Assembly (NCBI RefSeq): GCF_001083785.1
Contig: NZ_LAVL01000009.1
Location: forward strand, 1-64,000
Length of the DNA stretch: 64,000 nt
Source: Nonomuraea sp. SBT364
GTDB taxonomy: Bacteria > Actinomycetota > Actinomycetes > Streptosporangiales > Streptosporangiaceae
Reading direction: 5' to 3'
Below, piece by piece: positions 1 through 64,000 of the stretch. Position 1 is the first letter of the stretch. The number at the start of each line of letters is the position of its first letter. The notes beneath the pieces are model-generated. The model was given only the letters and a program-made list of their open reading frames with translations. It had not been told where the DNA came from and made no database searches. The position numbers and the translations under genes were made by a program.

Positions 1-272
1 GGTTTGGGGGGATCGTCCACGGCCGGGAGGGAGGACTTGGGCGCGTCGATGCGCTTCTCCAGCACCACCAGCCGGGCCTTGACGTCCTTGACCATCCGGT
101 CGGCGGCGTCGGCGACCTGGACGGGGCGGTGGGTGGTCTGCGTGGAGAGCCCGGCCGTCGACATGATCTGCGTGACCCGGGCCTCGACGCGGCGCAGCTC
201 GGCCGTGGCCCGCTCCGTCTCGGCCAGCAGGTCACGGACCAGCTTGGGATCCATGCCGTCGAACTTGCCCAT
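1..272 (-). CDS. small coiled-coil hypothetical protein, 3' end outside window
   Basis: Partial gene; the reading frame stays open from an ATG at 272 to the left edge (90 codons visible). The product starts MGKFDGMDPKLV and is rich in Arg, Glu, Val and Leu with heptad-like spacing (LLAETERATAELRRVEARV), so it is probably helical and soluble. No signal peptide or membrane segment is seen. It begins 86 bp downstream of the Sua5-type gene stop, on the same strand, and could be read from the same transcript. The helical character and size recall small WXG100-like proteins, but no WxG motif is visible, so I assign no function. Confidence 0.6.
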   Translation of the reverse strand, partial: MGKFDGMDPKLVRDLLAETERATAELRRVEARVTQIMSTAGLSTQTTHRPVQVADAADRMVKDVKARLVVLEKRIDAPKSSLPAVDDPPK

Positions 273-358
273 GGGTCACTCCCGGACGTCGCAGCTCCGG
301 GCTTCACCGTAGGCATGCGGCACCGCCCGGCGCAGCCGGGATAGCCAGACGGTATACC

Positions 359-1015
359 TCAGTCGTCGGTGGCGACGTACCCGATGATGCCCCGCAGCTT
401 CTCGACCGGGATGGTGCCGCGGCGCAGGAGGCGGGGGACGGCGGTGGTGAGGTCGAGGATGGTGGAGGCGGTGCTGTCGGTGGTCTTGCCGCCGTCGAGG
501 TAGACCGCGACCGATTCGCCGAGCTGCTCCTCGGCCTCCGCCGCCGTGACGGCGGCCGGGGAGCCGGAGCGGTTGGCGGAGGAGACGGCCATCGGGCCGG
601 TCTCCTTGAGCAGGTCGAGCGCCACCGGGTGGAGCGGCATGCGCACCGCGACGGTGCCCTTGGTGTCGCCGAGGTCCCACGACAGGGACCGGTTGGCCTT
701 GCAGACGAGCGTCAGCGGCCCCGGCCAGAACGCGTCGATCAGGTCCTGGCCGTAGGGGCCGAGGTCCTCGACGAGCGCGCTGGCGGCCCGTACGGTGCCG
801 ACGAGGACGGGCGGCGGCATGTCGCGCCCGCGCCCCTTGGCGTCGAGCAGCGCGGTGACGGCCGCGGCCGTGAAGGCGTCGGCGCCGATGCCGTAGACCG
901 TGTCGGTCGGCAGCACGACGAGCTCGCCGCGGCCGACGGCGGCGGCGGCCTCCCGCAGGCCCTCGGCCCGCTGGTCGGCGTCGGTGCAGTCAAAGCGTCT
1001 TCCCACGGCGTGCAT
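359..1015 (-). CDS. L-threonylcarbamoyladenylate synthase (Sua5/YwlC/YrdC family)
   Basis: 218 aa. The family makes threonylcarbamoyl-AMP from threonine, bicarbonate and ATP, the first step of the universal t6A37 tRNA modification in the cytoplasm. The YrdC fold is recognisable from LPTDTVYGIGADA near residue 35, the FWPGPLTLV segment near residue 95, and the SSANRSGSPA motif near residue 145. The length fits the short, YrdC-only form lacking the extra C-terminal Sua5 domain. It lies 1 bp downstream of prmC on the same strand, the arrangement seen in the conserved actinobacterial rho-rpmE-prfA-prmC-sua5 cluster, so co-transcription with prfA-prmC is expected. The start ATG at 1015 fits this tight spacing. 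Confidence 0.93.
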   Translation of the reverse strand: MHAVGRRFDCTDADQRAEGLREAAAAVGRGELVVLPTDTVYGIGADAFTAAAVTALLDAKGRGRDMPPPVLVGTVRAASALVEDLGPYGQDLIDAFWPGPLTLVCKANRSLSWDLGDTKGTVAVRMPLHPVALDLLKETGPMAVSSANRSGSPAAVTAAEAEEQLGESVAVYLDGGKTTDSTASTILDLTTAVPRLLRRGTIPVEKLRGIIGYVATDD

Positions 1016-1016
1016 C

Positions 1017-1871
1017 CTAGTCCTGGCCGAGTCGGGCGGTGACGAAGCGGTCCCTGCGAGTCAGGTCCTGGCGCAGTCGTACGTCGCGCCAGCCGTTGTC
1101 CTCGGGGAACGTGAGGTAGACCGACCGCCCCTGCTCGTCGGCGTGCTCGACGGCGACCCAGCCGCCGGGGCGCAGCAGCCGCCGGGCGGTGCGCTCGACG
1201 GCCCGCACCTCGCCGAGGCCGTCGTCGCCGGTGCCGTAGAGGGCGCGGGCGGGGTCGTAGTCGCGCACCTCGGGGTCGCGCGGGATGGCGCCGGGCGGGA
1301 TGTAGGGCGGGTTGGAGATGACCAGGTCCACCTTGCCGTTGAGCTCGGGCAGCGCTTCGGCGAGGTCGTCCGGGTGCAGGTGGGTGCGGCCCTGCCCGTG
1401 CTCGGTGATGTTGCGCTTGGCCCAGCTGTAGGCCCGCGGGTCGACCTCGACGGCGTGCACCTCGGCCAGGGCGACCTCCTGGGCGATGGACAGCGCGATG
1501 GCGCCCGAGCCGGTGCCGAGGTCGACGACGAGCGGGGCGGTGACGTCCATGGCGCGCAGCGTCTCGATCGCCCACCCGGCCATGACCTCGGTCTCGGGCC
1601 TCGGTACGAACACGCCGGGGCCGACGTCGAGCTCCAGGTAGCGGAAGTAGGCGTGGCCGGTGATGTGCTGGAGCGGCTCACGGGCCTCACGCCGGGCGAC
1701 GCCCTCCCAGAACAGCGCGTCGAAGTCGGCGTCCTTGACGGTGTGCAGCTCGCTCCTGCGCACGCCGTGGACGAACGCCGCGATCTCCTCCGCGTCGGTG
1801 CGCGGGGACGGCACACCCGCCTCTGCCAGCCGCGCGGTGGCGAGGGCGATCTCGTCCAGCAGGAATGTCAT
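1017..1871 (-). CDS. prmC: peptide chain release factor N5-glutamine methyltransferase (PrmC/HemK)
   Basis: 284 aa. It methylates the glutamine of the GGQ motif in release factors RF1 and RF2 using S-adenosylmethionine, which improves termination. The N-terminal helical domain covers about residues 1-85. RPETE (91-95) and the SAM-binding DLGTGSG (117-123) follow, and the catalytic NPPY signature lies at 187-190. The ATG overlaps the prfA stop by 4 bp (ATGA), so it is translationally coupled to its own substrate gene. The full family length and all key motifs are intact. Confidence 0.96.
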
Positions 1872-2920
1872 GAGTGTTGTGCGAGCTTCTCCGCCATTTC
1901 GGCGTCGATGAGGGCCTGGGTGACGGCGTTCAGCTCTCCGTCGAGAACCTGGTCGAGGTTATACGCCTTGAAGCCGACGCGGTGGTCGGAGATGCGGTTT
2001 TCCGGGAAGTTGTAGGTGCGGATCCGCTCGGAGCGGTCGACGGTGCGCACCTGCGACTTGCGCTCGGCCTGCGCGGCGGCGTCGGCCTCCTCCTGGGCGA
2101 TGGCCAGCAGCCGGGCGCGCAGGATGCGCATCGCCGACTCCTTGTTCTGCAGCTGGCTCTTCTCGTTCTGGCAGGAGACGACCACGCCGGTGGGCAGGTG
2201 GGTGATGCGCACGGCGGAGTCGGTCGTGTTGACGCTCTGGCCGCCGGGGCCGCTGGACCGGTAGACGTCGATGCGCAGGTCGTTGGGGTCGACCTGGATC
2301 TCGACGTCCTCGGCCTCGGGGTAGATCAGCACGCCCGCGGCGCTGGTGTGGATGCGGCCCTGCGACTCGGTGACGGGCACCCGCTGCACGCGGTGCACCC
2401 CGCCCTCGAACTTGAGCCTGGACCACACGCCGTCGTCGCCCTTGGCCTTGATCGCGACGGTGACGTCCTTGTAGCCGCCCAGGTCGGACGGCTGGCTGTC
2501 GATGATCTCGGCCTTCCAGCCGATCCGCTCGGCGTAGCGCAGGTACATGCGCAGCAGGTCGCCGGCGAACAGCGCGGACTCCTCACCGCCCTCGCCCGCC
2601 TTGATCTCCATGATGATGTCCTTGTCATCGTTGGGATCACGCGGGATCAGCAGGTGTTTGAGCCGCTCCTCCAGCTGGGGGATGCGCGCCTCGATCTCGG
2701 TCGCCTCGTCGGCGAACGCCTCGTCCTCGCGGGCCAGCTCCTTGGCGGCCGTCAGGTCGTCGCGGGCCGTCTCCAGCTCGCGGTAGGTGCCGACGATCGG
2801 GGTGAGCTGCGCGTAACGCTTGCCGAGCGTGCGGGCCCTGCCCTGGTCGGCGTGCACGGCGGGGTCGGCGAGCTGCATCTCCAGCTCGGAATACTCCTTG
2901 AGCAACTCGTCGAGATTCAC
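1868..2920 (-). CDS. prfA: peptide chain release factor 1
   Basis: 350 aa, standard for RF1. It recognises UAA and UAG stop codons in the ribosomal A site and triggers peptide release. The PVT tripeptide at 182-184 matches the RF1 codon-recognition PxT motif rather than the SPF of RF2. The GGQ catalytic motif is at 226-228 within [10 protein letters not shown]. An N-terminal helical domain with many charged residues precedes them. It lies about 90 bp downstream of rpmE on the same strand and is coupled to prmC by a 4-bp overlap. The start ATG at 2920 is preceded by AAGGACCC on the minus strand. Confidence 0.97.
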
Positions 2921-3010
2921 CGTGGGTCCTTCGTCGTGCGGGTGGGCGGGCCGTGCACCAAGAAACGCCGGCCCGGCGCACGCGGTGCGTCGGAGCCGGC
3001 GTCGCTGAAG

Positions 3011-3229
3011 CTACTTGCCCGAGGCCTTCTTGCCGAAGCGCTTCTCGAAGCGCGCCACGCGGCCGCCCGTGTCGAGGATCTTCTGCTTGCCCGTGTAGAA
3101 CGGGTGGCAGGCGGAGCACACGTCGGCGTGGATGACGCCGTTCTTGGCGGTGCTGCGGGTGGTGAACGTGTTACCGCAGGTGCAGGTGACCTGGGTCACG
3201 TGATAGTCGGGGTGGATCTCGGACTTCAT
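3011..3229 (-). CDS. rpmE: 50S ribosomal protein L31, zinc-binding (C+) type
   Basis: 72 aa from the ATG at 3229, which has an AAAGGA ribosome site 5 bp upstream. An in-frame ATG at 3274 would add 15 atypical residues, so I reject it. Cysteines at 16, 18, 38 and 41 form the CxC...CxxC zinc site of the C+ paralogue; many actinobacteria also carry a cysteine-free copy elsewhere that replaces it under zinc starvation. It follows rho and precedes prfA as in other actinomycetes. L31 is a small protein of the large subunit at the subunit interface. No clear zinc-uptake-regulator box was identified. Confidence 0.96.
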
Positions 3230-3438
3230 GGCTGTCCTTTCGGGGTGCGGTCGCCGGGTCGCCAGTGAACTCATGGCGGGAACCGGTACCGCGAAAATCG
3301 GTCGGCTACCAGTGTGCCAGATGGTTCAACCAGCCCGGGCCACCGGCCATTCCCCGATCCTTATGGCAGCGCCGCAGGGGCCACATTAGGCTCCCCCGCA
3401 CAAACCATCACTTTTACCACCGAAGGGTCACTCATCGG

Positions 3439-4446
3439 ATGAGAAGCACGGTGCGGTCGCTGATCGCGACCGCCACGGGGGCCGCCATTCTGTTCGGGGG
3501 TCCGGCCGCCACCGCCCAGGACACCAAGCAGCCGGACTTCACGGGAGCCGCCTGGGCCGGCGCGTACGTCCCGCTCCAGGGGGAGACGGGAGTCACCGCG
3601 ACGCTGAAGCTCAGGGACCCGGAGACGGTCAAGCGCGTGACGGGGGGCATCACGGCGCCGGGCAAGGCCGAACGGCCCGTCACGTTCGACCTCAAGCCCG
3701 GCGCGACCGTCGTCACCGGCCGCTGGGCCATCGGCACGAACGACCCGCCGGGCGACTGGAAGCTGAACGTCACCGTCACGCGCGACGCGCCCCGCGACAA
3801 CGCGTTCACCGTCAGGGTCGCCGGCAAGCAGCGCATCACGGACGCGAACGTCACCCCGGACCCCGTCAGGCTCGTCAAGGGCAAGGACGTGGAGGTCAAG
3901 GTCGAGGCCGCGGTCAAGGGCTCGGGCACGGTGACGGCCAAACTGCGCAGCGACGGCACCAGGAAGTTCTACGACCTCGGCGTCATGGCCCTGGAGCCCG
4001 ACGGCTATCACCGCGGCTCCACGTACTTCAGCGACGACACCGCGCCCGGCGCGTGGACGCTGGAGGTGTACGCCACCCGCGGCGGCGAGGCGCTCAAGGG
4101 CGTCGTCCCGTTCACGGTCGAGGCTCCGGCGGCCGGCGTCAGCAAGAAGGCCACGGCCCGGGTCACGATCGGCACCGCCAAGAAGGTCAAGCGGGGCAAG
4201 AGCTTCAGGGTGTACGGCAAGGCGTACCGGGGGGCCAAGCCGTACAAGGGCAAGAAGCTGCGGATCTACTTCAAGGTCAAGGGCACCAAGACGTACAAGC
4301 TCGTCGCGTACGCCACGACGAACTCCTCGGGCAAGTACACCCGCACCTTCAGGGCCAGGAAGGACGGCTACTACCGCGTCCGGTCGCTCGGCACCGCCGG
4401 CACCCGCGCGGCGCTGTCACCACAGCGGCTCGTGGACGTCCGCTAG
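3439..4446 (+). CDS. secreted Ig-like/beta-sandwich hypothetical protein
   Basis: 335 aa from the ATG at 3439 (GAAGGG 11 bp upstream). Residues 1-26 form a Sec signal peptide: basic start, hydrophobic stretch TATGAAILFGG, and an ATA cleavage site. The mature part is rich in Val, Lys, Thr and Gly with alternating beta-type patterns and seems to hold two or three immunoglobulin-like modules; the last, very lysine-rich one (from about residue 235) is full of Lys-Gly-Lys and Tyr-Lys pairs. No catalytic motif, LPXTG or lipobox is visible, so it is probably released or held by charge. It is a lone plus-strand gene inside a conserved minus-strand block, ending convergently with rho. A cell-surface or polymer-binding role is a guess. 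Confidence 0.7.
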   Translation: MRSTVRSLIATATGAAILFGGPAATAQDTKQPDFTGAAWAGAYVPLQGETGVTATLKLRDPETVKRVTGGITAPGKAERPVTFDLKPGATVVTGRWAIGTNDPPGDWKLNVTVTRDAPRDNAFTVRVAGKQRITDANVTPDPVRLVKGKDVEVKVEAAVKGSGTVTAKLRSDGTRKFYDLGVMALEPDGYHRGSTYFSDDTAPGAWTLEVYATRGGEALKGVVPFTVEAPAAGVSKKATARVTIGTAKKVKRGKSFRVYGKAYRGAKPYKGKKLRIYFKVKGTKTYKLVAYATTNSSGKYTRTFRARKDGYYRVRSLGTAGTRAALSPQRLVDVR

Positions 4447-4453
4447 AACGCGA

Positions 4454-4484
4454 AGAAGCGGCGGGAGGACCTCCCGCCGCTTCT
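4454..4484. terminator. bidirectional hairpin terminator between the secreted-protein gene and rho
   Basis: A perfect 15-bp inverted repeat (arms 4454-4468 and 4470-4484, with one intervening base, so the top base pairs would open as the loop). It lies 8 bp after the TAG of the plus-strand gene and 12 bp beyond the rho stop on the minus strand. It can serve both converging transcripts. Neither side has a long U-tract, which is usual for high-GC actinobacteria. Confidence 0.75.
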
Positions 4485-4495
4485 GTCGTACGTGC

Positions 4496-6526
4496 CTAGT
4501 CGCGGTCGTTGCTCACGGTCGTCTTCTGGACCTGGAGCAGGAACTCCGCGTTGGACTTGGTCTCCTTCATCTTCTCCAGGAGCAGCTCCAGCGCCTGCTG
4601 CATGTCGAGCGCGTGCAGCACCCGGCGCAGCTTCCAGACGATCTGGAGCTCGTCCTTGCCCATGAGGATCTCTTCCTTACGGGTGCCGGACGCGTCGACG
4701 TCCACCGCGGGGAAGATGCGCTTGTCGGCCAGGGAGCGGTTGAGCTTGAGCTCCATGTTGCCGGTGCCCTTGAACTCCTCGAAGATGACCTCGTCCATCT
4801 TGGACCCGGTCTCGACCAGGGCCGTGGCGAGGATCGTCAGCGAGCCGCCGTTCTCGATGTTGCGGGCGGCGCCGAAGAAGCGCTTGGGCGGGTAGAGGGC
4901 CGTGGAGTCGACACCACCCGACAGGATGCGCCCGGAGGCCGGGGCCGCCAGGTTGTAGGCGCGGCCGAGCCGGGTGATCGAGTCGAGCAGGACGACCACG
5001 TCGTGACCCAGCTCCACCAGGCGCTTGGCGCGCTCGATGGCGAGCTCGGCGACCGTGGTGTGGTCCTCGGCCGGACGGTCGAAGGTCGAGTGGATGACCT
5101 CGCCCTTGACCGACCGCTGCATGTCGGTGACCTCTTCGGGCCGCTCGTCCACGAGCACGACCATCAGGTGGCACTCGGGGTTGTTGCGGGTGATCGCGTT
5201 GGCGATCGACTGCAGCACCATCGTCTTGCCGGCCTTGGGCGGCGAGACGATGAGGCCGCGCTGGCCCTTGCCGATCGGCGACACGAGGTCGATGATCCGC
5301 GTGGTGAGGATGTTGTGCTCGGTCTCCAGCCGCAGGCGCTCCTGCGGGTAGAGAGGCGTGAGCTTGTTGAAGTCGGGCCGGTTGCGGGCCTGCTCCGGGT
5401 CCATGCCGTTGACGGTGTCGAGGCGGACCAGGGCGTTGAACTTCTCGCGCCGCTCGCCCTCACGCGGCTGCCGGACGGCGCCGGTGATGACGTCGCCCTT
5501 GCGCAGGCCGTTGCGGCGGATCTGGGCCAGCGAGACGTAGACGTCGTTGCTGCCCGGCAGGTAGCCGCTCGTCCTGACGAACGCGTAGTTGTCGAGGATG
5601 TCGAGGATGCCGGCGATCGGGATCAGGACGTCGTCGTCGCCGATCACGGGCTCGCTGCTGTCGAAGCGGTCGCGGCCACGGCCACGGTTGCGCTCCCTGA
5701 ACCGGCCACGCCGGCCACGGCCGCGCTCGTCGTCGTCGCCACCACCGCGCTGGTCGCCGCGCTGGTCACGCTGGTCACCCCGGCCGGCGTCGGCGACACG
5801 CTGGTCGGCGCGCCCGTCACGGCCATCGCGACCATCGCGACCGCCGTCACGACCGTCACGGCCACCGTCACGGCCGCCATCGCGTCCGTCACGGGTGTCG
5901 CGGGTGTCGCGGATGTCACGGGTGTCGCGGCCGCCGTCGCGGCCACCGTCACGGCCGCCCTCACCGCGGTCGTTGCCGGAGCGGTCACCGCGGTCACGGC
6001 GCTCGCCGCGGCTGCGGCGCTCACGACGGCTCTCGCCGCGCTCGCCACGCGAGTCGCCCTGAGGCGCCTCGGCGGGCTGCACGGGCTGTACGGGCTGCTC
6101 GGTGATCGGCTCGGCCGTAGCCGCGACGGGCTCGGCGGCCGGGGCCGCGGCCGCCGGCTCGGGGGCCTGCACGGCAGGCTCGTCCGCAGTCTTCGCACGG
6201 GAACGTTCCCGGCGCGTCCTGGTGGGCCGCTCGGCGGCCGGGGCCGCGTCAGCCGCGGCGGGCGCCTCGGCCGCCGGGGCGGGGGCGCCGTCTCCCGTGC
6301 CACCCTGCTTCTCCTGGATGGCCGCGATGAGCTGGCTCTTCCGCATGCGCCCGGTCCCGCTGATGCCCAGTTCGGCGGCCATCTTCTGCAGCTCGGGCAG
6401 CACCTTGGCGGACAGGCCGGTGCCGGAGCGACGCGCACGCGGCTTGGCCGCGGCGCGGGTGGGGGTGTCGCCGGACGCCGCAGATGTGCCTGGTGCGTCG
6501 GAGAGGAGTTCGGTGGTGTCGCTCAA
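4496..6526 (-). CDS. rho: transcription termination factor Rho with long Arg/Asp/Gly-rich insert
   Basis: 676 aa, versus about 420 in E. coli. Rho is a hexameric RNA-dependent ATPase helicase that ends transcription of untranslated RNA. Residues 38-75 match the Rho N-terminal helical domain ([18 protein letters not shown]). Residues about 80-290 are a low-complexity Ala/Pro then Arg/Asp/Gly insert, typical of actinobacterial Rho but long here. The cold-shock-like RNA-binding domain follows at about 295-365. The ATPase core carries Walker A PPKAGKT (429-435), a [11 protein letters not shown] segment and [11 protein letters not shown] (Walker B). All catalytic segments look intact. It is preceded by thrB on the same strand, after a 457-bp leader. 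Confidence 0.97.
5807..5959 (-). repeat. short tandem repeat coding the RDG/RDT array of Rho
   Basis: Imperfect 9-bp units (pattern cgt-gac-ggc/acc on the coding strand) encode repeats of Arg-Asp-Gly, Arg-Asp-Thr and Gly-Gly-Arg-Asp at residues 190-240 of Rho. The array is in frame and continues into looser DQRGDQRGG repeats. Such slippage-prone arrays are expected to vary in length among strains. Confidence 0.85.
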
Positions 6527-6983
6527 CTAAAAGGTCCTTCCCAGGGGTCGGGCGCCGGTTTCGTTCAGCCGGGCGTCCCGGAGGTGCTTGCGATCCGGCG
6601 GGACAGACCGGGTCGGGGTGCACTTTGCGATCTTCGGCCGCCGCTGGGGACGGTCGCCACTCTTGGCCAGGGGTTCTTCCGCACAGTCACATAGCCGTGA
6701 CGCGTGGATGACACCCCCGAGATTGCTACCGCCAGCCAGATGTCGAGGTGATTCGAACGCGCAGCTCCCCGTCGTCACTACCTCACGTCGGGCCAACCGG
6801 GTGTGGGCCAACCGGAGGCAACGGATTCCGGGGAGACAGCCGCGCTGCTCACGCCTCGCGACGTGAAGCATGATGCAGCGATGTACGGCTGACAAGCACG
6901 CACCCAACAAGGGGGCATCTGGTGCGGCTACCAGCCTAACATCACCAGCGCACACGGCTATTCCCTGAAGGTCTAAAGAGGCA
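6527..6983 (-). promoter_or_regulatory. long rho leader and thrB-rho intergenic region
   Basis: 457 bp without a credible gene. It is less GC-rich than its surroundings, and the open minus-strand frame through it has no coding-like composition (Cys and Arg scattered, no domain). A TAGGCT hexamer on the minus strand at 6938-6933 could be a -10 element, which would give an mRNA leader of about 400 nt. Long leaders ahead of rho are known in several bacteria and serve autoregulation by Rho itself. That role here is inference; I found no convincing -35 partner. Confidence 0.4.
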
Positions 6984-7901
6984 TCAGCGTGTCTCGGGGA
7001 ACTGAACGGTCGCACCACCGGGGTCGACGTCCATTAGCTGGATGTGCCAGTCATTACCCACTTCTGGCGCGATCAAATCCTGCGAATCCGAGGTCGAAAA
7101 CGCAAGGACCGTGGGACCCGCTCCCGAAACGACCGCGGGCACGCCCACTGCACGCAGACGTTCTACCAGATCCGCGCTCTCCCGCATCGCAGGCGCGCGG
7201 TAGTGCTGGTGGAGCCGGTCTTCGGTGGCGGCGAGCAGCAGCGCCCGTTCGGGCCTCCGGGTCAGCGCGGCGATCAGCAGCGCGGCCCGGCCGGCGTTGA
7301 AGGAGGCGTCCTTGTGGGGCACGTCCTTCGGCAGCAGCCCCCGGGCGGTCTCCGTCGACAGCCGCGTCGCCGGAACGAGCACGACAGGACGGACGCCCGC
7401 GTCGGGAACCAGCTTCACCATACGCGGTGCGCCGCCGTGCTCGCTCCAGGCGATGGTCAGGCCCCCGGCCAGGCACGGAGCGACGTTGTCCGGGTGCCCT
7501 TCCATCTCGGTGGCCAGCGCCAGCACGCCGTCGTCGCTCAGCGCCCCGCCGCCCTGCCCGCCCGTCGCCAGGGCGCGGGCCGCGAGGATGCCCGCGCACA
7601 CGGCCGCCGACGAGCTGCCCAGGCCCCGGGCGTGCGGGATGCTGTTGCGGCACCGCATGCGGATCCCGGCCGGCTGCGCCACGCCCATCCGGTCGAACGT
7701 CCTGCGCATCGCCCTGACGACCAGGTGGCCCTCCCCGGTGTCGACCTCACCGGCGCCCTCGCCCTCGACGGTCACCTGCGCCCCGTCGCCGGCCAGGGTG
7801 ACCTGTACGTCGTCGTACAGGCTCAGGGCCAGGCCCAGGGAGTCGAACCCGGGGCCCAGGTTGGCCGACGTGGCCGGCACGCGGATGTCAACGGTCCTCA
7901 T
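6984..7901 (-). CDS. thrB: homoserine kinase
   Basis: 305 aa. It phosphorylates homoserine to O-phosphohomoserine with ATP, the penultimate step of threonine synthesis. It is a GHMP-family kinase: the N-terminal PATSANLGPGFDSLG (9-23) and the ATP-binding glycine/serine loop PHARGLGSSSAA (89-100) are both present, with a C-terminal SGAGPTVLAF segment. The ATG at 7901 has a purine-rich GGAGAAGGAAGG upstream. It follows thrC by 175 bp that contain two hairpins, so it may be partly uncoupled from thrC. Confidence 0.96.
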   Translation of the reverse strand: MRTVDIRVPATSANLGPGFDSLGLALSLYDDVQVTLAGDGAQVTVEGEGAGEVDTGEGHLVVRAMRRTFDRMGVAQPAGIRMRCRNSIPHARGLGSSSAAVCAGILAARALATGGQGGGALSDDGVLALATEMEGHPDNVAPCLAGGLTIAWSEHGGAPRMVKLVPDAGVRPVVLVPATRLSTETARGLLPKDVPHKDASFNAGRAALLIAALTRRPERALLLAATEDRLHQHYRAPAMRESADLVERLRAVGVPAVVSGAGPTVLAFSTSDSQDLIAPEVGNDWHIQLMDVDPGGATVQFPETR

Positions 7902-7956
7902 TCATCGGCCTTCCTTCTCCGGACATGGTTTTCGCACGCCCCCGCCACTCACAATC

Positions 7957-8062
7957 GCCCCCCGCGCACACGGCGAGCTCGGGGGGCCTTTGTGGTAATC
8001 GGTCGTTTCGCCTCGGCCCGGCGTCCTGAGGCACGCCACGGGCCCCGTCGGGTCGACGGGGC
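7957..8062. terminator. two hairpins between thrC and thrB
   Basis: Hairpin 1: 8-bp arms 7957-7964 and 7980-7987, followed on the plus strand by CTTTGTGG. Hairpin 2: perfect 9-bp arms 8042-8050 and 8054-8062 with a 3-nt loop, 15 bp after the thrC stop on the minus strand. Hairpin 2 looks like an intercistronic terminator or RNA-stability element that could lower thrB relative to thrC. No U-tract is present, so termination efficiency is uncertain. Confidence 0.45.
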
Positions 8063-8076
8063 GAGTGGGTGCACGG

Positions 8077-9135
8077 TCAGGCGAGGCCGAGGGCCGCGGC
8101 GGCGGCGTGGACGTCGATGGGGATGGTGACCGGCGAGGGGGCACCGGAGATGGCCCAGTCGGGGTCCTTGAGGCCGTTGCCGGTGACCGTGCAGACGATC
8201 CGCTGGCCGGGGGCGACGAGGCCCTGGGCGTGGGCCTGGAGGAGACCGGCGACGCTGGCCGCCGAGGCGAGCTCGACGAAGACGCCCTCCTCCTGGGCCA
8301 GGAGCTTGTAGGCGGCGGCGATCTGGCGGTCGGTGACCGACTGGATGGCTCCGCCGGACTCGTCACGGGCCGCGGTGGCGAGCTGCCAGGAGGCGGGGTT
8401 GCCGATGCGGATGGCCGTGGCGATGGTGTGCGGGTGGCTGACGGGCGCGCCGTCGACGATGGGCGCCGAGCCGCTGGCCTGGAAGCCGAACATGCGGGGG
8501 CGCTTGGTGGACACGCCGTCGGTGGCGTACTCCTGGTAGCCCATCCAGTACGCGGAGATGTTGCCCGCGTTGCCCACCGGGATGCAGTGGATGTCGGGCG
8601 CGTCGCCGAGCGTGTCGACGATCTCGAACGCCGCGGTCTTCTGGCCCTGGAGCCGGAACGGGTTGACCGAGTTGACCAGGGCGATCGGGTAGTTGGACGA
8701 CAGCTTGCGGGTCATCTCCAGGCAGTCGTCGAAGGACCCCTCGACCTGCAGCAGCGTGGCGCCGTGGACGAGCGCCTGGGCCAGCTTGCCCATCGCGATC
8801 TTGCCGCGCGGCACCAGCACGGCGCACGTGAGGCCGGCGCGCACCGCGTAAGCGGCGGCCGAGGCGGAGGTGTTGCCGGTGGAGGCGCAGATGACCGCCT
8901 TGGCGCCCTCTTCCACGGCCTTGCTGATCGCCATGGTCATGCCGCGGTCCTTGAAGCTGCCCGTCGGGTTGGCGCCTTCGACCTTGAGGAAGACGTCGCA
9001 GCCGGTGAGGGCGGAGACGCGGTGCGCGGGCACCAGCGGCGTGCCGCCTTCGAGCAGCGTGATGACGGGCGTCTTCGTGGTGACCGGAAGACGCTCTCGG
9101 TACTCCTCGATGAGGCCACGCCACGACCTGCTCAT
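8077..9135 (-). CDS. thrC: threonine synthase
   Basis: 352 aa from the ATG at 9135, preceded by AGGGAGAG. It is a PLP enzyme converting O-phosphohomoserine to threonine and phosphate. The PLP lysine is K62 in GSFKDRGM. The phosphate-binding loop [12 protein letters not shown] is present in the middle. The length matches the shorter actinobacterial/archaeal-type enzyme. In most actinomycetes hom lies immediately upstream; here 14 kb of other genes separates them. An upstream in-frame ATG at 9237 would add 34 residues with no family match. Confidence 0.96.
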
Positions 9136-9292
9136 TGGTCTCTCCCTACCTGCGCTGTTGGCCACCGAGTGTACGGGGTCCGCGGGGTGGAGGCCGAGGC
9201 GCGTCCAGCGTGTGGACGCGGGGCCTGACATCGCCATTATTCAGGAAATTCTCAGCATGCCCCGCTAGGGTCGGAGCAGGGGGTTCACATCC

Positions 9293-10756
9293 ATGAACGC
9301 GCGTCCTGCTTTGCCGCAGAACGACTATTCAGCCTTGACGCCACCGGAGCTCGGCGCCTGGTCGCCCGCCCTTTCCGTGAGCGTGGTGATACCGGCGCAC
9401 GGCGGGCCGCACCTGGACCTGACGCTCGCGGCGCTGGCGGCGCAGACCTATCCCGGCCACCTCATGGAGGTCCTGGTCGTGGACGACGGCAGCGATCCGC
9501 CGATCAGCCTGCCGGAGATCCGCCCGGACAACACGCGGATCGTCCGCCCGCGCACCGGCTGGGGCATCTCCAACGCCGTCAACACCGGCGCCAACGCCGC
9601 CGACGGCGAGATCATCCAGCGGCTCGACGCCGACATGGTGACCTGCCGCGAGCACATCGAGGCGCTGGCCCGCTGGCATCACGTGACCGACTACCTGGTG
9701 ACGATCGGCATGAAGCAGTTCGTCGAGGCACCGGCGCTGAGCGCCCGTGAGGTGATGAAGGCCGCCCATCTGGGCGAGCTGTTCGACCTGGACCAGGCGG
9801 TGCCGAGCTCCACCGAGGCGACGATCGCCAAGACCGACGGCCTGCGCAAGAGCCGCAATCCCTACCATGTCTGCACCGGCCCGACGTTCGCCCTGCCCAG
9901 GGACGTCTTCCACGCGGCCGGCGGCCTGGATCCCCACGTGCTGCGCGGCGAGGACACCGAGTTCGCCTACCGGCTGGCCATGCAGGGCGTGGTGTTCGTG
10001 CCCGACCCGGAGGCGCGGGCGGTGCACCTGGGGCTGCCCGCCCAGCACCGCGACCGCGAGCGCGCCGTACGGGCCGTCGAGCCCTACCTGGCGCACCGCG
10101 TCCCGCTCCGCCGCGACCTGCGCAAGGACCGGGGCCGCCGTTGGCTGGTGCCGTACGTGGAGATCGTCCTGGACGTCACCGACACCTCCGAGCCGGTGGT
10201 GCGGCGGGCGGTGTCGGCGGCGCTCGACGGCAAGCTGCAGGACGTGGTCGTCACGCTGGTCGGCCCATGGTCGCGGCTGGGTGGCGGGCGGCGGCCGGTG
10301 CTCGGCGACCCGTGCTTCGAGCTGCGGCTGATGCGCGACCTGTTCGCGCACGACGAACGGGTCAGGCTCATCGACGAGGCGGCGCCGACGCCCGCGCCGG
10401 TGCCCTTCCGCTATCGCGGGCCGGTGGACGTGCCGCTGCACCGGGCGACGCTGGACCGGATGGTCGAGACGGCGCAGAAGGACCTGACGGGCGTCCTGGT
10501 CGTGGACCTGCCCGGCGGCCGCACGGCCCGCCTGGAGCGCACCTCGGCGCTGGCCCGCGCGGCGCTGCTCACCGCGCCGGGTGACGACCCCGACGAGGTC
10601 ATCCGCGAGACCCACGGGATCGCGCACGTCTCCCCGGAGCGTTACTGGCCCCAGGCGTCGGAACGGCCACCGGCCCCGGTGACCATCCCCGCCGCGCCGG
10701 ACGCCGCCGAGCAGTCACTGCTGGGCCGCCTGAAATCGGCCCTGCGCCCCAACTGA
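9293..10756 (+). CDS. family 2 glycosyltransferase with extra C-terminal domain
   Basis: 487 aa. The N-terminal GT-A fold (about 25-290) has VSVVIPAH, VVDDGSD (DDG 64-66), the metal-binding DAD at 112-114, and GEDTEFAYRL (ED 220-221) as the expected catalytic acid region. It starts with the NDYSALTPPELGAW signature shared with three other genes in this insert. Residues about 290-450 form a second domain also shared with them, reading like a degenerate GT-A/Rossmann unit without DxD (VVVTLVGPW). No membrane segment. It stands alone, convergent with the gene at 10810-12450. Donor and acceptor are unknown; a role in surface glycan assembly is inferred from the family. Confidence 0.85.
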   Translation: MNARPALPQNDYSALTPPELGAWSPALSVSVVIPAHGGPHLDLTLAALAAQTYPGHLMEVLVVDDGSDPPISLPEIRPDNTRIVRPRTGWGISNAVNTGANAADGEIIQRLDADMVTCREHIEALARWHHVTDYLVTIGMKQFVEAPALSAREVMKAAHLGELFDLDQAVPSSTEATIAKTDGLRKSRNPYHVCTGPTFALPRDVFHAAGGLDPHVLRGEDTEFAYRLAMQGVVFVPDPEARAVHLGLPAQHRDRERAVRAVEPYLAHRVPLRRDLRKDRGRRWLVPYVEIVLDVTDTSEPVVRRAVSAALDGKLQDVVVTLVGPWSRLGGGRRPVLGDPCFELRLMRDLFAHDERVRLIDEAAPTPAPVPFRYRGPVDVPLHRATLDRMVETAQKDLTGVLVVDLPGGRTARLERTSALARAALLTAPGDDPDEVIRETHGIAHVSPERYWPQASERPPAPVTIPAAPDAAEQSLLGRLKSALRPN

Positions 10757-10809
10757 TACCCACGCCCGTCCGCCACGCGCCGCCGCCACTTCCGGGCGGA
10801 GGCGGTGGG

Positions 10810-12450
10810 TCAGGGGCGTGGGGTCTTGCCCAGGGCGCGTTTGACCGTGGTCGTCAGCAGCGTGCGCAGGCTCTCCTGGGCGCGGGCGGCGGCGGCGAGC
10901 CGGCGGCGCAGCTCGCCGCTCTCGCGGCGCAGCGTGCCGACCTCGCGGCGCAGTTCGACGGCGCTCTTGCGCCAGCGGCCCGCCTCCTCACGCCACCTGG
11001 TCATCTGGGCGCGCAGCCGCTCGGCCTCGGCGGCCAGCCGTGCGCTCTCGGCCTCGGCCGCCACCCTCGCGTTGTAGGCGGCACGCCGCCCGGCAGGCTT
11101 GGGCGGCTCCCTGGTGAAGCCGTACGCCTCGCCCTCGACCCACGCCACGCCCGACACCTCGTCGACCACGTCGTCGAGCCGCTCCCCCGGCCGGGCGAGC
11201 AGGCGGGCCCGGGAGAAGTACGCGACGCGCTCCAGCCGGGCGGCCTCGATCCCCGTGGCCGACTCCGCGAGCAGCACGTTGACCAGCCCGAACTCCTCCT
11301 CACGCGCCACGTCCAGGAGCCGGGCCAGGGAGTCCTCGCCGGGCGCCCAGCCGGGCGGCAGGCGCAGCACGTACGGCACGCGGGGGTCGGGCTCGCCGGT
11401 GGTGACGAGGCCGACCCGGCCCTCGTGCTCGTAGTGGCCGTGCACCAGCACCAGGTCCAGGCGCGGGTCCTTCAGCGGGGCCCGGCGGTCGCGCTCCAGG
11501 TCGTCCCACGGGCCCACGACGTGCACGCGCACGTCGTTCACGGTGCCGGCGAGCAGCGCGTCGACGGTGGCGCGCACGTCCTCGTACGGCGCGGTGCCGT
11601 CGACCACGGCCACGACCCCGGGGACCAGCCACTGGCGGCCCGGGTGCGAGCGCAGCCAGCGGTAGGCGGGGATGCGGTCGGCCACGAACGCGTGGCTGAC
11701 GCGGTCGATGCGCGGTTTGTCGCGCATCCGCATGGTGGGGCCGAGGTGGTAGCCGCGGGCCTCGGGCTCGGGCACGAACACCGCGCCGGCCTGCGCCAGG
11801 CGGTAGCCCAGCTCGGTGTCCTGGCCGAGGATCAGCTCGTCGTCCATCGGGCCGGCGGCCTCGACCAGCCGGGCGCCGACCGAGGTGTTGCCGCCCACGT
11901 GCACGCTGAACGGGCGCGGCGAGTTGTCGGTCAGCCCGTTGGTGCGCTCGACCAGGTCGACGATCCAGGCGTGCGGCTCGGCGGGCTCGAAGTACGCCTC
12001 CGGGTCGGCCGGCAGCGAAGCGGGCAGCGCGGCCTCGCTGAAGCGCAGGTAGCCGTAGACCACCAGGTAGGGGGCGGCGTGGTGCCAGCGCATGTGGGCG
12101 GTGAGCGCGCCGGCGGTGAGCACCACGTCGGAGTCGATCCAGTGGATGACGTCGCCGGTCGCCTCGGCGAGACCGGCGTTGCGGGCGCAGGCCCGGCCGG
12201 GGGTCTCGCAGCGGACGAGCCGGGTGCCGGCCGGGCGTTCGGCGGGCAGCCGCAGCGGCGGCGTGGTGCCGTTGTCGACGACGATGACCTCGGTCAGCTC
12301 GGCCGGGTAGGTCTGCCTGGCGAGCCCGGCGAGCGTCAGGTCGAGCTTGTCCTGGCCGCCGTAGGCGGGCACGATCACGCTGACGCGCAGCTCGGGTGTG
12401 TAGCCGGCGGGCGGTCGCAGCGGGCGGTAGTCGTTGCCGCGCAGTCTCAT
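10810..12450 (-). CDS. family 2 glycosyltransferase with coiled-coil tail
   Basis: 546 aa from the ATG at 12450, which overlaps the upstream stop by ATGA. An earlier in-frame start at 12489 lies inside the preceding gene and is less likely. The RGNDYRPLRPP signature is followed by VSVIVPAY, VVDNGTT, DSD at 106-108 and GQDTELGYRLAQAG. A second conserved domain spans about 285-450 (VRVHVVGPW, RLERVAYFSRARLL). The tail (about 465-546) is an Arg/Glu/Ala-rich coiled coil. It is a paralogue of the genes at 9293, 14155 and 17552. It is soluble, so any membrane contact would be through the tail or a partner. Confidence 0.85.
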   Translation of the reverse strand: MRLRGNDYRPLRPPAGYTPELRVSVIVPAYGGQDKLDLTLAGLARQTYPAELTEVIVVDNGTTPPLRLPAERPAGTRLVRCETPGRACARNAGLAEATGDVIHWIDSDVVLTAGALTAHMRWHHAAPYLVVYGYLRFSEAALPASLPADPEAYFEPAEPHAWIVDLVERTNGLTDNSPRPFSVHVGGNTSVGARLVEAAGPMDDELILGQDTELGYRLAQAGAVFVPEPEARGYHLGPTMRMRDKPRIDRVSHAFVADRIPAYRWLRSHPGRQWLVPGVVAVVDGTAPYEDVRATVDALLAGTVNDVRVHVVGPWDDLERDRRAPLKDPRLDLVLVHGHYEHEGRVGLVTTGEPDPRVPYVLRLPPGWAPGEDSLARLLDVAREEEFGLVNVLLAESATGIEAARLERVAYFSRARLLARPGERLDDVVDEVSGVAWVEGEAYGFTREPPKPAGRRAAYNARVAAEAESARLAAEAERLRAQMTRWREEAGRWRKSAVELRREVGTLRRESGELRRRLAAAARAQESLRTLLTTTVKRALGKTPRP

Positions 12451-13508
12451 GCGGCTTCCATGAGCAGGCTCGGGCGGAAGCCGTGCCACTGGTTGGCGGC
12501 GACCTTGAGGAAGTGGCCGAGGGGAAGCTGCCAGGTGTGCCCGCCGCCGAGGCCGCGGCGCAGCACGTAGCCCAGGCCGTGGGTGCGGTAGATGCGGGCG
12601 CCGGACTCGTGGGCGGCCTTGAGGAACTCCCGGTCCACGGCCCGGGGCAGCGCGGGAAAGCCCCCCAGGTCATGAAATGTCGCCCGGGGAACGGTGATCG
12701 TGCCGCCCGCCACGTGGTCGGACCACACCTCGCTCGGGTAGGCCGCCCCGGTGGCGAACGTGGTGCGCCTGATCGTGGTGTCGAGCGGCTCCAGGTAGAA
12801 GAACTCGCCCGCGGTGCCCACCACGTCGGCCCCGGAGTAGGCGGCCGCCATGACCAGGTCGGCCAGGTGGTCGGGGCCGTACCAGTCGTCGTCGTCCCAC
12901 TTGGCCAGGTGGTCGCCGCCGGCCAGCGCCGCCGCCCGGTTGAGCACCTCGCCGAACGGCACCGCGGTCCCGGCCTCCACCCAGGCCACGGGCAGCGGGC
13001 AGGACTCGATCGCCGGGCGCACCTCGTCGTGGGTGACCCCGTGCAGGCCGAGCACGACCTCCACCTCGACGCCGCGCTGGCGGGCCATCCGCTCCAGGGC
13101 CTCGCCGACCCGGGCCGGGCGCTTTGTCGCCATGACGACGCTCACCTTGGGCGTCGTGGCCGGGCGGGCCAGGCGGCGCAGCCGTACGCTGTGCTCCTCC
13201 CTCCGCAGGTCGGCCAGGCAGCGCAGGCCGCCGCCGGGCTCGTGGGCGAGCCAGTCGCGGTCGGTGAGCAGCGTGGCGAGGCCGGCGGGGACCCAGGCGG
13301 GCGCGTGCGCGGCGGTCAGCGGCACCCCGGCGGCGGCGAGCTCCATGATCCCGTCGAGCGGCACCTCGGCGGCGGGCCAGTCGATCTCCAGCCCGCGCAG
13401 GAGCCGAAGTTCCGCGGGGTCGGGCGCCACCCAGGCGCCGTCACGCCAGCGCAGGCACGCCAGCCCCTTCTCCGCCGTGCGGGCGAAGCCGGCCGGGGTG
13501 AGGGACAT
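12447..13508 (-). CDS. family 2-type glycosyltransferase, DDDDW subtype
   Basis: 353 aa. Residues 1-118 are a private domain (PAELRLLRGLEIDWP, EEHSVRLRRLARP). The GT-A domain begins at PKVSVVMATKRP (120) and has KWDDDDWYGPDHL, the acidic DDDD at 205-208. A GGTITVPR segment and a C-terminal YRTHGLGYVLRRG follow. The whole protein aligns by eye with the last 350 residues of the gene at 15645-17555. It is the first gene of a two-gene minus-strand operon, coupled by ATGA to the NDY-type transferase downstream. Its promoter must lie in the divergent region 13509-13720. Confidence 0.85.
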   Translation of the reverse strand: MSLTPAGFARTAEKGLACLRWRDGAWVAPDPAELRLLRGLEIDWPAAEVPLDGIMELAAAGVPLTAAHAPAWVPAGLATLLTDRDWLAHEPGGGLRCLADLRREEHSVRLRRLARPATTPKVSVVMATKRPARVGEALERMARQRGVEVEVVLGLHGVTHDEVRPAIESCPLPVAWVEAGTAVPFGEVLNRAAALAGGDHLAKWDDDDWYGPDHLADLVMAAAYSGADVVGTAGEFFYLEPLDTTIRRTTFATGAAYPSEVWSDHVAGGTITVPRATFHDLGGFPALPRAVDREFLKAAHESGARIYRTHGLGYVLRRGLGGGHTWQLPLGHFLKVAANQWHGFRPSLLMEAA

Positions 13509-13720
13509 GCGCAGCTGCTCCTAGCGGGTCGCACTTGATCGGCGCCTACCTTACGCCGGTTTTTACTCGCGCGTAGCGGTGGGGCTCACTTCCGGCATGA
13601 GGCTGCGAAGCAGATTCACAGTGTGTACACAGCTAACTCTGGCACGGTGGTGACTGTTGTTGAATAAGGTGTCATTAATGCCCTAACGCCCGGATAAGTC
13701 ATAACGAAAGGTTTGAGCGG
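13509..13720. promoter_or_regulatory. divergent control region of the mirrored glycosyltransferase operons
   Basis: 212 bp of relatively AT-rich DNA between the two operon starts. It includes a perfect 10-bp palindrome TGTGTACACA at 13622-13631, a candidate operator about midway. An AAAGG ribosome site at 13707-13711 serves the plus-strand gene. I could not fix -35/-10 pairs with confidence. Both operons could respond to one regulator bound here. Confidence 0.45.
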
Positions 13721-14158
13721 ATGCTTGCGCCCAGCCGGCCGGCAGCCACCGCCGCCGCTCTCGGAGCCCTGGCCCTGGCCGTGCTCGTGCTGCTGGTGCT
13801 CGCGGGCCTGATCTCGTTCGGGGAGGCCGCGGCGGCCGGCGGATTCGTGATCTCGCTCGCCGCGCTCGCCTTCCTGGTCCTCGCCGTACGCCGGATCGAC
13901 GGCAAGGCGCACCGGATCGACCTGCGGGTCAAGAAGTACGAGGCCGAACTGGCCAGGACCACCACCGCGCTGCGGCAGATCGACTCGCGGCTGGACAAGC
14001 TCGTCCGGTCCGTCGAGGAGTCGGGAGCACGGCGCGGCGACGACATCGGCGCCATCCTGGCCTCGCTCGGCGAGGACCGGGTCAACGCCATGGCCCGTGC
14101 CCGAGAGGTGGAGGAGCTTCGCGAGGAGGTCCGCGCGCTCTCCAAGGACCGGGTATGA
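13721..14158 (+). CDS. small membrane protein with cytoplasmic coiled coil
   Basis: 145 aa. Two hydrophobic helices (about 10-29 and 36-57) form a hairpin. They are followed by a basic stretch (RRIDGKAHRIDLRVKKYE) and a long coiled coil (about 60-145) with heptad-like LARTTTALRQIDSRLDKLV. The basic flank predicts a cytoplasmic coiled coil. It opens the plus-strand operon and overlaps the next transferase by ATGA. The glycosyltransferases themselves lack membrane segments but have coiled-coil tails, so this protein could recruit them to the membrane by coiled-coil pairing. That is inference; no family was recognised. Confidence 0.75.
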   Translation: MLAPSRPAATAAALGALALAVLVLLVLAGLISFGEAAAAGGFVISLAALAFLVLAVRRIDGKAHRIDLRVKKYEAELARTTTALRQIDSRLDKLVRSVEESGARRGDDIGAILASLGEDRVNAMARAREVEELREEVRALSKDRV

Positions 14159-15648
14159 CCCGCGTCCGGCACAACGACTACGGCGTGCTGAGCCCGCCCG
14201 CGCTCGGCTCGTGGCAGCCCCGGCTCACCGTGTCCGTGGTCATCCCGGCCTACGACTGCCAGGAGGCGCTGGAGCGCACCGTGGCCTCGCTGGCCGCCCA
14301 GACCTACCCCGCCGGCCTGGTCGACGGCGTCGTCGCCGACGACGGCAGCGACCCGCCGATCCACCTGCCGGGCGCCCGCGTCGTACGGGTGGAGCGGGGC
14401 TGGGGCCGGGGCGCCGCCCGTCAGGCCGGGCAGCTCGCGGCCACCGGTGACGTCATCCACTGGCTCGACGCCGACATGGTGCTGAACCCGGGCCACCTGG
14501 AGGCGCACCTGCGCTGGCACCACCTCATCGACCACGCCGTGGTGATCGGCGAGACGAGATTCGTGGACACGCCTGACGAAGAGGGCGCGCCCACCCCGTA
14601 CACCCTCAAGACGTTGGAGTCGACCCGGAGGCTGCGGGACGCCGGCGCGAGCGCGTACCTGCTGCACACCGGCGCGTCCAGCTCGGTCCGGGCCGAGCTG
14701 CTGCGGGCGGCGGGCGGCGTCGACACCGCGCTGAACATGGCGGAGGACACCGAGCTCGGCTACCGGCTGGCCCAGGCGGGCGCGGTGTTCATCCCCGACC
14801 CGCAGGCCGTCGGCAAGCACGTCGGCCCGTCCACCGTGATGCTGCGGGAGAAGGAGGTGCACCGGCACAACTGGTCCTACCTCGGCGACCACATCCCCGA
14901 CCTGCGCTGGCTGCGCCGCCATCCGCGCCGGATCTGGCTGGTGCCGTACGTGCGGGTCGTCGTGACGGCCACCACCTACGAGGAGACGCGCGCCACGGTC
15001 GACTCCGCGCTGGCCGGCACCCTCGTCGACGCGGCCGTCACGATCGTCGGCCCGTGGGGCGAGCTGACCGGCGAGCGCCGCGCCAGCCTCGACGAGCCGC
15101 TGCTGGACCTGCGGCTGCTGGGCAACCTGTACGCGCACGAGCCGCGCGTGGCGTTCGCCGAGAGCGCGCCCGCGTCCGTCGCGCCCACCCCCTTCTCCGT
15201 GAGCGTCCCCACCGGCTGGGCGCTCGGCGCCGACACGCTCTCCTCCCTGGTACGGCTGGCGGAACAGGACACGCTCGGCCTGGTCAGCGCGGTGCTGTCG
15301 GAGACCGAGGGCGGGGTCGTGGCGGCCAGGCTGGAGCGCACGGCGGCCTTCGCGCGCGCGGCGCGTTTCCCCGGGACGCCGGACGACCTGGTGGACGAGA
15401 TGTTCGGATCGCTGTGGGTGGCCGGCGAGGAGCACGGCTTCACCCCCGTGGACGAGGCGGAGCCGCTGACCGGCGACACGGCCAAGTGGCGGGGCCTCGC
15501 GGCCGGGCGGGCCGCGGAGCTGAAGGCGGCCAGGGCCGAGATCGACCGGCTGTCCGCCGAGGTCGAACGCCTGTCGGCGCCGCCGGGCGACGAGGACGTC
15601 AAGGGGCCGCTGTCGTCCCTGATGAGACACCTGCGGAGCGCCGGATGA
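14155..15648 (+). CDS. family 2 glycosyltransferase with coiled-coil tail
   Basis: 497 aa. The HNDYGVLSPPALGSW signature is followed by VSVVIPAY, a modified ADDGSDPP, DAD at 105-107 and AEDTELGYRLAQAG. The shared second domain (about 275-445) includes TRATVDSALAGTL and TIVGPW. A short coiled-coil tail (about 450-490) ends the protein. Starts and stops overlap by ATGA with both neighbours, so the four plus-strand genes form one translationally coupled unit. Paralogous to the genes at 9293, 10810 and 17552. Confidence 0.86.
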   Translation: MTRVRHNDYGVLSPPALGSWQPRLTVSVVIPAYDCQEALERTVASLAAQTYPAGLVDGVVADDGSDPPIHLPGARVVRVERGWGRGAARQAGQLAATGDVIHWLDADMVLNPGHLEAHLRWHHLIDHAVVIGETRFVDTPDEEGAPTPYTLKTLESTRRLRDAGASAYLLHTGASSSVRAELLRAAGGVDTALNMAEDTELGYRLAQAGAVFIPDPQAVGKHVGPSTVMLREKEVHRHNWSYLGDHIPDLRWLRRHPRRIWLVPYVRVVVTATTYEETRATVDSALAGTLVDAAVTIVGPWGELTGERRASLDEPLLDLRLLGNLYAHEPRVAFAESAPASVAPTPFSVSVPTGWALGADTLSSLVRLAEQDTLGLVSAVLSETEGGVVAARLERTAAFARAARFPGTPDDLVDEMFGSLWVAGEEHGFTPVDEAEPLTGDTAKWRGLAAGRAAELKAARAEIDRLSAEVERLSAPPGDEDVKGPLSSLMRHLRSAG

Positions 15649-17555
15649 TCGACCGGCTGCTGGCCGAGATGCCCAAGGCCCGGGTGTTCCGCACGGGGAT
15701 CGACGACCTGAGCGTGCCGGGCGTCGACCTGGACCGCGACCTGCTGGAGCCGGGCACCGCCGCCGAGACGGCCACGGAGGTGCTGGTGATCGCCCGCACC
15801 CCGGCCGACCTGCGGCGGGCCGCGACCCTGCACAAGCTTTTGCCGGACGCCCGGCGGGTGGTCGTGGCCGTGCTGGACACCCCGGCCGCCCATCCCGCGC
15901 CGGTGCCCACGCCGACGCCCGCGCACCGCTGGCGCGCCCTGGCCGACCTGCGCGTCCACCGTCCCAAGGACCGGGTGTGGGTGGTGGACGCCCGCTTCTC
16001 CGCGCCCACGCCCGCCGGCCGTACCGTGACGGCGACGGCCCGCGCCTTCGCCGGGCACCGGCTCGACGTGATCGCCGCGCCGGCCGCCGCGATCGCCGGC
16101 GTCGGCGCCGCCGACTGGCGGCCCGGCGACCCCAACGCCACCCCCGCCGACGTCACCGGGCCCGTCCCGGAACGCGTCGGGGCGCCGGGCAGCGACCTGG
16201 TCCTGCGCACGCTGGACGCGGAGCCCGCGCCCCTCGCGGTCGTCGACTCCCCCCGGGCCTGGGACGGCGCGGAGACCCCCGTCGAGCGGCCCACGCTCAA
16301 GGCGGCGAGCTGGGAACGGCTGGGCCGGCCGGGAGGCGCGGAACTGTCGCTGGCCGACCCTGACGTGCTCGCCGAGCCGTCCATGATCCCCCCGGTGGAC
16401 GAGCGCCTGGTGAACCCGCAGGGCTTCGTCACCACTCCCACCCGGGGCACGGCCGCGCTGGCCGAACGCGACGGCCGCTGGACGGTGCTGCTGGACGGCA
16501 GACCGGTCACGACGTTCGCCGAGTCGGGCGGCGTGACCGACGCCGACGTGTCCAGGCTGCGCCAGATCCGCGCCGTCGAGATCGACTGGCACCACGCGCA
16601 CAGCGGCCCGCTCGCCGCCGTGCGGGTGCTCGCCGGGCTGGCCGCCGCCGGCGTGCCGCTCTTCGGCGGCCCGGTGCCCCGCTGGGCGGGCGCGCTCGGC
16701 GACGACCTCGTCGCGCTCGTCGAGTCGCCCCCCGACCTGGACGACGACCTGCGGCGCGAGGAGCACAGCATCCGGCTGCGCCGCGCCGCGCTGCGCACGC
16801 ACGGCGTGGCCGCCCGCTGGGAGCAGCTCGGCGCCCCGGCGCCCGCTCCCCCGCTGACCTCGGTCCTGCTCGCGACCCGGCGCACCGACATGGTCGGCTT
16901 CGCGCTCGGCCAGATCGCCCGCCAGCGCGAGGCCCGGCTGGAAGTCGTCCTGGCGCTGCACGGCGTCCCGCCGGGCCATCCGGACGTGGCCGCCGCTGTG
17001 GCGGCCTACGACGGGCCGCTGACCGTGTTCGAGGCCGACGCGCAGGCGGTGTTCGGCGAGGTGCTGAACGAGGCCGCGACCAGGGCGTCGGGGTCGTTCC
17101 TGCTGAAGATGGACGACGACGACTGGTACGGCCCGGACTTCCTGTCGGATCTGCTGCTGGCGCACTCGTACTCGGGGGCGCAGGTCGTGGGGACGGTGCC
17201 GGAGTTCGTCTACCTGTCGTCGATCGACGTCACCGTGCACCGCAAGCAGTTCACCGAGCAGATCACCAGCTTCGTCGCGGGCGGCACCATCCTGGTGGAG
17301 CGCTCGGCGTTCCAGGCGGTGGGCGGGTTCCGGCCGCTGCGGCGCTCGGTCGACACCCAGTTCCAGGAGGCGCTGCAGGCGGCGGGCGGCCAGATCTACC
17401 GCACCCACGGCCTCGGCTACATCCTGCGCCGCGGCCCCGCGGCCAACCACACGTGGCGGGAGCCGATCGGCACGTTCCTGCAGCGCAACCGGCAGCAGTG
17501 GCGCGGTTTCCGGCCGAGCGCCCTCATGGAGCTCGACGGGAGCCCGCGTCCATGA
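15645..17555 (+). CDS. two-part protein: unknown N-terminal domain fused to DDDDW-type glycosyltransferase
   Basis: 636 aa from the ATG at 15645 (ATGA overlap; the frame is open further upstream but inside the previous gene). Residues about 270-636 match the complete gene at 12447-13508: EIDWHHAHSGP, EEHSIRLRRAAL, KMDDDDWYGPDF (DDDD 490-493), and a C-terminal YRTHGLGYILRRGP. Residues 1-260 are an additional alpha/beta domain (TEVLVIARTPADLRRAATL, RRVVVAVLDTP) that I do not recognise; it could bind a nucleotide or another sugar donor. It is a fusion relative to its paralogue. Cytosolic, no signal peptide. Confidence 0.82.
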   Translation: MIDRLLAEMPKARVFRTGIDDLSVPGVDLDRDLLEPGTAAETATEVLVIARTPADLRRAATLHKLLPDARRVVVAVLDTPAAHPAPVPTPTPAHRWRALADLRVHRPKDRVWVVDARFSAPTPAGRTVTATARAFAGHRLDVIAAPAAAIAGVGAADWRPGDPNATPADVTGPVPERVGAPGSDLVLRTLDAEPAPLAVVDSPRAWDGAETPVERPTLKAASWERLGRPGGAELSLADPDVLAEPSMIPPVDERLVNPQGFVTTPTRGTAALAERDGRWTVLLDGRPVTTFAESGGVTDADVSRLRQIRAVEIDWHHAHSGPLAAVRVLAGLAAAGVPLFGGPVPRWAGALGDDLVALVESPPDLDDDLRREEHSIRLRRAALRTHGVAARWEQLGAPAPAPPLTSVLLATRRTDMVGFALGQIARQREARLEVVLALHGVPPGHPDVAAAVAAYDGPLTVFEADAQAVFGEVLNEAATRASGSFLLKMDDDDWYGPDFLSDLLLAHSYSGAQVVGTVPEFVYLSSIDVTVHRKQFTEQITSFVAGGTILVERSAFQAVGGFRPLRRSVDTQFQEALQAAGGQIYRTHGLGYILRRGPAANHTWREPIGTFLQRNRQQWRGFRPSALMELDGSPRP

Positions 17556-19237
17556 CTCCCCGCATCCGCCGCAACGACTACGGCGTCCTCACCCCGCCCG
17601 ACCTGGGCACGTGGGATCCCACCCTGACAGTCACCGTCGTCATCCCGGCGTACGACCGCCAGGCCACGCTGGACCTCACGCTGGCGGCGCTCGCCGCCCA
17701 GTCGTACCCGGCCGAGCTGATGGACGTCATCGTGGTGGACGACGGCAGCGCCGTCCCGCTGCGCCTGCCGCCGCTCGCGCCCGGCCGCACCAAGCTGATC
17801 AGCAGCCCGCCGGGCGGCTGGGGCCGCGCCTGGGCGGTGCAGGCGGGCATCGACGCCGCCGGCGGCGAGGTGATCTTCGTGCTGGACGCCGACATGGTCC
17901 CGCACCGCCACCACGTCGAGGCCCAGCTCCGCTGGCACCACCTGGCCCCGTACGTGGTCGCTCTCGGCTGGATCGACTTCACCTCGGCCACCGGCGACCT
18001 GCCCGCCCCCGAGAGCGTCCGTGAGGCGCTGGAGGCGGGCCGCGAGGACGACCTGTTCCCGCTGTCCGCGCTGCGTCACGACTGGGCCGAGAAGATCATC
18101 CACGACCACGACGGCCTCCGCACCGCGCCGAACTCCCTGGCCACCCGCATCCACGTGGGCGCCACCGTCTCCTACCCGGCAGAGCTGCTGCGCTCGATCG
18201 GCGGCATGGACACCGCGCTCGTGCTGGCCGAGGACACCGAGCTGGGCTACCGCCTCACCCAGGCCGGCGCGGTCTACGTACCGGATCCGGAGTCCCGGGC
18301 CTGGCACCTCGGCCTGCCGACCGCGATGCGCGACTTCGCCGCGCTCAAGCGCTACAACGACCCCTTCGTCGCCGACCGCGTCCCCTACCGCCGCTACCTG
18401 CGCACCGAACGGGGCCGTCAGTGGCTGGTCCCGTACGTGGACGCGATCGTCCCCGCGGCGGGCTTCGAGGACGTACGGGCCACCGTCGACGCCCTGCTGG
18501 GCGGCTCCCTCCCGGACGTCCGGGTCACCATTCCCGGCCCGTGGGAATCGCTGACCGCCGATCGCCGCTCTCCGCTCGGCGACCCGGACCTCGACCTGCG
18601 TCTCATCCACGCCACCTTCGAGCACGACCCGCGCGTCCACCTGGCCGACGCCCCGGGCGGGCCGTCGCCCGCGCCGTTCAGGCTGGTCGTCCCGCCCGGC
18701 TGGATGCCTGGCGAGGACACCGTGGAACGGCTGGTCGCCCATCTGGAGGAGCATGACGGGGGCGCTCTGTGCGTGGCGCTGGACGAGACCGCCGACGGCG
18801 TCACGGTCGCCCGTCTCGACCGCACCGCGGCCCTGTCCCGCACCGCCCTGGTGGCCGCGCCCGGCGAGCACCCGGACGACGTGCTGGACGAGGTCTTCGG
18901 CCTGGAGTGGGCGGACGGCGAATCGTGGGGGTTCGCGCGCCGCCCCGAGGTGTATCCGCCGCGCCGCCGTCCGCTCTCCGAGGCCGACCGGCTCGCCGCC
19001 CAGCGTGAGAAGGAGCTCGCGCTCTACCGCAAGCGCACCGCCGCGCTGCGCGCCGAACTGGCGCAACTGCGGCGCGAGGCGGGCAAGAACGGCCGGGACG
19101 CCGCCAGATGGCGTGAGAAGGCCGAGGAATGGCGGCGCGAGGCGGTCCGCCTGACCCGTGACCGCGACCGCGAACGTGACCGCACGGTCATCAGGCGCGC
19201 GGTCCGGCGGGTGCGCAGAATCGCCTTCCCGAAGTAG
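17552..19237 (+). CDS. family 2 glycosyltransferase with basic coiled-coil tail
   Basis: 561 aa from the ATG at 17552 (ATGA overlap). The RRNDYGVLTPPDLGTW signature is followed by VTVVIPAY, VVDDGSA, DAD at 112-114 and AEDTELGYRLTQAG. The second shared domain (about 285-460) contains VRATVDALLGGSL and TIPGPW. The tail (about 470-561) is a strongly charged coiled coil that becomes Arg-rich at the end (RRAVRRVRR), which might bind phospholipid or nucleic acid. Last gene of the plus-strand operon. It is closest in plan to the gene at 10810. Confidence 0.85.
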   Translation: MTPRIRRNDYGVLTPPDLGTWDPTLTVTVVIPAYDRQATLDLTLAALAAQSYPAELMDVIVVDDGSAVPLRLPPLAPGRTKLISSPPGGWGRAWAVQAGIDAAGGEVIFVLDADMVPHRHHVEAQLRWHHLAPYVVALGWIDFTSATGDLPAPESVREALEAGREDDLFPLSALRHDWAEKIIHDHDGLRTAPNSLATRIHVGATVSYPAELLRSIGGMDTALVLAEDTELGYRLTQAGAVYVPDPESRAWHLGLPTAMRDFAALKRYNDPFVADRVPYRRYLRTERGRQWLVPYVDAIVPAAGFEDVRATVDALLGGSLPDVRVTIPGPWESLTADRRSPLGDPDLDLRLIHATFEHDPRVHLADAPGGPSPAPFRLVVPPGWMPGEDTVERLVAHLEEHDGGALCVALDETADGVTVARLDRTAALSRTALVAAPGEHPDDVLDEVFGLEWADGESWGFARRPEVYPPRRRPLSEADRLAAQREKELALYRKRTAALRAELAQLRREAGKNGRDAARWREKAEEWRREAVRLTRDRDRERDRTVIRRAVRRVRRIAFPK

Positions 19238-19255
19238 CCGTAACCGGTCCCCGCG

Positions 19256-19936
19256 TCAGCGAGCGCCGGCGCCGCCGGGCTGTTCGAGCAGGGCCGCGGC
19301 GAGCATGGCGGCCAGCCACTCCTCGTACTCGGCCTCGCTCCACCCGCACACCTCGGTCAGCTTCTCGAAGTTCTCCGTCGCGGTGAGGACGTAGATCTGC
19401 TCGGCCGCCCGGCCCGGAGCCAGTCCGCGGCGCAACGCTCCGAGGGCGTGAAGATGCTCGGCCGGCCCTCGGCTGCCGGTGAGCCTTTCCCGTTCGATGC
19501 CGGCCAGCACGTCCTGCAGCCCCGCGTCGGCCGGGGACGCGGCGGCGGCGGCTCGCAGGACGCCGTGCACGGGCTTGATCCGCCGCAGGATCGCGGTGGC
19601 CATGGCGGCGTACAGAGCCAGCTTGCGCACCGGATCCGGCTCGTCCACGATCGCCTGGATCGCGGGCCGGTCGCTCTGCGGCAACGGCCTGGCGTCCCCG
19701 GCCAGGGTGATGTCGTAGACCAGCTTGGCCAGTGAGGGCTTGCCGCCGGGGCAGGACGAATAGAGCGTCTGCACCGCCACGCCCGCCTCGCGTGCCACTT
19801 CGGCCATGGTGGTGTCGGCGTAGCCCTTGGCGACCATCAACCTTCCCGCCGCCGTCGCGATCTTCTGCCGCGTGGCCCGGGCGTGCTCCTGGCGCAGGGC
19901 ACTGGAGTAGCGGCGCCGCTTCCTCTGCTCAGTCAT
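19256..19936 (-). CDS. TetR family transcriptional regulator
   Basis: 226 aa. The N-terminal DNA-binding domain (about 18-65) reads TRQKIATAAGRLMVAKGYADTTM followed by AEVAREAGVAVQTLY, the standard TetR helix-turn-helix. The C-terminal ligand domain is not specific enough to name an inducer. It is divergent from the DUF1772 gene, with about 90 bp between starts and a palindrome in the gap, so it probably represses that gene and itself. Confidence 0.9.
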   Translation of the reverse strand: MTEQRKRRRYSSALRQEHARATRQKIATAAGRLMVAKGYADTTMAEVAREAGVAVQTLYSSCPGGKPSLAKLVYDITLAGDARPLPQSDRPAIQAIVDEPDPVRKLALYAAMATAILRRIKPVHGVLRAAAAASPADAGLQDVLAGIERERLTGSRGPAEHLHALGALRRGLAPGRAAEQIYVLTATENFEKLTEVCGWSEAEYEEWLAAMLAAALLEQPGGAGAR

Positions 19937-19965
19937 CGGGGACCATGGTTCCAGAATACATTGAC

Positions 19966-19979
19966 TAGAGGCGCTTCTA
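19966..19979. promoter_or_regulatory. candidate TetR operator
   Basis: TAGAGGCGCTTCTA is a 14-bp near-palindrome (6 of 7 pairs). It overlaps a TTGACT hexamer at 19961-19966 that may be a -35 element. It sits between the TetR gene and the DUF1772 gene. The exact promoter was not resolved. Confidence 0.45.
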
Positions 19980-20027
19980 ATGAAAAGGTGCGGTTCTATT
20001 CAAGGCTTCGTCGTCGGGAGGCGTACG

Positions 20028-20495
20028 GTGTCCGTGGTTCTCACCGCGTCCAGGATGGTCGCGCTGTCGCTGGTCGGCCTGTACGCGGGCGGGGTCCTGT
20101 TCGTGGTGCTCGCCCCGTCCGTGGGCGGCCTGCCCGGGCCCGCGTACGTCCGCTACTGGCAGGCGCTCAACGTCGACTACGGCCGAACGATGCCGCCGCT
20201 CCTGCTGGCCGGCATCGCGGCGACGGTCGTCGCGTCAGCCCTGTCGTGGCCCCGCGGCGGGCTCGTCCTCGGCCTCAGTTCGGTGGCCCTGATCCTGGTG
20301 ATCCTCACGGTCGCCCTCACCCTGGCGGGCCTGGAGCCGCTCAACCGCGTCGCGGACGCCTGGGATCCGGACCAGCTGCCCGCCGGCTGGCACGAGATCC
20401 GTCACCGATGGCTCAACCTGCACCTCGCGCGGACGGCACTCGCCGTCGCGGCGTTCGCCTGCCTGGTCACCGCCCAGGCCGTCGACCGCGGCTAG
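20028..20495 (+). CDS. DUF1772-like small integral membrane protein
   Basis: 155 aa from the GTG at 20028, which has GGGAGG 7 bp upstream. An ATG at 19980 abuts the operator and has no ribosome site. Four hydrophobic segments are visible (about residues 5-30, 55-75, 80-105 and 130-150). The C-terminal pattern LNRVADAWDP, then HRWLNLHLARTALAVAAF, resembles the DUF1772/anthrone-oxygenase-like family. These are often controlled by adjacent TetR regulators; the physiological substrate is unknown. The lipoprotein gene follows 26 bp downstream. Confidence 0.75.
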   Translation: MSVVLTASRMVALSLVGLYAGGVLFVVLAPSVGGLPGPAYVRYWQALNVDYGRTMPPLLLAGIAATVVASALSWPRGGLVLGLSSVALILVILTVALTLAGLEPLNRVADAWDPDQLPAGWHEIRHRWLNLHLARTALAVAAFACLVTAQAVDRG

Positions 20496-20521
20496 CCCCA
20501 GCTCAAGAAGAGGGAGTACTC

Positions 20522-21085
20522 ATGGCCTCGTCAGTTTCACCCGCGACGACCGGGGCATCCGTCCCCGCCCCGGTCGCGACCCTGCTCACCGGCCTGCTCG
20601 CGGGCCTGCTCACCGGCCTGGTCGCCGGGTGCGGATCGCCCGGCATCGAGGCGGCCGCCGCACCGGCGGGGTGCCCTCTCACGCCCCAGGCCCTCGGCGA
20701 AGCGACCTCCCTGCGGTGGGACCTGGACAGGCGCGACGACCACCCGCTGGAGACCATGGAGTCGATCAAGGCGACGGTCTGCCTCTACACGGCGGCCGAC
20801 GCCCCGCAGCAAGGCTCCGATCCGCTGACGATGCGGCTCGACCTGGTCGAGGGCGCGGACGCCGCCACCGTCAGGAAGGGCTTCACCGACACCTGCACCG
20901 AGAACGGGGGCACCGTCCGCGACACGTCCGGCGCGCAGGTGTGCGACCGCGACGGCTCGGTCGGGGAGGGACTGACCGGCGGCGGGGACCGGGCGATCAT
21001 CGCCTACTGGGTCAACGCCGACACCTCCACGGCCACCGAGTTCACCCCCGCCTTCGGCCGGATCCTCGCGGCAGTGGCCGACTGA
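20522..21085 (+). CDS. putative lipoprotein
   Basis: 187 aa; ATG with GAGGGAG upstream. A hydrophobic Leu/Gly/Thr segment (about 18-36) ends in the lipobox LVAGC (Cys37), predicting diacylglyceryl attachment outside the membrane. The n-region lacks the usual positive charge. The mature part has three more cysteines near residues 50, 75 and 125-140 (GCPLT, TVCLY, DTCTE, QVCDR), so disulfides are likely. It is reminiscent of secreted DUF3558-type lipoproteins but I do not assign the family. Probably co-transcribed with the DUF1772 gene. Confidence 0.7.
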   Translation: MASSVSPATTGASVPAPVATLLTGLLAGLLTGLVAGCGSPGIEAAAAPAGCPLTPQALGEATSLRWDLDRRDDHPLETMESIKATVCLYTAADAPQQGSDPLTMRLDLVEGADAATVRKGFTDTCTENGGTVRDTSGAQVCDRDGSVGEGLTGGGDRAIIAYWVNADTSTATEFTPAFGRILAAVAD

Positions 21086-21316
21086 CGTCGGTGAACCTCC
21101 GGCGGTCCTTTACCGGACCGAAACTTGACTTCACGACCTGACACACCCGGCGCCATGATCATTCAGAGAATGATTTATCCGCCCATTTCCCTGCATATCC
21201 GGGCAGCCGAAGATCTTATACGTCGGAGGAAGATTCACATCCCGGCGGCATATCTCAGCCACTCCAAATCGTTGACCCTGCGTTCGTTATCGAATGCTCT
21301 CAGTAATGTCCGGCTC

Positions 21317-22168
21317 ATGGTAACCCCCCTGCACGAGGGTCTCATCAGCATCGCCACCCTCGACACCGCACGGACCGGGCACATGCTCCGCTCCCTGTTC
21401 AACCTGCCGCTGCCCCAGGGCTCGGCCGCCCGGGTCATCTCCCCGGACCTGTCGGAGTGCGTCCCCGCCAGCTACCACGCCGACGCCGCCCTCCTGTACG
21501 GCGAACAGGAGAAGCTCGGCGTCATCACCGAGGTCCAGCTCAAACGGGACCCGGCCAAACGCTGGACCTGGCCCGTCTACCTCTCCACCATGCGCGCCCG
21601 CGACCGCTGCAAGGCCACCCTCGTCGTGATCTGCCCCGATCGCTCCACCGCGGTCTGGGCGGCCGAGCCCATCGACACGGGCCATCCGGGATTCGTCCTG
21701 CGCCCGCTCGTGATCGGCCCCGACAACACCCCTGTCATCACCGACGTCGCCCGGGCCGTCGGCGACATCGGCCTGGCCGCCATCTCGGCCATCACCCACA
21801 ACGACCACCCCGAGATCCACACCATCCTCGCCACCCTCAGCAAGGCCCTGGACGACATCGACCCCAAGCTGGCCCATCGGTACGCTGAATATGTCACCGT
21901 GGCGTTGACCGGCAGTGCACAGAAGGAAATGGAGCGCCTGATGGCCACCGAGACCTACCTCTACCAGGGCGAATACGCCCAAAGCCTCCTGAAGCGCGGC
22001 AGAGCCGAAGAGGGGGCGAAAATGGTGCTGCTGGTCCTGGAAGCCAGAGGGATCCCGGTCCCCGAGCAGGCCCGCGAACGCATCAGCGCCTGCACCGACG
22101 TCCCCACGCTGCAGACCTGGATCAAGCGAGCGGCCCTCATCGACACCCTCGACGACCTCTTCGCCTGA
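21317..22168 (+). CDS. PD-(D/E)XK nuclease-like protein of an actinobacterial Rpn/transposase-like family
   Basis: 283 aa from the ATG at 21317 (MVTPLHEGL is the usual family start). Asp56 in YHADAAL and Glu72/Gln74 in ITEVQLKRD form a D...ExQ site like that of Rpn-type PD-(D/E)XK proteins. RWTWPVYLSTMRARDRCKATLVVICP follows in two conserved blocks. The C-terminal about 75 residues (from MATETYLYQGEYAQ) are helical and end TWIKRAALIDTLDDLFA. Such genes are often multicopy in actinomycete genomes; their role is unsettled, with DNA cleavage plausible. The upstream 190 bp is noticeably AT-richer than the surroundings, consistent with acquired DNA. Confidence 0.75.
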   Translation: MVTPLHEGLISIATLDTARTGHMLRSLFNLPLPQGSAARVISPDLSECVPASYHADAALLYGEQEKLGVITEVQLKRDPAKRWTWPVYLSTMRARDRCKATLVVICPDRSTAVWAAEPIDTGHPGFVLRPLVIGPDNTPVITDVARAVGDIGLAAISAITHNDHPEIHTILATLSKALDDIDPKLAHRYAEYVTVALTGSAQKEMERLMATETYLYQGEYAQSLLKRGRAEEGAKMVLLVLEARGIPVPEQARERISACTDVPTLQTWIKRAALIDTLDDLFA

Positions 22169-22306
22169 CCCGGCATCCTTGGGAACACCCTTACCGGGCG
22201 GACTCACCCCTCAACGATCAGTCCACCCTCAGGGTCGAGCATGCCCACAGTCGCGGGGTGCATCACCATGCCGCCGACCCGGCAGCCCAAAAGGAACGAA
22301 CGCCTG

Positions 22307-22522
22307 ATGGCCACCGAGACCTACCTCTACCAGGGCGAGTACGCCCGAAGCCTGGTGGCGAAAGGAGAGGCGAAAGCGCTGCTGCTGGTCCTGGAAGCCA
22401 GAGAGATCCCGGTCCCCGAGCAGGCCCGCGAACGCATCAGCGCCTGCACCGACATCCCCATGCTGCAGACCTGGATCAAGCGAGCGGCCCTCATCGACAC
22501 CATCGACGACCTCTTCGCCTGA
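22307..22522 (+). pseudogene. C-terminal fragment copy B of the PD-(D/E)XK-like gene
   Basis: 71 aa from the ATG at 22307. It matches residues about 209-283 of the upstream gene with a short deletion (RSLVAKGEAKALLLVLEAR), and ends TWIKRAALIDTIDDLFA. The nuclease domain is absent. The upstream frame (from 22241) shows remnants of the preceding coding sequence but is not conserved. It may be a remnant, or a stand-alone helical tail domain that is still translated. Confidence 0.6.
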
Positions 22523-22650
22523 CCCGCACCCTTCGGAACACCCTCGCCAGGGACGCTCCCCCTCATCACTGAATCCAGCACACCCCGCAGCCGCGGGGTA
22601 CCTCGCCGTGCCGTCGATCCGAGGGCACGCAGAAGCAAACGGAGCGCCCG

Positions 22651-22962
22651 ATGACCACCGAAAACCACCTCTACCAGGGCGAATACCCCCCAAGCCTCCT
22701 GGCCGAGATTCGAGCGGAAGGCAGAGCGATAGCCCTGGCGAAGGGCATGCCGGAAAGCTCCGCAGAACATGTCGCGGAAGGTTTCGTACGAGGCTATGTG
22801 AGGGGCCTGACAAGAGCCCTGCTGCTACTCCTTGACGCCCGTGGGTTCTCATCCCCCGAGCAGGCAGGTGAACGAATCCGGAACTGCGCCGACCTCTCCA
22901 CACTGACGACGTGGATCGGGCGGGCGGCGGTCATCGACCCCATCGACGACGTCTTCTCCTGA
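22651..22962 (+). pseudogene. C-terminal fragment copy C of the PD-(D/E)XK-like gene
   Basis: 103 aa from the ATG at 22651. It starts MTTENHLYQGEYPPSLLAEI and ends LTTWIGRAAVIDPIDDVFS, clearly homologous to the tails of copies A and B. It has an internal extension of about 30 residues (IALAKGMPESSAEHVAEG) that makes it closer to a full-length tail of the wider family, so it may come from a different family member. No nuclease residues. Confidence 0.6.
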
Positions 22963-23142
22963 CCCTCCGGCGCCAACGACCTCCCTGCCTCACCCCCACG
23001 GAACCCGCCCCACTCACGGCAAGGGGGCACCGGGGAGGTGGGCTCCCCCGATGAACACAGCCCGAGCCCGCGGGGCGCGAAACGCCTGACAGGCGAGGGC
23101 CATGCGATCAGGCGGGATGAACGAACCGGGACAAATCCCCGG

Positions 23143-24435
23143 TTACTCGTCGCCCTCGACGCGCATCACGCTGGCGATCGCCCGGACGATGTCGAGCTCA
23201 CGCAACCCCTCCATGGTCGCCGTCAGGGCGGCGTCGGTGGCGCGGTGGGTGACGATGACGAGCTGGGCGTCGTCGCCGTGCCCCTCCTGCCTGACCGTCT
23301 GGATGGACACGTCGTGCTTGGCGAACAGCTCCGCCACCCGGGCCAGGACACCGGGCTTGTCGGCCACGTCCAGGGCCACGTGGCAGCGGGTGACGGTCTC
23401 CCCCATGGGGTGGACGGCCAGCGAGGCGTAGGTGGACTCCTCCGGGCCGCGGGTGCCGGCGAGGCGGTTGCGGGCGACGGCGACCAGGTCGCCGAGGACG
23501 GCGGAGGCGGTGGGTGCGCCGCCGGCGCCCTTGCCGTAGAACATGAGCTGCCCGGCCGACTCGGCCTCGACGAAGACCGCGTTGTACGCCTCCCGGACGC
23601 CGGCGAGCGGGTGGGACCTGGGGATCATCGCCGGGTGGACGCGGACGCCGATGGAGCGGCCGTCGTCGGAGCGGGCGCAGATGGCCAGCAGCTTGATGAC
23701 GTAGCCCATGGCCTTGGCGGAGGCGACGTCGGTGGCGGTGATCTCGGTGATGCCTTCGCGGTGCACCTGCTCGGCGGTGACGCGGCTGTGGAAGGCGAGC
23801 CCGGCGAGGATGGCGGCCTTGGCGGCGGCGTCGAAGCCCTCGACGTCGGCGGTGGGGTCGGCCTCGGCGTAGCCGAGGGTCTGGGCCTCTTCCAGGGCGT
23901 CGGTGAAGGACGCGCCGGTGGAGTCCATCTTGTCGAGGATGTAGTTGGTGGTGCCGTTGACGATGCCGAGGACCCGGTTGACGTGGTCGCCGGCGAGCGA
24001 CTCGCGCAGCGGGCGCAGCAGCGGGATGGCGCCGGCGACGCTGGCCTCGAAGTAGAGGTCGCCCTTGCCGGTGCGGGCGGCCTCGTGGAGGGCGGCGCCG
24101 TCCTCGGCGAGCAGCGCCTTGTTGGCGGTGACGACGGATTTGCCCCGGGACAGGGCGGCGGTGATGAGGGTGCGGGCGGGCTCGATGCCGCCGATGACCT
24201 CGATGACGATGTCGACGTCGTCGCGCGTGACGAGGGCTTCGGCGTCGGTGGTGAGCAGGGCGGCGTCGATCTCGACGTCGCGTTTGCGGCCGAGGCGGCG
24301 TACGGCGACGCCGGCCAGCTCCAGGGGCGCGCCGATGCGGGCGGCCAGGTCGTGGTGCTGCTCGTGAATGAGCCTGATGACCTGGGAACCCACGACGCCG
24401 CAGCCCAGGAGGGCCACCTTCAACGGTTTGCTCAT
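23143..24435 (-). CDS. hom: homoserine dehydrogenase
   Basis: 430 aa from the ATG at 24435, overlapping the lysA stop by ATGA. It reduces aspartate semialdehyde to homoserine with NAD(P)H, the branch point to threonine and methionine. The N-terminal dinucleotide site is GCGVVGSQV (11-19). The catalytic domain includes [12 protein letters not shown] and [19 protein letters not shown]-terminal ACT domain (about 350-430, [20 protein letters not shown]) suggests feedback control by threonine, as in other actinobacteria. thrC, normally the next gene, is 14 kb away. Confidence 0.97.
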
Positions 24436-25814
24436 AGTTGCCCCCTCAGCAGGTCGTCCTCGGTCTCGCCACGCACGATGACCCGGTTCTGGCCGCCGCT
24501 GACGGCGACCACGGCGGGCTTGGGCAGGTAGTTGTAGTTGCTGGCCAGCGACCGGCAGTAGGCGCCGGTGGCGGCGATCGCGATCAGGTCGCCGGGCGCC
24601 AGGTCGGCGGGCAGGTAGCAGTCGCGCACGATGATGTCGCCGCTCTCGCAGTGCTTGCCGACGATGCGGCTGAGCATGGGCTCGGCGGTGCTCTCGCGGC
24701 TGGCGAGCACGGCGGTGTATTCGGCGCCGTAGAGGGCGGTGCGCACGTTGTCGCTCATGCCGCCGTCGATGCTCACGTACGTGCGCAGCCCTTCGACGTT
24801 CTTGACCGTGCCGACCTCGTACAGGGTGATGCCGCCGGGGCCGGCGATGGCGCGGCCGGGCTCGACGGTGAGGCGGGGCACGGGCAGGCCGGCGTCGGTG
24901 CAGACCTTCTGCACGATCTCGCGCAGGCCGTCGGCGATGCGCTTGACGTCGAAGGTCTCGTCGCCGTCGAGGTAGGCGATGCCGTAGCCGCCGCCGAGGT
25001 CGAGCTCGGGCAGGACGACGCCGTGCTCGCCCTTGATCTGGACGAGCAGGGTGGCCAGGCGGCGGGCGGCGACCTCGAACCCGGCGGTGTCGACGATCTG
25101 GGAGCCGATGTGCGAGTGGAGGCCGACGAGCTCCAGCGACGGCAGTTGCAGGATGCGGCGGACGGCCTCGGCGGCGGCGCCGGCGTTGAGCGACAGGCCG
25201 AACTTCTGGTCGTCGTGCGCGGTGGCGATGAACTCGTGGGTGTGCGCCTCGACGCCGGTGGTGACGCGGATCATCACCTTGGGCCGCAGGCCGCGCTGCT
25301 CGGCGAGGTAGCCCAGGCGGGCGATCTCCTCGAAGGAGTCGACGACGATGTGCCCGACACCGGCTTCGAGCGCCCGGGTGAGCTCGGCGGCGGACTTGTT
25401 GTTGCCGTGCAGGGTGATGCGCTCGGCGGGGAAGCCGACGCTGAGCGCGACGGCGAGCTCGCCGCCGCTGGCCACGTCGAGGCCGAGCCCTTCGGCCTCC
25501 AGCCAGCGGACGATCTCCTTGCACAGGAACGCCTTGCCGGCGTAGTGCACGTCGGAGCCCTGGAAGGCGCCGGTGTAGTCGCGCATGCGCGAGCGGACGT
25601 CCTCCTCGTCGAGCACGTAGAGGGGGGTGCCGTGCTCGCGGGCCAGGTCGCGGACGTCGGCGCCGCCGATCGTGAGCGCGCCATCGGTCCGGCTCGACGT
25701 TCGGGGCCAGATCGCGGGATTGATCCGGTTGAGGTCGTCGGGCGCCAGCGGGGGGCGCTCGTGGGGCGGCGTCTCGGCGTGCCGGTCCCCGGCAGGATGG
25801 GCGAATCGACTCAC
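24432..25814 (-). CDS. lysA: diaminopimelate decarboxylase
   Basis: 460 aa from the GTG at 25814 (VSRFAHPAG is the common actinomycete start; an ATG at 25880 adds 22 unlike residues). It is a PLP enzyme of fold III converting meso-diaminopimelate to lysine. The PLP lysine is in [12 protein letters not shown] near residue 90. The [17 protein letters not shown] and EPGRAIAG motifs are all present. [12 protein letters not shown] and CESGDII form the substrate-side region. It is downstream of the NrtL-like gene and coupled to hom. Confidence 0.96.
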
Positions 25815-25938
25815 CCGATCGAGGCTATCGGAAGCGGTGTTCGCCCCGGACCGGCTGCCCACGTATCGAGACGCGATCACCGTACAAACGCGAATATTTT
25901 ACGATTTATCGCCGTTTGGCCGGATATTTTGTGAGCCC

Positions 25939-26559
25939 TCAGATGCGATCCGGCCCCACCAGCACATCCCGTACGGCCCGCGCCAGCCGTACCCGGGCCC
26001 CGTGCAGCGGACCGGGAGGCGTGTCGCCGGCCGGCACGGCCGGGGCGTGCTCGTGCGCGTCGTGGTAGGCCAGCGCCAGCCGCACCAGGAAAGCCTGCCA
26101 CCCCGGGTCCCGGCTCACCAGCCGTCCGGGCACCTCGGCCAGGACCCGCAGCACCGCCCGGTCCCAGGGGCCGTCGAGCAGCTCGGGCCGGAACTCCTCC
26201 GGCACCCCCAGCTCCCGCGCCCACCGCTGCACGGCCACCGCCCTGGCGTGCCCGTAACGCACAACGAAGCCGGGGTTGTCCCACGTACGCGGAAAGTCCG
26301 GCCAGCCCGGATCGCCCAGCCCCAGCGGCTCGATCTCGGCCACCAGCTCCCCAGGGACGGGCACCACGACGCGCAGGAACCCGTTGCCCCGCACCTCGAC
26401 CGGCCCGGCGCCGGGCAGCGCCCGCACGCGCTCGGCGAGCTCGGCCGGCGGGACGCGGCGGCGCAGGGCGGCGGCCGACACGTAGGCGGCCTCCCGCTCC
26501 CACGTGCCGTCGGGCACCGGCGGCTCGCCGAGCACCCCGGCCAGCCGCCCGGGCGTCAC
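25939..26559 (-). CDS. nrtL: ArgS-related anticodon-binding protein (NrtL-like)
   Basis: 206 aa; GTG start at 26559, only 4 bp after the stop of the glycosyltransferase-like gene upstream. It looks like the C-terminal DALR anticodon-binding domain of arginyl-tRNA synthetase (FVVRYGHARAVAVQRWARELG, LLDGPWDRAVLRVLAEVPGRL, LALAYHDAHE) without the catalytic domain. Such a protein precedes lysA in streptomycetes. Function unproven; tRNA binding is inferred from the fold. No membrane segment. The full-length argS expected nearby is not in this window. Confidence 0.75.
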   Translation of the reverse strand: MTPGRLAGVLGEPPVPDGTWEREAAYVSAAALRRRVPPAELAERVRALPGAGPVEVRGNGFLRVVVPVPGELVAEIEPLGLGDPGWPDFPRTWDNPGFVVRYGHARAVAVQRWARELGVPEEFRPELLDGPWDRAVLRVLAEVPGRLVSRDPGWQAFLVRLALAYHDAHEHAPAVPAGDTPPGPLHGARVRLARAVRDVLVGPDRI

Positions 26560-26563
26560 GGGC

Positions 26564-28408
26564 TCAGATGAGCGCGTGCGGCTCGGCGGAGCCGTACTCG
26601 ACCAGGTGGGCGGCGCCCAGCAGCCAGCGGTCCTCGTCGCGGACGCGCACGTAGCCGAACCGGTCGGCGGAGAAGACCTTGACCCCGTCCTCCCGGCACT
26701 GGCGCATGAGCACCTCGTCCCAGCCGTCGGTGAGGTCGGCGAAACCGAGCTCGCGCAGCGCGTTGCGGCGGCCGAGCAGCGTGCCCCCGGCGATCTCCGG
26801 CAGGTAGGTGTACTCGGCGGCGGGCTGCTTGAGCAGCGTGGCCTGCGGCTTGCGCAGGTGCGCGTAGAAGGCGGCCTTGCCGACGATGTCGGCGGTGCTG
26901 AACAGGAACGCCCTGCGCAGGTCGGTCAGGTAGTGCGAGCCGTAGACGTCGCGCGGGTCCATGACCGCGACCAGGTCGGCCTCGCACAGGTCGAGCCCGC
27001 GGCCGAGCATCGCCCCGACGGTCATCCCGGGATGCAGGGGCCGGTGGATGACCTCGGCGCCGGGCAGCGTGTCGCGGGCGCGCCGCTCGGCCTCCGGCGG
27101 GCCGATGACGATGAGCTGGGTGATGCCGCTCTGCCTGCCGACCTGGGCCAGCGCGTGCTCCATGCGGGACGCGTCGGGGATGGCGAGCAGCACCGACACG
27201 TCGAGCGTGGCGCGGGCGCCGGGCAGCCCGATCGTCTCCAGGAGCGCGTCGACGTGCTCGGTCATGGTGCCGAAGGCGTAGGCGCGGCGCAGGGCGGCGT
27301 GCGCCCGGCGGCTGTCGGGGTCGTCGCCGATGGGCGTGCCGCAGGCGGCGAGCTCGGCCAGCCGCCACTGCGGGGTGCCGGGCGGGCAGGTGACGGCGGC
27401 CGGCCAGCGGTAGGAGGTGAGCACGTCCGGGTAGGTCAGGTGGCCGGGCAGGAGCTGGTCGAGGCTGAGCACCCGGTCGATGCGCCCACCGGCCAGCGGC
27501 AGCGGGTTGTGCACGCGCGGCTGCACGCCGAACGGCAGCCGGGGCCACCCGGCGGCCGCGTCGGTGGTGAAGCGGTGCTCGAACAGCTCGGCGGCGGCCG
27601 CGAAGGCGGCCAGGTCGCCGTGCGTGTGCCAGAACACGGTGCGGATGCCCCGCTCGGCGCACCAGGCCAGCAGCGCCCGCAGCCCGTCGCCGGGCTCGCC
27701 GGTCAGCTCCCCGGCCCACGGCCCCTGCGTGACGGACTCGACGAGGAGCAGGTGCGGGACCTCCTGCGGCAGCACCCGGGCGAAGTCGCGGGGCGTGAAG
27801 CCGGTGGTCTGCCGCCACTCGTAGCGCAGCAGCGCCTCGGCGTGCGGCTCGGCGATGACCGCCGCGGTGATGTGCGGGCGGGTGTTGGGGCCGGTCGGCA
27901 CCCGGTACGGCTTGAGCTTGAAGGAGGCGCCGCCGAGCGTGCGGGTGGTGGCGGTGGCCTGGAAGGCGGCGCCCGGCCGCTCGTCCTGGGCCTTGGCGGT
28001 GGCCACGGGCTTGCGCTTGGGCGCGGTGGGCCGCTTGACCGGCCGGGCGGCGCCCTTGAGCTCCCTGGCCAGGCGGACCGGATTGCTCTTGCCGGTCTTG
28101 ATGGCGTCGCCGAGCCGGTTCCACCGGGCGACCTTGATCGAGGACAGCTTCCAGTTGGCCACCTCGGCCTGGTAGCGCTGCTCGGCGAGCTCCTTGCGGA
28201 GCTTGTCGGCGGCGGCGCGCTCGTCCTCCAGGCGCTCCTCGGCCTCGCTCAGCCGGTCGGCGAGCGCCTTGACCTCCTCGGCGCGGCTCTCGGCCTCGGC
28301 CAGCCTGCCCTGGGCGGCGTCCAGCAGCCTGGCCAGCTCCGCCGCGTGCTCGGCCTGCGCGACCGCCTCACGCAACGCCCTGCGCGTGCTTTCCAGCTCG
28401 GTAGACAA
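26564..28408 (-). CDS. coiled-coil glycosyltransferase-like protein (CgeB-like middle, degenerate GT-A end)
   Basis: 614 aa; TTG start with GGAGG 5 bp upstream. Residues 1-95 are a long coiled coil, followed by a basic Lys/Arg/Pro linker (95-155). Residues about 165-395 resemble CgeB/spore-maturation-type glycosyltransferases (RYEWRQTTGFTP, TVFWHTHGD, YPDVLTSYRWPAA). Residues about 405-600 parallel the DDDDW-type transferases at 12447 and 15645: DVSVLLAIPD, VMDPRDVYGSHYLTDL, ADIVGKAAFY, GGTLLGRR. The DDDD cluster is reduced to MDPRD, so this half may be altered or inactive. Four base pairs before nrtL, hence probably in the lysA-hom transcript. Confidence 0.75.
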   Translation of the reverse strand: MSTELESTRRALREAVAQAEHAAELARLLDAAQGRLAEAESRAEEVKALADRLSEAEERLEDERAAADKLRKELAEQRYQAEVANWKLSSIKVARWNRLGDAIKTGKSNPVRLARELKGAARPVKRPTAPKRKPVATAKAQDERPGAAFQATATTRTLGGASFKLKPYRVPTGPNTRPHITAAVIAEPHAEALLRYEWRQTTGFTPRDFARVLPQEVPHLLLVESVTQGPWAGELTGEPGDGLRALLAWCAERGIRTVFWHTHGDLAAFAAAAELFEHRFTTDAAAGWPRLPFGVQPRVHNPLPLAGGRIDRVLSLDQLLPGHLTYPDVLTSYRWPAAVTCPPGTPQWRLAELAACGTPIGDDPDSRRAHAALRRAYAFGTMTEHVDALLETIGLPGARATLDVSVLLAIPDASRMEHALAQVGRQSGITQLIVIGPPEAERRARDTLPGAEVIHRPLHPGMTVGAMLGRGLDLCEADLVAVMDPRDVYGSHYLTDLRRAFLFSTADIVGKAAFYAHLRKPQATLLKQPAAEYTYLPEIAGGTLLGRRNALRELGFADLTDGWDEVLMRQCREDGVKVFSADRFGYVRVRDEDRWLLGAAHLVEYGSAEPHALI

Positions 28409-28478
28409 CAGGACCTCCGTCTCTCAGCCCGGCAAAGGATACTCTTTTGCGGGAAGCGCCTCGAAGGGATGAGATCCG

Positions 28479-30113
28479 GTGCAGTTCAACGTACGGCCCT
28501 ACGTCTGCGGCGGTCTCGGCCGGATCGACACCGCGCTGCTCGGCAAGCTGTCGGCCGCGGGCCCGAGGGTCCGCCCCGCTCTCCAGACGGCCGAGGCGGC
28601 CCTGTTCAGCTCCGCGCCGCTGCCGCCCTACCGGCGCTCGGGCGAGGCGTTCGCGTTCGCCTGGGGCGAGCGCAGGCCCGCCGGCGAGAGCGACTGGATG
28701 ACGGTCGCGGAGACGTACGAGGCCCCGGGCCTGATCGGCGACGGCCCGCGCACCACGCTGCACGCGGGCGCGCTGGGGCTGGTCGACGTCTATTACGTAC
28801 GGGTGGGCGAGGCGGTCTATTTCTCGTCCCTGATCCAGCCGCTGCTGTCGCTGGCGCCGGTCGAGATCGACTGGGCGGCGTGGGCCTCGATCCTCCAGGT
28901 GACGTTCCCGCTGGGCGAGGCGACGCCCTACCGGGGGATCAGCCGGCTGCCGGGGTCCGGCGCGCTGGTGTTCGACCAGGGCAGGCTGTCCACCGAGCGC
29001 AGGCTGCCGCGCTGGCTGCGCACCGAGCCGTACGAGACGTGGACCAGCGCCGGTGAGATCCTGGAGCTGCTGCACGAGGTCTACAAGGACTACGACGGGC
29101 GCAAGCTGCTGGTGCCGATCAGCGGCGGCTACGACTCGCGGCTGCTGGGCAGCGTGGCCAAGGCGCGCGGCTTCGACGTGGAGTCGTGGACGACCAGCCC
29201 CGACGACGGCACCGACACCGACATCGCCTTCGCCCGGGCCATCACGCGCGAGCTGGGCATCCCGCACCGGGTGATCGACCAGGACGCGGCCGCCTACCCG
29301 GACGACGCCATGGAGGTGGCGCGCAGGCTCGAATACCTGACGCCGCACCACGCCTGGTACGCCCCGTTCGCCAAGGAGGTGCACCAGGCGGGCCGGGTGC
29401 TGGTCGACGGGCTGGCGGGCGGGCCGCTGCTGAAGAACTTCATGGTCAGCGGCGCCGCGCTGGAGGCCACCACGCAGGCCGAGCGGTCGGCGGCGGTGCT
29501 GGGGTCGCTGAGCCTGGGCGCGCCGTCGCAGCCGTTCCTGTCGAAGGCGGCGGCGCAGTGGATGGCCGAGGCGGTGCAGGAGCAGTTCGCGGCGGCCACC
29601 TCGATGCTCCACGGCCACCGGGCCGAGCTGCCGCTGTCGGTGCTGCACACGCGCACCGTGCGGGGCATCGCCCGCTCGGCGGTCAACCTGGTGGGGCCCG
29701 AGGCGTCGTTCGCGGCGCCGTTCATCCATCCGGATTTCTTCGACGCCGCCCTTTCGGTCGGCGTGGCGCGCAAGGCGCAGGGCCGCTTCTACCGCGAGGT
29801 GCTGCACGCGGCCAATCCGCGCGTGGCGGCGCTGCCCTCGACGAACGTGGTCAAGCAGCCGCTGCGGCGGGTGCCGCTGCGCTCCACGGCCGCGCCCGCG
29901 CGCGCCTACTCGCACCGGATGCTCGACGTGGTCGCGACCAGGGTCCCGGGCCTGCTGTCGGACGAACTGCACGAGGTGGTGGCGGGCGGGCCCGACGCGC
30001 TGACGCGGTTCAACGGCTGGAACGACCGGTTCTGGGTGCGTGGACTCGTTCTGTTCGGGCTCTGGCTGAGCGACTTCGAAAGCGAGCTGGACGACCTGTC
30101 TGCCCCCTTCTAG
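28479..30113 (+). CDS. asparagine-synthetase-like ATP-PPi enzyme lacking the glutaminase cysteine
   Basis: 544 aa; GTG start with GAAGGG upstream, divergent from the coiled-coil transferase. The PP-loop SGGYDS (215-220) activates a carboxylate with ATP, as in AsnB. The N-terminal half resembles a degenerate class II glutaminase (LGLVDVYYVRVGEAVYFSS, SRLPGSGALVFD), but residue 2 is Gln, not the catalytic Cys, so glutamine cannot be hydrolysed in the usual way. Ammonia or an amine substrate is therefore likely. The C-terminal part (FAAPFIHPDFFDAALSVG, RFYREVLHA) fits the synthetase domain. Related proteins act in natural-product and surface-polymer tailoring; the substrate here is unknown. Confidence 0.8.
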   Translation: MQFNVRPYVCGGLGRIDTALLGKLSAAGPRVRPALQTAEAALFSSAPLPPYRRSGEAFAFAWGERRPAGESDWMTVAETYEAPGLIGDGPRTTLHAGALGLVDVYYVRVGEAVYFSSLIQPLLSLAPVEIDWAAWASILQVTFPLGEATPYRGISRLPGSGALVFDQGRLSTERRLPRWLRTEPYETWTSAGEILELLHEVYKDYDGRKLLVPISGGYDSRLLGSVAKARGFDVESWTTSPDDGTDTDIAFARAITRELGIPHRVIDQDAAAYPDDAMEVARRLEYLTPHHAWYAPFAKEVHQAGRVLVDGLAGGPLLKNFMVSGAALEATTQAERSAAVLGSLSLGAPSQPFLSKAAAQWMAEAVQEQFAAATSMLHGHRAELPLSVLHTRTVRGIARSAVNLVGPEASFAAPFIHPDFFDAALSVGVARKAQGRFYREVLHAANPRVAALPSTNVVKQPLRRVPLRSTAAPARAYSHRMLDVVATRVPGLLSDELHEVVAGGPDALTRFNGWNDRFWVRGLVLFGLWLSDFESELDDLSAPF

Positions 30114-30383
30114 TTACAGGGAGAAGAACGGTCGGTAACATCACGATTACACAGCGATCTCTTGGGTATTACAGCTCGCACAGCACAAGCGGGTTCCGGA
30201 AAGCCAACGGGCTGGTAGTGTTCGGCCCGTAAGCGCCGCACAAGCGGGCACCGGATCACAAATCCGGTCCTGTCGAGGGCATGGGTTCGCAGGGATGACG
30301 ACCCAGGCGGCGCGGTCACCAGATAACAACGCCGGGGAAACCGGTGACTTCGTCCTGCCCACATCTCCTTCTGTGAGCGACAT

Positions 30384-32075
<1,692 letters not shown>

Positions 32076-32084
<9 letters not shown>

Positions 32085-34345
32085 GGTGACGGGCACCTGG
32101 GCACGGGCCGCCCGCCGCGCGGGAATCAGCGCGACGGCGAGCGCCGTGCCCACGGCGACCAGCACGGCGACGGCCAGCGTCATGGCCGAGGGCGGGCGGG
32201 CGATCCCGGCGCCCACCCCGCTGGTGTGACCCTGCAGATCGATCAGCCCGGTCACGACCGACGCCCCGGCCGCCGTGCCCGCGGCGACGCCCAGCACCAC
32301 GAGCAACCCGGTGCCGGTCACCAGCGTGGCCATGACCTGGCGCGGCGTCAGCCCCATCGCCTTGAGCACGGCCAGGTCGACGGCGTGGTCGCGCAGGCCG
32401 AGCGCGCTGGCGGTGAGCAGGTTGGCCAGCCCGATCAGTGTGAGCACGGCGATCAGCGCCACGATCACCACCCGGATGACGGCCAGCCGGTCGGCCGGGT
32501 TGACCACGATCTGCACGTCCAGGCTCTCCCCCGACTCGGTGAGCAGCCGGGCGGCCACCTCCGCAGGGTCGGCGCCCGGTTTGAGGGCGAGCGCGTAGAA
32601 CTCGGGCGGCACGGTGTCCTTGGCGGCCAAGCTGTCCAGCCCGACGGAGAGCACCTCGCCGTCGGAGTCGGGCTCGATGGCCCGGCCGACGATCCGCACG
32701 ATCAGCGGCGAGCCGCCCACGGTCAGCCGCACCCGGTCACCGATCTTGACGCCCAGCAGGTCGAGCAGCCCCTGCCCGGCGACCGCCTCACCGGGCTCGG
32801 CGTACTGGCGGCCTTCCACGACGGGGAACGGGTAGGGCTCGGCGGACCCGCCGATGGCCCGCACCCGCACCGAACGCCCCTCTCCCGGGGCCAGCGCGTT
32901 CACGTCGGTGCCGGGGTAGAAGGCCCGCACGTCACGGTCGGCGCGGATGTGCCGCTCGGCCTCGGCGGCCGTCAGCTTGCCCGGCCCGACGTGCAGGGCG
33001 GCGTGCTGGCCGACCTGTTCGGGATGTCCGGCGAAGTTGTCCAGCGTGGCCCACACGCCCAGCCCGATCGTGATCATCATCATCGGCACGGCCAGCCCGA
33101 ACGCCGTCAGGAACGCCGGCACCCGCCGGGTGAAGGCGTCGCGGGTGCCCAGCACGAGCGCGGGCGGCAGGCGTACCAGCAGGGCGAGCCGGGCCAGCCG
33201 GGACAGGTGGCCGCGCGGCGGCAGGGCGGGCGCGGCCGGGATCGGCGGCGTACGGCCGCCGCGCCAGGCGGGCAGCCCCACGGCCGCGAGCACCACCAGG
33301 GCGGTGCCCGCGAGGATGGCGAGCACCGGCATCGGGGCGACGGAGGTGGTGCCGAGCACCGCGACCGTGCCGCCCCAGCCGGCCAGGGTGCCCAGGGCGA
33401 TGCCGAGCAGGCCGAGGGCGCCGTGCTCGACCAGGAGCAGCAGCGCGATCTGGCCCTTGGTGAAGCCCATGGACTTGAGCGTGGCCAGGTCGCGGAGCTG
33501 GCCGAGCACCCGGCCGCCGGCCGCGTTGGCCAGCGCGAGCGCGGCGGCGATCAGCCCGACGACGCCGAACAGCGCCAGAAGTGTGCCGAGCAGCCGGTTG
33601 TCCAGCTCCATCGCGGCTCGGATCTCACGCCAGGTGTAGAGGCGCTGGAGCTCGTCGTCGAGCATGACGACGACCCGCTGCGAGACGACCTGGGCGGACT
33701 CGGCGTCGGTCAGGCGCAGCCCGGTCACCCACTGGCTGCGGCCGAGCATCGGCTCGACCCGGTCCAGCGTCTCGGGCAGCACCCAGGCCAGGCCCGGGGT
33801 CCATTCCGGGTAGAAGCCCTGCTCGGCGGAGTCGGCGATGCCGCGCACGTACAGGCTGTGGCGCTCGCCGCTGAGCGCGATGATCGTGAACGGCGCGCCG
33901 ATGCGCAGGCGCAGGGCGCGGGCGTAGGAGCGCTCGACGACCACGCCGCCGGGCTCGGCGGTGTCGAGCCAGCGGCCCTCGGTGACGACCGGGTGGGCGA
34001 CCCGGGGCGGCGCGGCCGGCAGGGCGCGCAGCGCGGCGGGCTCCTTCTTGCCGTCCTGGACCACGGTGACGGGCGCCGAGCGGTAGGGGCCGGCGACGCT
34101 GGTGACGCCGTCGATCTGGCCGGTGGCGACGAGCTGGGCGGTGTTGTCCTTGGTGTAGAACCACACGTGCGCGCCCTCGGTCTGGGCGAACAGGCCGCGC
34201 CACGGGTTGGTGCCGTCCTCCAGCAGCGTGACGGCGGCGATCAGCGCGGCCACGATGCCGGCCACGACGAGCACGGTGAGCGTCGCCTGGCCCTTCCTGG
34301 CCCGCAGGTCCGCCCGGATCCAGCGGATGCCCGCCCGGGTGGTGC

Positions 34346-34349
<4 letters not shown>
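32076..34349 (-). CDS. FtsX/MacB-type ABC transporter permease
   Basis: 757 aa. A single N-terminal helix ([19 protein letters not shown], about 20-40) precedes a large extracellular domain (about 45-255). A first FtsX-type helix bundle follows (about 258-365) and a second half repeats the plan: helix near 410-430, extracellular domain, three helices near 620-750. This is the two-copy 'FtsX-like permease' architecture used for lipoprotein, peptide or drug export rather than import. Coupled to the ATPase gene by ATGA and located in a PadR-headed operon. The substrate cannot be told. Confidence 0.9.
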
Positions 34350-35073
<724 letters not shown>

Positions 35074-35077
<4 letters not shown>

Positions 35078-35580
35078 GCCAGGTCCTCCTGACAACGTTC
35101 GAGCCAGTCGAGATCGGCTTGCAGATGCAGCATGGCACCCTCGATCAGCAGCAGCGCGACCCGGTCGTCGGGCGCGGTGCGGGCCTGCAGGTCGTTGAGG
35201 TCGCCCATGAGCGACAGGTAGTGGCGGCGCTGGCGGTTGATCAGCGCCATCCGGTCGGCGATGCCGGTGAGCGGGGCCAGCACGAGCTTCATGAAGAACT
35301 CGTCGCGCACCCGGGGCCCCTCGGTGGGCTCGTCCGCCCAGAGGGTGAGCACGTCACGCCCCTTGGCGGTGCAGTAGTAGACCTTCTTGTTGGGGCGGTT
35401 GGACTGCTCGACGTCGACCGCCCGCACCAGGCCGTCCTTCTCCAGGCGGCCCAGCGTCACATAGATCTGGCCGATGTTGGGCGAGGGATAGGCGCCGCCG
35501 AACGTCTGCTCAAGGGCCTGTTTGAGCTCATAACCGTGGGCAGGCTCCTTGGCCAAGAGCGCCAGCAGGTGAAGCCGCAC
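35074..35580 (-). CDS. PadR family transcriptional regulator
   Basis: 168 aa; GTG start preceded by GGGGAGG. The winged helix-turn-helix is clear: LALLAKEPAHGYELKQALEQTFGG, then YPSPNIGQIYVTLGRLEKDGLV. A C-terminal helical dimer arm follows, of the PadR-s1 size. It heads the ABC exporter operon and is coupled to the ATPase. PadR proteins of this layout usually repress their own exporter operon and respond to a hydrophobic compound; that is family knowledge. Palindromes in the divergent promoter are its probable sites. Confidence 0.93.
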
Positions 35581-35624
35581 ACCTCACCTCCCCGCGCGTT
35601 ACGGATGCGTTACATGGCCAGCAG

Positions 35625-35663
35625 TTGACCTTCAGATTACATGTATGGATAACATGCATGCAT
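35625..35663 (+). promoter_or_regulatory. promoter of the sugar-uptake operon with two palindromes
   Basis: TTGACC at 35625-35630 and GATAAC at 35648-35653 are spaced 17 bp, a good sigma-70-like pair on the plus strand. TACATGTA (35638-35645) lies in the spacer and ATGCATGCAT (35654-35663) directly after the -10. These are likely operators for the divergent PadR or for a sugar repressor. PadR sites commonly contain ATGTAT/ATACAT half-sites, and ATGTAT does occur here at 35641. Confidence 0.6.
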
Positions 35664-35709
35664 CTACCTAACACGAATGTAGCCCCCTCAATAACTGGAG
35701 GAAATCGAG

Positions 35710-36957
35710 GTGTTTCGTCCACTTGCTGTGACTCTGGCCGTTTTTGTGGCGGCCGGCTGCGCGGCGACGGGCGACACCGGCGGCGGCGAGCCGGGGACGG
35801 GCGGCACTGGCCCGATCACCTTCGCCACCGGGCGCGACACCACGGCGTACCTGCAACCCCTGCTGGATCGCTGGAACCAGGCCCATCCGGCCGAGAAGGT
35901 GACGCTGCTCGAACTGCCCGAGGCCGCCGACGAGCAACGCGCTCAGATGGTGGCCAACCTCCAGGCCCGCAGCAACCGCTACGACGTACTCGGCCTTGAC
36001 GTGGTGCTGACCGCGGAGTTCGCGGAGAACGGCTGGATCATCCCCTTGGAGCGCGGGTTCTTCCCGCTCGACAAGTTCCTGCCGCCCGTCGTGGACACCG
36101 CGGTCTACAAGGACAAGCTCTGGGCCGTGCCCTATACGAGCAACGCCGGGCTGCTGTACTACCGGACCGATCTCGTGAAGAAGCCGCCCCGAACCTGGGC
36201 GGAACTTCGCGAACAAGCCCAGGAGATCACGAAAAAGCACGATATTGAGGGCTATGCCGGGCAATTCCTCGCCTACGAGGGACTGACCGTCAACTTCTCC
36301 GAGGCCGTGCAGTCCGCGGGCGGCCAGATCCTCAGCACCGACGGCGACGAGGTCACCCTCGACACCGCCAAGGCCGCCACCGCGCTGGGCTTCCTCCAGC
36401 AGGGCCTGCGCGAGGGCTGGATCCCGGAGGAGTCGCTCAACTACAAGGAGGAGGAGTCCCGCCTGGCCTTCCAGGAGGGCCGGCTCGCCTTCGCCCGCAA
36501 CTGGCCGCACGCGTACGGCCCGGCCAGGAGCAGGCTCGGCGAGAAGATGGCGGTGACCAGGCTGCCCGGGCTCGACGGGCCCGGATCCAGCTCGCTGGGC
36601 GGCAGCAATCTGGCCATCAGCGCCTATTCCAAGCACCAGCACACCGCTCGTGAGTTCATCCGTTACTTCACGAGCCTGGAGAACGAGCGCCGTGTCCTCA
36701 CCGAGGGATCCTTCCCCCCGGTGTGGGCCGAGCTCTATGACGACCCTGAGCTGATCAAGCGCTTCCCCTATCTGCCCGTGCTCAAGGAGAGCATCCTCGC
36801 CGCGAAGCCGCGGGCGGCCAGCGCCAACTACAACCAGCTCAGCCTGGTGATCGCCAGCTCGGTCGCCAAGGCGCTCAACCCCCCGTTCAAGGACACGGCC
36901 GACGACGTCGCGGTGTCCTTGAAAGCCGAACTCGAAGAGATCATCAGAACCCAGTGA
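35710..36957 (+). CDS. sugar ABC transporter substrate-binding lipoprotein (first)
   Basis: 415 aa; GTG start with GGAGG upstream. The signal peptide ends in the lipobox VAAGC (Cys17). The mature protein is a type I extracellular solute-binding protein like the trehalose/maltose binders: an N-lobe GPITFATGRDTTAYLQPLLDRWN, then VPYTSNAGLLYYRTDLVKKPPRTW in the hinge region. A trehalose or maltose ligand is inferred from the neighbouring treS and permeases. The second binding protein gene starts 7 bp downstream, an unusual doubling. Confidence 0.9.
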   Translation: MFRPLAVTLAVFVAAGCAATGDTGGGEPGTGGTGPITFATGRDTTAYLQPLLDRWNQAHPAEKVTLLELPEAADEQRAQMVANLQARSNRYDVLGLDVVLTAEFAENGWIIPLERGFFPLDKFLPPVVDTAVYKDKLWAVPYTSNAGLLYYRTDLVKKPPRTWAELREQAQEITKKHDIEGYAGQFLAYEGLTVNFSEAVQSAGGQILSTDGDEVTLDTAKAATALGFLQQGLREGWIPEESLNYKEEESRLAFQEGRLAFARNWPHAYGPARSRLGEKMAVTRLPGLDGPGSSSLGGSNLAISAYSKHQHTAREFIRYFTSLENERRVLTEGSFPPVWAELYDDPELIKRFPYLPVLKESILAAKPRAASANYNQLSLVIASSVAKALNPPFKDTADDVAVSLKAELEEIIRTQ

Positions 36958-36964
36958 GGCAGCC

Positions 36965-38293
36965 ATGCGAAAAGGCAGAGCAGCAGCGATCCTGGCCGGA
37001 CTGGCCGTAGCCGTCGCCGCCTGCGGCAACGCCCCGACCACCAACGAGCCCGCGGCTTCGGCCCCGGCCTCGGGCGAGGCGACGAGCGGCGCCAAGACGC
37101 TCGAAGGCGTCACCCTCGAGGTCGCCGCCAAGTGGACCGGCGAGGAGCAGAAGAACTTCGAGCAGGTGCTCAAGGCCTTCTCCGAGAAGACCGGCGCCAA
37201 GGTCACCTACGCCTCCACGGGTGAGGACACCGGCGCCTACCTGGGCCCGCGCATCCAGGGCGGCAGCCCGCCCGACATCGCGATCCTGCCGCAGCCCGGC
37301 CTGGTCCAGCAGTACGCCGACCAGAAGGCGCTCAAGCCGCTCTCGGCCGACGTCAGCAAGGAGATCGACGCCAACTACACGCCGTACTGGAAGGAGCTCG
37401 GCTCCGCCGACGGCCAGGTCTACGGTGTGCTGATCAAGGCGGCCCACAAGTCGCTGGTCTGGTACCGGAGCCAGGCGCTTGAGGAGGCCGGCGTGCAGCC
37501 GCCCACCACCTGGGACGAGATGGTCAAGTCCTCCCAGACGATCGCCGACTCCGGCACCGCGCCGCTGTCCCTCTGCGGCGCCTCCGGCTGGACCCTCACC
37601 GACCTGTTCGAGAACGTCTACCTCTCCTCGGCCGGTCCCGAGAAGTACGACCAGCTCGCCAAGCACGAGATCCCGTGGACCGACGCCAGCGTCACCACTG
37701 CCCTGGAGAAGATCCAGCAGCTCGTGAGCAAGGACGAGTTCCTGGTCGACGGCCGGTCCAACACGATGCAGACCGACTTCCCGACCTGTGTCACCAAGGT
37801 CTACGGCCAGGACAAGGCGGCCATGGTGATCGAGGCCGACTTCGTGGCGGTCACGGCCGTCGAGTCCGGCGCCAAGGTCGGCGAGGAGGCCAAGTACGTC
37901 CCGTTCCCGAAGGTCGGCGAGACCGCCCCGGTCGTGCTCGGCGGCGACGTCGCGGTGGCCATGAAGGACTCCCCCGGCGCGATGGCGCTGCTGCAGTTCC
38001 TGGCCTCCAAGGAGGGCGGCGAGATCTGGGCCAAGCTGCCCGGCTACCTGTCCCCCAACCGCAACGTCTCGCCCGACAACTACCCGGACCCGCTGACGCA
38101 GGAACTGGGCAAGACGATCATCTCGGCCGGCGAGAGCGTCCGTTATGACATGTCGGACCTCGCGCCGAGCGCGTTCGGCGGGACCGACGGCAAGGGCGAG
38201 TGGAAGATCCTCCAGGACTTCCTGCGCGACCCGTCCGACATCAAGGGCGCCCAGGAGGCGCTCGAAGCCGAGGCCAAGAAGGCCTGGAAGTAA
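36965..38293 (+). CDS. alpha-glucoside-type ABC transporter substrate-binding lipoprotein (second)
   Basis: 442 aa. Its signal peptide ends VAACG (Cys20), followed by a Ser/Ala/Thr-rich linker. The mature part has the carbohydrate-binding fold (LEVAAKWTGEEQKNFEQVLKAF..., PDIAILPQPGLVQQYADQ) and resembles AglE-type alpha-glucoside binders. It clearly differs from the first binding protein, so the pair is not a recent duplication. It is followed directly by the two permease genes. Confidence 0.9.
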   Translation: MRKGRAAAILAGLAVAVAACGNAPTTNEPAASAPASGEATSGAKTLEGVTLEVAAKWTGEEQKNFEQVLKAFSEKTGAKVTYASTGEDTGAYLGPRIQGGSPPDIAILPQPGLVQQYADQKALKPLSADVSKEIDANYTPYWKELGSADGQVYGVLIKAAHKSLVWYRSQALEEAGVQPPTTWDEMVKSSQTIADSGTAPLSLCGASGWTLTDLFENVYLSSAGPEKYDQLAKHEIPWTDASVTTALEKIQQLVSKDEFLVDGRSNTMQTDFPTCVTKVYGQDKAAMVIEADFVAVTAVESGAKVGEEAKYVPFPKVGETAPVVLGGDVAVAMKDSPGAMALLQFLASKEGGEIWAKLPGYLSPNRNVSPDNYPDPLTQELGKTIISAGESVRYDMSDLAPSAFGGTDGKGEWKILQDFLRDPSDIKGAQEALEAEAKKAWK

Positions 38294-38299
38294 AGAGGA

Positions 38300-39679
38300 A
38301 TGGCCGTGACCGAAAGGTTGGACGGCCCGAAGGTCCCGCCCGAGAACCCCTCGGGCGGGCCTGCCTCCGGACCGGCTGATACCCCCCGAAAGCTACGCCT
38401 CGGCCCCTCGCCGGCGCTGGCGATCACCTTCCTGCTCCCGGCGGCTCTGCTGCTGGGCGTCTGGGTGGTCTACCCGATCGTCTACTCCATCTTCCGCAGT
38501 CTGTTCGACGCCTCGGGCAACGGGTTCGTCGGGCTCGACAACTACGTCACGATCTTCAGTGACGGCGGGATGCTGCGGACCATCCGCAACAACCTCATCT
38601 GGGTGATCGTCGCGCCGCTGGTGGTCACCACACTGGGCCTGATCTTCGCGGTGCTGACCGAGCGCATCCGCTGGTCGACCGCGTTCAAGCTGATCGTGTT
38701 CATGCCGATGGCCGTCTCGCTGATGGCCGCGGGCGTGATCTTCCGGCTGGTGTACGACGGTGACCCGGACAAGGGCGTGGCCAACGCCATCCTGACCACC
38801 GTGCACGACACGTTCTCCTCCTCCCAGGGTTATCCGGAGGCCAGGCCGCGCGAGGGCGAGCAGTCGCCCGTCGTGGCCGAGGGCGGCGGCGTCGTCACCA
38901 AGCAGCCGGTCCAGGCCGGCCAGCCGGTGCTGATCCCGATCGTGGGCGTCAAGCCGGAGGTCATGCCCTCCGACGCCGCCCCCGCCAAGGCCGCCACCGG
39001 CGGCGACGGGCTGTCCGGCACGGTCTGGTTCGACTTCACCCCCGGCGGGAGCGGCGTCAACGGCCAGGTCGACGGCACCGAGAAGGGCCTGCCCGGCATG
39101 ACCGTCGAGGCGGTCAGCAACGGCCAGGTGGCCGGCACCGCCACGACGGCCGAGGACGGCTCGTTCCGCTTCGAGGGCCTGCCCGCCGGCTCCTATGTCG
39201 TACGGCTGCCGCAGTCGAACTTCGAGGGCGCCTACAACGGGCTGGCCTGGCTCGGGCCGACACTCATCACACCGGCGATCATCGGCGCGTTCGTGTGGGT
39301 GTGGGCAGGTTTCGCCATGGTGCTCATCGCGGCGGGGCTGGCGGCCATCCCGCGTGACGCACTGGAGGCCGCCCGCATCGACGGCGCCTCGGAGTGGCAG
39401 GTGTTCAGGAAGATCACCGTGCCGCTGCTGTCACCGGTGCTGCTCGTCGTCTTCGTGACGATGATCATCAATACTCTGAAGGTGTTCGACCTGGTGTTCA
39501 TCATCGCGCCGGCCTCGGTCCAGCCCGATGCGAACGTGGTCGCGCTGGAGATGTGGCGCGTGTCGTTCGGCGGCGGGAACAACCAGGGGCTCGGCAGCGC
39601 GCTGGCGATCTTCCTGCTCATCCTGGTGCTGCCCTTCATGGTCATGAACATCCGCAGGTTCAGGAGGGGAGACTCATGA
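38300..39679 (+). CDS. alpha-glucoside-type ABC permease with extracellular SdrD/Cna-B-like insert
   Basis: 459 aa, about 140 longer than typical MalF-family permeases. Hydrophobic helices are at about 38-62, 98-120, 128-150, 322-350, 375-398 and 430-450. Residues 172-315, between helices, form a hydrophilic Pro/Gly-rich linker plus a beta-sandwich module: GLSGTVWFDFTPGG, DGTEKGLPGMTVE, TTAEDGSFRFEGLPAGSYVV, the SdrD B/Cna-B-like pattern. The cytoplasmic EAA loop is DALEAARIDGASEWQVFRK (about 354-372). The insert is predicted to face outside, where it could touch the cell wall or a binding protein. Confidence 0.9.
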   Translation: MAVTERLDGPKVPPENPSGGPASGPADTPRKLRLGPSPALAITFLLPAALLLGVWVVYPIVYSIFRSLFDASGNGFVGLDNYVTIFSDGGMLRTIRNNLIWVIVAPLVVTTLGLIFAVLTERIRWSTAFKLIVFMPMAVSLMAAGVIFRLVYDGDPDKGVANAILTTVHDTFSSSQGYPEARPREGEQSPVVAEGGGVVTKQPVQAGQPVLIPIVGVKPEVMPSDAAPAKAATGGDGLSGTVWFDFTPGGSGVNGQVDGTEKGLPGMTVEAVSNGQVAGTATTAEDGSFRFEGLPAGSYVVRLPQSNFEGAYNGLAWLGPTLITPAIIGAFVWVWAGFAMVLIAAGLAAIPRDALEAARIDGASEWQVFRKITVPLLSPVLLVVFVTMIINTLKVFDLVFIIAPASVQPDANVVALEMWRVSFGGGNNQGLGSALAIFLLILVLPFMVMNIRRFRRGDS

Positions 39680-40575
39680 CCACCGCGACGGCGACAGCGC
39701 CCTCCGGGGCGCACGCGGGAGCCCCGCGCCGCAGCGCGATCGGCCGCATCGTCGACCGGCTGGGCGGCGGCGCCGTCCAGGTCGTGATGATTCTCCTCGG
39801 CCTGTTCTGGCTGGTGCCCACGCTCGGCCTGCTCGTGGTCTCGCTGCGCACCGGGGAGGTCAACGCCGCCGAGGGCTGGTGGACGATCTTCACCAAGCCC
39901 GCCGAGCTCACCATCGAGGGCTACAGCAGCCTGCTGGCCAGCGGCTTCACCGCGTCGTTCTGGAACACGGTGGCGATCACCGTGCCGACCACCATCCTGG
40001 TGATCGGCATCGCCGCGATGGCCGCCTACGCCTTCGCCTGGATGGAGTTCCCGGGCCGGGACCTGCTGTTCCTGGTGGTGGTCGGGCTGCTCATCGTGCC
40101 GATCCAGATCGCGCTGATCCCGGTGGCCGCGCTGTACGGCGGCATGGGCATCTTCGGCTCGATCCCCGGCGTGGTGCTGTTCCACGTGGCGTTCGGCCTG
40201 CCGTTCGCGATCTTCCTGCTGCGCAACTTCTTCGTCGGCATCCCGGCGTCGTTGCTGGAGGCCGCGCGGATGGACGGCGCGCCGGAGTGGAAGATCTTCG
40301 TCTCGGTCGTGTTCCCGCTGGGCAAGCCGGCTATCGCGTCGCTGGGCATCTTCCAGTTCCTGTGGGTGTGGAACGACATGCTCATCGCGCTGGTGTTCGC
40401 CAATCCGGAGAACCAGCCGATGACCAAGGCGCTGCAGTCGCAGATGCGGCAGTTCGGGACGAACATCGACATCCTCTCCTCCGGGGCCTTCCTGTCGCTG
40501 ATCATCCCGCTGATCCTGTTCTTCGCCTTCCAGCGTTACTTCGTCCAGGGCATGATGGCCGGTTCGGTCAAGTAG
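39676..40575 (+). CDS. alpha-glucoside-type ABC transporter permease (AglG/MalG family)
   Basis: 299 aa; ATG with AGGAGGGGAG upstream, overlapping the previous stop by ATGA. Six membrane helices are predicted, with the EAA loop ASLLEAARMDGAPEWKIFVSVVFPL about residues 193-217. The C-terminal YFVQGMMAGSVK is the usual MalG-type ending. It pairs with the preceding permease. No ATP-binding subunit follows, so a shared MsiK-like ATPase encoded elsewhere is expected, as known for sugar importers of streptomycetes. Confidence 0.94.
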   Translation: MTTATATAPSGAHAGAPRRSAIGRIVDRLGGGAVQVVMILLGLFWLVPTLGLLVVSLRTGEVNAAEGWWTIFTKPAELTIEGYSSLLASGFTASFWNTVAITVPTTILVIGIAAMAAYAFAWMEFPGRDLLFLVVVGLLIVPIQIALIPVAALYGGMGIFGSIPGVVLFHVAFGLPFAIFLLRNFFVGIPASLLEAARMDGAPEWKIFVSVVFPLGKPAIASLGIFQFLWVWNDMLIALVFANPENQPMTKALQSQMRQFGTNIDILSSGAFLSLIIPLILFFAFQRYFVQGMMAGSVK

Positions 40576-40583
40576 CTCCCCCC

Positions 40584-40620
40584 GATCACGGGCGTCCGGC
40601 GGGACCGGGCGCCCGTGATC
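40584..40620 (+). terminator. hairpin terminator after the sugar-uptake operon
   Basis: A perfect 11-bp stem (40584-40594 with 40610-40620) and 15-nt loop, 8 bp after the permease stop, followed by ATTTCTC. It closes the operon before ung. Confidence 0.8.
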
Positions 40621-40674
40621 ATTTCTCCCGGTTCGGTACGCATGCCGTACCGGACCTGACTAAGCTGATCGGCC

Positions 40675-41352
40675 ATGGCCGGTCGTCCCCTGAACGAAGT
40701 CGTCGAAGCCGGATGGGCCCAAGCTCTTGAGCCCGTGTCCGAGCGCATCTCCCTCATGGGTGAGTTCCTCCGCAAGGAGATCGCCGAGGGCAGGCAGTAC
40801 CTCCCCGCCGGCGCGCACGTGCTGCGCGCCTTCAGTCAGCCCTTCGACGAGGTCAAGGTGCTGATCGTAGGCCAGGACCCCTACCCGACGCCTGGCCACC
40901 CGATCGGCCTGTCGTTCTCCGTCGCCGCCGACGTGCGGCCGCTGCCGGGCAGCCTGCTCAACATCTACAAGGAGATGGAGAGCGACCTGGGCCTGCCCAG
41001 GCCCGCCAACGGCGACCTCACCCCGTGGGCCGAGCAGGGCGTCCTGCTGCTCAACAGGGTGCTCACGGTCATGCCGGGCAAGCCCGCCTCGCACCGAGGC
41101 AAGGGCTGGGAAGAGGTCACCGAGCAGGCCATCCGCGCCCTCGTCGCGCGCGACAAGCCCATGGTGGCGATCCTGTGGGGGCGCGACGCGCGCAACCTGG
41201 CGCCGATGCTCGGCGGGGTGCCGCGCATCGAGTCGGCCCACCCGTCGCCGCTGTCGGCGCGCAACGGCTTCTTCGGGTCCCGGCCGTTCAGCCGCGCCAA
41301 TGAGCTGCTCGTCCAGCAAGGCGCATCCCCTGTGGAGTGGAAGCTGCCCTAG
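40675..41352 (+). CDS. ung: uracil-DNA glycosylase
   Basis: 225 aa, family 1 length. It removes uracil from DNA to start base-excision repair. The active site is GQDPY (66-70, Asp68 the general base) followed by [13 protein letters not shown]; the substrate-contacting HPSPLSA is at 189-195. [23 protein letters not shown] is also typical. It is a stand-alone gene after the uptake operon terminator. Start ATG at 40675. Confidence 0.96.
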
Positions 41353-41361
41353 GCTCGCTCC

Positions 41362-41685
41362 ATGAGTGATGCACAGAAGTTCCTACGCCTGACGGTCGAG
41401 CTGACCGTCGAGGTGCTCGACGTTGACGCCCTCCAGGCCGCCGCGATGGCCGAGATCCGCCACCCCGACGCCGAGCTGACCGACGAGGAGCGCACCGAGC
41501 AGGCCGAGCTCGTCTCCTCCGACGAGACCGGCGCCTCCGCCCTGCAGTGGCTCATCGAGCCCGAGCACGTGCTGCAGCTCGTCGAGCACATCGAGGAGAT
41601 CGAGCCGCGCGAGGCCGTCCTGGGCGTCGAGCCCTCCGAGGGCCCCAGCGAGGACGAGGACGACGAGGACCACATCCACGCGTAG
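41362..41685 (+). CDS. small acidic hypothetical protein
   Basis: 107 aa, very rich in Glu and Asp, ending in an acidic/His tail (EDEDDEDHIHA). It starts 9 bp after the ung stop, so it is probably co-transcribed. The first 20 residues (FLRLTVELTVEVLDVDAL) look like a beta strand pair. No known family, catalytic motif or signal peptide is seen. The acidic surface could mimic DNA; proteinaceous inhibitors of uracil-DNA glycosylase are acidic too, but I have no sequence evidence for that role. Confidence 0.65.
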   Translation: MSDAQKFLRLTVELTVEVLDVDALQAAAMAEIRHPDAELTDEERTEQAELVSSDETGASALQWLIEPEHVLQLVEHIEEIEPREAVLGVEPSEGPSEDEDDEDHIHA

Positions 41686-41812
41686 CAGCGTGGCAGCGTG
41701 GCCGGAAGGGTCGCGCACCTCCTCGCGACGATCCGCGTCACCGGCCGGCCCCAGGGCCCGGCCGGTGAACCGCCGGCGGGCACTCACTAGGATCGAAGAT
41801 CTTCAGGGGCCG

Positions 41813-41911
41813 GTGAGCGCCGTCGTCTTCGCCACTCCGGCAGCGGAGCTCCCGGCCGAGTTCGTCGGCGCGGCAGGCCCGCGCCGGGAGCCCGAGGAGG
41901 GCACACCGTGA
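41813..41911 (+). CDS. possible 32-residue leader ORF
   Basis: A short GTG-started frame ([17 protein letters not shown]...) whose TGA overlaps the GTG of the thiamine-binding-type gene (GTGA). A TAGGAT hexamer at 41788-41793 could be a -10 element placing the RNA start close to 41800. No clear ribosome site, so this is a candidate only. The rest of 41686-41907 shows nothing else. Confidence 0.2.
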
Positions 41912-42198
41912 TCGTGGCATTCTCCATCACCCCGCTGGGCGTCGGCGAAGGCGTCGCCGAGCCCGTCGCCCGGGCCGTCCAGGTGGTCCGCGACAGCGGC
42001 CTGCCGAACCGGACGGACGCGATGTTCACCACCGTCGAGGGCGAGTGGGACGAGGTGATGGGCGTGATCAAGCAGGCGGTCGACGCGGTCGCCGAGGTCG
42101 CCCCGCGTGTCAGCCTGGTCCTCAAGGCCGATCTCCGCGCCGGGGTCACCGACGGCATGACCAGCAAACTGGAGTCGCTCGAACGCCACCTTTCCTGA
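41908..42198 (+). CDS. thiamine-binding-type protein (MTH1187/YkoF superfamily)
   Basis: 96 aa; GTG with GAGGAGG 7 bp upstream. Family start [14 protein letters not shown], then [24 protein letters not shown], and [12 protein letters not shown]. This matches the MTH1187 family (DUF77), small ferredoxin-like-fold proteins, several of which bind thiamine or its pyrimidine. A role in thiamine salvage or sensing is family-based inference; no thi genes are near and no TPP riboswitch was found upstream. Confidence 0.85.
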
Positions 42199-42218
42199 CA
42201 CCGCCCCCTCCCCAAACG

Positions 42219-42279
42219 CGATATGTCTTGACCTGTCGGCAGTCGCGACATATCGTGTCGCTCGCACACGACACGATAT
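42219..42279 (+). promoter_or_regulatory. promoter with two overlapping inverted-repeat operators
   Basis: TTGACC (42228-42233) and TATCGT (42251-42256) are spaced 17 bp. Inverted repeat 1: CGATATGTC (42219-42227) with GACATATCG (42247-42255). Inverted repeat 2: ATATCGTGTCG (42250-42260) with CGACACGATAT (42269-42279), loop 8 nt. The repeats bracket the -35 and cover the -10 and probable start. A repressor bound here would block RNA polymerase. A GGAGG site (42290-42294) follows for the downstream gene. Confidence 0.7.
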
Positions 42280-42300
42280 TACGCGTTTCGGAGGTGGGCC

Positions 42301-43896
42301 ATGGAGCACCGGCGAGTCCCCGTTCTCGTCGTCGGCGGCGGCTACGCGGGGCTGAGCACCGCGATGATGCTGGCCTGGCGGGAGGTCCCCGTCATGCTCG
42401 TCGAACGGCACCCGGGCACGTCCATCCAGCCCAAGGCGTTCGGGGTCGGCCCGAGGGCCGTGGAGCTGATGCGCCCGGTCCCCGGCGTCGAACAGGCGCT
42501 GGCCGACGTGTGGGCCGGCATCGGCGACAACATGCGCATCGCCGTCGGCACCAGCCTGAGCGACCCGGACCCGCAGATGATCATCGCTGACGAGAAGGAG
42601 GAGTTCGCCTTCCTCGCCGACGCGACGCCCGCCGCCCAGGTCGGCGCCCCGCAGGCCGAGGTGGAGCGGGTGCTGCGCGCCAAGGCCGAGGAACTCGGCG
42701 CCGACCTGCGCTTCTCCACCGAGCTCGTCTCGATCGAGCAGGACGACGACGGCGTGCTCGCCGTGCTCCGCTCCGGCGGCGCGGAGAGCGTCGTGCGGGC
42801 CGACTACGTCGTGGCCGCCGACGGCTACCGCAGCCCGCTGCGTCACAGCCTCGGCATCCCCACCGGCGGCAAGGGCGAACTGGGACAGATGTGCTCGATC
42901 ATGTTCGACGCCGACCTGACGGGACTCGTACGCGACCGCGAGGTCACCCTCTGGTACCTGCGGAACGACATGTTCACCGGCGTGATCGTGACCGGCACCG
43001 GCGTCGGCGCGCACGTGCTGGGGGTCAACCACGGCCCCGGCCAGAGCGCCGCCGACTTCACCCCGGAGCGCTGCGCCGAGCTGGTGCGGGTGGCGGTCGG
43101 CGTGCCCGGCCTGGACGTGGCCGTCCTCGACACCACCACGTTCCCGATGGCCCACGTGCTGGCCGAGCGTTACCGTGACGGCCGGGTGTTCCTGGCCGGC
43201 GACGCCGCCCACACCATGCCGCCGACCGGCGGCCAGGGCGGCAGCACCGCACTCCAGGACGGCTGCGACCTCGCCTGGCGCCTGTGGCTGGTGATCACCG
43301 GCCAGGCCGGACCGGGCTTCCTCGACACCTACGACGCCGAACGCCGCCCCATCGGCGCGCTCACCGCCGACGCCCAGCTGGCCAACCTGGGCGTACGGAT
43401 GCCGCCGGCGGCCCGCATCGGCTACCCGGAGCCGCTCGACGACCCCATGAGCGCGATCCTCGGCTACCGCTACCACTCGACGGCCGTCATCCCCGAGCCC
43501 GGCGACGACGGCTCCCTGCTGGAGGACCCGCGCCACCCCACGGGCCGCCCCGGCAGCCGCGCCCCGCACCTGCTGCTCGACTGGGACGGGCAGCCGATCT
43601 CCACCATCGACCTGTACGGGTCGGGCTTCGTCCTGCTGGCCCACCAGCGCGGCGGCCGTCCCTGGGCGGAGGCGGGCCGGCTCGTGGCGGAGCGCCTCGG
43701 CGTACGGCTCGCCCGGATCCTGGTGGACGAGGAGCTCATGGACGTCGAGGGATGCTGGCAGGAGCGGTACGGCGTGAGCAGGGGCGGCGCCGTGCTGGTC
43801 AGGCCGGACGGCTACGTCGCCTGGCGCTCGGCGGGCCCCGCCGGCGACCCGGCGGCCGCCCTCGAACAGGTCCTGAGGAGGATACTGAGCCGGTAA
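42301..43896 (+). CDS. FAD-dependent aromatic hydroxylase (PheA/TfdB type)
   Basis: 531 aa. Class A flavin monooxygenase: N-terminal VLVVGGGYAGLS (8-19) binds the FAD ADP part; RYRDGRVFLAGDAAHTMPPTGGQGGSTALQD near residue 290-315 holds the GD motif; a thioredoxin-like C-terminal domain spans about 400-531. These enzymes use NADPH and O2 to hydroxylate phenols or polyketide-like aromatics, including antibiotics. Substrate unknown; single-gene control by palindromes suggests a xenobiotic-inducible enzyme. The HxlR-redoxin gene lies 36 bp downstream on the same strand. Confidence 0.92.
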   Translation: MEHRRVPVLVVGGGYAGLSTAMMLAWREVPVMLVERHPGTSIQPKAFGVGPRAVELMRPVPGVEQALADVWAGIGDNMRIAVGTSLSDPDPQMIIADEKEEFAFLADATPAAQVGAPQAEVERVLRAKAEELGADLRFSTELVSIEQDDDGVLAVLRSGGAESVVRADYVVAADGYRSPLRHSLGIPTGGKGELGQMCSIMFDADLTGLVRDREVTLWYLRNDMFTGVIVTGTGVGAHVLGVNHGPGQSAADFTPERCAELVRVAVGVPGLDVAVLDTTTFPMAHVLAERYRDGRVFLAGDAAHTMPPTGGQGGSTALQDGCDLAWRLWLVITGQAGPGFLDTYDAERRPIGALTADAQLANLGVRMPPAARIGYPEPLDDPMSAILGYRYHSTAVIPEPGDDGSLLEDPRHPTGRPGSRAPHLLLDWDGQPISTIDLYGSGFVLLAHQRGGRPWAEAGRLVAERLGVRLARILVDEELMDVEGCWQERYGVSRGGAVLVRPDGYVAWRSAGPAGDPAAALEQVLRRILSR

Positions 43897-43932
43897 GTTC
43901 CTATCGAAAACTGACAAGGTTAGACTCGGCGC

Positions 43933-44913
43933 ATGCCCAGGAATCTCCGCTCCCAGGACGCCGGATGCTCCATCGCCCAGGCGGCCGCCGTCATCGGCGA
44001 CTGGTGGAGCCTGCTCATCGTGCGGGAGGTCGCCCGTGGTCACCGCCGCTTCGAGGACCTGACCGGCGAGCTCGCCATCTCCCGCGAGGTGCTCACCGAA
44101 CGCCTCGACCACCTGGTCGACCACCGTGTCCTGGCCCGCACCCCGTACCCGGAACCGGCACGGCACGAGTACGTCCTGACGGACGCCGGCTGGGCGCTGG
44201 CGCCCACGCTCATCGCCATGCAGGACTGGGCGGACCACTGGCTCCTGGGCGACGGCGCACTCACCGGGATGCCGGCAGCGGACAGCACAGAGGCGGCCCG
44301 CGTCCACGACCTGCTGGGCACCCGCGTGCCCGGCCCGCTCCCCCTGCCGGGCACCGGCCTCTCCCCGGGCACGGCCGCGTCCGGGACGGGTGGCGGCTCG
44401 GCGGACGTCGTGGCGGAGACCGGCGCCACGGTGCTGTTCACCTACCCGACGACGGGGACGATGTCGCCGGCGGTGTCGCCAACCGTGTCGCCAACCGTGT
44501 CGCCAACCGTGTCGCCAACCGTGTCGCCAACCGTGTCGCCGGCGGTGTCGCCTGCCTGGCGGAGCGTTCCCGGGGCGATGGGGTGCACGCTGGAGAACCG
44601 CCTCTTCCGGGATCGGCTGGCCGAGTTCACCGCCGCGGGCGTCGCCGTGCACGGCGTGAGCACCCAACCGGCCGACGAGCAGCGCGCCTTCGCCGAGACC
44701 GAGGGGATCCCGTTCCCGTTGCTCTCGGACGTGGACCTGCGCCTGGCGGCCGCCCTGCGGCTGCCCACCTTCCGCGCCGGCGGGACGACGCGCCTCAAGC
44801 GCCTCATCCTGGTCGTGGACCGGCTGCGGGTGGTCCGGCATGTCGTCTTCCCCGTGCAGGACATCCCCGCGGCCGTCGCCGAGGCCCTCGAAGCGGCCCG
44901 CGCCCTCACCTGA
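43933..44913 (+). CDS. HxlR regulator fused to a peroxiredoxin-like domain
   Basis: 326 aa. Residues 8-105 are an HxlR/MarR-type winged helix (GCSIAQAAAVIGDWWSLLIVREV, FEDLTGELAISREVLTERL) with Cys12 in the usual redox-sensing place. Residues about 155-326 form an AhpC/TSA-like domain: TVLFTYPTTGT, GAMGCTLENRLFRDR (peroxidatic Cys218, no second Cys after it), and FPLLSDVDLRLAAAL. Between them in the active-site loop is a VSPT repeat (177-208). Likely senses peroxide or electrophiles and controls nearby oxidative genes such as the adjacent monooxygenase; this is inference. Confidence 0.85.
   Translation: MPRNLRSQDAGCSIAQAAAVIGDWWSLLIVREVARGHRRFEDLTGELAISREVLTERLDHLVDHRVLARTPYPEPARHEYVLTDAGWALAPTLIAMQDWADHWLLGDGALTGMPAADSTEAARVHDLLGTRVPGPLPLPGTGLSPGTAASGTGGGSADVVAETGATVLFTYPTTGTMSPAVSPTVSPTVSPTVSPTVSPTVSPAVSPAWRSVPGAMGCTLENRLFRDRLAEFTAAGVAVHGVSTQPADEQRAFAETEGIPFPLLSDVDLRLAAALRLPTFRAGGTTRLKRLILVVDRLRVVRHVVFPVQDIPAAVAEALEAARALT
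44461..44556 (+). repeat. 12-bp tandem repeat encoding VSPT/VSPA
   Basis: Eight 12-bp units in frame: five identical GTGTCGCCAACC units flanked by GCG/GCC-ending variants, encoding MSPA-(VSPT)5-VSPA-VSPA. It lies inside the redoxin active-site loop of the HxlR-redoxin gene. Identity of the central units suggests recent slippage expansion. Confidence 0.95.
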
Positions 44914-44919
44914 CCGGGT

Positions 44920-45303
44920 TCACGCCGGATGGGCGGCGTCGTAGCGGCGCCGGTTGCCATCGATCTCGTGCCGGTGCGCCGCGGCCCATTCGCCGAGGCG
45001 GACGACGGAGTCCAGCAGGGTCGCGCCGAGTTCGGTGAGTGCGTAATCGACGTGCGGGGGGACGCTGGGGTGGACGGTGCGCGTCACCAGGCCGTCACGT
45101 TCGAGCTGCCGCAGGGTCCGGGTGAGCATGCGCTGGGAGATGCCGGTGACGGCGCGATGCAGCTCACCGAAGCGCAGCGTGCGGTCACTCAAATGGCCGA
45201 TGACCAGAATGCTCCACTTGTCGCCGATCAGCGCGAGAATCTGGAGGATCTGCCGGCAGGCCTCCGCGTCGTCATCGGTTACCTCCGTGTGCGTCACTGA
45301 CAT
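44920..45303 (-). CDS. HxlR family transcriptional regulator
   Basis: 127 aa; ATG with AAGAAGG upstream. A classic stand-alone HxlR: CRQILQILALIGDKWSILVIGHL, FGELHRAVTGISQRMLTRTLRQLERDGLV, and a beta wing RTVHPSVPPHVDYALTELG. Cys16 sits just before the first helix, where redox-active HxlR proteins carry their sensor cysteine. Divergent from the SDR gene with the operator between them, so it likely represses the reductase and itself. Confidence 0.93.
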   Translation of the reverse strand: MSVTHTEVTDDDAEACRQILQILALIGDKWSILVIGHLSDRTLRFGELHRAVTGISQRMLTRTLRQLERDGLVTRTVHPSVPPHVDYALTELGATLLDSVVRLGEWAAAHRHEIDGNRRRYDAAHPA

Positions 45304-45349
45304 GAATGTGCCTTCTTGATCGACTTAGCAGGAACAAGTCATGCTGCTA

Positions 45350-45368
45350 CGTACAAAGAGTAAGTACG
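45350..45368. promoter_or_regulatory. candidate HxlR operator
   Basis: Inverted repeat CGTAC-N9-GTACG, resembling the TAC...GTA operators of HxlR/DUF24 regulators. It ends 4 bp before the GTG chosen for the SDR gene, which would put the operator over that gene's promoter or start site. Confidence 0.5.
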
Positions 45369-45371
45369 CTT

Positions 45372-46073
45372 GTGATCGTCGGTGCGGGGCCGGGGCTGGG
45401 GATGGGGGTCGCCCGCGCGTTCGGCCGCCACGGCTTCCGCGTCGGGCTGATCGCCCGCACCAGGGAGAAGCTGGACGCCCTGGTCGGCGAACTGGCCGGG
45501 CTCGGTGTCGACGCCGCCGCGTTCCCCGCCGACATCCGCGACCGTGACGCGCTCACCGGCGCCCTGGCAGCGGCGAGGCGCACCCTGGGGCCGGTCGACG
45601 TCCTCGAATACAGCCCCAGTCCCACTGGGCCGATCACCGGCGCCGCCCGGACGACGGTCGAATCCGCCACCGCGCAGTTCGAGCTGAACGTGCTGGGCGC
45701 GATCAGCGCGGTCGGCCAGGTGCTCCCGGACATGCGCGCCCGGGGTGGCGGCACGGTCCTGCTGACCACCGGCGTCTCCTCGACGATCCCCGCGCCGTTC
45801 CTGGCCAACGTCGGAGCCGCCATGGCCGGCCTGCGCAACTGGGCGCACGCCCTGCACGCCGAGCTCGCACCGGAAGGCATCCATGTGGGTACGGTGACGA
45901 TCGCCTCCGGTATCGTCCCCGGCGGCGGTGAGGCCGATCCCGACGCCATCGGCGCTCGCTATTACCGCATGCACCAGCGGCGGGATCCGGTCGAGGAGGT
46001 CGTCGGCGACTTGGACGCGTTCCGTGCCCTCGTCGCCCAGCGGGCCGGCCGGCCTGGCGCTCCAGTGGGCTAG
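45372..46073 (+). CDS. short-chain dehydrogenase/reductase
   Basis: 233 aa from the GTG at 45372. The Rossmann motif is VGAGPGLGMGVA close to the start, ADIRDRD binds the adenine, and the catalytic region reads TTGVSST (Ser) with a later AMAGLRNWAHAL in place of the classical YxxxK, so it is an atypical SDR. An ATG at 45306 would give 255 aa but starts 2 bp from the divergent regulator and runs through the operator. The role is probably detoxification under HxlR control. Confidence 0.8.
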   Translation: MIVGAGPGLGMGVARAFGRHGFRVGLIARTREKLDALVGELAGLGVDAAAFPADIRDRDALTGALAAARRTLGPVDVLEYSPSPTGPITGAARTTVESATAQFELNVLGAISAVGQVLPDMRARGGGTVLLTTGVSSTIPAPFLANVGAAMAGLRNWAHALHAELAPEGIHVGTVTIASGIVPGGGEADPDAIGARYYRMHQRRDPVEEVVGDLDAFRALVAQRAGRPGAPVG

Positions 46074-46120
46074 CCGGCCGGGCCCGGCCGTTTGTCGTAC
46101 CGGCGTGGGAGCATGCCTTC

Positions 46121-46567
46121 ATGGCGACCTCGAAGCAGGCTGTGACCGTCCCCACCGGCGCGAGCGTGGACGACTTCCTGGCCGCGGTCCCCGGCGAGCG
46201 GCGGCGGGCCGACGCGGAGCGCCTCCGCACGATCCTGTCCGAGGTGACCGGCGAGCCCGCCGTGATGTGGGGGCCGAGCATCGTCGGCTTCGGCAGCTAC
46301 CACTACACCTACGCGAGCGGGCGCACGGGTGACTGGCCCCTGGCGGGCTTCTCGCCGCGTAAGCAGTATCTGGTGGTCTACCTGGTGGGCGGCTTCGAGG
46401 AGCGGCACGCGTCCGTGCTCGCCCGGCTCGGACCGCACACGACCGGCAAGGGCTGCCTCTACCTGAAACGCCTCGACGACGTCGACGAGACCGCCCTGCG
46501 CGAACTCGTCGACCGTACGGCCCGCGTCCACAAGGGCATCACCCGAGCCACCGACCGGGGACGCTAG
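46121..46567 (+). CDS. DUF1801 domain protein
   Basis: 148 aa. The pattern VDDFLAAVPGERRRADAERLRTIL, then VMWGPSIVGFGSYHYTYASGRTGDWPLAGFSPRKQYLVVYLV, is the DUF1801 fold (about 35-130). These proteins are small, cytosolic and of unknown biochemistry. It ends convergently with the RibD/DHFR-like gene. Confidence 0.88.
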   Translation: MATSKQAVTVPTGASVDDFLAAVPGERRRADAERLRTILSEVTGEPAVMWGPSIVGFGSYHYTYASGRTGDWPLAGFSPRKQYLVVYLVGGFEERHASVLARLGPHTTGKGCLYLKRLDDVDETALRELVDRTARVHKGITRATDRGR

Positions 46568-46574
46568 CCGAACG

Positions 46575-46597
46575 GGTCCCCACTTCCACCTGGGACC
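46575..46597. terminator. possible bidirectional hairpin
   Basis: GGTCCC (46575-46580) and GGGACC (46592-46597) form a 6-bp stem with an 11-nt loop, 8 bp after the DUF1801 stop, between converging genes. It is followed by TTCTCC. Weak but suitably placed. Confidence 0.4.
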
Positions 46598-46665
46598 TTC
46601 TCCACGCCCACGCCCACGCCCACCCCGAGCGGGAGGGGCCCTGAGCGGGTGCTCTGGGTGGGTGG

Positions 46666-47265
46666 TTAGCGGGCGCGGTCGTAGGTCAGGGCGAGTTCGC
46701 CGAGGGCGCCGGCCTCCTGGTGGGTGAGCGTCCACTTCGAAGCGGGCAGGCCGTCGTCGAACAACCGCTGCCCGCCGCCGGCGATCTCCGGGAAGATCAT
46801 GAGATACAGCCGGTCGAGCAGGTCCGCCGCGAGGAGCGGCTTGATGACGCTCGCACTGCTGTTGACGAGGATGTCGCCCTCACCCCCGGCCTTGAGCTCG
46901 GCGACGACGTCCGCGGCGGGGGCGTTCACCACGCGGGTGCGCGCCCACGGCGCTTCGGTCAAGGTCCTGGACAGGACCACCTTCTCCGCGTTCAGCAGCC
47001 ACTTCGCGTATCCGCGATCACGCGGATCGGCGTTGTCGTCCTCGGCGACCGGCGACCAGTAGCCCATGAACCCTTCGGCGTTGGCCCGGCCGAGCAGCGC
47101 CGTCGTCGCGCTCTCCCACATGCGGGTCATGTGGTTCCGCGCGACCTCACTGGTCACATACGGGGCAAACGCCGAGAAGTCGCCAGGCCCACCGGGCCCG
47201 TTGTAACGCCCGTCGAGGGTGAGGCTCAGGTTCGCGGTCACCATGCGGCCGGTGGAGCTGGTCAT
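46666..47265 (-). CDS. dihydrofolate-reductase-like (RibD C-terminal domain) protein
   Basis: 199 aa; ATG with AAGGAG upstream and an ATGA overlap with the ArsR fusion gene. The fold signature is MVTANLSLTLDGRYNG, TTALLGRANAEGF, KVVLSRTL, ADVVAELKAGGEGDILVNSSASVIKPLL and YLMIFPEIAGGGQRLF. Such proteins probably bind NADPH and reduce unidentified substrates; they are not the housekeeping FolA. Controlled with the upstream ArsR fusion. Confidence 0.9.
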   Translation of the reverse strand: MTSSTGRMVTANLSLTLDGRYNGPGGPGDFSAFAPYVTSEVARNHMTRMWESATTALLGRANAEGFMGYWSPVAEDDNADPRDRGYAKWLLNAEKVVLSRTLTEAPWARTRVVNAPAADVVAELKAGGEGDILVNSSASVIKPLLAADLLDRLYLMIFPEIAGGGQRLFDDGLPASKWTLTHQEAGALGELALTYDRAR

Positions 47266-48128
47266 TTCGTACTCCTTGCATCGGTGTTGCGGTGGGGGTC
47301 GGTGATCGGGGCGGCGAGGGTTGCCACGAGCTTGTCGAGGCTCTGGCCGAAGCCGATCTCGATGCCCGCGATGAAGTCGGCGGAGTCGACCGTGCTGTCG
47401 GTGATCCGGAACTGGACGTCGAGGTCCGTGCCGGTGCCGGTGCCAGTGGGCCGGAGGTCGAGGTCGAGGTGGGCGGTGAAGGCGGGGCCGCCGCCGCCGG
47501 GAAGCAATGGCGTGAGCCGGTAGGCGAGGCGCTCACCGGGGCGTACGTCGTCGACGACTCCCTCCGCGCGCCCGGCGACCGGGTCGGAGCCGTCGGCGTC
47601 CTCGGCGTCGCGGTACTCGTGGATGATCCGGCCGCCCGGACGCGCCTCGAACACGAGCTCGGAGACGCGCAGGTCGTCGGGCGTCCACCAGTGGGCGAGC
47701 AGGGACGCCTCGGTCAGGTGTTGCCAGACCACCTCCGGGCGCTCCGCCAGCGACCGCAGGAACCGGAAGGAGCGGCCGTCGGCCCACCCCGGCTCCTTCG
47801 CGGCGAGCCGTTCCGCGTTCACGCTGAGCCCGTAGCGGTCATAGGTCTCGCGTGCGCCACCGGCCCGGTCCGCGGCGTCGGCGAGCCCGCTGAGCGCAGC
47901 CGCCAGGTCCCGCAGCGGGCCGGGCCGGAGGGCGTAGACGCGGCGCTGCCCGGTGCGCTGGGACGTGACGACGCCGGCGCGCTCAAGGGTCTGCAGGTGC
48001 TTGGTCGTCTGCGGCTGCCGTGCCTCGGCGAGCCGCGCGAGGACCCCGACCGGCCGGGGCCGCTCGGCCAGCAGGCTCACGAGCCGCCAGCGCGCGGGGT
48101 CCGCCAGTGCGACGAGGAGTGCGTCCAT
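47262..48128 (-). CDS. ArsR regulator fused to an SRPBCC (START/AHSA1-like) domain
   Basis: 288 aa. Residues 1-85: ArsR winged helix (LADPARWRLVSLLAERPRPVGVLARL, then RQPQTTKHLQTLERAGVVTSQRTGQRRVYAL). Residues about 115-275: SRPBCC fold (RSFRFLRSLAERPEVVWQHLTEASLLAHWWTPDDL, FEARPGGRIIHEYRD) ending in a helix (IEIGFGQSLDKLVATL). The SRPBCC cavity presumably binds a hydrophobic ligand that controls DNA binding. The gene has no ribosome site and its ATG coincides with the predicted RNA start, so the mRNA is probably leaderless. Confidence 0.92.
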   Translation of the reverse strand: MDALLVALADPARWRLVSLLAERPRPVGVLARLAEARQPQTTKHLQTLERAGVVTSQRTGQRRVYALRPGPLRDLAAALSGLADAADRAGGARETYDRYGLSVNAERLAAKEPGWADGRSFRFLRSLAERPEVVWQHLTEASLLAHWWTPDDLRVSELVFEARPGGRIIHEYRDAEDADGSDPVAGRAEGVVDDVRPGERLAYRLTPLLPGGGGPAFTAHLDLDLRPTGTGTGTDLDVQFRITDSTVDSADFIAGIEIGFGQSLDKLVATLAAPITDPHRNTDARSTK

Positions 48129-48135
48129 GGAGGCA

Positions 48136-48165
48136 ACTATTCACCATGGAGAATATTCGTGTCAA
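48136..48165 (-). promoter_or_regulatory. leaderless promoter with internal operator
   Basis: On the minus strand, TTGACA (48165-48160) and AATAGT (48141-48136) are spaced 18 bp, and 7 bp later comes the ATG at 48128. TATTC-N8-GAATA (48138-48155) overlaps the -10 and spacer, fitting an autoregulatory ArsR operator. Confidence 0.65.
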
Positions 48166-48263
48166 GGAATAAGTCCTGGCGACCCTCGGGCAATATTGTC
48201 TGCAACGAAACTATCTGCTACGGTTCTGCTTACTGAGTCGTACGACATCTGGTGGGAGAGAAC

Positions 48264-48695
48264 ATGGACGAGAACCAGTCGGGCCCGGCCCCTCGGTCGC
48301 TGAACGAGGATGAACTGCTGAAGTTGCTCGGCGGACAGCAGTTCGGTGTGCTGGCGACCGTCAAGCGCAGCGGCCATCCCGCCATGTCCAACGTGCTGTA
48401 CCGGTGGGATCCGGCCGAGCGGATCATCAGGGTTTCCACGACGGCCGACCGGCTCAAGGCGCGCCAGGTGGGCAACAATCCGCGCGTCGCCCTGCACGTG
48501 CACGGCCCCGACGTCTGGTCGTTCGCCGTCGCCGAAGGCGACGCCGAGGTATCCGACGCTGCCGAAGAGCTCCTGGCCTTCGCGGGCGATCAGCCGGATG
48601 CCGCCGCCTTCCTGGAGCAGCAGGCCCGGGAACGGCGCGTGATCATCAAGATCAAGGTGTCCCGCCTGTACGGCACGGCCTTGGACCTCCCGTGA
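48264..48695 (+). CDS. PPOX-class F420/FMN-dependent flavoprotein
   Basis: 143 aa from the ATG at 48264 with GGTGGGAGAG upstream. Split beta-barrel fold: ELLKLLGGQQFGVLATVKRSGHPAMSNVLYRW, RIIRVSTTADRLKARQVGNNPRVALHV, and IIKIKVSRLYGTAL. This matches actinobacterial pyridoxamine-5'-phosphate-oxidase-like proteins annotated as F420-dependent (PPOX class). Either FMN or F420 could be the cofactor. No operon partner. Confidence 0.88.
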   Translation: MDENQSGPAPRSLNEDELLKLLGGQQFGVLATVKRSGHPAMSNVLYRWDPAERIIRVSTTADRLKARQVGNNPRVALHVHGPDVWSFAVAEGDAEVSDAAEELLAFAGDQPDAAAFLEQQARERRVIIKIKVSRLYGTALDLP

Positions 48696-48822
48696 TGACG
48701 GTGGTGACTGCAGCAAGCCCGGCTGGGCGGTTCACCTCGTCTGTGACGAGCTGTCCGCCCGGGAGGCGGCCGGGGGTGGCTGATCACCTCCGGGCGGGTC
48801 GTGGCGGGGTCGCTGGCCGGGG

Positions 48823-49818
48823 CTAGGGCGTCAGGAGGTGCTCGCGCTCGTGGTGGAGTCGGGTGCGGCGGTGGGCGAGGTCGTCCTTGCGCTGGGAGAG
48901 GGTGTGCAGGGAGGTGTCGATCCACTGGGACATGGCGGTGACGGCGTCGCGGGTGCGGTTGATGCGCTGGTGTTTGAGGGCGTCGGTGATGATGTTGTCG
49001 AAGAAGGTGTCGGCGAACCAGCGGGTGTCCACCGTGGGGAGTCGCGGGGTGGCCGTCCAGCCGACGTCGGCCAGTTCGCGGGCGTAGACGTCGAGCGCGC
49101 GCTGGGCGTGCCAGGCGACCTGGTCGGCCGCTTTGAGGTGGTGGCGTTCGACCGCGTCGGCGTGGGCGCCGCCGCCGAGCAGGTCCCAGGTCGAGGCTTG
49201 GCGGGCCCGGTCCAGGAGGGTCAGCATCTCGGTGACCGCCCGGCCGGCCGTGGCGCCCGCCCGCACGGCTTCTTCGTGCTCGCGGAGGCCGGCCTCGGTG
49301 TCGGCCAGCTCGGTGGTCAGTTCGGTGAGGCGTTGTGCCCGGGGGTCGGCCAGGCGGACGAGGAGGCGCTCCTTCTCGGCCAGCACGTGGTCGTGGGTTT
49401 CGCCGGCGCCAGCCAGCTGTGACAGCTCCCGGTCGGTGTGTTGAAGGTCGGCGGTGAGGTCGGCGAGGCGGCGGCGTTGGCCGTCGAGGCGTTCGGCGGC
49501 GGCTTCGGCTTCGGCTCGCTCGCGGGTGAGGCGCTCCTGTCTGCCGCCGGTGAGACCCGCCAGGAAGCCCGTGAAGCCGCCTTCCAGCCGGGTCACGTCG
49601 CGCCGCTCCTCGGCGAGTTCGGCTTCGAGCCGGGCGACGGCCTCGGCGACCTCCCTGAGCTGGGTGGCGACGGTCGAGCGGCGGGCGGCGAGGTGGTCGA
49701 ACCTGCGAACGGCTTCGCGCGACTCCCGCAGGCGGCGGTCAAGGTCTTCGAAGGGGTCCATGTCAGGGTGGACGAACGGGCTTCGAGGTGAAGTTCCGGA
49801 GGGTGGTGGCGTGGGCAT
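48823..49818 (-). CDS. coiled-coil hypothetical protein
   Basis: 331 aa; the ATG at 49818 is 1 bp after the upstream gene's stop, pointing to coupled translation (an internal ATG at 49761 is an alternative). Residues about 40-190 form a long coiled coil (RRLRESREAVRRFDHL, LEAELAEERRDVTRLEG, ERLDGQRRRLADL), broken by a glycine segment GGFTGFLAGLTGG near residue 80. The rest (190-331) is helical with Trp/Asp motifs (WFADTFFDNIITDAL). No enzyme motif, no signal peptide. Possible structural or scaffold protein. Confidence 0.7.
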   Translation of the reverse strand: MPTPPPSGTSPRSPFVHPDMDPFEDLDRRLRESREAVRRFDHLAARRSTVATQLREVAEAVARLEAELAEERRDVTRLEGGFTGFLAGLTGGRQERLTRERAEAEAAAERLDGQRRRLADLTADLQHTDRELSQLAGAGETHDHVLAEKERLLVRLADPRAQRLTELTTELADTEAGLREHEEAVRAGATAGRAVTEMLTLLDRARQASTWDLLGGGAHADAVERHHLKAADQVAWHAQRALDVYARELADVGWTATPRLPTVDTRWFADTFFDNIITDALKHQRINRTRDAVTAMSQWIDTSLHTLSQRKDDLAHRRTRLHHEREHLLTP

Positions 49819-49819
49819 G

Positions 49820-50818
49820 TCAGGCCGCCAGAGCCGGGGTGGGACAGGCCGGGCGGGGTGCGCAGAGCCAGTCGTTGACGGAGCCGGTGAAGCCGGAGGG
49901 CGGGCCGACGCGCAGGCAGCTGACCCGGCCGCCGCCGGTCGCGGGGGCGATCTTGAGGCGTCTGATGCTGCCCGTGCGGCCCGGCTCGGCGGGGCCGGTC
50001 TCGCAGGGGGTGAGGCGGACGCTCAGCGGCGCCTCCGGGGACGGGGGCTCGATGCGCAGGTGGTCGTCGATGAGGCGGAGGCGGGTGTCCGGCCGGGTGG
50101 CGAGGAAGGCGAGCTGGTCGGCGACGAGGCGGTGCGCGACCGTACGCAGGAGGCCGGTGGCGCACAGCCGGTGGGCGCAGGCGGCGCCGTCCAGGGTGAT
50201 CTCCGGCAGGGCGAAGCGGCTCAGCCCCCGCGAGGTGACGCTCAGGGCGTGGCAGGCGCCGGTGTCGGCAGGGTCCCACGGTGGGCAGGTGGCGTCGTCG
50301 TGGACGCGGACGTCCCAGCCGAGCCACCCGTCGCCGAGGCGGAAGGCGCCGGGCTCCCCCGAAGGCCGGCCTGCGGGCTGCCCCACGGGTTGACCCACGG
50401 GTCGACCTACAGGCTGCCCCACAAGGTCGCCCGGCAGGGCGGCGGCCCGGAGGGTGGCGGCGGTGAGGGGGTCGGCGAGGAGGCCGCCGCACTCGTGGGC
50501 CAGGGTGCGGGCGACGGCGCGGGCGAGCTGGGCGCCGGCCGGGAGCGCGACGGGCGGGACGGTGGCGGAGATGACGACGTGCTCCCCGCAGCGGCGCAGG
50601 AGACGTCGTTCGGCGTCGGTGAGGGTGACGCCGGCCGGTCTCCAGGGGGATGGATGGTGGGTGAGGAGCAGGGACGGACTGCCCGCCCCGGCGATGGCCG
50701 CCCGCCGGTAGGGGGCGCCGACGCGCCACGGCAGCGCCGGCAGGTCGAACGGCAGCCGCTCGGCCGTGACGACGAACAGTGAGGTCAGCAGGGCGGGCAG
50801 GGCGAGGGCGATCTGCAT
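49820..50818 (-). CDS. hypothetical protein with QPVG/RPVG repeat linker
   Basis: 332 aa. A short hydrophobic N-terminus (IALALPALLTSLFVV) could be a signal or anchor but the following sequence looks cytosolic. Two Ala/Leu-rich parts are joined by the repeat linker (131-157). The C-terminal half has several cysteines (ACHAL, AACAHRLC, TPCETG, SCLRVG) and a GGRVSCLRVGPPSGFTGSVNDWLCAP end. No family recognised. It forms a two-gene unit with the coiled-coil gene. Confidence 0.6.
   Translation of the reverse strand: MQIALALPALLTSLFVVTAERLPFDLPALPWRVGAPYRRAAIAGAGSPSLLLTHHPSPWRPAGVTLTDAERRLLRRCGEHVVISATVPPVALPAGAQLARAVARTLAHECGGLLADPLTAATLRAAALPGDLVGQPVGRPVGQPVGQPAGRPSGEPGAFRLGDGWLGWDVRVHDDATCPPWDPADTGACHALSVTSRGLSRFALPEITLDGAACAHRLCATGLLRTVAHRLVADQLAFLATRPDTRLRLIDDHLRIEPPSPEAPLSVRLTPCETGPAEPGRTGSIRRLKIAPATGGGRVSCLRVGPPSGFTGSVNDWLCAPRPACPTPALAA
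50348..50428 (-). repeat. degenerate 12-bp repeat encoding QPVG/RPVG units
   Basis: Encodes GQPVGRPVGQPVGQPAGRP-type units at residues 131-157 of the 49820-50818 product. In-frame, partly diverged. The 12-bp period and 4-residue unit match the style of the VSPT repeat at 44461. Confidence 0.8.
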
Positions 50819-50918
50819 GGGAGCCTCCGGGGACGTGGCGAGGCAGCCAGGATCGGCCAGAGGGCCCCGGGCCCGCGGAGGAGAACGGCGTTCTGTGGAC
50901 GACGAGGGTCGGCGCCCG

Positions 50919-52631
50919 TCAAGCCTGTGGACGGTGGATCACCATCGACTGCCCCGGAAGGCGTACGCCCTCGTCACCTGGCGCGATCGGCTCGTCCGAG
51001 GCCAGCAGGACCGTGCCGAGGCTGCCCGGCAGCGTGCGGGTCTCTGTGCTCAGGTTGACGCTCACCGACAGCGTGCCGCGCCGCATCACCAGCCAGTGAC
51101 CCGCCGGGTCCGCCTCGACCCGCACCCGGTCCAGGCGCGGGTCCGACAGCTCCGGCAGGGCCTTGCGCAGCGCGATGAGGTCGCGGTACCAGCACAGCAG
51201 CGACCAGTGCCCTTCGTCCTTGAGCTCGTCCCAGTCGATTTTGCAGCGCAGGAACGTCTCCTCGTCCGACGGGTCGGGCGCCTCCCACGCGTAGCCGAAC
51301 CCCTCGAACTCCTTCTGCCTGCGCCCGCCCTCGCTCTCCCGCAACTGTGGTTCGACGTGGTCGGAGAAGAACAGGAACGGCGTCCCGGCCCCCCACTCCT
51401 CCCCCATGAACAGCATCGGCGTGAACGGCGAGGTGAGCAGCAGCCCGGCGCCGAGCTTGAGCGCGGGCATCGGCAGCCGGTCACCGGCGGGGCGGTTGCC
51501 GATCTGGTCGTGGTTCTGCAGGCAGGCGACCAGCCGGTGGCCGGGCACCCCGGCGAAGGAGGCGCCGTGGGCGCGTTCGCGGAAGCTGGAGTAGCCGCCG
51601 TCGTGCAGGACGCCCGAGGTCAGCACCTTGACCAGGGCCGGCAGGCCGGTGAAGTCGCCGTAGTAGCCGTGGCTCTCGCCGCTGACCGCCGTGTGCAGGG
51701 CGTGGTGCACGTCGTCGTCCCACTGGGCGGTCATGCCCATCCCGCCGGCGTCGCGGGACCGTACCGTGCGCGGGTCGTTGAGGTCGGACTCGGCGATGAG
51801 CGACAGCGGCCGGCCGAGCGAGCAGGCCAGCACGTCGACCTCGTCGGCCAGTTCGGCGAGCAGGTGCGTGGCGCGCCGGTCGTGCAGCGCGTGCACGGCG
51901 TCCAGCCGGAGCCCGTCGACGTGGTAGTCGCGCAGCCACTGCAGCGCGTTGTCGATGAAGTAGCGCCGCACCACGTCGGAACCGGGCCCGTCGAGGTTGA
52001 CCGCTTCGCCCCAGTAGCTACCGGCGAAGCCGGAGAAGTACGGTCCGAACGGGTGCAGGAAGTTGCCCGAGGGCCCCAGGTGGTTGTAGACGACGTCGAG
52101 GATGACGCCGAGCCCGGCCCGGTGGCAGGCGTCGACGAAGGTCTTGAGGCCGTCGGGGCCGCCGTAGGTCTCGTTGACGGCGTAGAGGTCGACGCCGTCG
52201 TAGCCCCAGTTGCGGGTGCCGGGCACCGGCGCGACCGGCATGATCTCCACCAGGTCGACGCAGAGCTCCACCAGGTGCTGAAGCTTGTCCGCGGCCGCCT
52301 CGAACGTCCCCTCGGGGGTGAACGTGCCGATGTGCAGCTCGTAGATGACGCTGCCGCGCAGGTCGCGGCCCTTCCAGTCGTGGTCGGCCCAGGTGAAGCG
52401 GGCGTGGTCGTAGACGGCGCTGGGCCCGAAGACGCCTTCGGGCTGGCGGCGTGAGCGCGGGTCGGGGTACGGCCCGTCGCCGTCGAGCACGAACCCGTAG
52501 CGGCTGCCGTGCCCCGCCCCGGCCACCTCGGCCGACCACCAGCCGCCGGCGGCGGGGTTGAGGGGATGCCGTCCGCCGTCCACGTCCACGTCGACGGCCG
52601 TTGCTCTGGGTGCCCACACCTCAAAGATCAT
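50919..52631 (-). CDS. treZ: malto-oligosyltrehalose trehalohydrolase
   Basis: 570 aa; ATG with GGAGAG upstream. It releases trehalose from maltooligosyl-trehalose made by TreY. An N-terminal carbohydrate-binding-like domain (1-85) precedes the GH13 barrel: D244 in GLRLDAVHAL, E281 in LIAESDLND, D375 in CLQNHDQIGNR. It starts 11 bp inside the end of treY. Last gene of treXYZ. Confidence 0.96.
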   Translation of the reverse strand: MIFEVWAPRATAVDVDVDGGRHPLNPAAGGWWSAEVAGAGHGSRYGFVLDGDGPYPDPRSRRQPEGVFGPSAVYDHARFTWADHDWKGRDLRGSVIYELHIGTFTPEGTFEAAADKLQHLVELCVDLVEIMPVAPVPGTRNWGYDGVDLYAVNETYGGPDGLKTFVDACHRAGLGVILDVVYNHLGPSGNFLHPFGPYFSGFAGSYWGEAVNLDGPGSDVVRRYFIDNALQWLRDYHVDGLRLDAVHALHDRRATHLLAELADEVDVLACSLGRPLSLIAESDLNDPRTVRSRDAGGMGMTAQWDDDVHHALHTAVSGESHGYYGDFTGLPALVKVLTSGVLHDGGYSSFRERAHGASFAGVPGHRLVACLQNHDQIGNRPAGDRLPMPALKLGAGLLLTSPFTPMLFMGEEWGAGTPFLFFSDHVEPQLRESEGGRRQKEFEGFGYAWEAPDPSDEETFLRCKIDWDELKDEGHWSLLCWYRDLIALRKALPELSDPRLDRVRVEADPAGHWLVMRRGTLSVSVNLSTETRTLPGSLGTVLLASDEPIAPGDEGVRLPGQSMVIHRPQA

Positions 52632-54750
52632 GTCTCTCCAGGAGTGCGACGGGATACGTACCGAGCAGGTGGGCCAGCGGGATGCGGCCGGTGTGCAGGC
52701 CGCCGGCGAGCAGGTCGCGCCAGTGCCCGGCCGGCAGCGCCAGCGTGGTGGCCCCCCACCCGCGCCTGGCCAGGCGCACCGGCAGCCGGGTGGCCACGGC
52801 GACGGCGTGCGGCCGGGCGCCGCGGGCGAAGGCGATCACGTGCTCGGCCGCGTCGCCTTCGGCGTGCAGGGGCGTGTACGGCGCGGCGGGTTCGAGCCGG
52901 CGGCGCAACCGCAGCGCCTGGGAGGTGACGAGGAGCTTGGCCGAGTCCCACTCGGTGGCGGGCTCGCGCGGGAAGCTGACGGGCCGCCGGTTGTCCGGGT
53001 CGACCAGGGAGAAGTCGGTCGTCTCGTTGCCCTGGTAGACGTCCGGGACGCCGGGCATCATGAGCTGCACGAGTTTGGCCCCGAGCGAGTTGGACATCGC
53101 GTGAGCGTCGATCCGCTCGGTGAACCGGCCCACGTCCAGCCGCACGGCGGCCTCGGCGAAGGCGCGCAGCCGCTGCTCGTAGCCGGGGTCGGGGCGCATC
53201 CACGAGATCGCGGTCTTGGCCTCGCGTGCGGCCTTGAGCAGGTAGCCGGTGAACCGCTCGGCGGAGATGGGCCAGGCGGCCATGAGGTTCTGCCAGGCCA
53301 GGTAGTCGAGGTGCCGGTCGAAGCTGACCTCCGCCGACCAGCGCGACACCGCCTCGGCCCACTCCTCGGGCATCTCCGACAGCACCGCCAGCCTGGCCCG
53401 TACGTCCTCGGAGCGTTTGGTGTCGTGGGTGGACAGCGTGGTCATCGAGTGCGGCGGCATGCCGGCGCAGAACTCGTGGAACTCCTCCGCCGACAGCCCG
53501 AACAGGTCGGGCTCGCCCCCGACCTCGTTCAGGCACGACAGCGGGAACCACCGGTAGAGCGCGGTGTCCTCGACCCCCTTGGCCATCACCGGCCCGCACG
53601 CCTGCTGGAAGCGAATGATCGCCTCGGGCGAGCCGTACAGGGCCTGCTGGACGAGCGGCCGCACGGCGGGCGAGCAGGTCGCGGCGGCCTGTTCGACGAT
53701 CTCCACGGACTCGCGCGGCGGCGGCTCGCCGGGCACCACGTAGGCGCGATAGACGGGCATGGCGGCCAGCAGTTCCGCGGCGGCCGCAGGGGTGCAGGAG
53801 ACCGCGCGGGCCAGCCGCCGCACCTCCGGGCCGAAGAACAGGTCGATGACCTCGTGCTTGGCCCGCGTCATGACCGCCCGGTAGTCCTCGGGCTCGCCGG
53901 TCAGCCGGGTGAACAGCTCGACCAGCGGCGCCTTGCCCTCGGGGTCGACGAACAGGCCGTTGACGCGGTTGAGCGCCTCGTAGCCGGTGGTGCCGTCGCA
54001 CGCCCAGTCGCGGGGCAGCCGTTCGGCGCCGATGAGGATCTTCTCCACCACCGTCCATACGCCGCCGGACCTGGCCCGCAGCGCCTCCAGGTAGCCGCGC
54101 GGATCGGCCAGGCCGTCGGGGTGGTCGATCCGCAGCCCGTCGACCAGCCCCTCGTCGAGCAGCCAGAAGATCACCTCGTGCGTGCCGAAGAGCACTTCCG
54201 GGTCCTCGGCCCGCAGCCCGATCAGCGTCGAGACGTCGAAGAAGCGCCGGTAGCCGGGGCCCTCACGCCAGTCGACCAGCCGGTAGTGGCCCGGGTGGGG
54301 GAACTCGTGCTCGTGGTAGCGCAGCACGTCGCCGTCCACGACCGGCTCGGTGTCGTCGCCCAGGACCGGCAGCGCCACCTTCCCGCCGTCCCACTCGATG
54401 TCGAACCAGCGGGCGTACGGCGAGGCCGGCCCGTCGCGCAGCACGGCCCGGAACAGCTCGTTCTCGGTGTTCATGTGGTTGGGCACCAGGTCGAGGACGA
54501 TGCCCAGGTCGTACGCGGCCAGCCGCTGGGCCATCTCCCTGAAGCCCTTGGTGCCGCCGAACTCCTCCCGGATGCGGGAGTGGTCGGTGACGTCGTAGCC
54601 GTGCCGGGAGCCGGGGACCGCCTGGAGGACCGGCGACAGGTAGACGTGGCTGACGCCGAGGTCGCGCAGGTAGCCGGCGATCTCCGCGACCTGCGCGAAG
54701 CCGAAGTCGGGCGTCAGCTGCAGCCGGTAGGTCGAGACCGGCCTAGACAC
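52621..54750 (-). CDS. treY: malto-oligosyltrehalose synthase
   Basis: 709 aa; GTG start overlapping the treX stop by 8 bp. It converts the reducing-end alpha-1,4 bond of maltodextrins to the alpha,alpha-1,1 bond. PVSTYRLQLTPDFGF is a typical TreY start; D209 (GLRIDHPDGL) and E236 (WTVVEKIL) are catalytic, and the large insert domain typical of TreY follows. Full length for the family. Confidence 0.96.
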   Translation of the reverse strand: MSRPVSTYRLQLTPDFGFAQVAEIAGYLRDLGVSHVYLSPVLQAVPGSRHGYDVTDHSRIREEFGGTKGFREMAQRLAAYDLGIVLDLVPNHMNTENELFRAVLRDGPASPYARWFDIEWDGGKVALPVLGDDTEPVVDGDVLRYHEHEFPHPGHYRLVDWREGPGYRRFFDVSTLIGLRAEDPEVLFGTHEVIFWLLDEGLVDGLRIDHPDGLADPRGYLEALRARSGGVWTVVEKILIGAERLPRDWACDGTTGYEALNRVNGLFVDPEGKAPLVELFTRLTGEPEDYRAVMTRAKHEVIDLFFGPEVRRLARAVSCTPAAAAELLAAMPVYRAYVVPGEPPPRESVEIVEQAAATCSPAVRPLVQQALYGSPEAIIRFQQACGPVMAKGVEDTALYRWFPLSCLNEVGGEPDLFGLSAEEFHEFCAGMPPHSMTTLSTHDTKRSEDVRARLAVLSEMPEEWAEAVSRWSAEVSFDRHLDYLAWQNLMAAWPISAERFTGYLLKAAREAKTAISWMRPDPGYEQRLRAFAEAAVRLDVGRFTERIDAHAMSNSLGAKLVQLMMPGVPDVYQGNETTDFSLVDPDNRRPVSFPREPATEWDSAKLLVTSQALRLRRRLEPAAPYTPLHAEGDAAEHVIAFARGARPHAVAVATRLPVRLARRGWGATTLALPAGHWRDLLAGGLHTGRIPLAHLLGTYPVALLERHDL

Positions 54751-56836
54751 GGCGCAACACCCGCACGCTGCGTCCCGGCACGGCCACTCCCTCGCCCGCC
54801 CGGCTCATCCGGACGTCCAGCCTGATCGGCATGGCGGTGTCGATCTCGGTCTGCCACATCTCTCCGTAGTCCTTGGGGATCGTGAACCTGATCGTGTCGT
54901 GGTGCGCGTTGAACAGCAGCAGGAACGAGTCGTCCCTGATGGGCCGGCCCCGCCGGTCGGGCTCGGTGATGGCCTCGCCGTTGAGGAAGACGGCCAGCGA
55001 CTTGGCGTAGCCGACATTCCAGTCGCTGTCGGCCATCTCCTCCCCGGAGGGGGTGAGCCAGGCGATGTCGCTCAGACCGCGCACCGGCTTGCCGTAGAAG
55101 AACCTCCTGCGCCGGAAGACCGGATGCTTCTTGCGCAGCGCCGCCAGGCTCTGCGTGAACTCCAGCAGCAGCCAGTTCTCCCTGACGTCCGACCAGTCGA
55201 CCCAGGTGATCTCGTTGTCCTGGCAGTAGCCGTTGTTGTTGCCCTGCTGGGTGCGGCCCAGTTCGTCGCCGTGGGAGAGCATCGGCACGCCCTGGGACAG
55301 GAACAGCGTGGTCAGGAAGTTGCGTTTCTGCTGCTCGCGCAGCGACTCGACGGCCCAGCCCGCCGGGCCTTCCTCGCCGCAGTTCCAGGACCGGTTGTCG
55401 TCGGTGCCGTCGCGGTTGCTCTCCTTGTTGGCCTCGTTGTGCTTGCCGTTGTACGAGACGAGGTCCTGGAGGGTGAAGCCGTCGTGGCAGGTGACGAAGT
55501 TGATCGAGGCGGCCGGGCGGCGGGTGTCGGCCTGGTAGAGGTCGCTCGACCCGGTGAAGCGGTAGCCGAACTCCGGCATCGTGGCCGGCTGCCCGCGCCA
55601 CAGGTCGCGGATCGTGTCGCGGTAGCGGCCGTTCCACTCGGTCCAGCGCGACGGGAAGTTGCCCACCTGATAGCCGCCCGGCCCCACGTCCCACGGCTCG
55701 GCGATGAGCTTGACCTGCGACAGCACCGGGTCCTGCTGGACCAGGTCGAAGAACGCGCTCAGCCGGTCGACCTCGTGCAGCTCACGGGCCAGCGTCGAGG
55801 CCAGGTCGAAGCGGAACCCGTCGACGTGCATCTCGATCACCCAGTAGCGCAGCGAATCCATGATCATCTGCAGCACGTGCGGCGAGCGCATCAGCAGGCT
55901 GTTGCCGGTGCCGGTGGTGTCCATGTAGTAGCGCTTGTCCGTCGGCACCAGCCGGTAGTAGTCGGGGTTGTCGATCCCCTTGAAGCTGAGCGTCGGCCCC
56001 AGGTGGTTGCCCTCGGCCGTGTGGTTGTAGACGACGTCCAGGATGACCTCGATGCCCGCCTCGTGCAGCGCCCGCACCATGGCCTTGAACTCCAGCACCT
56101 GGCCGCCCCGCTGTCCCTGGCTGGAGTAGCGGTTGTGCGGGGCGAAGAAGCCGATCGAGTTGTAGCCCCAGTAGTTGGCCAGCCCGCGCTGCTCCAGGAT
56201 GTGGTCGGTGACGAACTGGTGCACCGGCATCAGTTCCAGCGCCGTCACGCCGAGCTTGGTCAGGTGGTCGAGGATCTCCGGATGCCCGAGCGCCGCGTAG
56301 GTGCCGCGCAGGTGCTTGGGGATCTTGGGATGGCCGATCGTCAGCCCCCGCACGTGCGCCTCGTAGATCACCGTGTCGTGGTACGGCGTGGCGGGCGGCC
56401 GGTCGTGGCCCCAGCCGAAGAACGGGTTGATCACCACCGACCGCGGCACGTAGCGGGCGGAGTCCTTGTCGTTGCGCGTGTCGGGCGAGCCGAAGCGGTA
56501 GCCGTAGACCGCCTCGTTCCACGTCACCCCGCCCTCGATCGCCATCGCGTAGGGGTCGAGCAGCAGCTTGGCCGGGTTGCAGCGCAGCCCGCGCGCCGGC
56601 TCGTAGGGCCCGTGCACCCGGTAGCCGTAGCGCTGCCCCGGGCCGATGCCCGGCAGGTAGCCGTGCCAGATGAACCCGTCGACCTCGCTCAGCTTGACGC
56701 GCGACTCCTTGTTGTCGTCGTCGAACAGGCACAGCTCCACGGCCTTCGCGACCTCGGTGTAGAGCGAGAAGTTGGTGCCCGCGCCGTCGTAGGTCGCCCC
56801 GAGCGGGTAAGGATCTCCCGGCCAGACTTCGATCAT
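54743..56836 (-). CDS. treX: glycogen debranching enzyme (TreX/GlgX)
   Basis: 697 aa; ATG with GGGAG upstream. It hydrolyses alpha-1,6 branches of glycogen/maltodextrin to feed TreY. N-terminal CBM48-like domain (WPGDPYPLGATYDGAGTNFSLY) precedes GH13: D344 (GFRFDLASTL), E380 (KLIAEPWDVG), and a later CHDGFTL. First gene of the treX-treY-treZ operon, so the promoter lies in 56837-56947. Confidence 0.96.
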   Translation of the reverse strand: MIEVWPGDPYPLGATYDGAGTNFSLYTEVAKAVELCLFDDDNKESRVKLSEVDGFIWHGYLPGIGPGQRYGYRVHGPYEPARGLRCNPAKLLLDPYAMAIEGGVTWNEAVYGYRFGSPDTRNDKDSARYVPRSVVINPFFGWGHDRPPATPYHDTVIYEAHVRGLTIGHPKIPKHLRGTYAALGHPEILDHLTKLGVTALELMPVHQFVTDHILEQRGLANYWGYNSIGFFAPHNRYSSQGQRGGQVLEFKAMVRALHEAGIEVILDVVYNHTAEGNHLGPTLSFKGIDNPDYYRLVPTDKRYYMDTTGTGNSLLMRSPHVLQMIMDSLRYWVIEMHVDGFRFDLASTLARELHEVDRLSAFFDLVQQDPVLSQVKLIAEPWDVGPGGYQVGNFPSRWTEWNGRYRDTIRDLWRGQPATMPEFGYRFTGSSDLYQADTRRPAASINFVTCHDGFTLQDLVSYNGKHNEANKESNRDGTDDNRSWNCGEEGPAGWAVESLREQQKRNFLTTLFLSQGVPMLSHGDELGRTQQGNNNGYCQDNEITWVDWSDVRENWLLLEFTQSLAALRKKHPVFRRRRFFYGKPVRGLSDIAWLTPSGEEMADSDWNVGYAKSLAVFLNGEAITEPDRRGRPIRDDSFLLLFNAHHDTIRFTIPKDYGEMWQTEIDTAMPIRLDVRMSRAGEGVAVPGRSVRVLRRV

Positions 56837-56947
56837 CGAGGCTCCCTCACGGTCTCTCCCATGTTCCGTTCCCCCGCTCCCCCGGACAAGCCGTCGGGCA
56901 CCACCTTCCTTCCCCGGCCCTCCGGGCGATCACCTCAGACCGGAGAA

Positions 56948-56995
56948 AAGGGTGAGCCGCCTCCCGCGGCGCGGCACGGGAGGCGGCTCACCCTT
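56948..56995 (-). terminator. strong hairpin in the treX-mscL divergent region
   Basis: A perfect 19-bp stem (56948-56966 with 56977-56995) and 10-nt loop. On the minus strand it is followed by CTTTTCTCC, the pattern of an intrinsic terminator reading toward treX, so it may stop stray transcription into treXYZ or act in its leader. Its 5' flank on the plus strand is AAAA. Confidence 0.7.
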
Positions 56996-57078
56996 CCAGA
57001 ATGCCGGAAAAGGCCCTTTTGCCCACATGGAAAATCGTGCGGGTTTGACCGAGAGCTGCTCGGCAACGTAGCCCTCTC

Positions 57079-57513
57079 ATGGGTGGTTTCAAGAAATTCC
57101 TGTTACGCGGAAACATCGTGGAGCTGGCCGTCGCCGTGATCGTCGGGGCCACGTTCAGCGGGCTCGTGCAGGCCCTGGTCAGGGATCTGGTGACGCCGCT
57201 GATCGGGGCCGTCACCGGCGGGCGGCAGCCCGACTTCGCCGAATACTCCTTCACCGTCAACGGGAGCGAGTTCAAGTACGGCGACTTCGTCAACCATCTG
57301 ATCACGTTCCTGATCATCGCGGCGGTCGTGTACTGGCTGGTCGTGATGCCGATGACGCGGCTGATCAGCCTGTTCGACCGGAACGAGGCGGCGGCCACCA
57401 AGCAGTGCCCCGAGTGCGTGGGCGACATCCCGGCCGAGGCGCGGCGGTGCATGCACTGCACGGTGGAGCTGGTGCCGGCGTCGGAGAAGCCCGGTGGGGG
57501 GCAAATGACGTAA
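57079..57513 (+). CDS. mscL: large-conductance mechanosensitive channel with C-terminal zinc ribbon
   Basis: 144 aa. Typical MscL start GFKKFLLRGNIVELAVAVIVG, first helix about 14-40, external loop, second helix about 70-95. Opens under membrane tension to release solutes on osmotic downshock. Unusually it ends with Cys110-Cys113/Cys124-Cys127 (CPEC...CMHC), a zinc-ribbon-like knuckle, in place of a plain helical bundle. TTGACC at 57045-57050 could be its -35. Divergent from treXYZ. Confidence 0.95.
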   Translation: MGGFKKFLLRGNIVELAVAVIVGATFSGLVQALVRDLVTPLIGAVTGGRQPDFAEYSFTVNGSEFKYGDFVNHLITFLIIAAVVYWLVVMPMTRLISLFDRNEAAATKQCPECVGDIPAEARRCMHCTVELVPASEKPGGGQMT

Positions 57514-57638
57514 TAGCGGGAAATACCTGTCGAAGACGGTCGGGACGCCACGCTGGTGATGGGCGGTCTGGGCGTGGGTTTCGTGTTCTTACGGCCACTA
57601 CCGCACCAAGTGCGGCGACAGTTCGACAAGATGGACGG

Positions 57639-58214
57639 GTGAGCGTTGAGTTGATGGTCTGGGACGAGGCCACCCCAATCTCCAGAGACCGGGCACGGGC
57701 CGCGTACCTGGAGGTCAAGAAGACCGAGCCCGTCAGCGGGGAGCTGCCGGAGATCGCCAAGGAGCTGCCCGGGATCGTCACCGTCTACCGGGACCACGTG
57801 CTGGTGACGATGGACCTGGACACCATGGACGAGATGTCCGCGCAGGTGTTCACGGCCGCGCGGGCGCACGGGCTGGTGTGCTACGACCCGCAGCGCGACC
57901 TGGTGCACAACGTCGCGCCGCTGGGCGTCTACGAGGGCATGCAGCTCCACACCGGCGACGGGCTGATCGTGCACGATCCGGACCTGGGCCTGGTGCACGA
58001 CGTGCTCGCGACGATGTCGCCGCAGAACCCGTTCACGGCCCTGGTCACCTTCGGCCGGCACTTCGTCCAGGTGTCGCCGGGCTTCGAGCTGGAGTACAAG
58101 GAGGGCACGCTGGTCCGCACCATGGTGGACGACCTGGAGGAGGTGCGGCGTGCCTTCCACGAGTACGCGACGGGCGAGCGGGGATTCCTGACCCGTCACG
58201 AGTGGTCGGCCTAG
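57639..58214 (+). CDS. hypothetical protein
   Basis: 191 aa from the GTG at 57639 (an ATG at 57654 is also possible). Early residues MVWDEATPISRDRARAAYLEVK, middle DRDLVHNVAPLGVYEGMQLHTGDGLIVHDPDLGLVHDVLATMSP, end EFEYATGERGFLT. It is acidic, cytosolic and has no recognised motif. The last four bases overlap the PAP2 gene on the other strand. The 125 bp upstream shows no clear promoter. Confidence 0.65.
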   Translation: MSVELMVWDEATPISRDRARAAYLEVKKTEPVSGELPEIAKELPGIVTVYRDHVLVTMDLDTMDEMSAQVFTAARAHGLVCYDPQRDLVHNVAPLGVYEGMQLHTGDGLIVHDPDLGLVHDVLATMSPQNPFTALVTFGRHFVQVSPGFELEYKEGTLVRTMVDDLEEVRRAFHEYATGERGFLTRHEWSA

Positions 58215-58792
58215 CGGGACGCCAGGCGCAGTCGGGCCAGCCGGACGGCCGGGGTGACGGCGCCCACCAGCAGCAGCGCGAACAGCGGCGCGAGCGCCAG
58301 GCCGAGCACGAACCCCACGGCCACGTCGTGCGGGTAGTGCACGCCGACGAACACCCGCGAGAACGACATGACGGCGGCCAGCGGGACGACCACCCAGGCG
58401 AGCGAGCGCCATGCCAGGATGAGCGCCCCCGCCGCGCCGGCCGCGATGACCGAGTGGTTGCTCGGGAACGACCAGTCGTCCACCGGCGGGCACGCGGCGA
58501 TCGTCGCGATCCCGCCCCGGCACGGCCGGTCCTCGCGCACGACGGTCTTGACGACCTCGCTCACCACGTACGCGCAGACCACGCCGGCCGGTCCGGCGAT
58601 GGAGATGGCCAGGTCGCGGGCCGGGGCATGCCGGGAACGCCACCAGCAGAGCATGAACAGCCCGGCGAAGACGAACAGTCCGGCGTCCGTGCCGACCTCG
58701 GCGAGCACGTGCAGCCAGGCGGGCGTGGAGAGAGCGAAGTCGACGATGTCGCGGTACAACTCATGTCCAATCCATAAACAGGGTATGGACAC
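58211..58792 (-). CDS. PAP2-family membrane phosphatase
   Basis: 193 aa. About five or six hydrophobic helices. The three-part acid phosphatase signature is present: KTVVREDRP (82-90), PSNH (110-113, Asn replacing the usual Gly), and SRVFVGVHYPHD (145-156). It acts on lipid phosphates such as undecaprenyl-pyrophosphate or phosphatidate, active site facing outside. Conservative G-to-N change should still allow the His catalysis. Stand-alone gene. Confidence 0.9.
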   Translation of the reverse strand: MSIPCLWIGHELYRDIVDFALSTPAWLHVLAEVGTDAGLFVFAGLFMLCWWRSRHAPARDLAISIAGPAGVVCAYVVSEVVKTVVREDRPCRGGIATIAACPPVDDWSFPSNHSVIAAGAAGALILAWRSLAWVVVPLAAVMSFSRVFVGVHYPHDVAVGFVLGLALAPLFALLLVGAVTPAVRLARLRLASR

Positions 58793-58839
58793 GACATTAT
58801 GGAACGGATCTTGGGCTTCGCTTCAGCCGAATGGACGAT

Positions 58840-59142
58840 CTAGGCGAGGAACCTGCGATCCAGGTCGAGATACTGCTGCTTGAGCTCGCCCTCGGTGATG
58901 AGCCCGCGGTCGAAGGCCTCGGTCGTGGCGTCGCGCTCGGCGACGTAACACGCGGCCATGATCTCGCTGCGCAGGGGCGTGAAGCCGCGTGTCACGCAGT
59001 CGGCGAACACGCTGACCTTGCGCTCCACGGAGTCCGGGGCGACGCTGCAGGCCAGATCCTGCGCCTTGAGCTGGGCGACGGCGTCACGAAGGGTGACGGG
59101 GCCGAGGGAACCGGTGAATCTGGTGTCGAGAGTGATCTTCAC
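58840..59142 (-). CDS. hypothetical protein
   Basis: 100 aa from the GTG at 59142, with GGAGG 9 bp upstream (an in-frame ATG at 59217 has none). It starts VKITLDTRFTGSLGPVTLRDAV, has three cysteines (LACSV, FADCVT, AACYV), and ends with a helix LKQQYLDLDRRFLA. No family recognised. It is divergent from the UspA-like gene, with 77 bp between starts. Confidence 0.65.
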   Translation of the reverse strand: MKITLDTRFTGSLGPVTLRDAVAQLKAQDLACSVAPDSVERKVSVFADCVTRGFTPLRSEIMAACYVAERDATTEAFDRGLITEGELKQQYLDLDRRFLA

Positions 59143-59219
59143 TTCCTTACGCCTCCGTATGTTTGGAACGTCCGGAAAAGGCGGCGTATTCCCTGGTGGG
59201 AGCGGGTAAGGAGGCATGC

Positions 59220-60014
59220 GTGATCGGAGAGCACGTGATCGTCGGCTATACCGACGACGCCGGTGGACGTGACGCTCTCGCCTACGGCGCCGCGATCACG
59301 CGGATCACCGGCGGTGAGCTCACGGTGGCGGCGATCTACCCTCCGGGCAGCCCCGGGCTGGCGGTCGAGTCGCAGGCCGCCCTCGCGCACGCGGCCGGGC
59401 TCCTGGAGGACACCCCGGCCGGGTTCATGGCGTTCGAGAGCCGGGGCGCGGGACGCGGGCTGGCGGTGCTGGCCAGCCGGATCAGGGCCGACCTGGTCGT
59501 CGTCGGATCGGCCGACGGCGGGCAGCACGGGCTGATCTCCCTCGGCAGCACCGCCTCCCACCTGTTGCACCTGTCACCGGAGGCGGTGATGGCGGTGCCC
59601 GCCGGCTACGAGCCGCCCGAGCGGCCCTCCCGGCTCACTCTGGCGTACGTGCACCGGCCGCAGTGCGACGCGGCGGTCGGCAGGGTGGCGGAGGCCGCGC
59701 TGCGGCTCGGCGTGCCGCTCCGGCTGATCACCTTCGACCTGCGCACGGACGATCCCGAGCGCATCAGGGACGACCTGGCCCTGGCCGTCCGCCTGGCCTG
59801 GGAGAGCACCGGCATCGAGGCCGAGGCGGAGGTCGCCGAGGGGCATGACGTGGCCGCCGCGGTGGGCGCGGCCGGGTGGCTGCCGGGCGAGCTGCTGGTC
59901 TGCGCGGCCAGCGAGGACGCCCAGCCGCACCGGGTGTTCATCGGCGAGCTGTCGATGAAGCTGCTGCGCGCCTCGGCCTGGCCGGTCATCGTGCTGCCGC
60001 GCGGCTTCTCCTAA
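59220..60014 (+). CDS. universal stress protein (UspA family), two-domain
   Basis: 264 aa from the GTG at 59220, preceded by AAGGAGG. Two tandem Usp-type Rossmann domains: first VIVGYTDDAGGRDALAYGAAI with LVVVGSADGGQHGLISLGSTASHLL (about 85-120), second LTLAYVHRPQCDAAVGRVAEAA with SMKLLRASAWPVIVLPRG at the end. The GxxG-type ATP loop of domain 1 is altered (GSADGG, then GSTAS). Such proteins respond to starvation, hypoxia or stress. Overlaps the end of the GT4 gene by 4 bp. Confidence 0.9.
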   Translation: MIGEHVIVGYTDDAGGRDALAYGAAITRITGGELTVAAIYPPGSPGLAVESQAALAHAAGLLEDTPAGFMAFESRGAGRGLAVLASRIRADLVVVGSADGGQHGLISLGSTASHLLHLSPEAVMAVPAGYEPPERPSRLTLAYVHRPQCDAAVGRVAEAALRLGVPLRLITFDLRTDDPERIRDDLALAVRLAWESTGIEAEAEVAEGHDVAAAVGAAGWLPGELLVCAASEDAQPHRVFIGELSMKLLRASAWPVIVLPRGFS

Positions 60015-61138
60015 GACTTCTCCCGGCCGCGCCGGGCCCGCTCGTACAGCTCCAGGTAGCGCTCGGCCATGACGGCCGGGGAGAAGCGGCGGCGGGCCTC
60101 GCGGCGGCACTCCTCCGGGTCCAGCTCGTCCACCCGCAGCACCCACTCGGCCAGCTCCTCCTCGGTGTCGGCGAGGAAGCCGGTGCGGCCGTGCTCGATG
60201 ATCTCCGGCAGGCAGCCGCGCCGCAGCCCGACCGGCGGGACGCCGAGCGCCAGCGCCTCGACGATCGCGGTGCCGCCCGGCTCGTCCCACTGGATGGGGA
60301 ACAGCGAGGCGCGGGCCGAGGCGTAGAGCCCGTCCCGCTCCGCGCCGCCGACCGAGCCGATCCAGCGGATGAGGTCGCCGTCCAGATAGGGGGTGACGCG
60401 TTCGAGGTGGTAGCGGACGTCGGGGTGGCCGTGCAGCGGGTGGCCCGGGTCCTGGGCGACCGCGTCCAGCTCGGCGGGCGAGTTCAGCCCGCTCACCGGG
60501 CCGGCCAGCACCAGTGGCAGCCCGAGCTTCTGGCACACCCGGGCCGCGATGTGCTGGCCCTTCAGCCCGCAGACCCGGCCCATGACCACCAGGTGCTCGC
60601 CCCGTTCCGCCCGGATGTCCTCGTCGGCGAGCGGGGTGGCCAGGTGGACGGCGCCGAGCGCGGCCTCGCGCAGCGCCTGGGGCGCGCGGGCGAGCTGCGA
60701 GTGCGAGACGCCGTTGACCGCGATCGACGGCGGGAAGGCCGAGTAGAACTCGGGGTGCTTGCGCAGGTCCCAGTGGAGCGTGTGCAGCACGGGCGGGCCG
60801 CCCAGCGCGGACAGGACGGCGGGCCCGACCACCTCCAGGTGGTCGTGGACCAGGTCGATGTCGTCGCGCCGGCGCAGCTCGCCGGCCAGCCGCGTCTGGT
60901 GGGCGTGCGCGAGGCCCATGACCTGGTTGTACGGCTTCTGCAGGTGGGCGAACTGGCCTTCGGGGAAGACGGTGATGTGCTCGTCGGCCTCCAGCGTGCT
61001 CGTGCCCACCGTCGCGAGCACGACCCGCACACCGCGCTCGCGCAGCGCGGGGACGAGCGTGGCGACGACGTTCTCGATCCCGCCGTAGCCGGGGGGCGGC
61101 ACCGCGAGCCACGGCCCCGCGTTCACCAGGACGTTCAT
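60011..61138 (-). CDS. GT4 family glycosyltransferase
   Basis: 375 aa; ATG overlapping the gpgS stop by ATGA. GT-B fold: N-terminal VPPPGYGGIENVVATLVPALRERG, the inter-domain VNGVSHSQLARAPQA, donor domain VVMGRVCGLKGQHIAARV, and the family E-x7-E-like LFPIQWDEPGGTAIVEALALGVPPV. Coupling to gpgS suggests it acts on the same pathway: e.g. adding mannose or glucose to glucosylglycerate, or glycosylating polymer primers. Donor not known. Confidence 0.88.
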   Translation of the reverse strand: MNVLVNAGPWLAVPPPGYGGIENVVATLVPALRERGVRVVLATVGTSTLEADEHITVFPEGQFAHLQKPYNQVMGLAHAHQTRLAGELRRRDDIDLVHDHLEVVGPAVLSALGGPPVLHTLHWDLRKHPEFYSAFPPSIAVNGVSHSQLARAPQALREAALGAVHLATPLADEDIRAERGEHLVVMGRVCGLKGQHIAARVCQKLGLPLVLAGPVSGLNSPAELDAVAQDPGHPLHGHPDVRYHLERVTPYLDGDLIRWIGSVGGAERDGLYASARASLFPIQWDEPGGTAIVEALALGVPPVGLRRGCLPEIIEHGRTGFLADTEEELAEWVLRVDELDPEECRREARRRFSPAVMAERYLELYERARRGREKS

Positions 61139-62109
61139 GCCACATCCTCCTCCAGTACGAGCGAGGCCAGTGGAGGCCGCTCGGCCACGGCCACATCCAC
61201 CACGTCGGCCCGCCCTTCGAGTCCGAACTGCAGCAGCGTGTGCGAGGGAGGTTCGGAGGTGAGCACCCGGCCCTGCCGCTCCAGCCGGGACCAGGCCGTG
61301 GCCATGATCTGTCCCGCCATGCGGCCCAGCGCGGTGACCGACTGGTGGCTGTGGGTGCGGCAGCCGAGGTCGACCTGGGCCATGGCGTCCAGCCCGGCCG
61401 TCTGGAGCAGGTCGACCAGCAGGCCGAACTCGACCCCGTACTCGGTGACGAAGGGCACCTGCTCCAGGATCCGGCGGCGGGCCGCGTACTCGCCGCCGAG
61501 CGGCTGGCAGAAGCCGGCCAGCTCGGGCCAGAACATGTTGAGCAGGGGCCTGGCGACCAGTTCGGTGACGCGCCCGCCGCCGCCGCGCCGCGCGACGCCG
61601 TCCTCACCGGTGTAGGGCCGTTCGTAGGCGGCCTTGACGAACTGGGTCCTCCGGTCCACGAGCAGCGGCCCGACCAGGCCGGTGACGAAATGCGAACCGA
61701 AGTCGCGCAGGTCGGAGTCCACGAAGACGACGATGTCGCCGGTGGAGGCGGCCAGCCCCTTCCACAGCGCCTCGCCCTTGCCGGTCAGCGGGGGCAGGTG
61801 GGGCAGCACCGCGTCCTGGGCCACCACGCGGGCGCCGGCCGCGGCCGCCCGGACGGCGGTGGCGTCGGTGGAGTGGGAGTCGACGACGAGGATCTCGTCC
61901 ACGAGCGGCGACCGCTCGACCAGGTCACGCCGGATCTCGGTGACGATGTCACCCACGGTGGATTCCTCGTCGCGCGCCGGGAGCACGACGCTCACCGTGG
62001 TCGTCCCCTTGGCGAGGAGTAGGGCGTCTACGGGCCAGTCGGCCGCGGTGCTCGAATGCGGTCCGTACCATTCCTCGACCCTTGCCAAGGCTCGCAGATC
62101 TGTCTCCAT
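61135..62109 (-). CDS. gpgS: glucosyl-3-phosphoglycerate synthase
   Basis: 324 aa from the ATG at 62109 (METDLRALARVEEWYG; an ATG at 62136 adds 9 residues). GT81 family, transfers glucose from a nucleotide sugar to 3-phosphoglycerate, leading to glucosylglycerate, a compatible solute and precursor of methylglucose lipopolysaccharides in actinobacteria. Motifs: VVLPARDEESTVG, GKGEALWKGLAASTGDIVVFVDSDL (DSD 131-133), GGRVTELVARPLL, QPLGGEYAARR, TEYGVEFGLLVD. Close in order to the characterised mycobacterial enzyme. No phosphatase gene follows directly. Confidence 0.93.
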   Translation of the reverse strand: METDLRALARVEEWYGPHSSTAADWPVDALLLAKGTTTVSVVLPARDEESTVGDIVTEIRRDLVERSPLVDEILVVDSHSTDATAVRAAAAGARVVAQDAVLPHLPPLTGKGEALWKGLAASTGDIVVFVDSDLRDFGSHFVTGLVGPLLVDRRTQFVKAAYERPYTGEDGVARRGGGGRVTELVARPLLNMFWPELAGFCQPLGGEYAARRRILEQVPFVTEYGVEFGLLVDLLQTAGLDAMAQVDLGCRTHSHQSVTALGRMAGQIMATAWSRLERQGRVLTSEPPSHTLLQFGLEGRADVVDVAVAERPPLASLVLEEDVA

Positions 62110-62214
62110 ACAGTCAGCCCCGATCTTTGGAGTCACGGTCGGCGACAGCTGCCCGCTCTACGAGTCTTCGAACATGTCTGTTTGTTTTCTTCAATACGTG
62201 GGATATGCCGGGTT

Positions 62215-63165
62215 ATGTTCCCCACGACCCGAGTCGGCATCGTCGGTGCCGGTAATGTTGCCGCTCGACATGCGGAAGTGCTGTCCGGATTCCCCGATGT
62301 GAAGATCGCCGGAATCGCCGACACCGATCCCGATCGAGCCGAAGCACTGGCATCGCAGCATGGCTCCCCCGCTTACGGCGGCCACGCCGACCTGCTGGAG
62401 GCCGGCGAACTCGACGCTGTCTATGTCTGTGTGCCTCCTTTCGCGCACGGTAACCCGGAGCACGACATCTTGTCGTGCGATATCCCCATTTTTGTGGAGA
62501 AGCCACTTTCGCTGGACCTTGCGACCGCAGAAAAGATCGCCGACGAGATCGACCGCCGTGGCCTGCCCTCGGCCGTCGGCCATCACTGGCGCTATCTGGA
62601 CATCCTGGACCGCGCACGGCAGCTGCTCGGCGACCGCCCCGTCCGCCTCGCCCTGGGCCACTGGATGGACAAGGTGCCCCCGGTCGGCTGGTGGCTGAAC
62701 TCCGCCATGTCCGGCGGCCAGACCGTCGAACAGGCCGTCCACGTCCTGGATCTGGCGAGGCTGCTGGTGGGCGAGGTGTCGATGGTGCACGCGGTGCCCG
62801 TCGACGGCGCGATGGACGGCGAGGTCGACCGGGCCACGGCGGCGGTGATGCGGTTCTCCGGCGGCGCGGCGGGTCTGCTGGCCACCACGTGCCTGCTGCG
62901 CGGCAAGCACCGGGTGGGCCTGGAGGTGTGCGCCGAGGGCATCACGCTGGAGCTGAGCGAGACCAGGCTGACCGTCGACGGCCAGGAACTGGTCCAGGAC
63001 GGCGGCCGGGCCAAGGAGCTGGTGGACCGCGCGTTCATCGACGCCGTACAGGGTAAGGACGCCGACGTGCGGGCGCCGTACCGGGAGGCACTGAAGACCC
63101 ACCGGCTGGCGCTCGCCCTGGCGCGGTCGGCGCGGGAACGGGAGCCGGTGATGATCGATGACTGA
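62215..63165 (+). CDS. Gfo/Idh/MocA family oxidoreductase
   Basis: 316 aa from the ATG at 62215. Rossmann motif GIVGAGNVAARHAE (8-21), then IADTDPDRAEALA, and VEKPLSLDLATAEKIAD with the conserved EKP lysine. The second domain contains GHHWRYLDILDRA and GGQTVEQAVHVLDLARLL (family H/D region). Oxidises or reduces a sugar, inositol or related alcohol with NAD(P). It overlaps the next dehydrogenase gene by 8 bp, so both may act consecutively. Divergent from gpgS (105 bp between starts). Confidence 0.92.
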   Translation: MFPTTRVGIVGAGNVAARHAEVLSGFPDVKIAGIADTDPDRAEALASQHGSPAYGGHADLLEAGELDAVYVCVPPFAHGNPEHDILSCDIPIFVEKPLSLDLATAEKIADEIDRRGLPSAVGHHWRYLDILDRARQLLGDRPVRLALGHWMDKVPPVGWWLNSAMSGGQTVEQAVHVLDLARLLVGEVSMVHAVPVDGAMDGEVDRATAAVMRFSGGAAGLLATTCLLRGKHRVGLEVCAEGITLELSETRLTVDGQELVQDGGRAKELVDRAFIDAVQGKDADVRAPYREALKTHRLALALARSAREREPVMIDD

Positions 63166-64000
63166 CAACGGGAACGGCTGGGTGCTGAGCATCGAGGGCC
63201 CCGGCGAGGTGACGCTGGCCGAGGACAAGCTCGGCGAGGTGCCCGACGGCGGCTTCCGGGTGGAGACCACCCACAGCGGCGTCTCGGCCGGCACCGAGCT
63301 CACCTACGTCAAGGGCGACAACCCGTACCTGAGCTCCACCTGGGACCCGGCGCTCGGCCTGTTCCAGCAGGGCGCGCCCTCGGTGGCCTACCCGGTGCGC
63401 GGCATCGGCTACATGCAGGTCGGCATGGTGGTCGAGACCCGCACCCGGGCTGTCGAGGAGGGCGCGCTGGTCGCGATGGCGTACGGGCACCGCACCGGTT
63501 ACGTCGCCGACCCGATGCAGGACCGGTTCGTCGAGCTGCCCGGCGACCTCGACCCGATGCTCGGCGTCTATGTCGCCCACATGGGTCCCATCTGCGCCAA
63601 CGGCCTGCTGCACGCCGCCGCCGACCTCTACGGACAGAACGTCCACCAGCTCGGCGACGGCGTGCGCGGCCGGCGCGTCGTGGTGATGGGCGCCGGCGTG
63701 GTCGGCCTGCTGACGGCCTCGTTCGCGCTCGCGTACGGCGCGGCGGAGGTCGTCGTCGTGGACGAGACGCCGGCCCGGCTGGCGGTCGCCGAGGCGCTCG
63801 GCGCGGACGTGCTGGCCGTCGCCGACGACCCGGCTGTCGAGCTGAAGCGCCGCTGGCGGCACGGGCCGAACGACCGGGGCGCGGACGTGGTCTTCCAGTG
63901 CCGCGGCCAGGCCAGGGCGCTGGCCCTGGCGCTCAAGCTGCTGCGGCCCCAGGGCACCGCGATCGACCTGGCCTTCTACACGCACGGCGCGGACGAGGTG
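63158..64000 (+). CDS. medium-chain zinc-type dehydrogenase, 3' end outside window
   Basis: 281 codons visible. Begins MTDNGNGWVLSIEGPGEV, SAGTELTYVKGDNPYL (GroES-like domain), the NAD(P) motif VVVMGAGVVGLLTA near residue 178, then VVDETPARLAVAEALGAD. The usual catalytic zinc ligands (GHE region) are not obvious: MAYGHRTGYVA carries one His near residue 110. Sorbitol/threonine-dehydrogenase-like. Reading frame open to the right edge. Probably coupled to the preceding oxidoreductase. Confidence 0.88.
   Translation, partial: MTDNGNGWVLSIEGPGEVTLAEDKLGEVPDGGFRVETTHSGVSAGTELTYVKGDNPYLSSTWDPALGLFQQGAPSVAYPVRGIGYMQVGMVVETRTRAVEEGALVAMAYGHRTGYVADPMQDRFVELPGDLDPMLGVYVAHMGPICANGLLHAAADLYGQNVHQLGDGVRGRRVVVMGAGVVGLLTASFALAYGAAEVVVVDETPARLAVAEALGADVLAVADDPAVELKRRWRHGPNDRGADVVFQCRGQARALALALKLLRPQGTAIDLAFYTHGADEV

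Follow-up and report, generated by a model that had tools for sequence, protein, structure and literature searches.

A conserved glycosyltransferase cluster of Streptosporangiaceae and their relatives as a candidate membrane-tethered system for envelope-glycan assembly

Gene layout and genomic surroundings

The cluster described here is found in Nonomuraea sp. SBT364, a soil actinomycete, in a stretch of 64,000 nucleotides (GCF_001083785.1, contig NZ_LAVL01000009.1, positions 1-64,000, forward strand) that is referred to as the window. It consists of seven genes, A to G, which are listed below together with the gap between the divergent operons and with those neighbours whose NCBIfam scores are above the cut-off.

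4496-5647: rho, beyond thrB
6984-7901: thrB, beyond thrC
8077-9237, minus strand: thrC, left neighbour
9293-10756, plus strand: A, NDY-type GT2 glycosyltransferase of 487 aa with no long tail, in an orthologous group of its own
10810-12450, minus strand: B, NDY-type GT2 of 546 aa with a heptad-like C-terminal tail
12447-13508, minus strand: C, DDDDW-type (DW) GT2 of 353 aa, lacking the N-terminal domain that F has
13509-13720: gap separating the divergent operons, which holds TGTGTACACA at 13622-13631
13721-14158, plus strand: D, 145 aa, two hydrophobic segments and a coiled coil, with a match to the N-terminal region of a family of membrane-anchored methyltransferases
14155-15648, plus strand: E, NDY-type GT2 of 497 aa
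15645-17555, plus strand: F, 636 aa, an N-terminal domain of ~250 aa followed by a DDDDW-type GT2
17552-19237, plus strand: G, NDY-type GT2 of 561 aa with a charged helical tail and a basic C-terminus
23143-24435, minus strand: hom, right neighbour
24432-25814, minus strand: lysA, right neighbour

All four joints inside the two operons (C to B, D to E, E to F, and F to G) are 4-base ATGA overlaps. A preliminary description of this DNA had given the coordinates and strands of genes B to G, their ATGA joining within both operons, and the presence on each side of a DW gene followed by an ATGA-coupled NDY gene (C to B and F to G), all of which agree with a check of the sequence. The genes that it listed do belong to the cluster, but the extent that it gave was incomplete, as a fourth NDY gene, A, is also part of it. 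A, B, E, and G are the sole NDY matches in the 9.98-Mb genome at E <= 1e-5, and a DW query of the same genome returns C, F, and two weak matches, one at 26576-27214 of the window and one on contig 317. The former falls within a gene (26564-28375, minus strand) for a DW relative of 603 aa, whose N-terminal part includes a coiled-coil-like stretch and in which DPRDVYG replaces the DDDDWYG of active relatives; the DDDDW motif is missing from 36/36 low-scoring DW relatives, and this product is possibly a conserved pseudo-glycosyltransferase. On contig 317, the second DW relative (L011:4104-6140) is fused behind a Glyco_trans_1_2 domain.

With thrC, thrB, and rho on its left and hom and lysA on its right, the cluster sits within an amino-acid biosynthesis locus, between hom and thrC of the order lysA-hom-thrC-thrB-rho. 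G is followed on its right by a TetR gene and small genes, then by hom, lysA, and an nrtL-like gene, which reaches 52.9 bits against a cut-off of 340. Further on, the gene at 28479-30113 (plus strand) encodes an asparagine-synthase-like protein that scores below the Pfam and NCBIfam cut-offs; it is kept in 27 loci and directly adjoins the DW-NDY module in three (L067, L091, and L143). The window also holds three adjoining genes of the alpha-amylase family (50919-56836, minus strand), one of them with a CBM48.

A DW match (E <= 1e-20) occurs in 210/297 genomes of the order, the own genome included, and a match to the F profile (E <= 1e-30) in 10/296 genomes drawn from the phylum, again counting the own one. 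The exact order and strands of the NDY and DW genes of the window are found in 36 of the best 80 of 326 relatives, DW-NDY alone in 20 (some of these loci end at contig ends or flank limits), the order NDY NDY DW NDY in 10, and other orders in 14. These counts lean to near relatives because the best 80 of 326 were kept; the closest relatives among the matches listed belong to Nonomuraea. Gene calls in the loci of relatives were made with a home-made codon-position script, whose starts are approximate (A, D, and thrC were placed downstream). In four comparisons, dN/dS by the Nei-Gojobori method, which is rough at this G+C, ranges from 0.20 to 0.45 for all seven cluster genes and from 0.06 to 0.14 for thrC, indicating that the cluster changes faster than thrC. 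Genes for surface glycans often change fast.

The enzymes and the origin of the mirrored arrangement

All six enzymes, which are cytoplasmic, match Glycos_transf_2 (PF00535) with 26.1-73.4 bits against a cut-off of 23.3. The DxD metal-binding motif is kept in 76/77 NDY proteins, and the DDDDW motif in 144/145 DW proteins. The N-terminal domain of F matched no family. NDY proteins show 40-46% identity in every pair (BLAST). In a PDB search, their profile gives chondroitin synthase as the top match (E 8e-35), the alignment staying in register across the first GT2 domain and running into the second. As to the remainder of these proteins, no Pfam GT2 was found in 44 C-terminal halves, while the top PDB match of the C-terminal half is chondroitin synthase at the right place, with E 0.11. 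An internal duplication of the glycosyltransferase domain was considered and rejected, since hhalign relates the N-terminal half to the C-terminal half with a probability of 0.3%, no better than reversed-column controls (0.1-0.3%), whereas the N-terminal half against the DW domain reaches 57%. The evidence on the C-terminal half is suggestive only, and it may represent a degenerate second glycosyltransferase domain.

The ends of the NDY proteins are basic. Among 231 of them, the last 20 residues have a mean charge of +4.5 (-0.6 in internal stretches) and reach +3 in 75% of cases (10% in internal stretches). Their hydrophobic moment is 0.59 versus 0.35, a modest excess over their own shuffles (mean z 0.9). 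The preliminary description had also given the transferases coiled-coil tails. According to a home-made score of heptad periodicity, this applies to B (p 0.002) and weakly to E (p 0.03), but the signal is not seen for A (p 0.11) or G (p 0.14).

The same description had explained the mirrored layout as a local inverted duplication of a DDDDW-NDY two-gene module around one control region. Such an origin is consistent with the DW-then-NDY order and its ATGA coupling on both sides, as well as with the 44% identity between C and F (BLAST; 51% by alignment count). Sisterhood of C and F would be compatible with the DW tree (54 rows), where each of them forms a clade and the branching relative to other DW proteins is left unfixed. 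The NDY tree, nevertheless, speaks against a local inverted duplication. Among its 84 proteins, the orthologues of A (23 rows), B (19), E (12), and G (12) each form a clade with support of at least 100/99, from which the four NDY proteins are taken to be four old orthologous groups. B joins the NDY proteins of a module located between fba and purA in other genomes (100/98) and then E (88/85), with G apart. Holding B and G as one clade, as expected of partners duplicated together, is rejected in the AU test (p-AU 0.007; 45 rows, quick tree). When the fba-purA proteins are put into that clade as well, p is 0.031, this grouping having been defined with knowledge of the tree.

The palindrome fares no better as a control element. 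Reported between the operons, TGTGTACACA is indeed present, but it occurs in 2/42 loci with a C-D gap, window included, the other being that of N. ceibae; the L059 locus holds one site with two mismatches. The genome contains two copies, where ~1.5 are expected from base composition. With 2/42 loci and a near-chance count, TGTGTACACA was rejected as a shared operator. Other blocks of the gap are conserved among 28 Nonomuraea sequences.

Moreover, the left and right blocks occur apart. Of 12 extra stretches retrieved, 11 were analysed: eight have the left half without a right half, two a right-type module, and one (L148) both halves. In the eight (L142, L144, L146, L147, and L150-L153), A, B, and C lie between hom and thrC without the D-E-F-G block. 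The two right-type modules (L143 in genome G220 and L145 in G135) consist of a long methyltransferase form of D, dealt with below, an F-type DW gene, and an NDY gene between fba and purA (both NCBIfam above cut-off). G220 and G135 are also among the eight left-half genomes, and thus carry the left half alone at hom-thrC and the right-type module at fba-purA. Four further left-half genomes (G120, G186, G090, and G283) have an F-type DW gene and the methyltransferase together elsewhere, as judged by coordinates. Secondary loss happens too, since L147 retains the deacetylase gene that flanks G in relatives. As the two blocks are found apart, we infer that the mirrored layout arose by juxtaposition at hom-thrC of two blocks, A-B-C on the left and D-E-F-G on the right. 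Local inverted duplication, with NDY partners that are not sisters, blocks that occur separately, and a palindrome without conservation, is highly improbable. Given the grouping of B with the fba-purA NDY proteins, the C-B pair may derive from an older copy of a DW-NDY module located elsewhere.

In Planomonospora, a gene for an arabinofuranosyltransferase-like (AftA_N) membrane protein lies between both halves (L063:6634-8502), and a relative of this type is located upstream of the module in L090.

Protein D and the membrane methyltransferase family

D has two strongly hydrophobic N-terminal segments and a heptad-like C-terminal half (p 0.006), according to home-made hydrophobicity and coiled-coil scores. 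Its nature is clarified by a long form, a gene of ~360 aa present in the loci of 27 of the best 80 of 326 relatives, which consists of a hydrophobic N-terminus, a coiled-coil-like stretch, and a domain matching Methyltransf_24 (above cut-off in 2/2 members scanned). A profile of the 27 long forms matches 50/50 D proteins, those of 49 relatives and the window's own, with E from 3e-27 to 5e-15, and none of these matches extends beyond position ~135 of the 362 in the profile. Searches for the methyltransferase domain gave nothing in D, in the own genome, or in the 54 genomes examined from the genus (E <= 1e-5), while 64/200 genomes of the family, used as a positive control, have it at a different cut-off (E <= 1e-20). 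From membrane to methyltransferase motif, the spacer of the long form measures 107-190 residues in 23/27 members; in D, the part beyond the membrane has a median length of 86 residues. D therefore looks like a methyltransferase reduced to its membrane anchor and coiled coil.

It could be argued that such a protein is just a relic, left behind when the methyltransferase was lost, and plays no part in the glycan system; the absent catalytic domain would fit this, as would the occurrence of the long form without the enzymes. In fact, six of eight further loci (L154-L158 and L160) have the long form but neither a DW nor an NDY gene in the stretch examined, L161 has the long form and a DW gene only, and L159 has all three, so that the role of the long form is not tied to those enzymes. 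Five of the six genomes gave no DW match in the order-wide search.

The position and constraint of D speak against a leftover. Of the best 80 of 326 relatives, four gave no scorable locus; in 73 of the other 76, the first gene of the F operon is D (49) or the long form (24). Among the three operons that lack either at the head, the long form lies upstream in L060 and L076, and L081 has neither. The joint between D and the NDY gene is ATGA-coupled in 41/46 cases. On the tree of F (74 rows), at least three changes of state between D and the long form have taken place, with the head position kept each time. Finally, D shows dN/dS values of 0.20-0.42 (four comparisons), like those of the enzymes. 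On this evidence, a functionless remnant is improbable.

Possible function and comparison with known systems

Six GT2 enzymes with conserved motifs, tight gene coupling, a nearly constant transmembrane and coiled-coil partner, and constraint on all genes make a membrane-tethered assembly system for an envelope glycan the most likely function of the cluster. The preliminary description had proposed a scaffolded glycan assembly line, an idea that gains support from the D family, its place at the head of 73/76 operons, and the basic NDY C-termini; heptad periodicity is significant for D and B, weak for E, and absent for G and A. With moderate confidence, the conserved cluster of Streptosporangiaceae and their relatives is proposed to act at the inner side of the membrane, tethered by D, in the synthesis of a cell-envelope glycan. 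The NDY enzymes would sit on the membrane through their basic C-terminal segments, D would hold them there through coiled coils, and the enzymes would act one after another to attach sugars to a lipid-linked acceptor, the product being exported by another system. D itself would descend from a membrane-anchored methyltransferase; with the catalytic domain lost, the anchor and scaffold would therefore be what was kept.

Alternatively, rather than making a polymer, the enzymes might decorate a small molecule, a cofactor, or a protein. The NDY proteins have the mycofactocin enzyme MftF as their second-best NCBIfam match (84.7 bits, for E), a resemblance in line with this, and no export gene is seen nearby: the 27 window genes scanned with Pfam include no ABC-2 transporter, flippase, or sugar-nucleotide gene. 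Nevertheless, that score is far under the 280-bit cut-off, the best solved relative is a polymerase, the transferases are six, and outgroup relatives lie in polysaccharide-type loci. Outside the order, an ABC-2 transporter gene adjoins DW or NDY relatives in L135 and L140, the former also with a UDP-sugar dehydrogenase and a CsaB-like pyruvyl transferase (CsaB 149.2 bits, below cut-off), and in a distant member of the phylum (L136) a sulfotransferase gene (5684-6472) lies among NDY and DW relatives. Decoration is therefore rather unlikely, and assembly of an envelope glycan remains preferred.

The joint presence of six transferases and a membrane coiled-coil protein across many genera of the order points to an undescribed envelope glycan. 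The repeated switch between the methyltransferase form and the bare anchor with coiled coil offers a natural test of whether the role of this protein is mainly that of a scaffold. No publication on the cluster was found in the open-licence library searched; the glycosyltransferase passage of PMC8269224 names an SCO4878-type gene, which is taken here as another locus.

Among characterized enzymes, the E. coli K4 chondroitin synthase K4CP/KfoC (PDB 2z86, 2z87) resembles the NDY proteins in that their profile spans the first of its GT2 domains and enters the second. Unlike K4CP, NDY proteins have no detectable intact second GT2 domain and bear an added helical tail. Their best NCBIfam matches, EpsD (108.7 bits at most) and MftF, do not reach the curated cut-offs (370 in the case of EpsD), and the alignments stop at the first domain. 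The lack of an ABC-2 transporter among the 27 genes scanned also sets the window apart from ABC-transporter-dependent glycan loci.

As described in the passages of PMC11231755 and PMC3482155 that deal with it, WbdD of the O9a O-antigen is a membrane-associated coiled-coil protein and terminating methyltransferase that recruits glycosyltransferase modules. Relatives of D likewise combine a membrane segment, a coiled coil, and a methyltransferase in one protein, and D keeps the coiled coil. However, D is anchored by N-terminal hydrophobic segments and WbdD by a C-terminal amphipathic helix, no kinase was found, and the methyltransferase is gone in the window. A bolder proposal, which we regard as speculative and rather unlikely, is that of a Gram-positive counterpart of the WbdD terminator-ruler made from other parts: in Sphaerisporangium, Nocardiopsis, and others, the transmembrane coiled-coil methyltransferase would cap chains and recruit GT2 polymerases, its catalytic head would have been lost repeatedly, so that Nonomuraea retains a scaffold alone, and the conserved DW relative at 26564-28375, with its lost DxD motif, may be a second, non-catalytic scaffold of this system. 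Because the anchor is of another kind and the methyltransferase is absent in the window, the likeness is one of analogy and not of family membership; loosely, WbdD and its polymerase provide the nearest working analogy for this cluster, with putative recruitment and termination.
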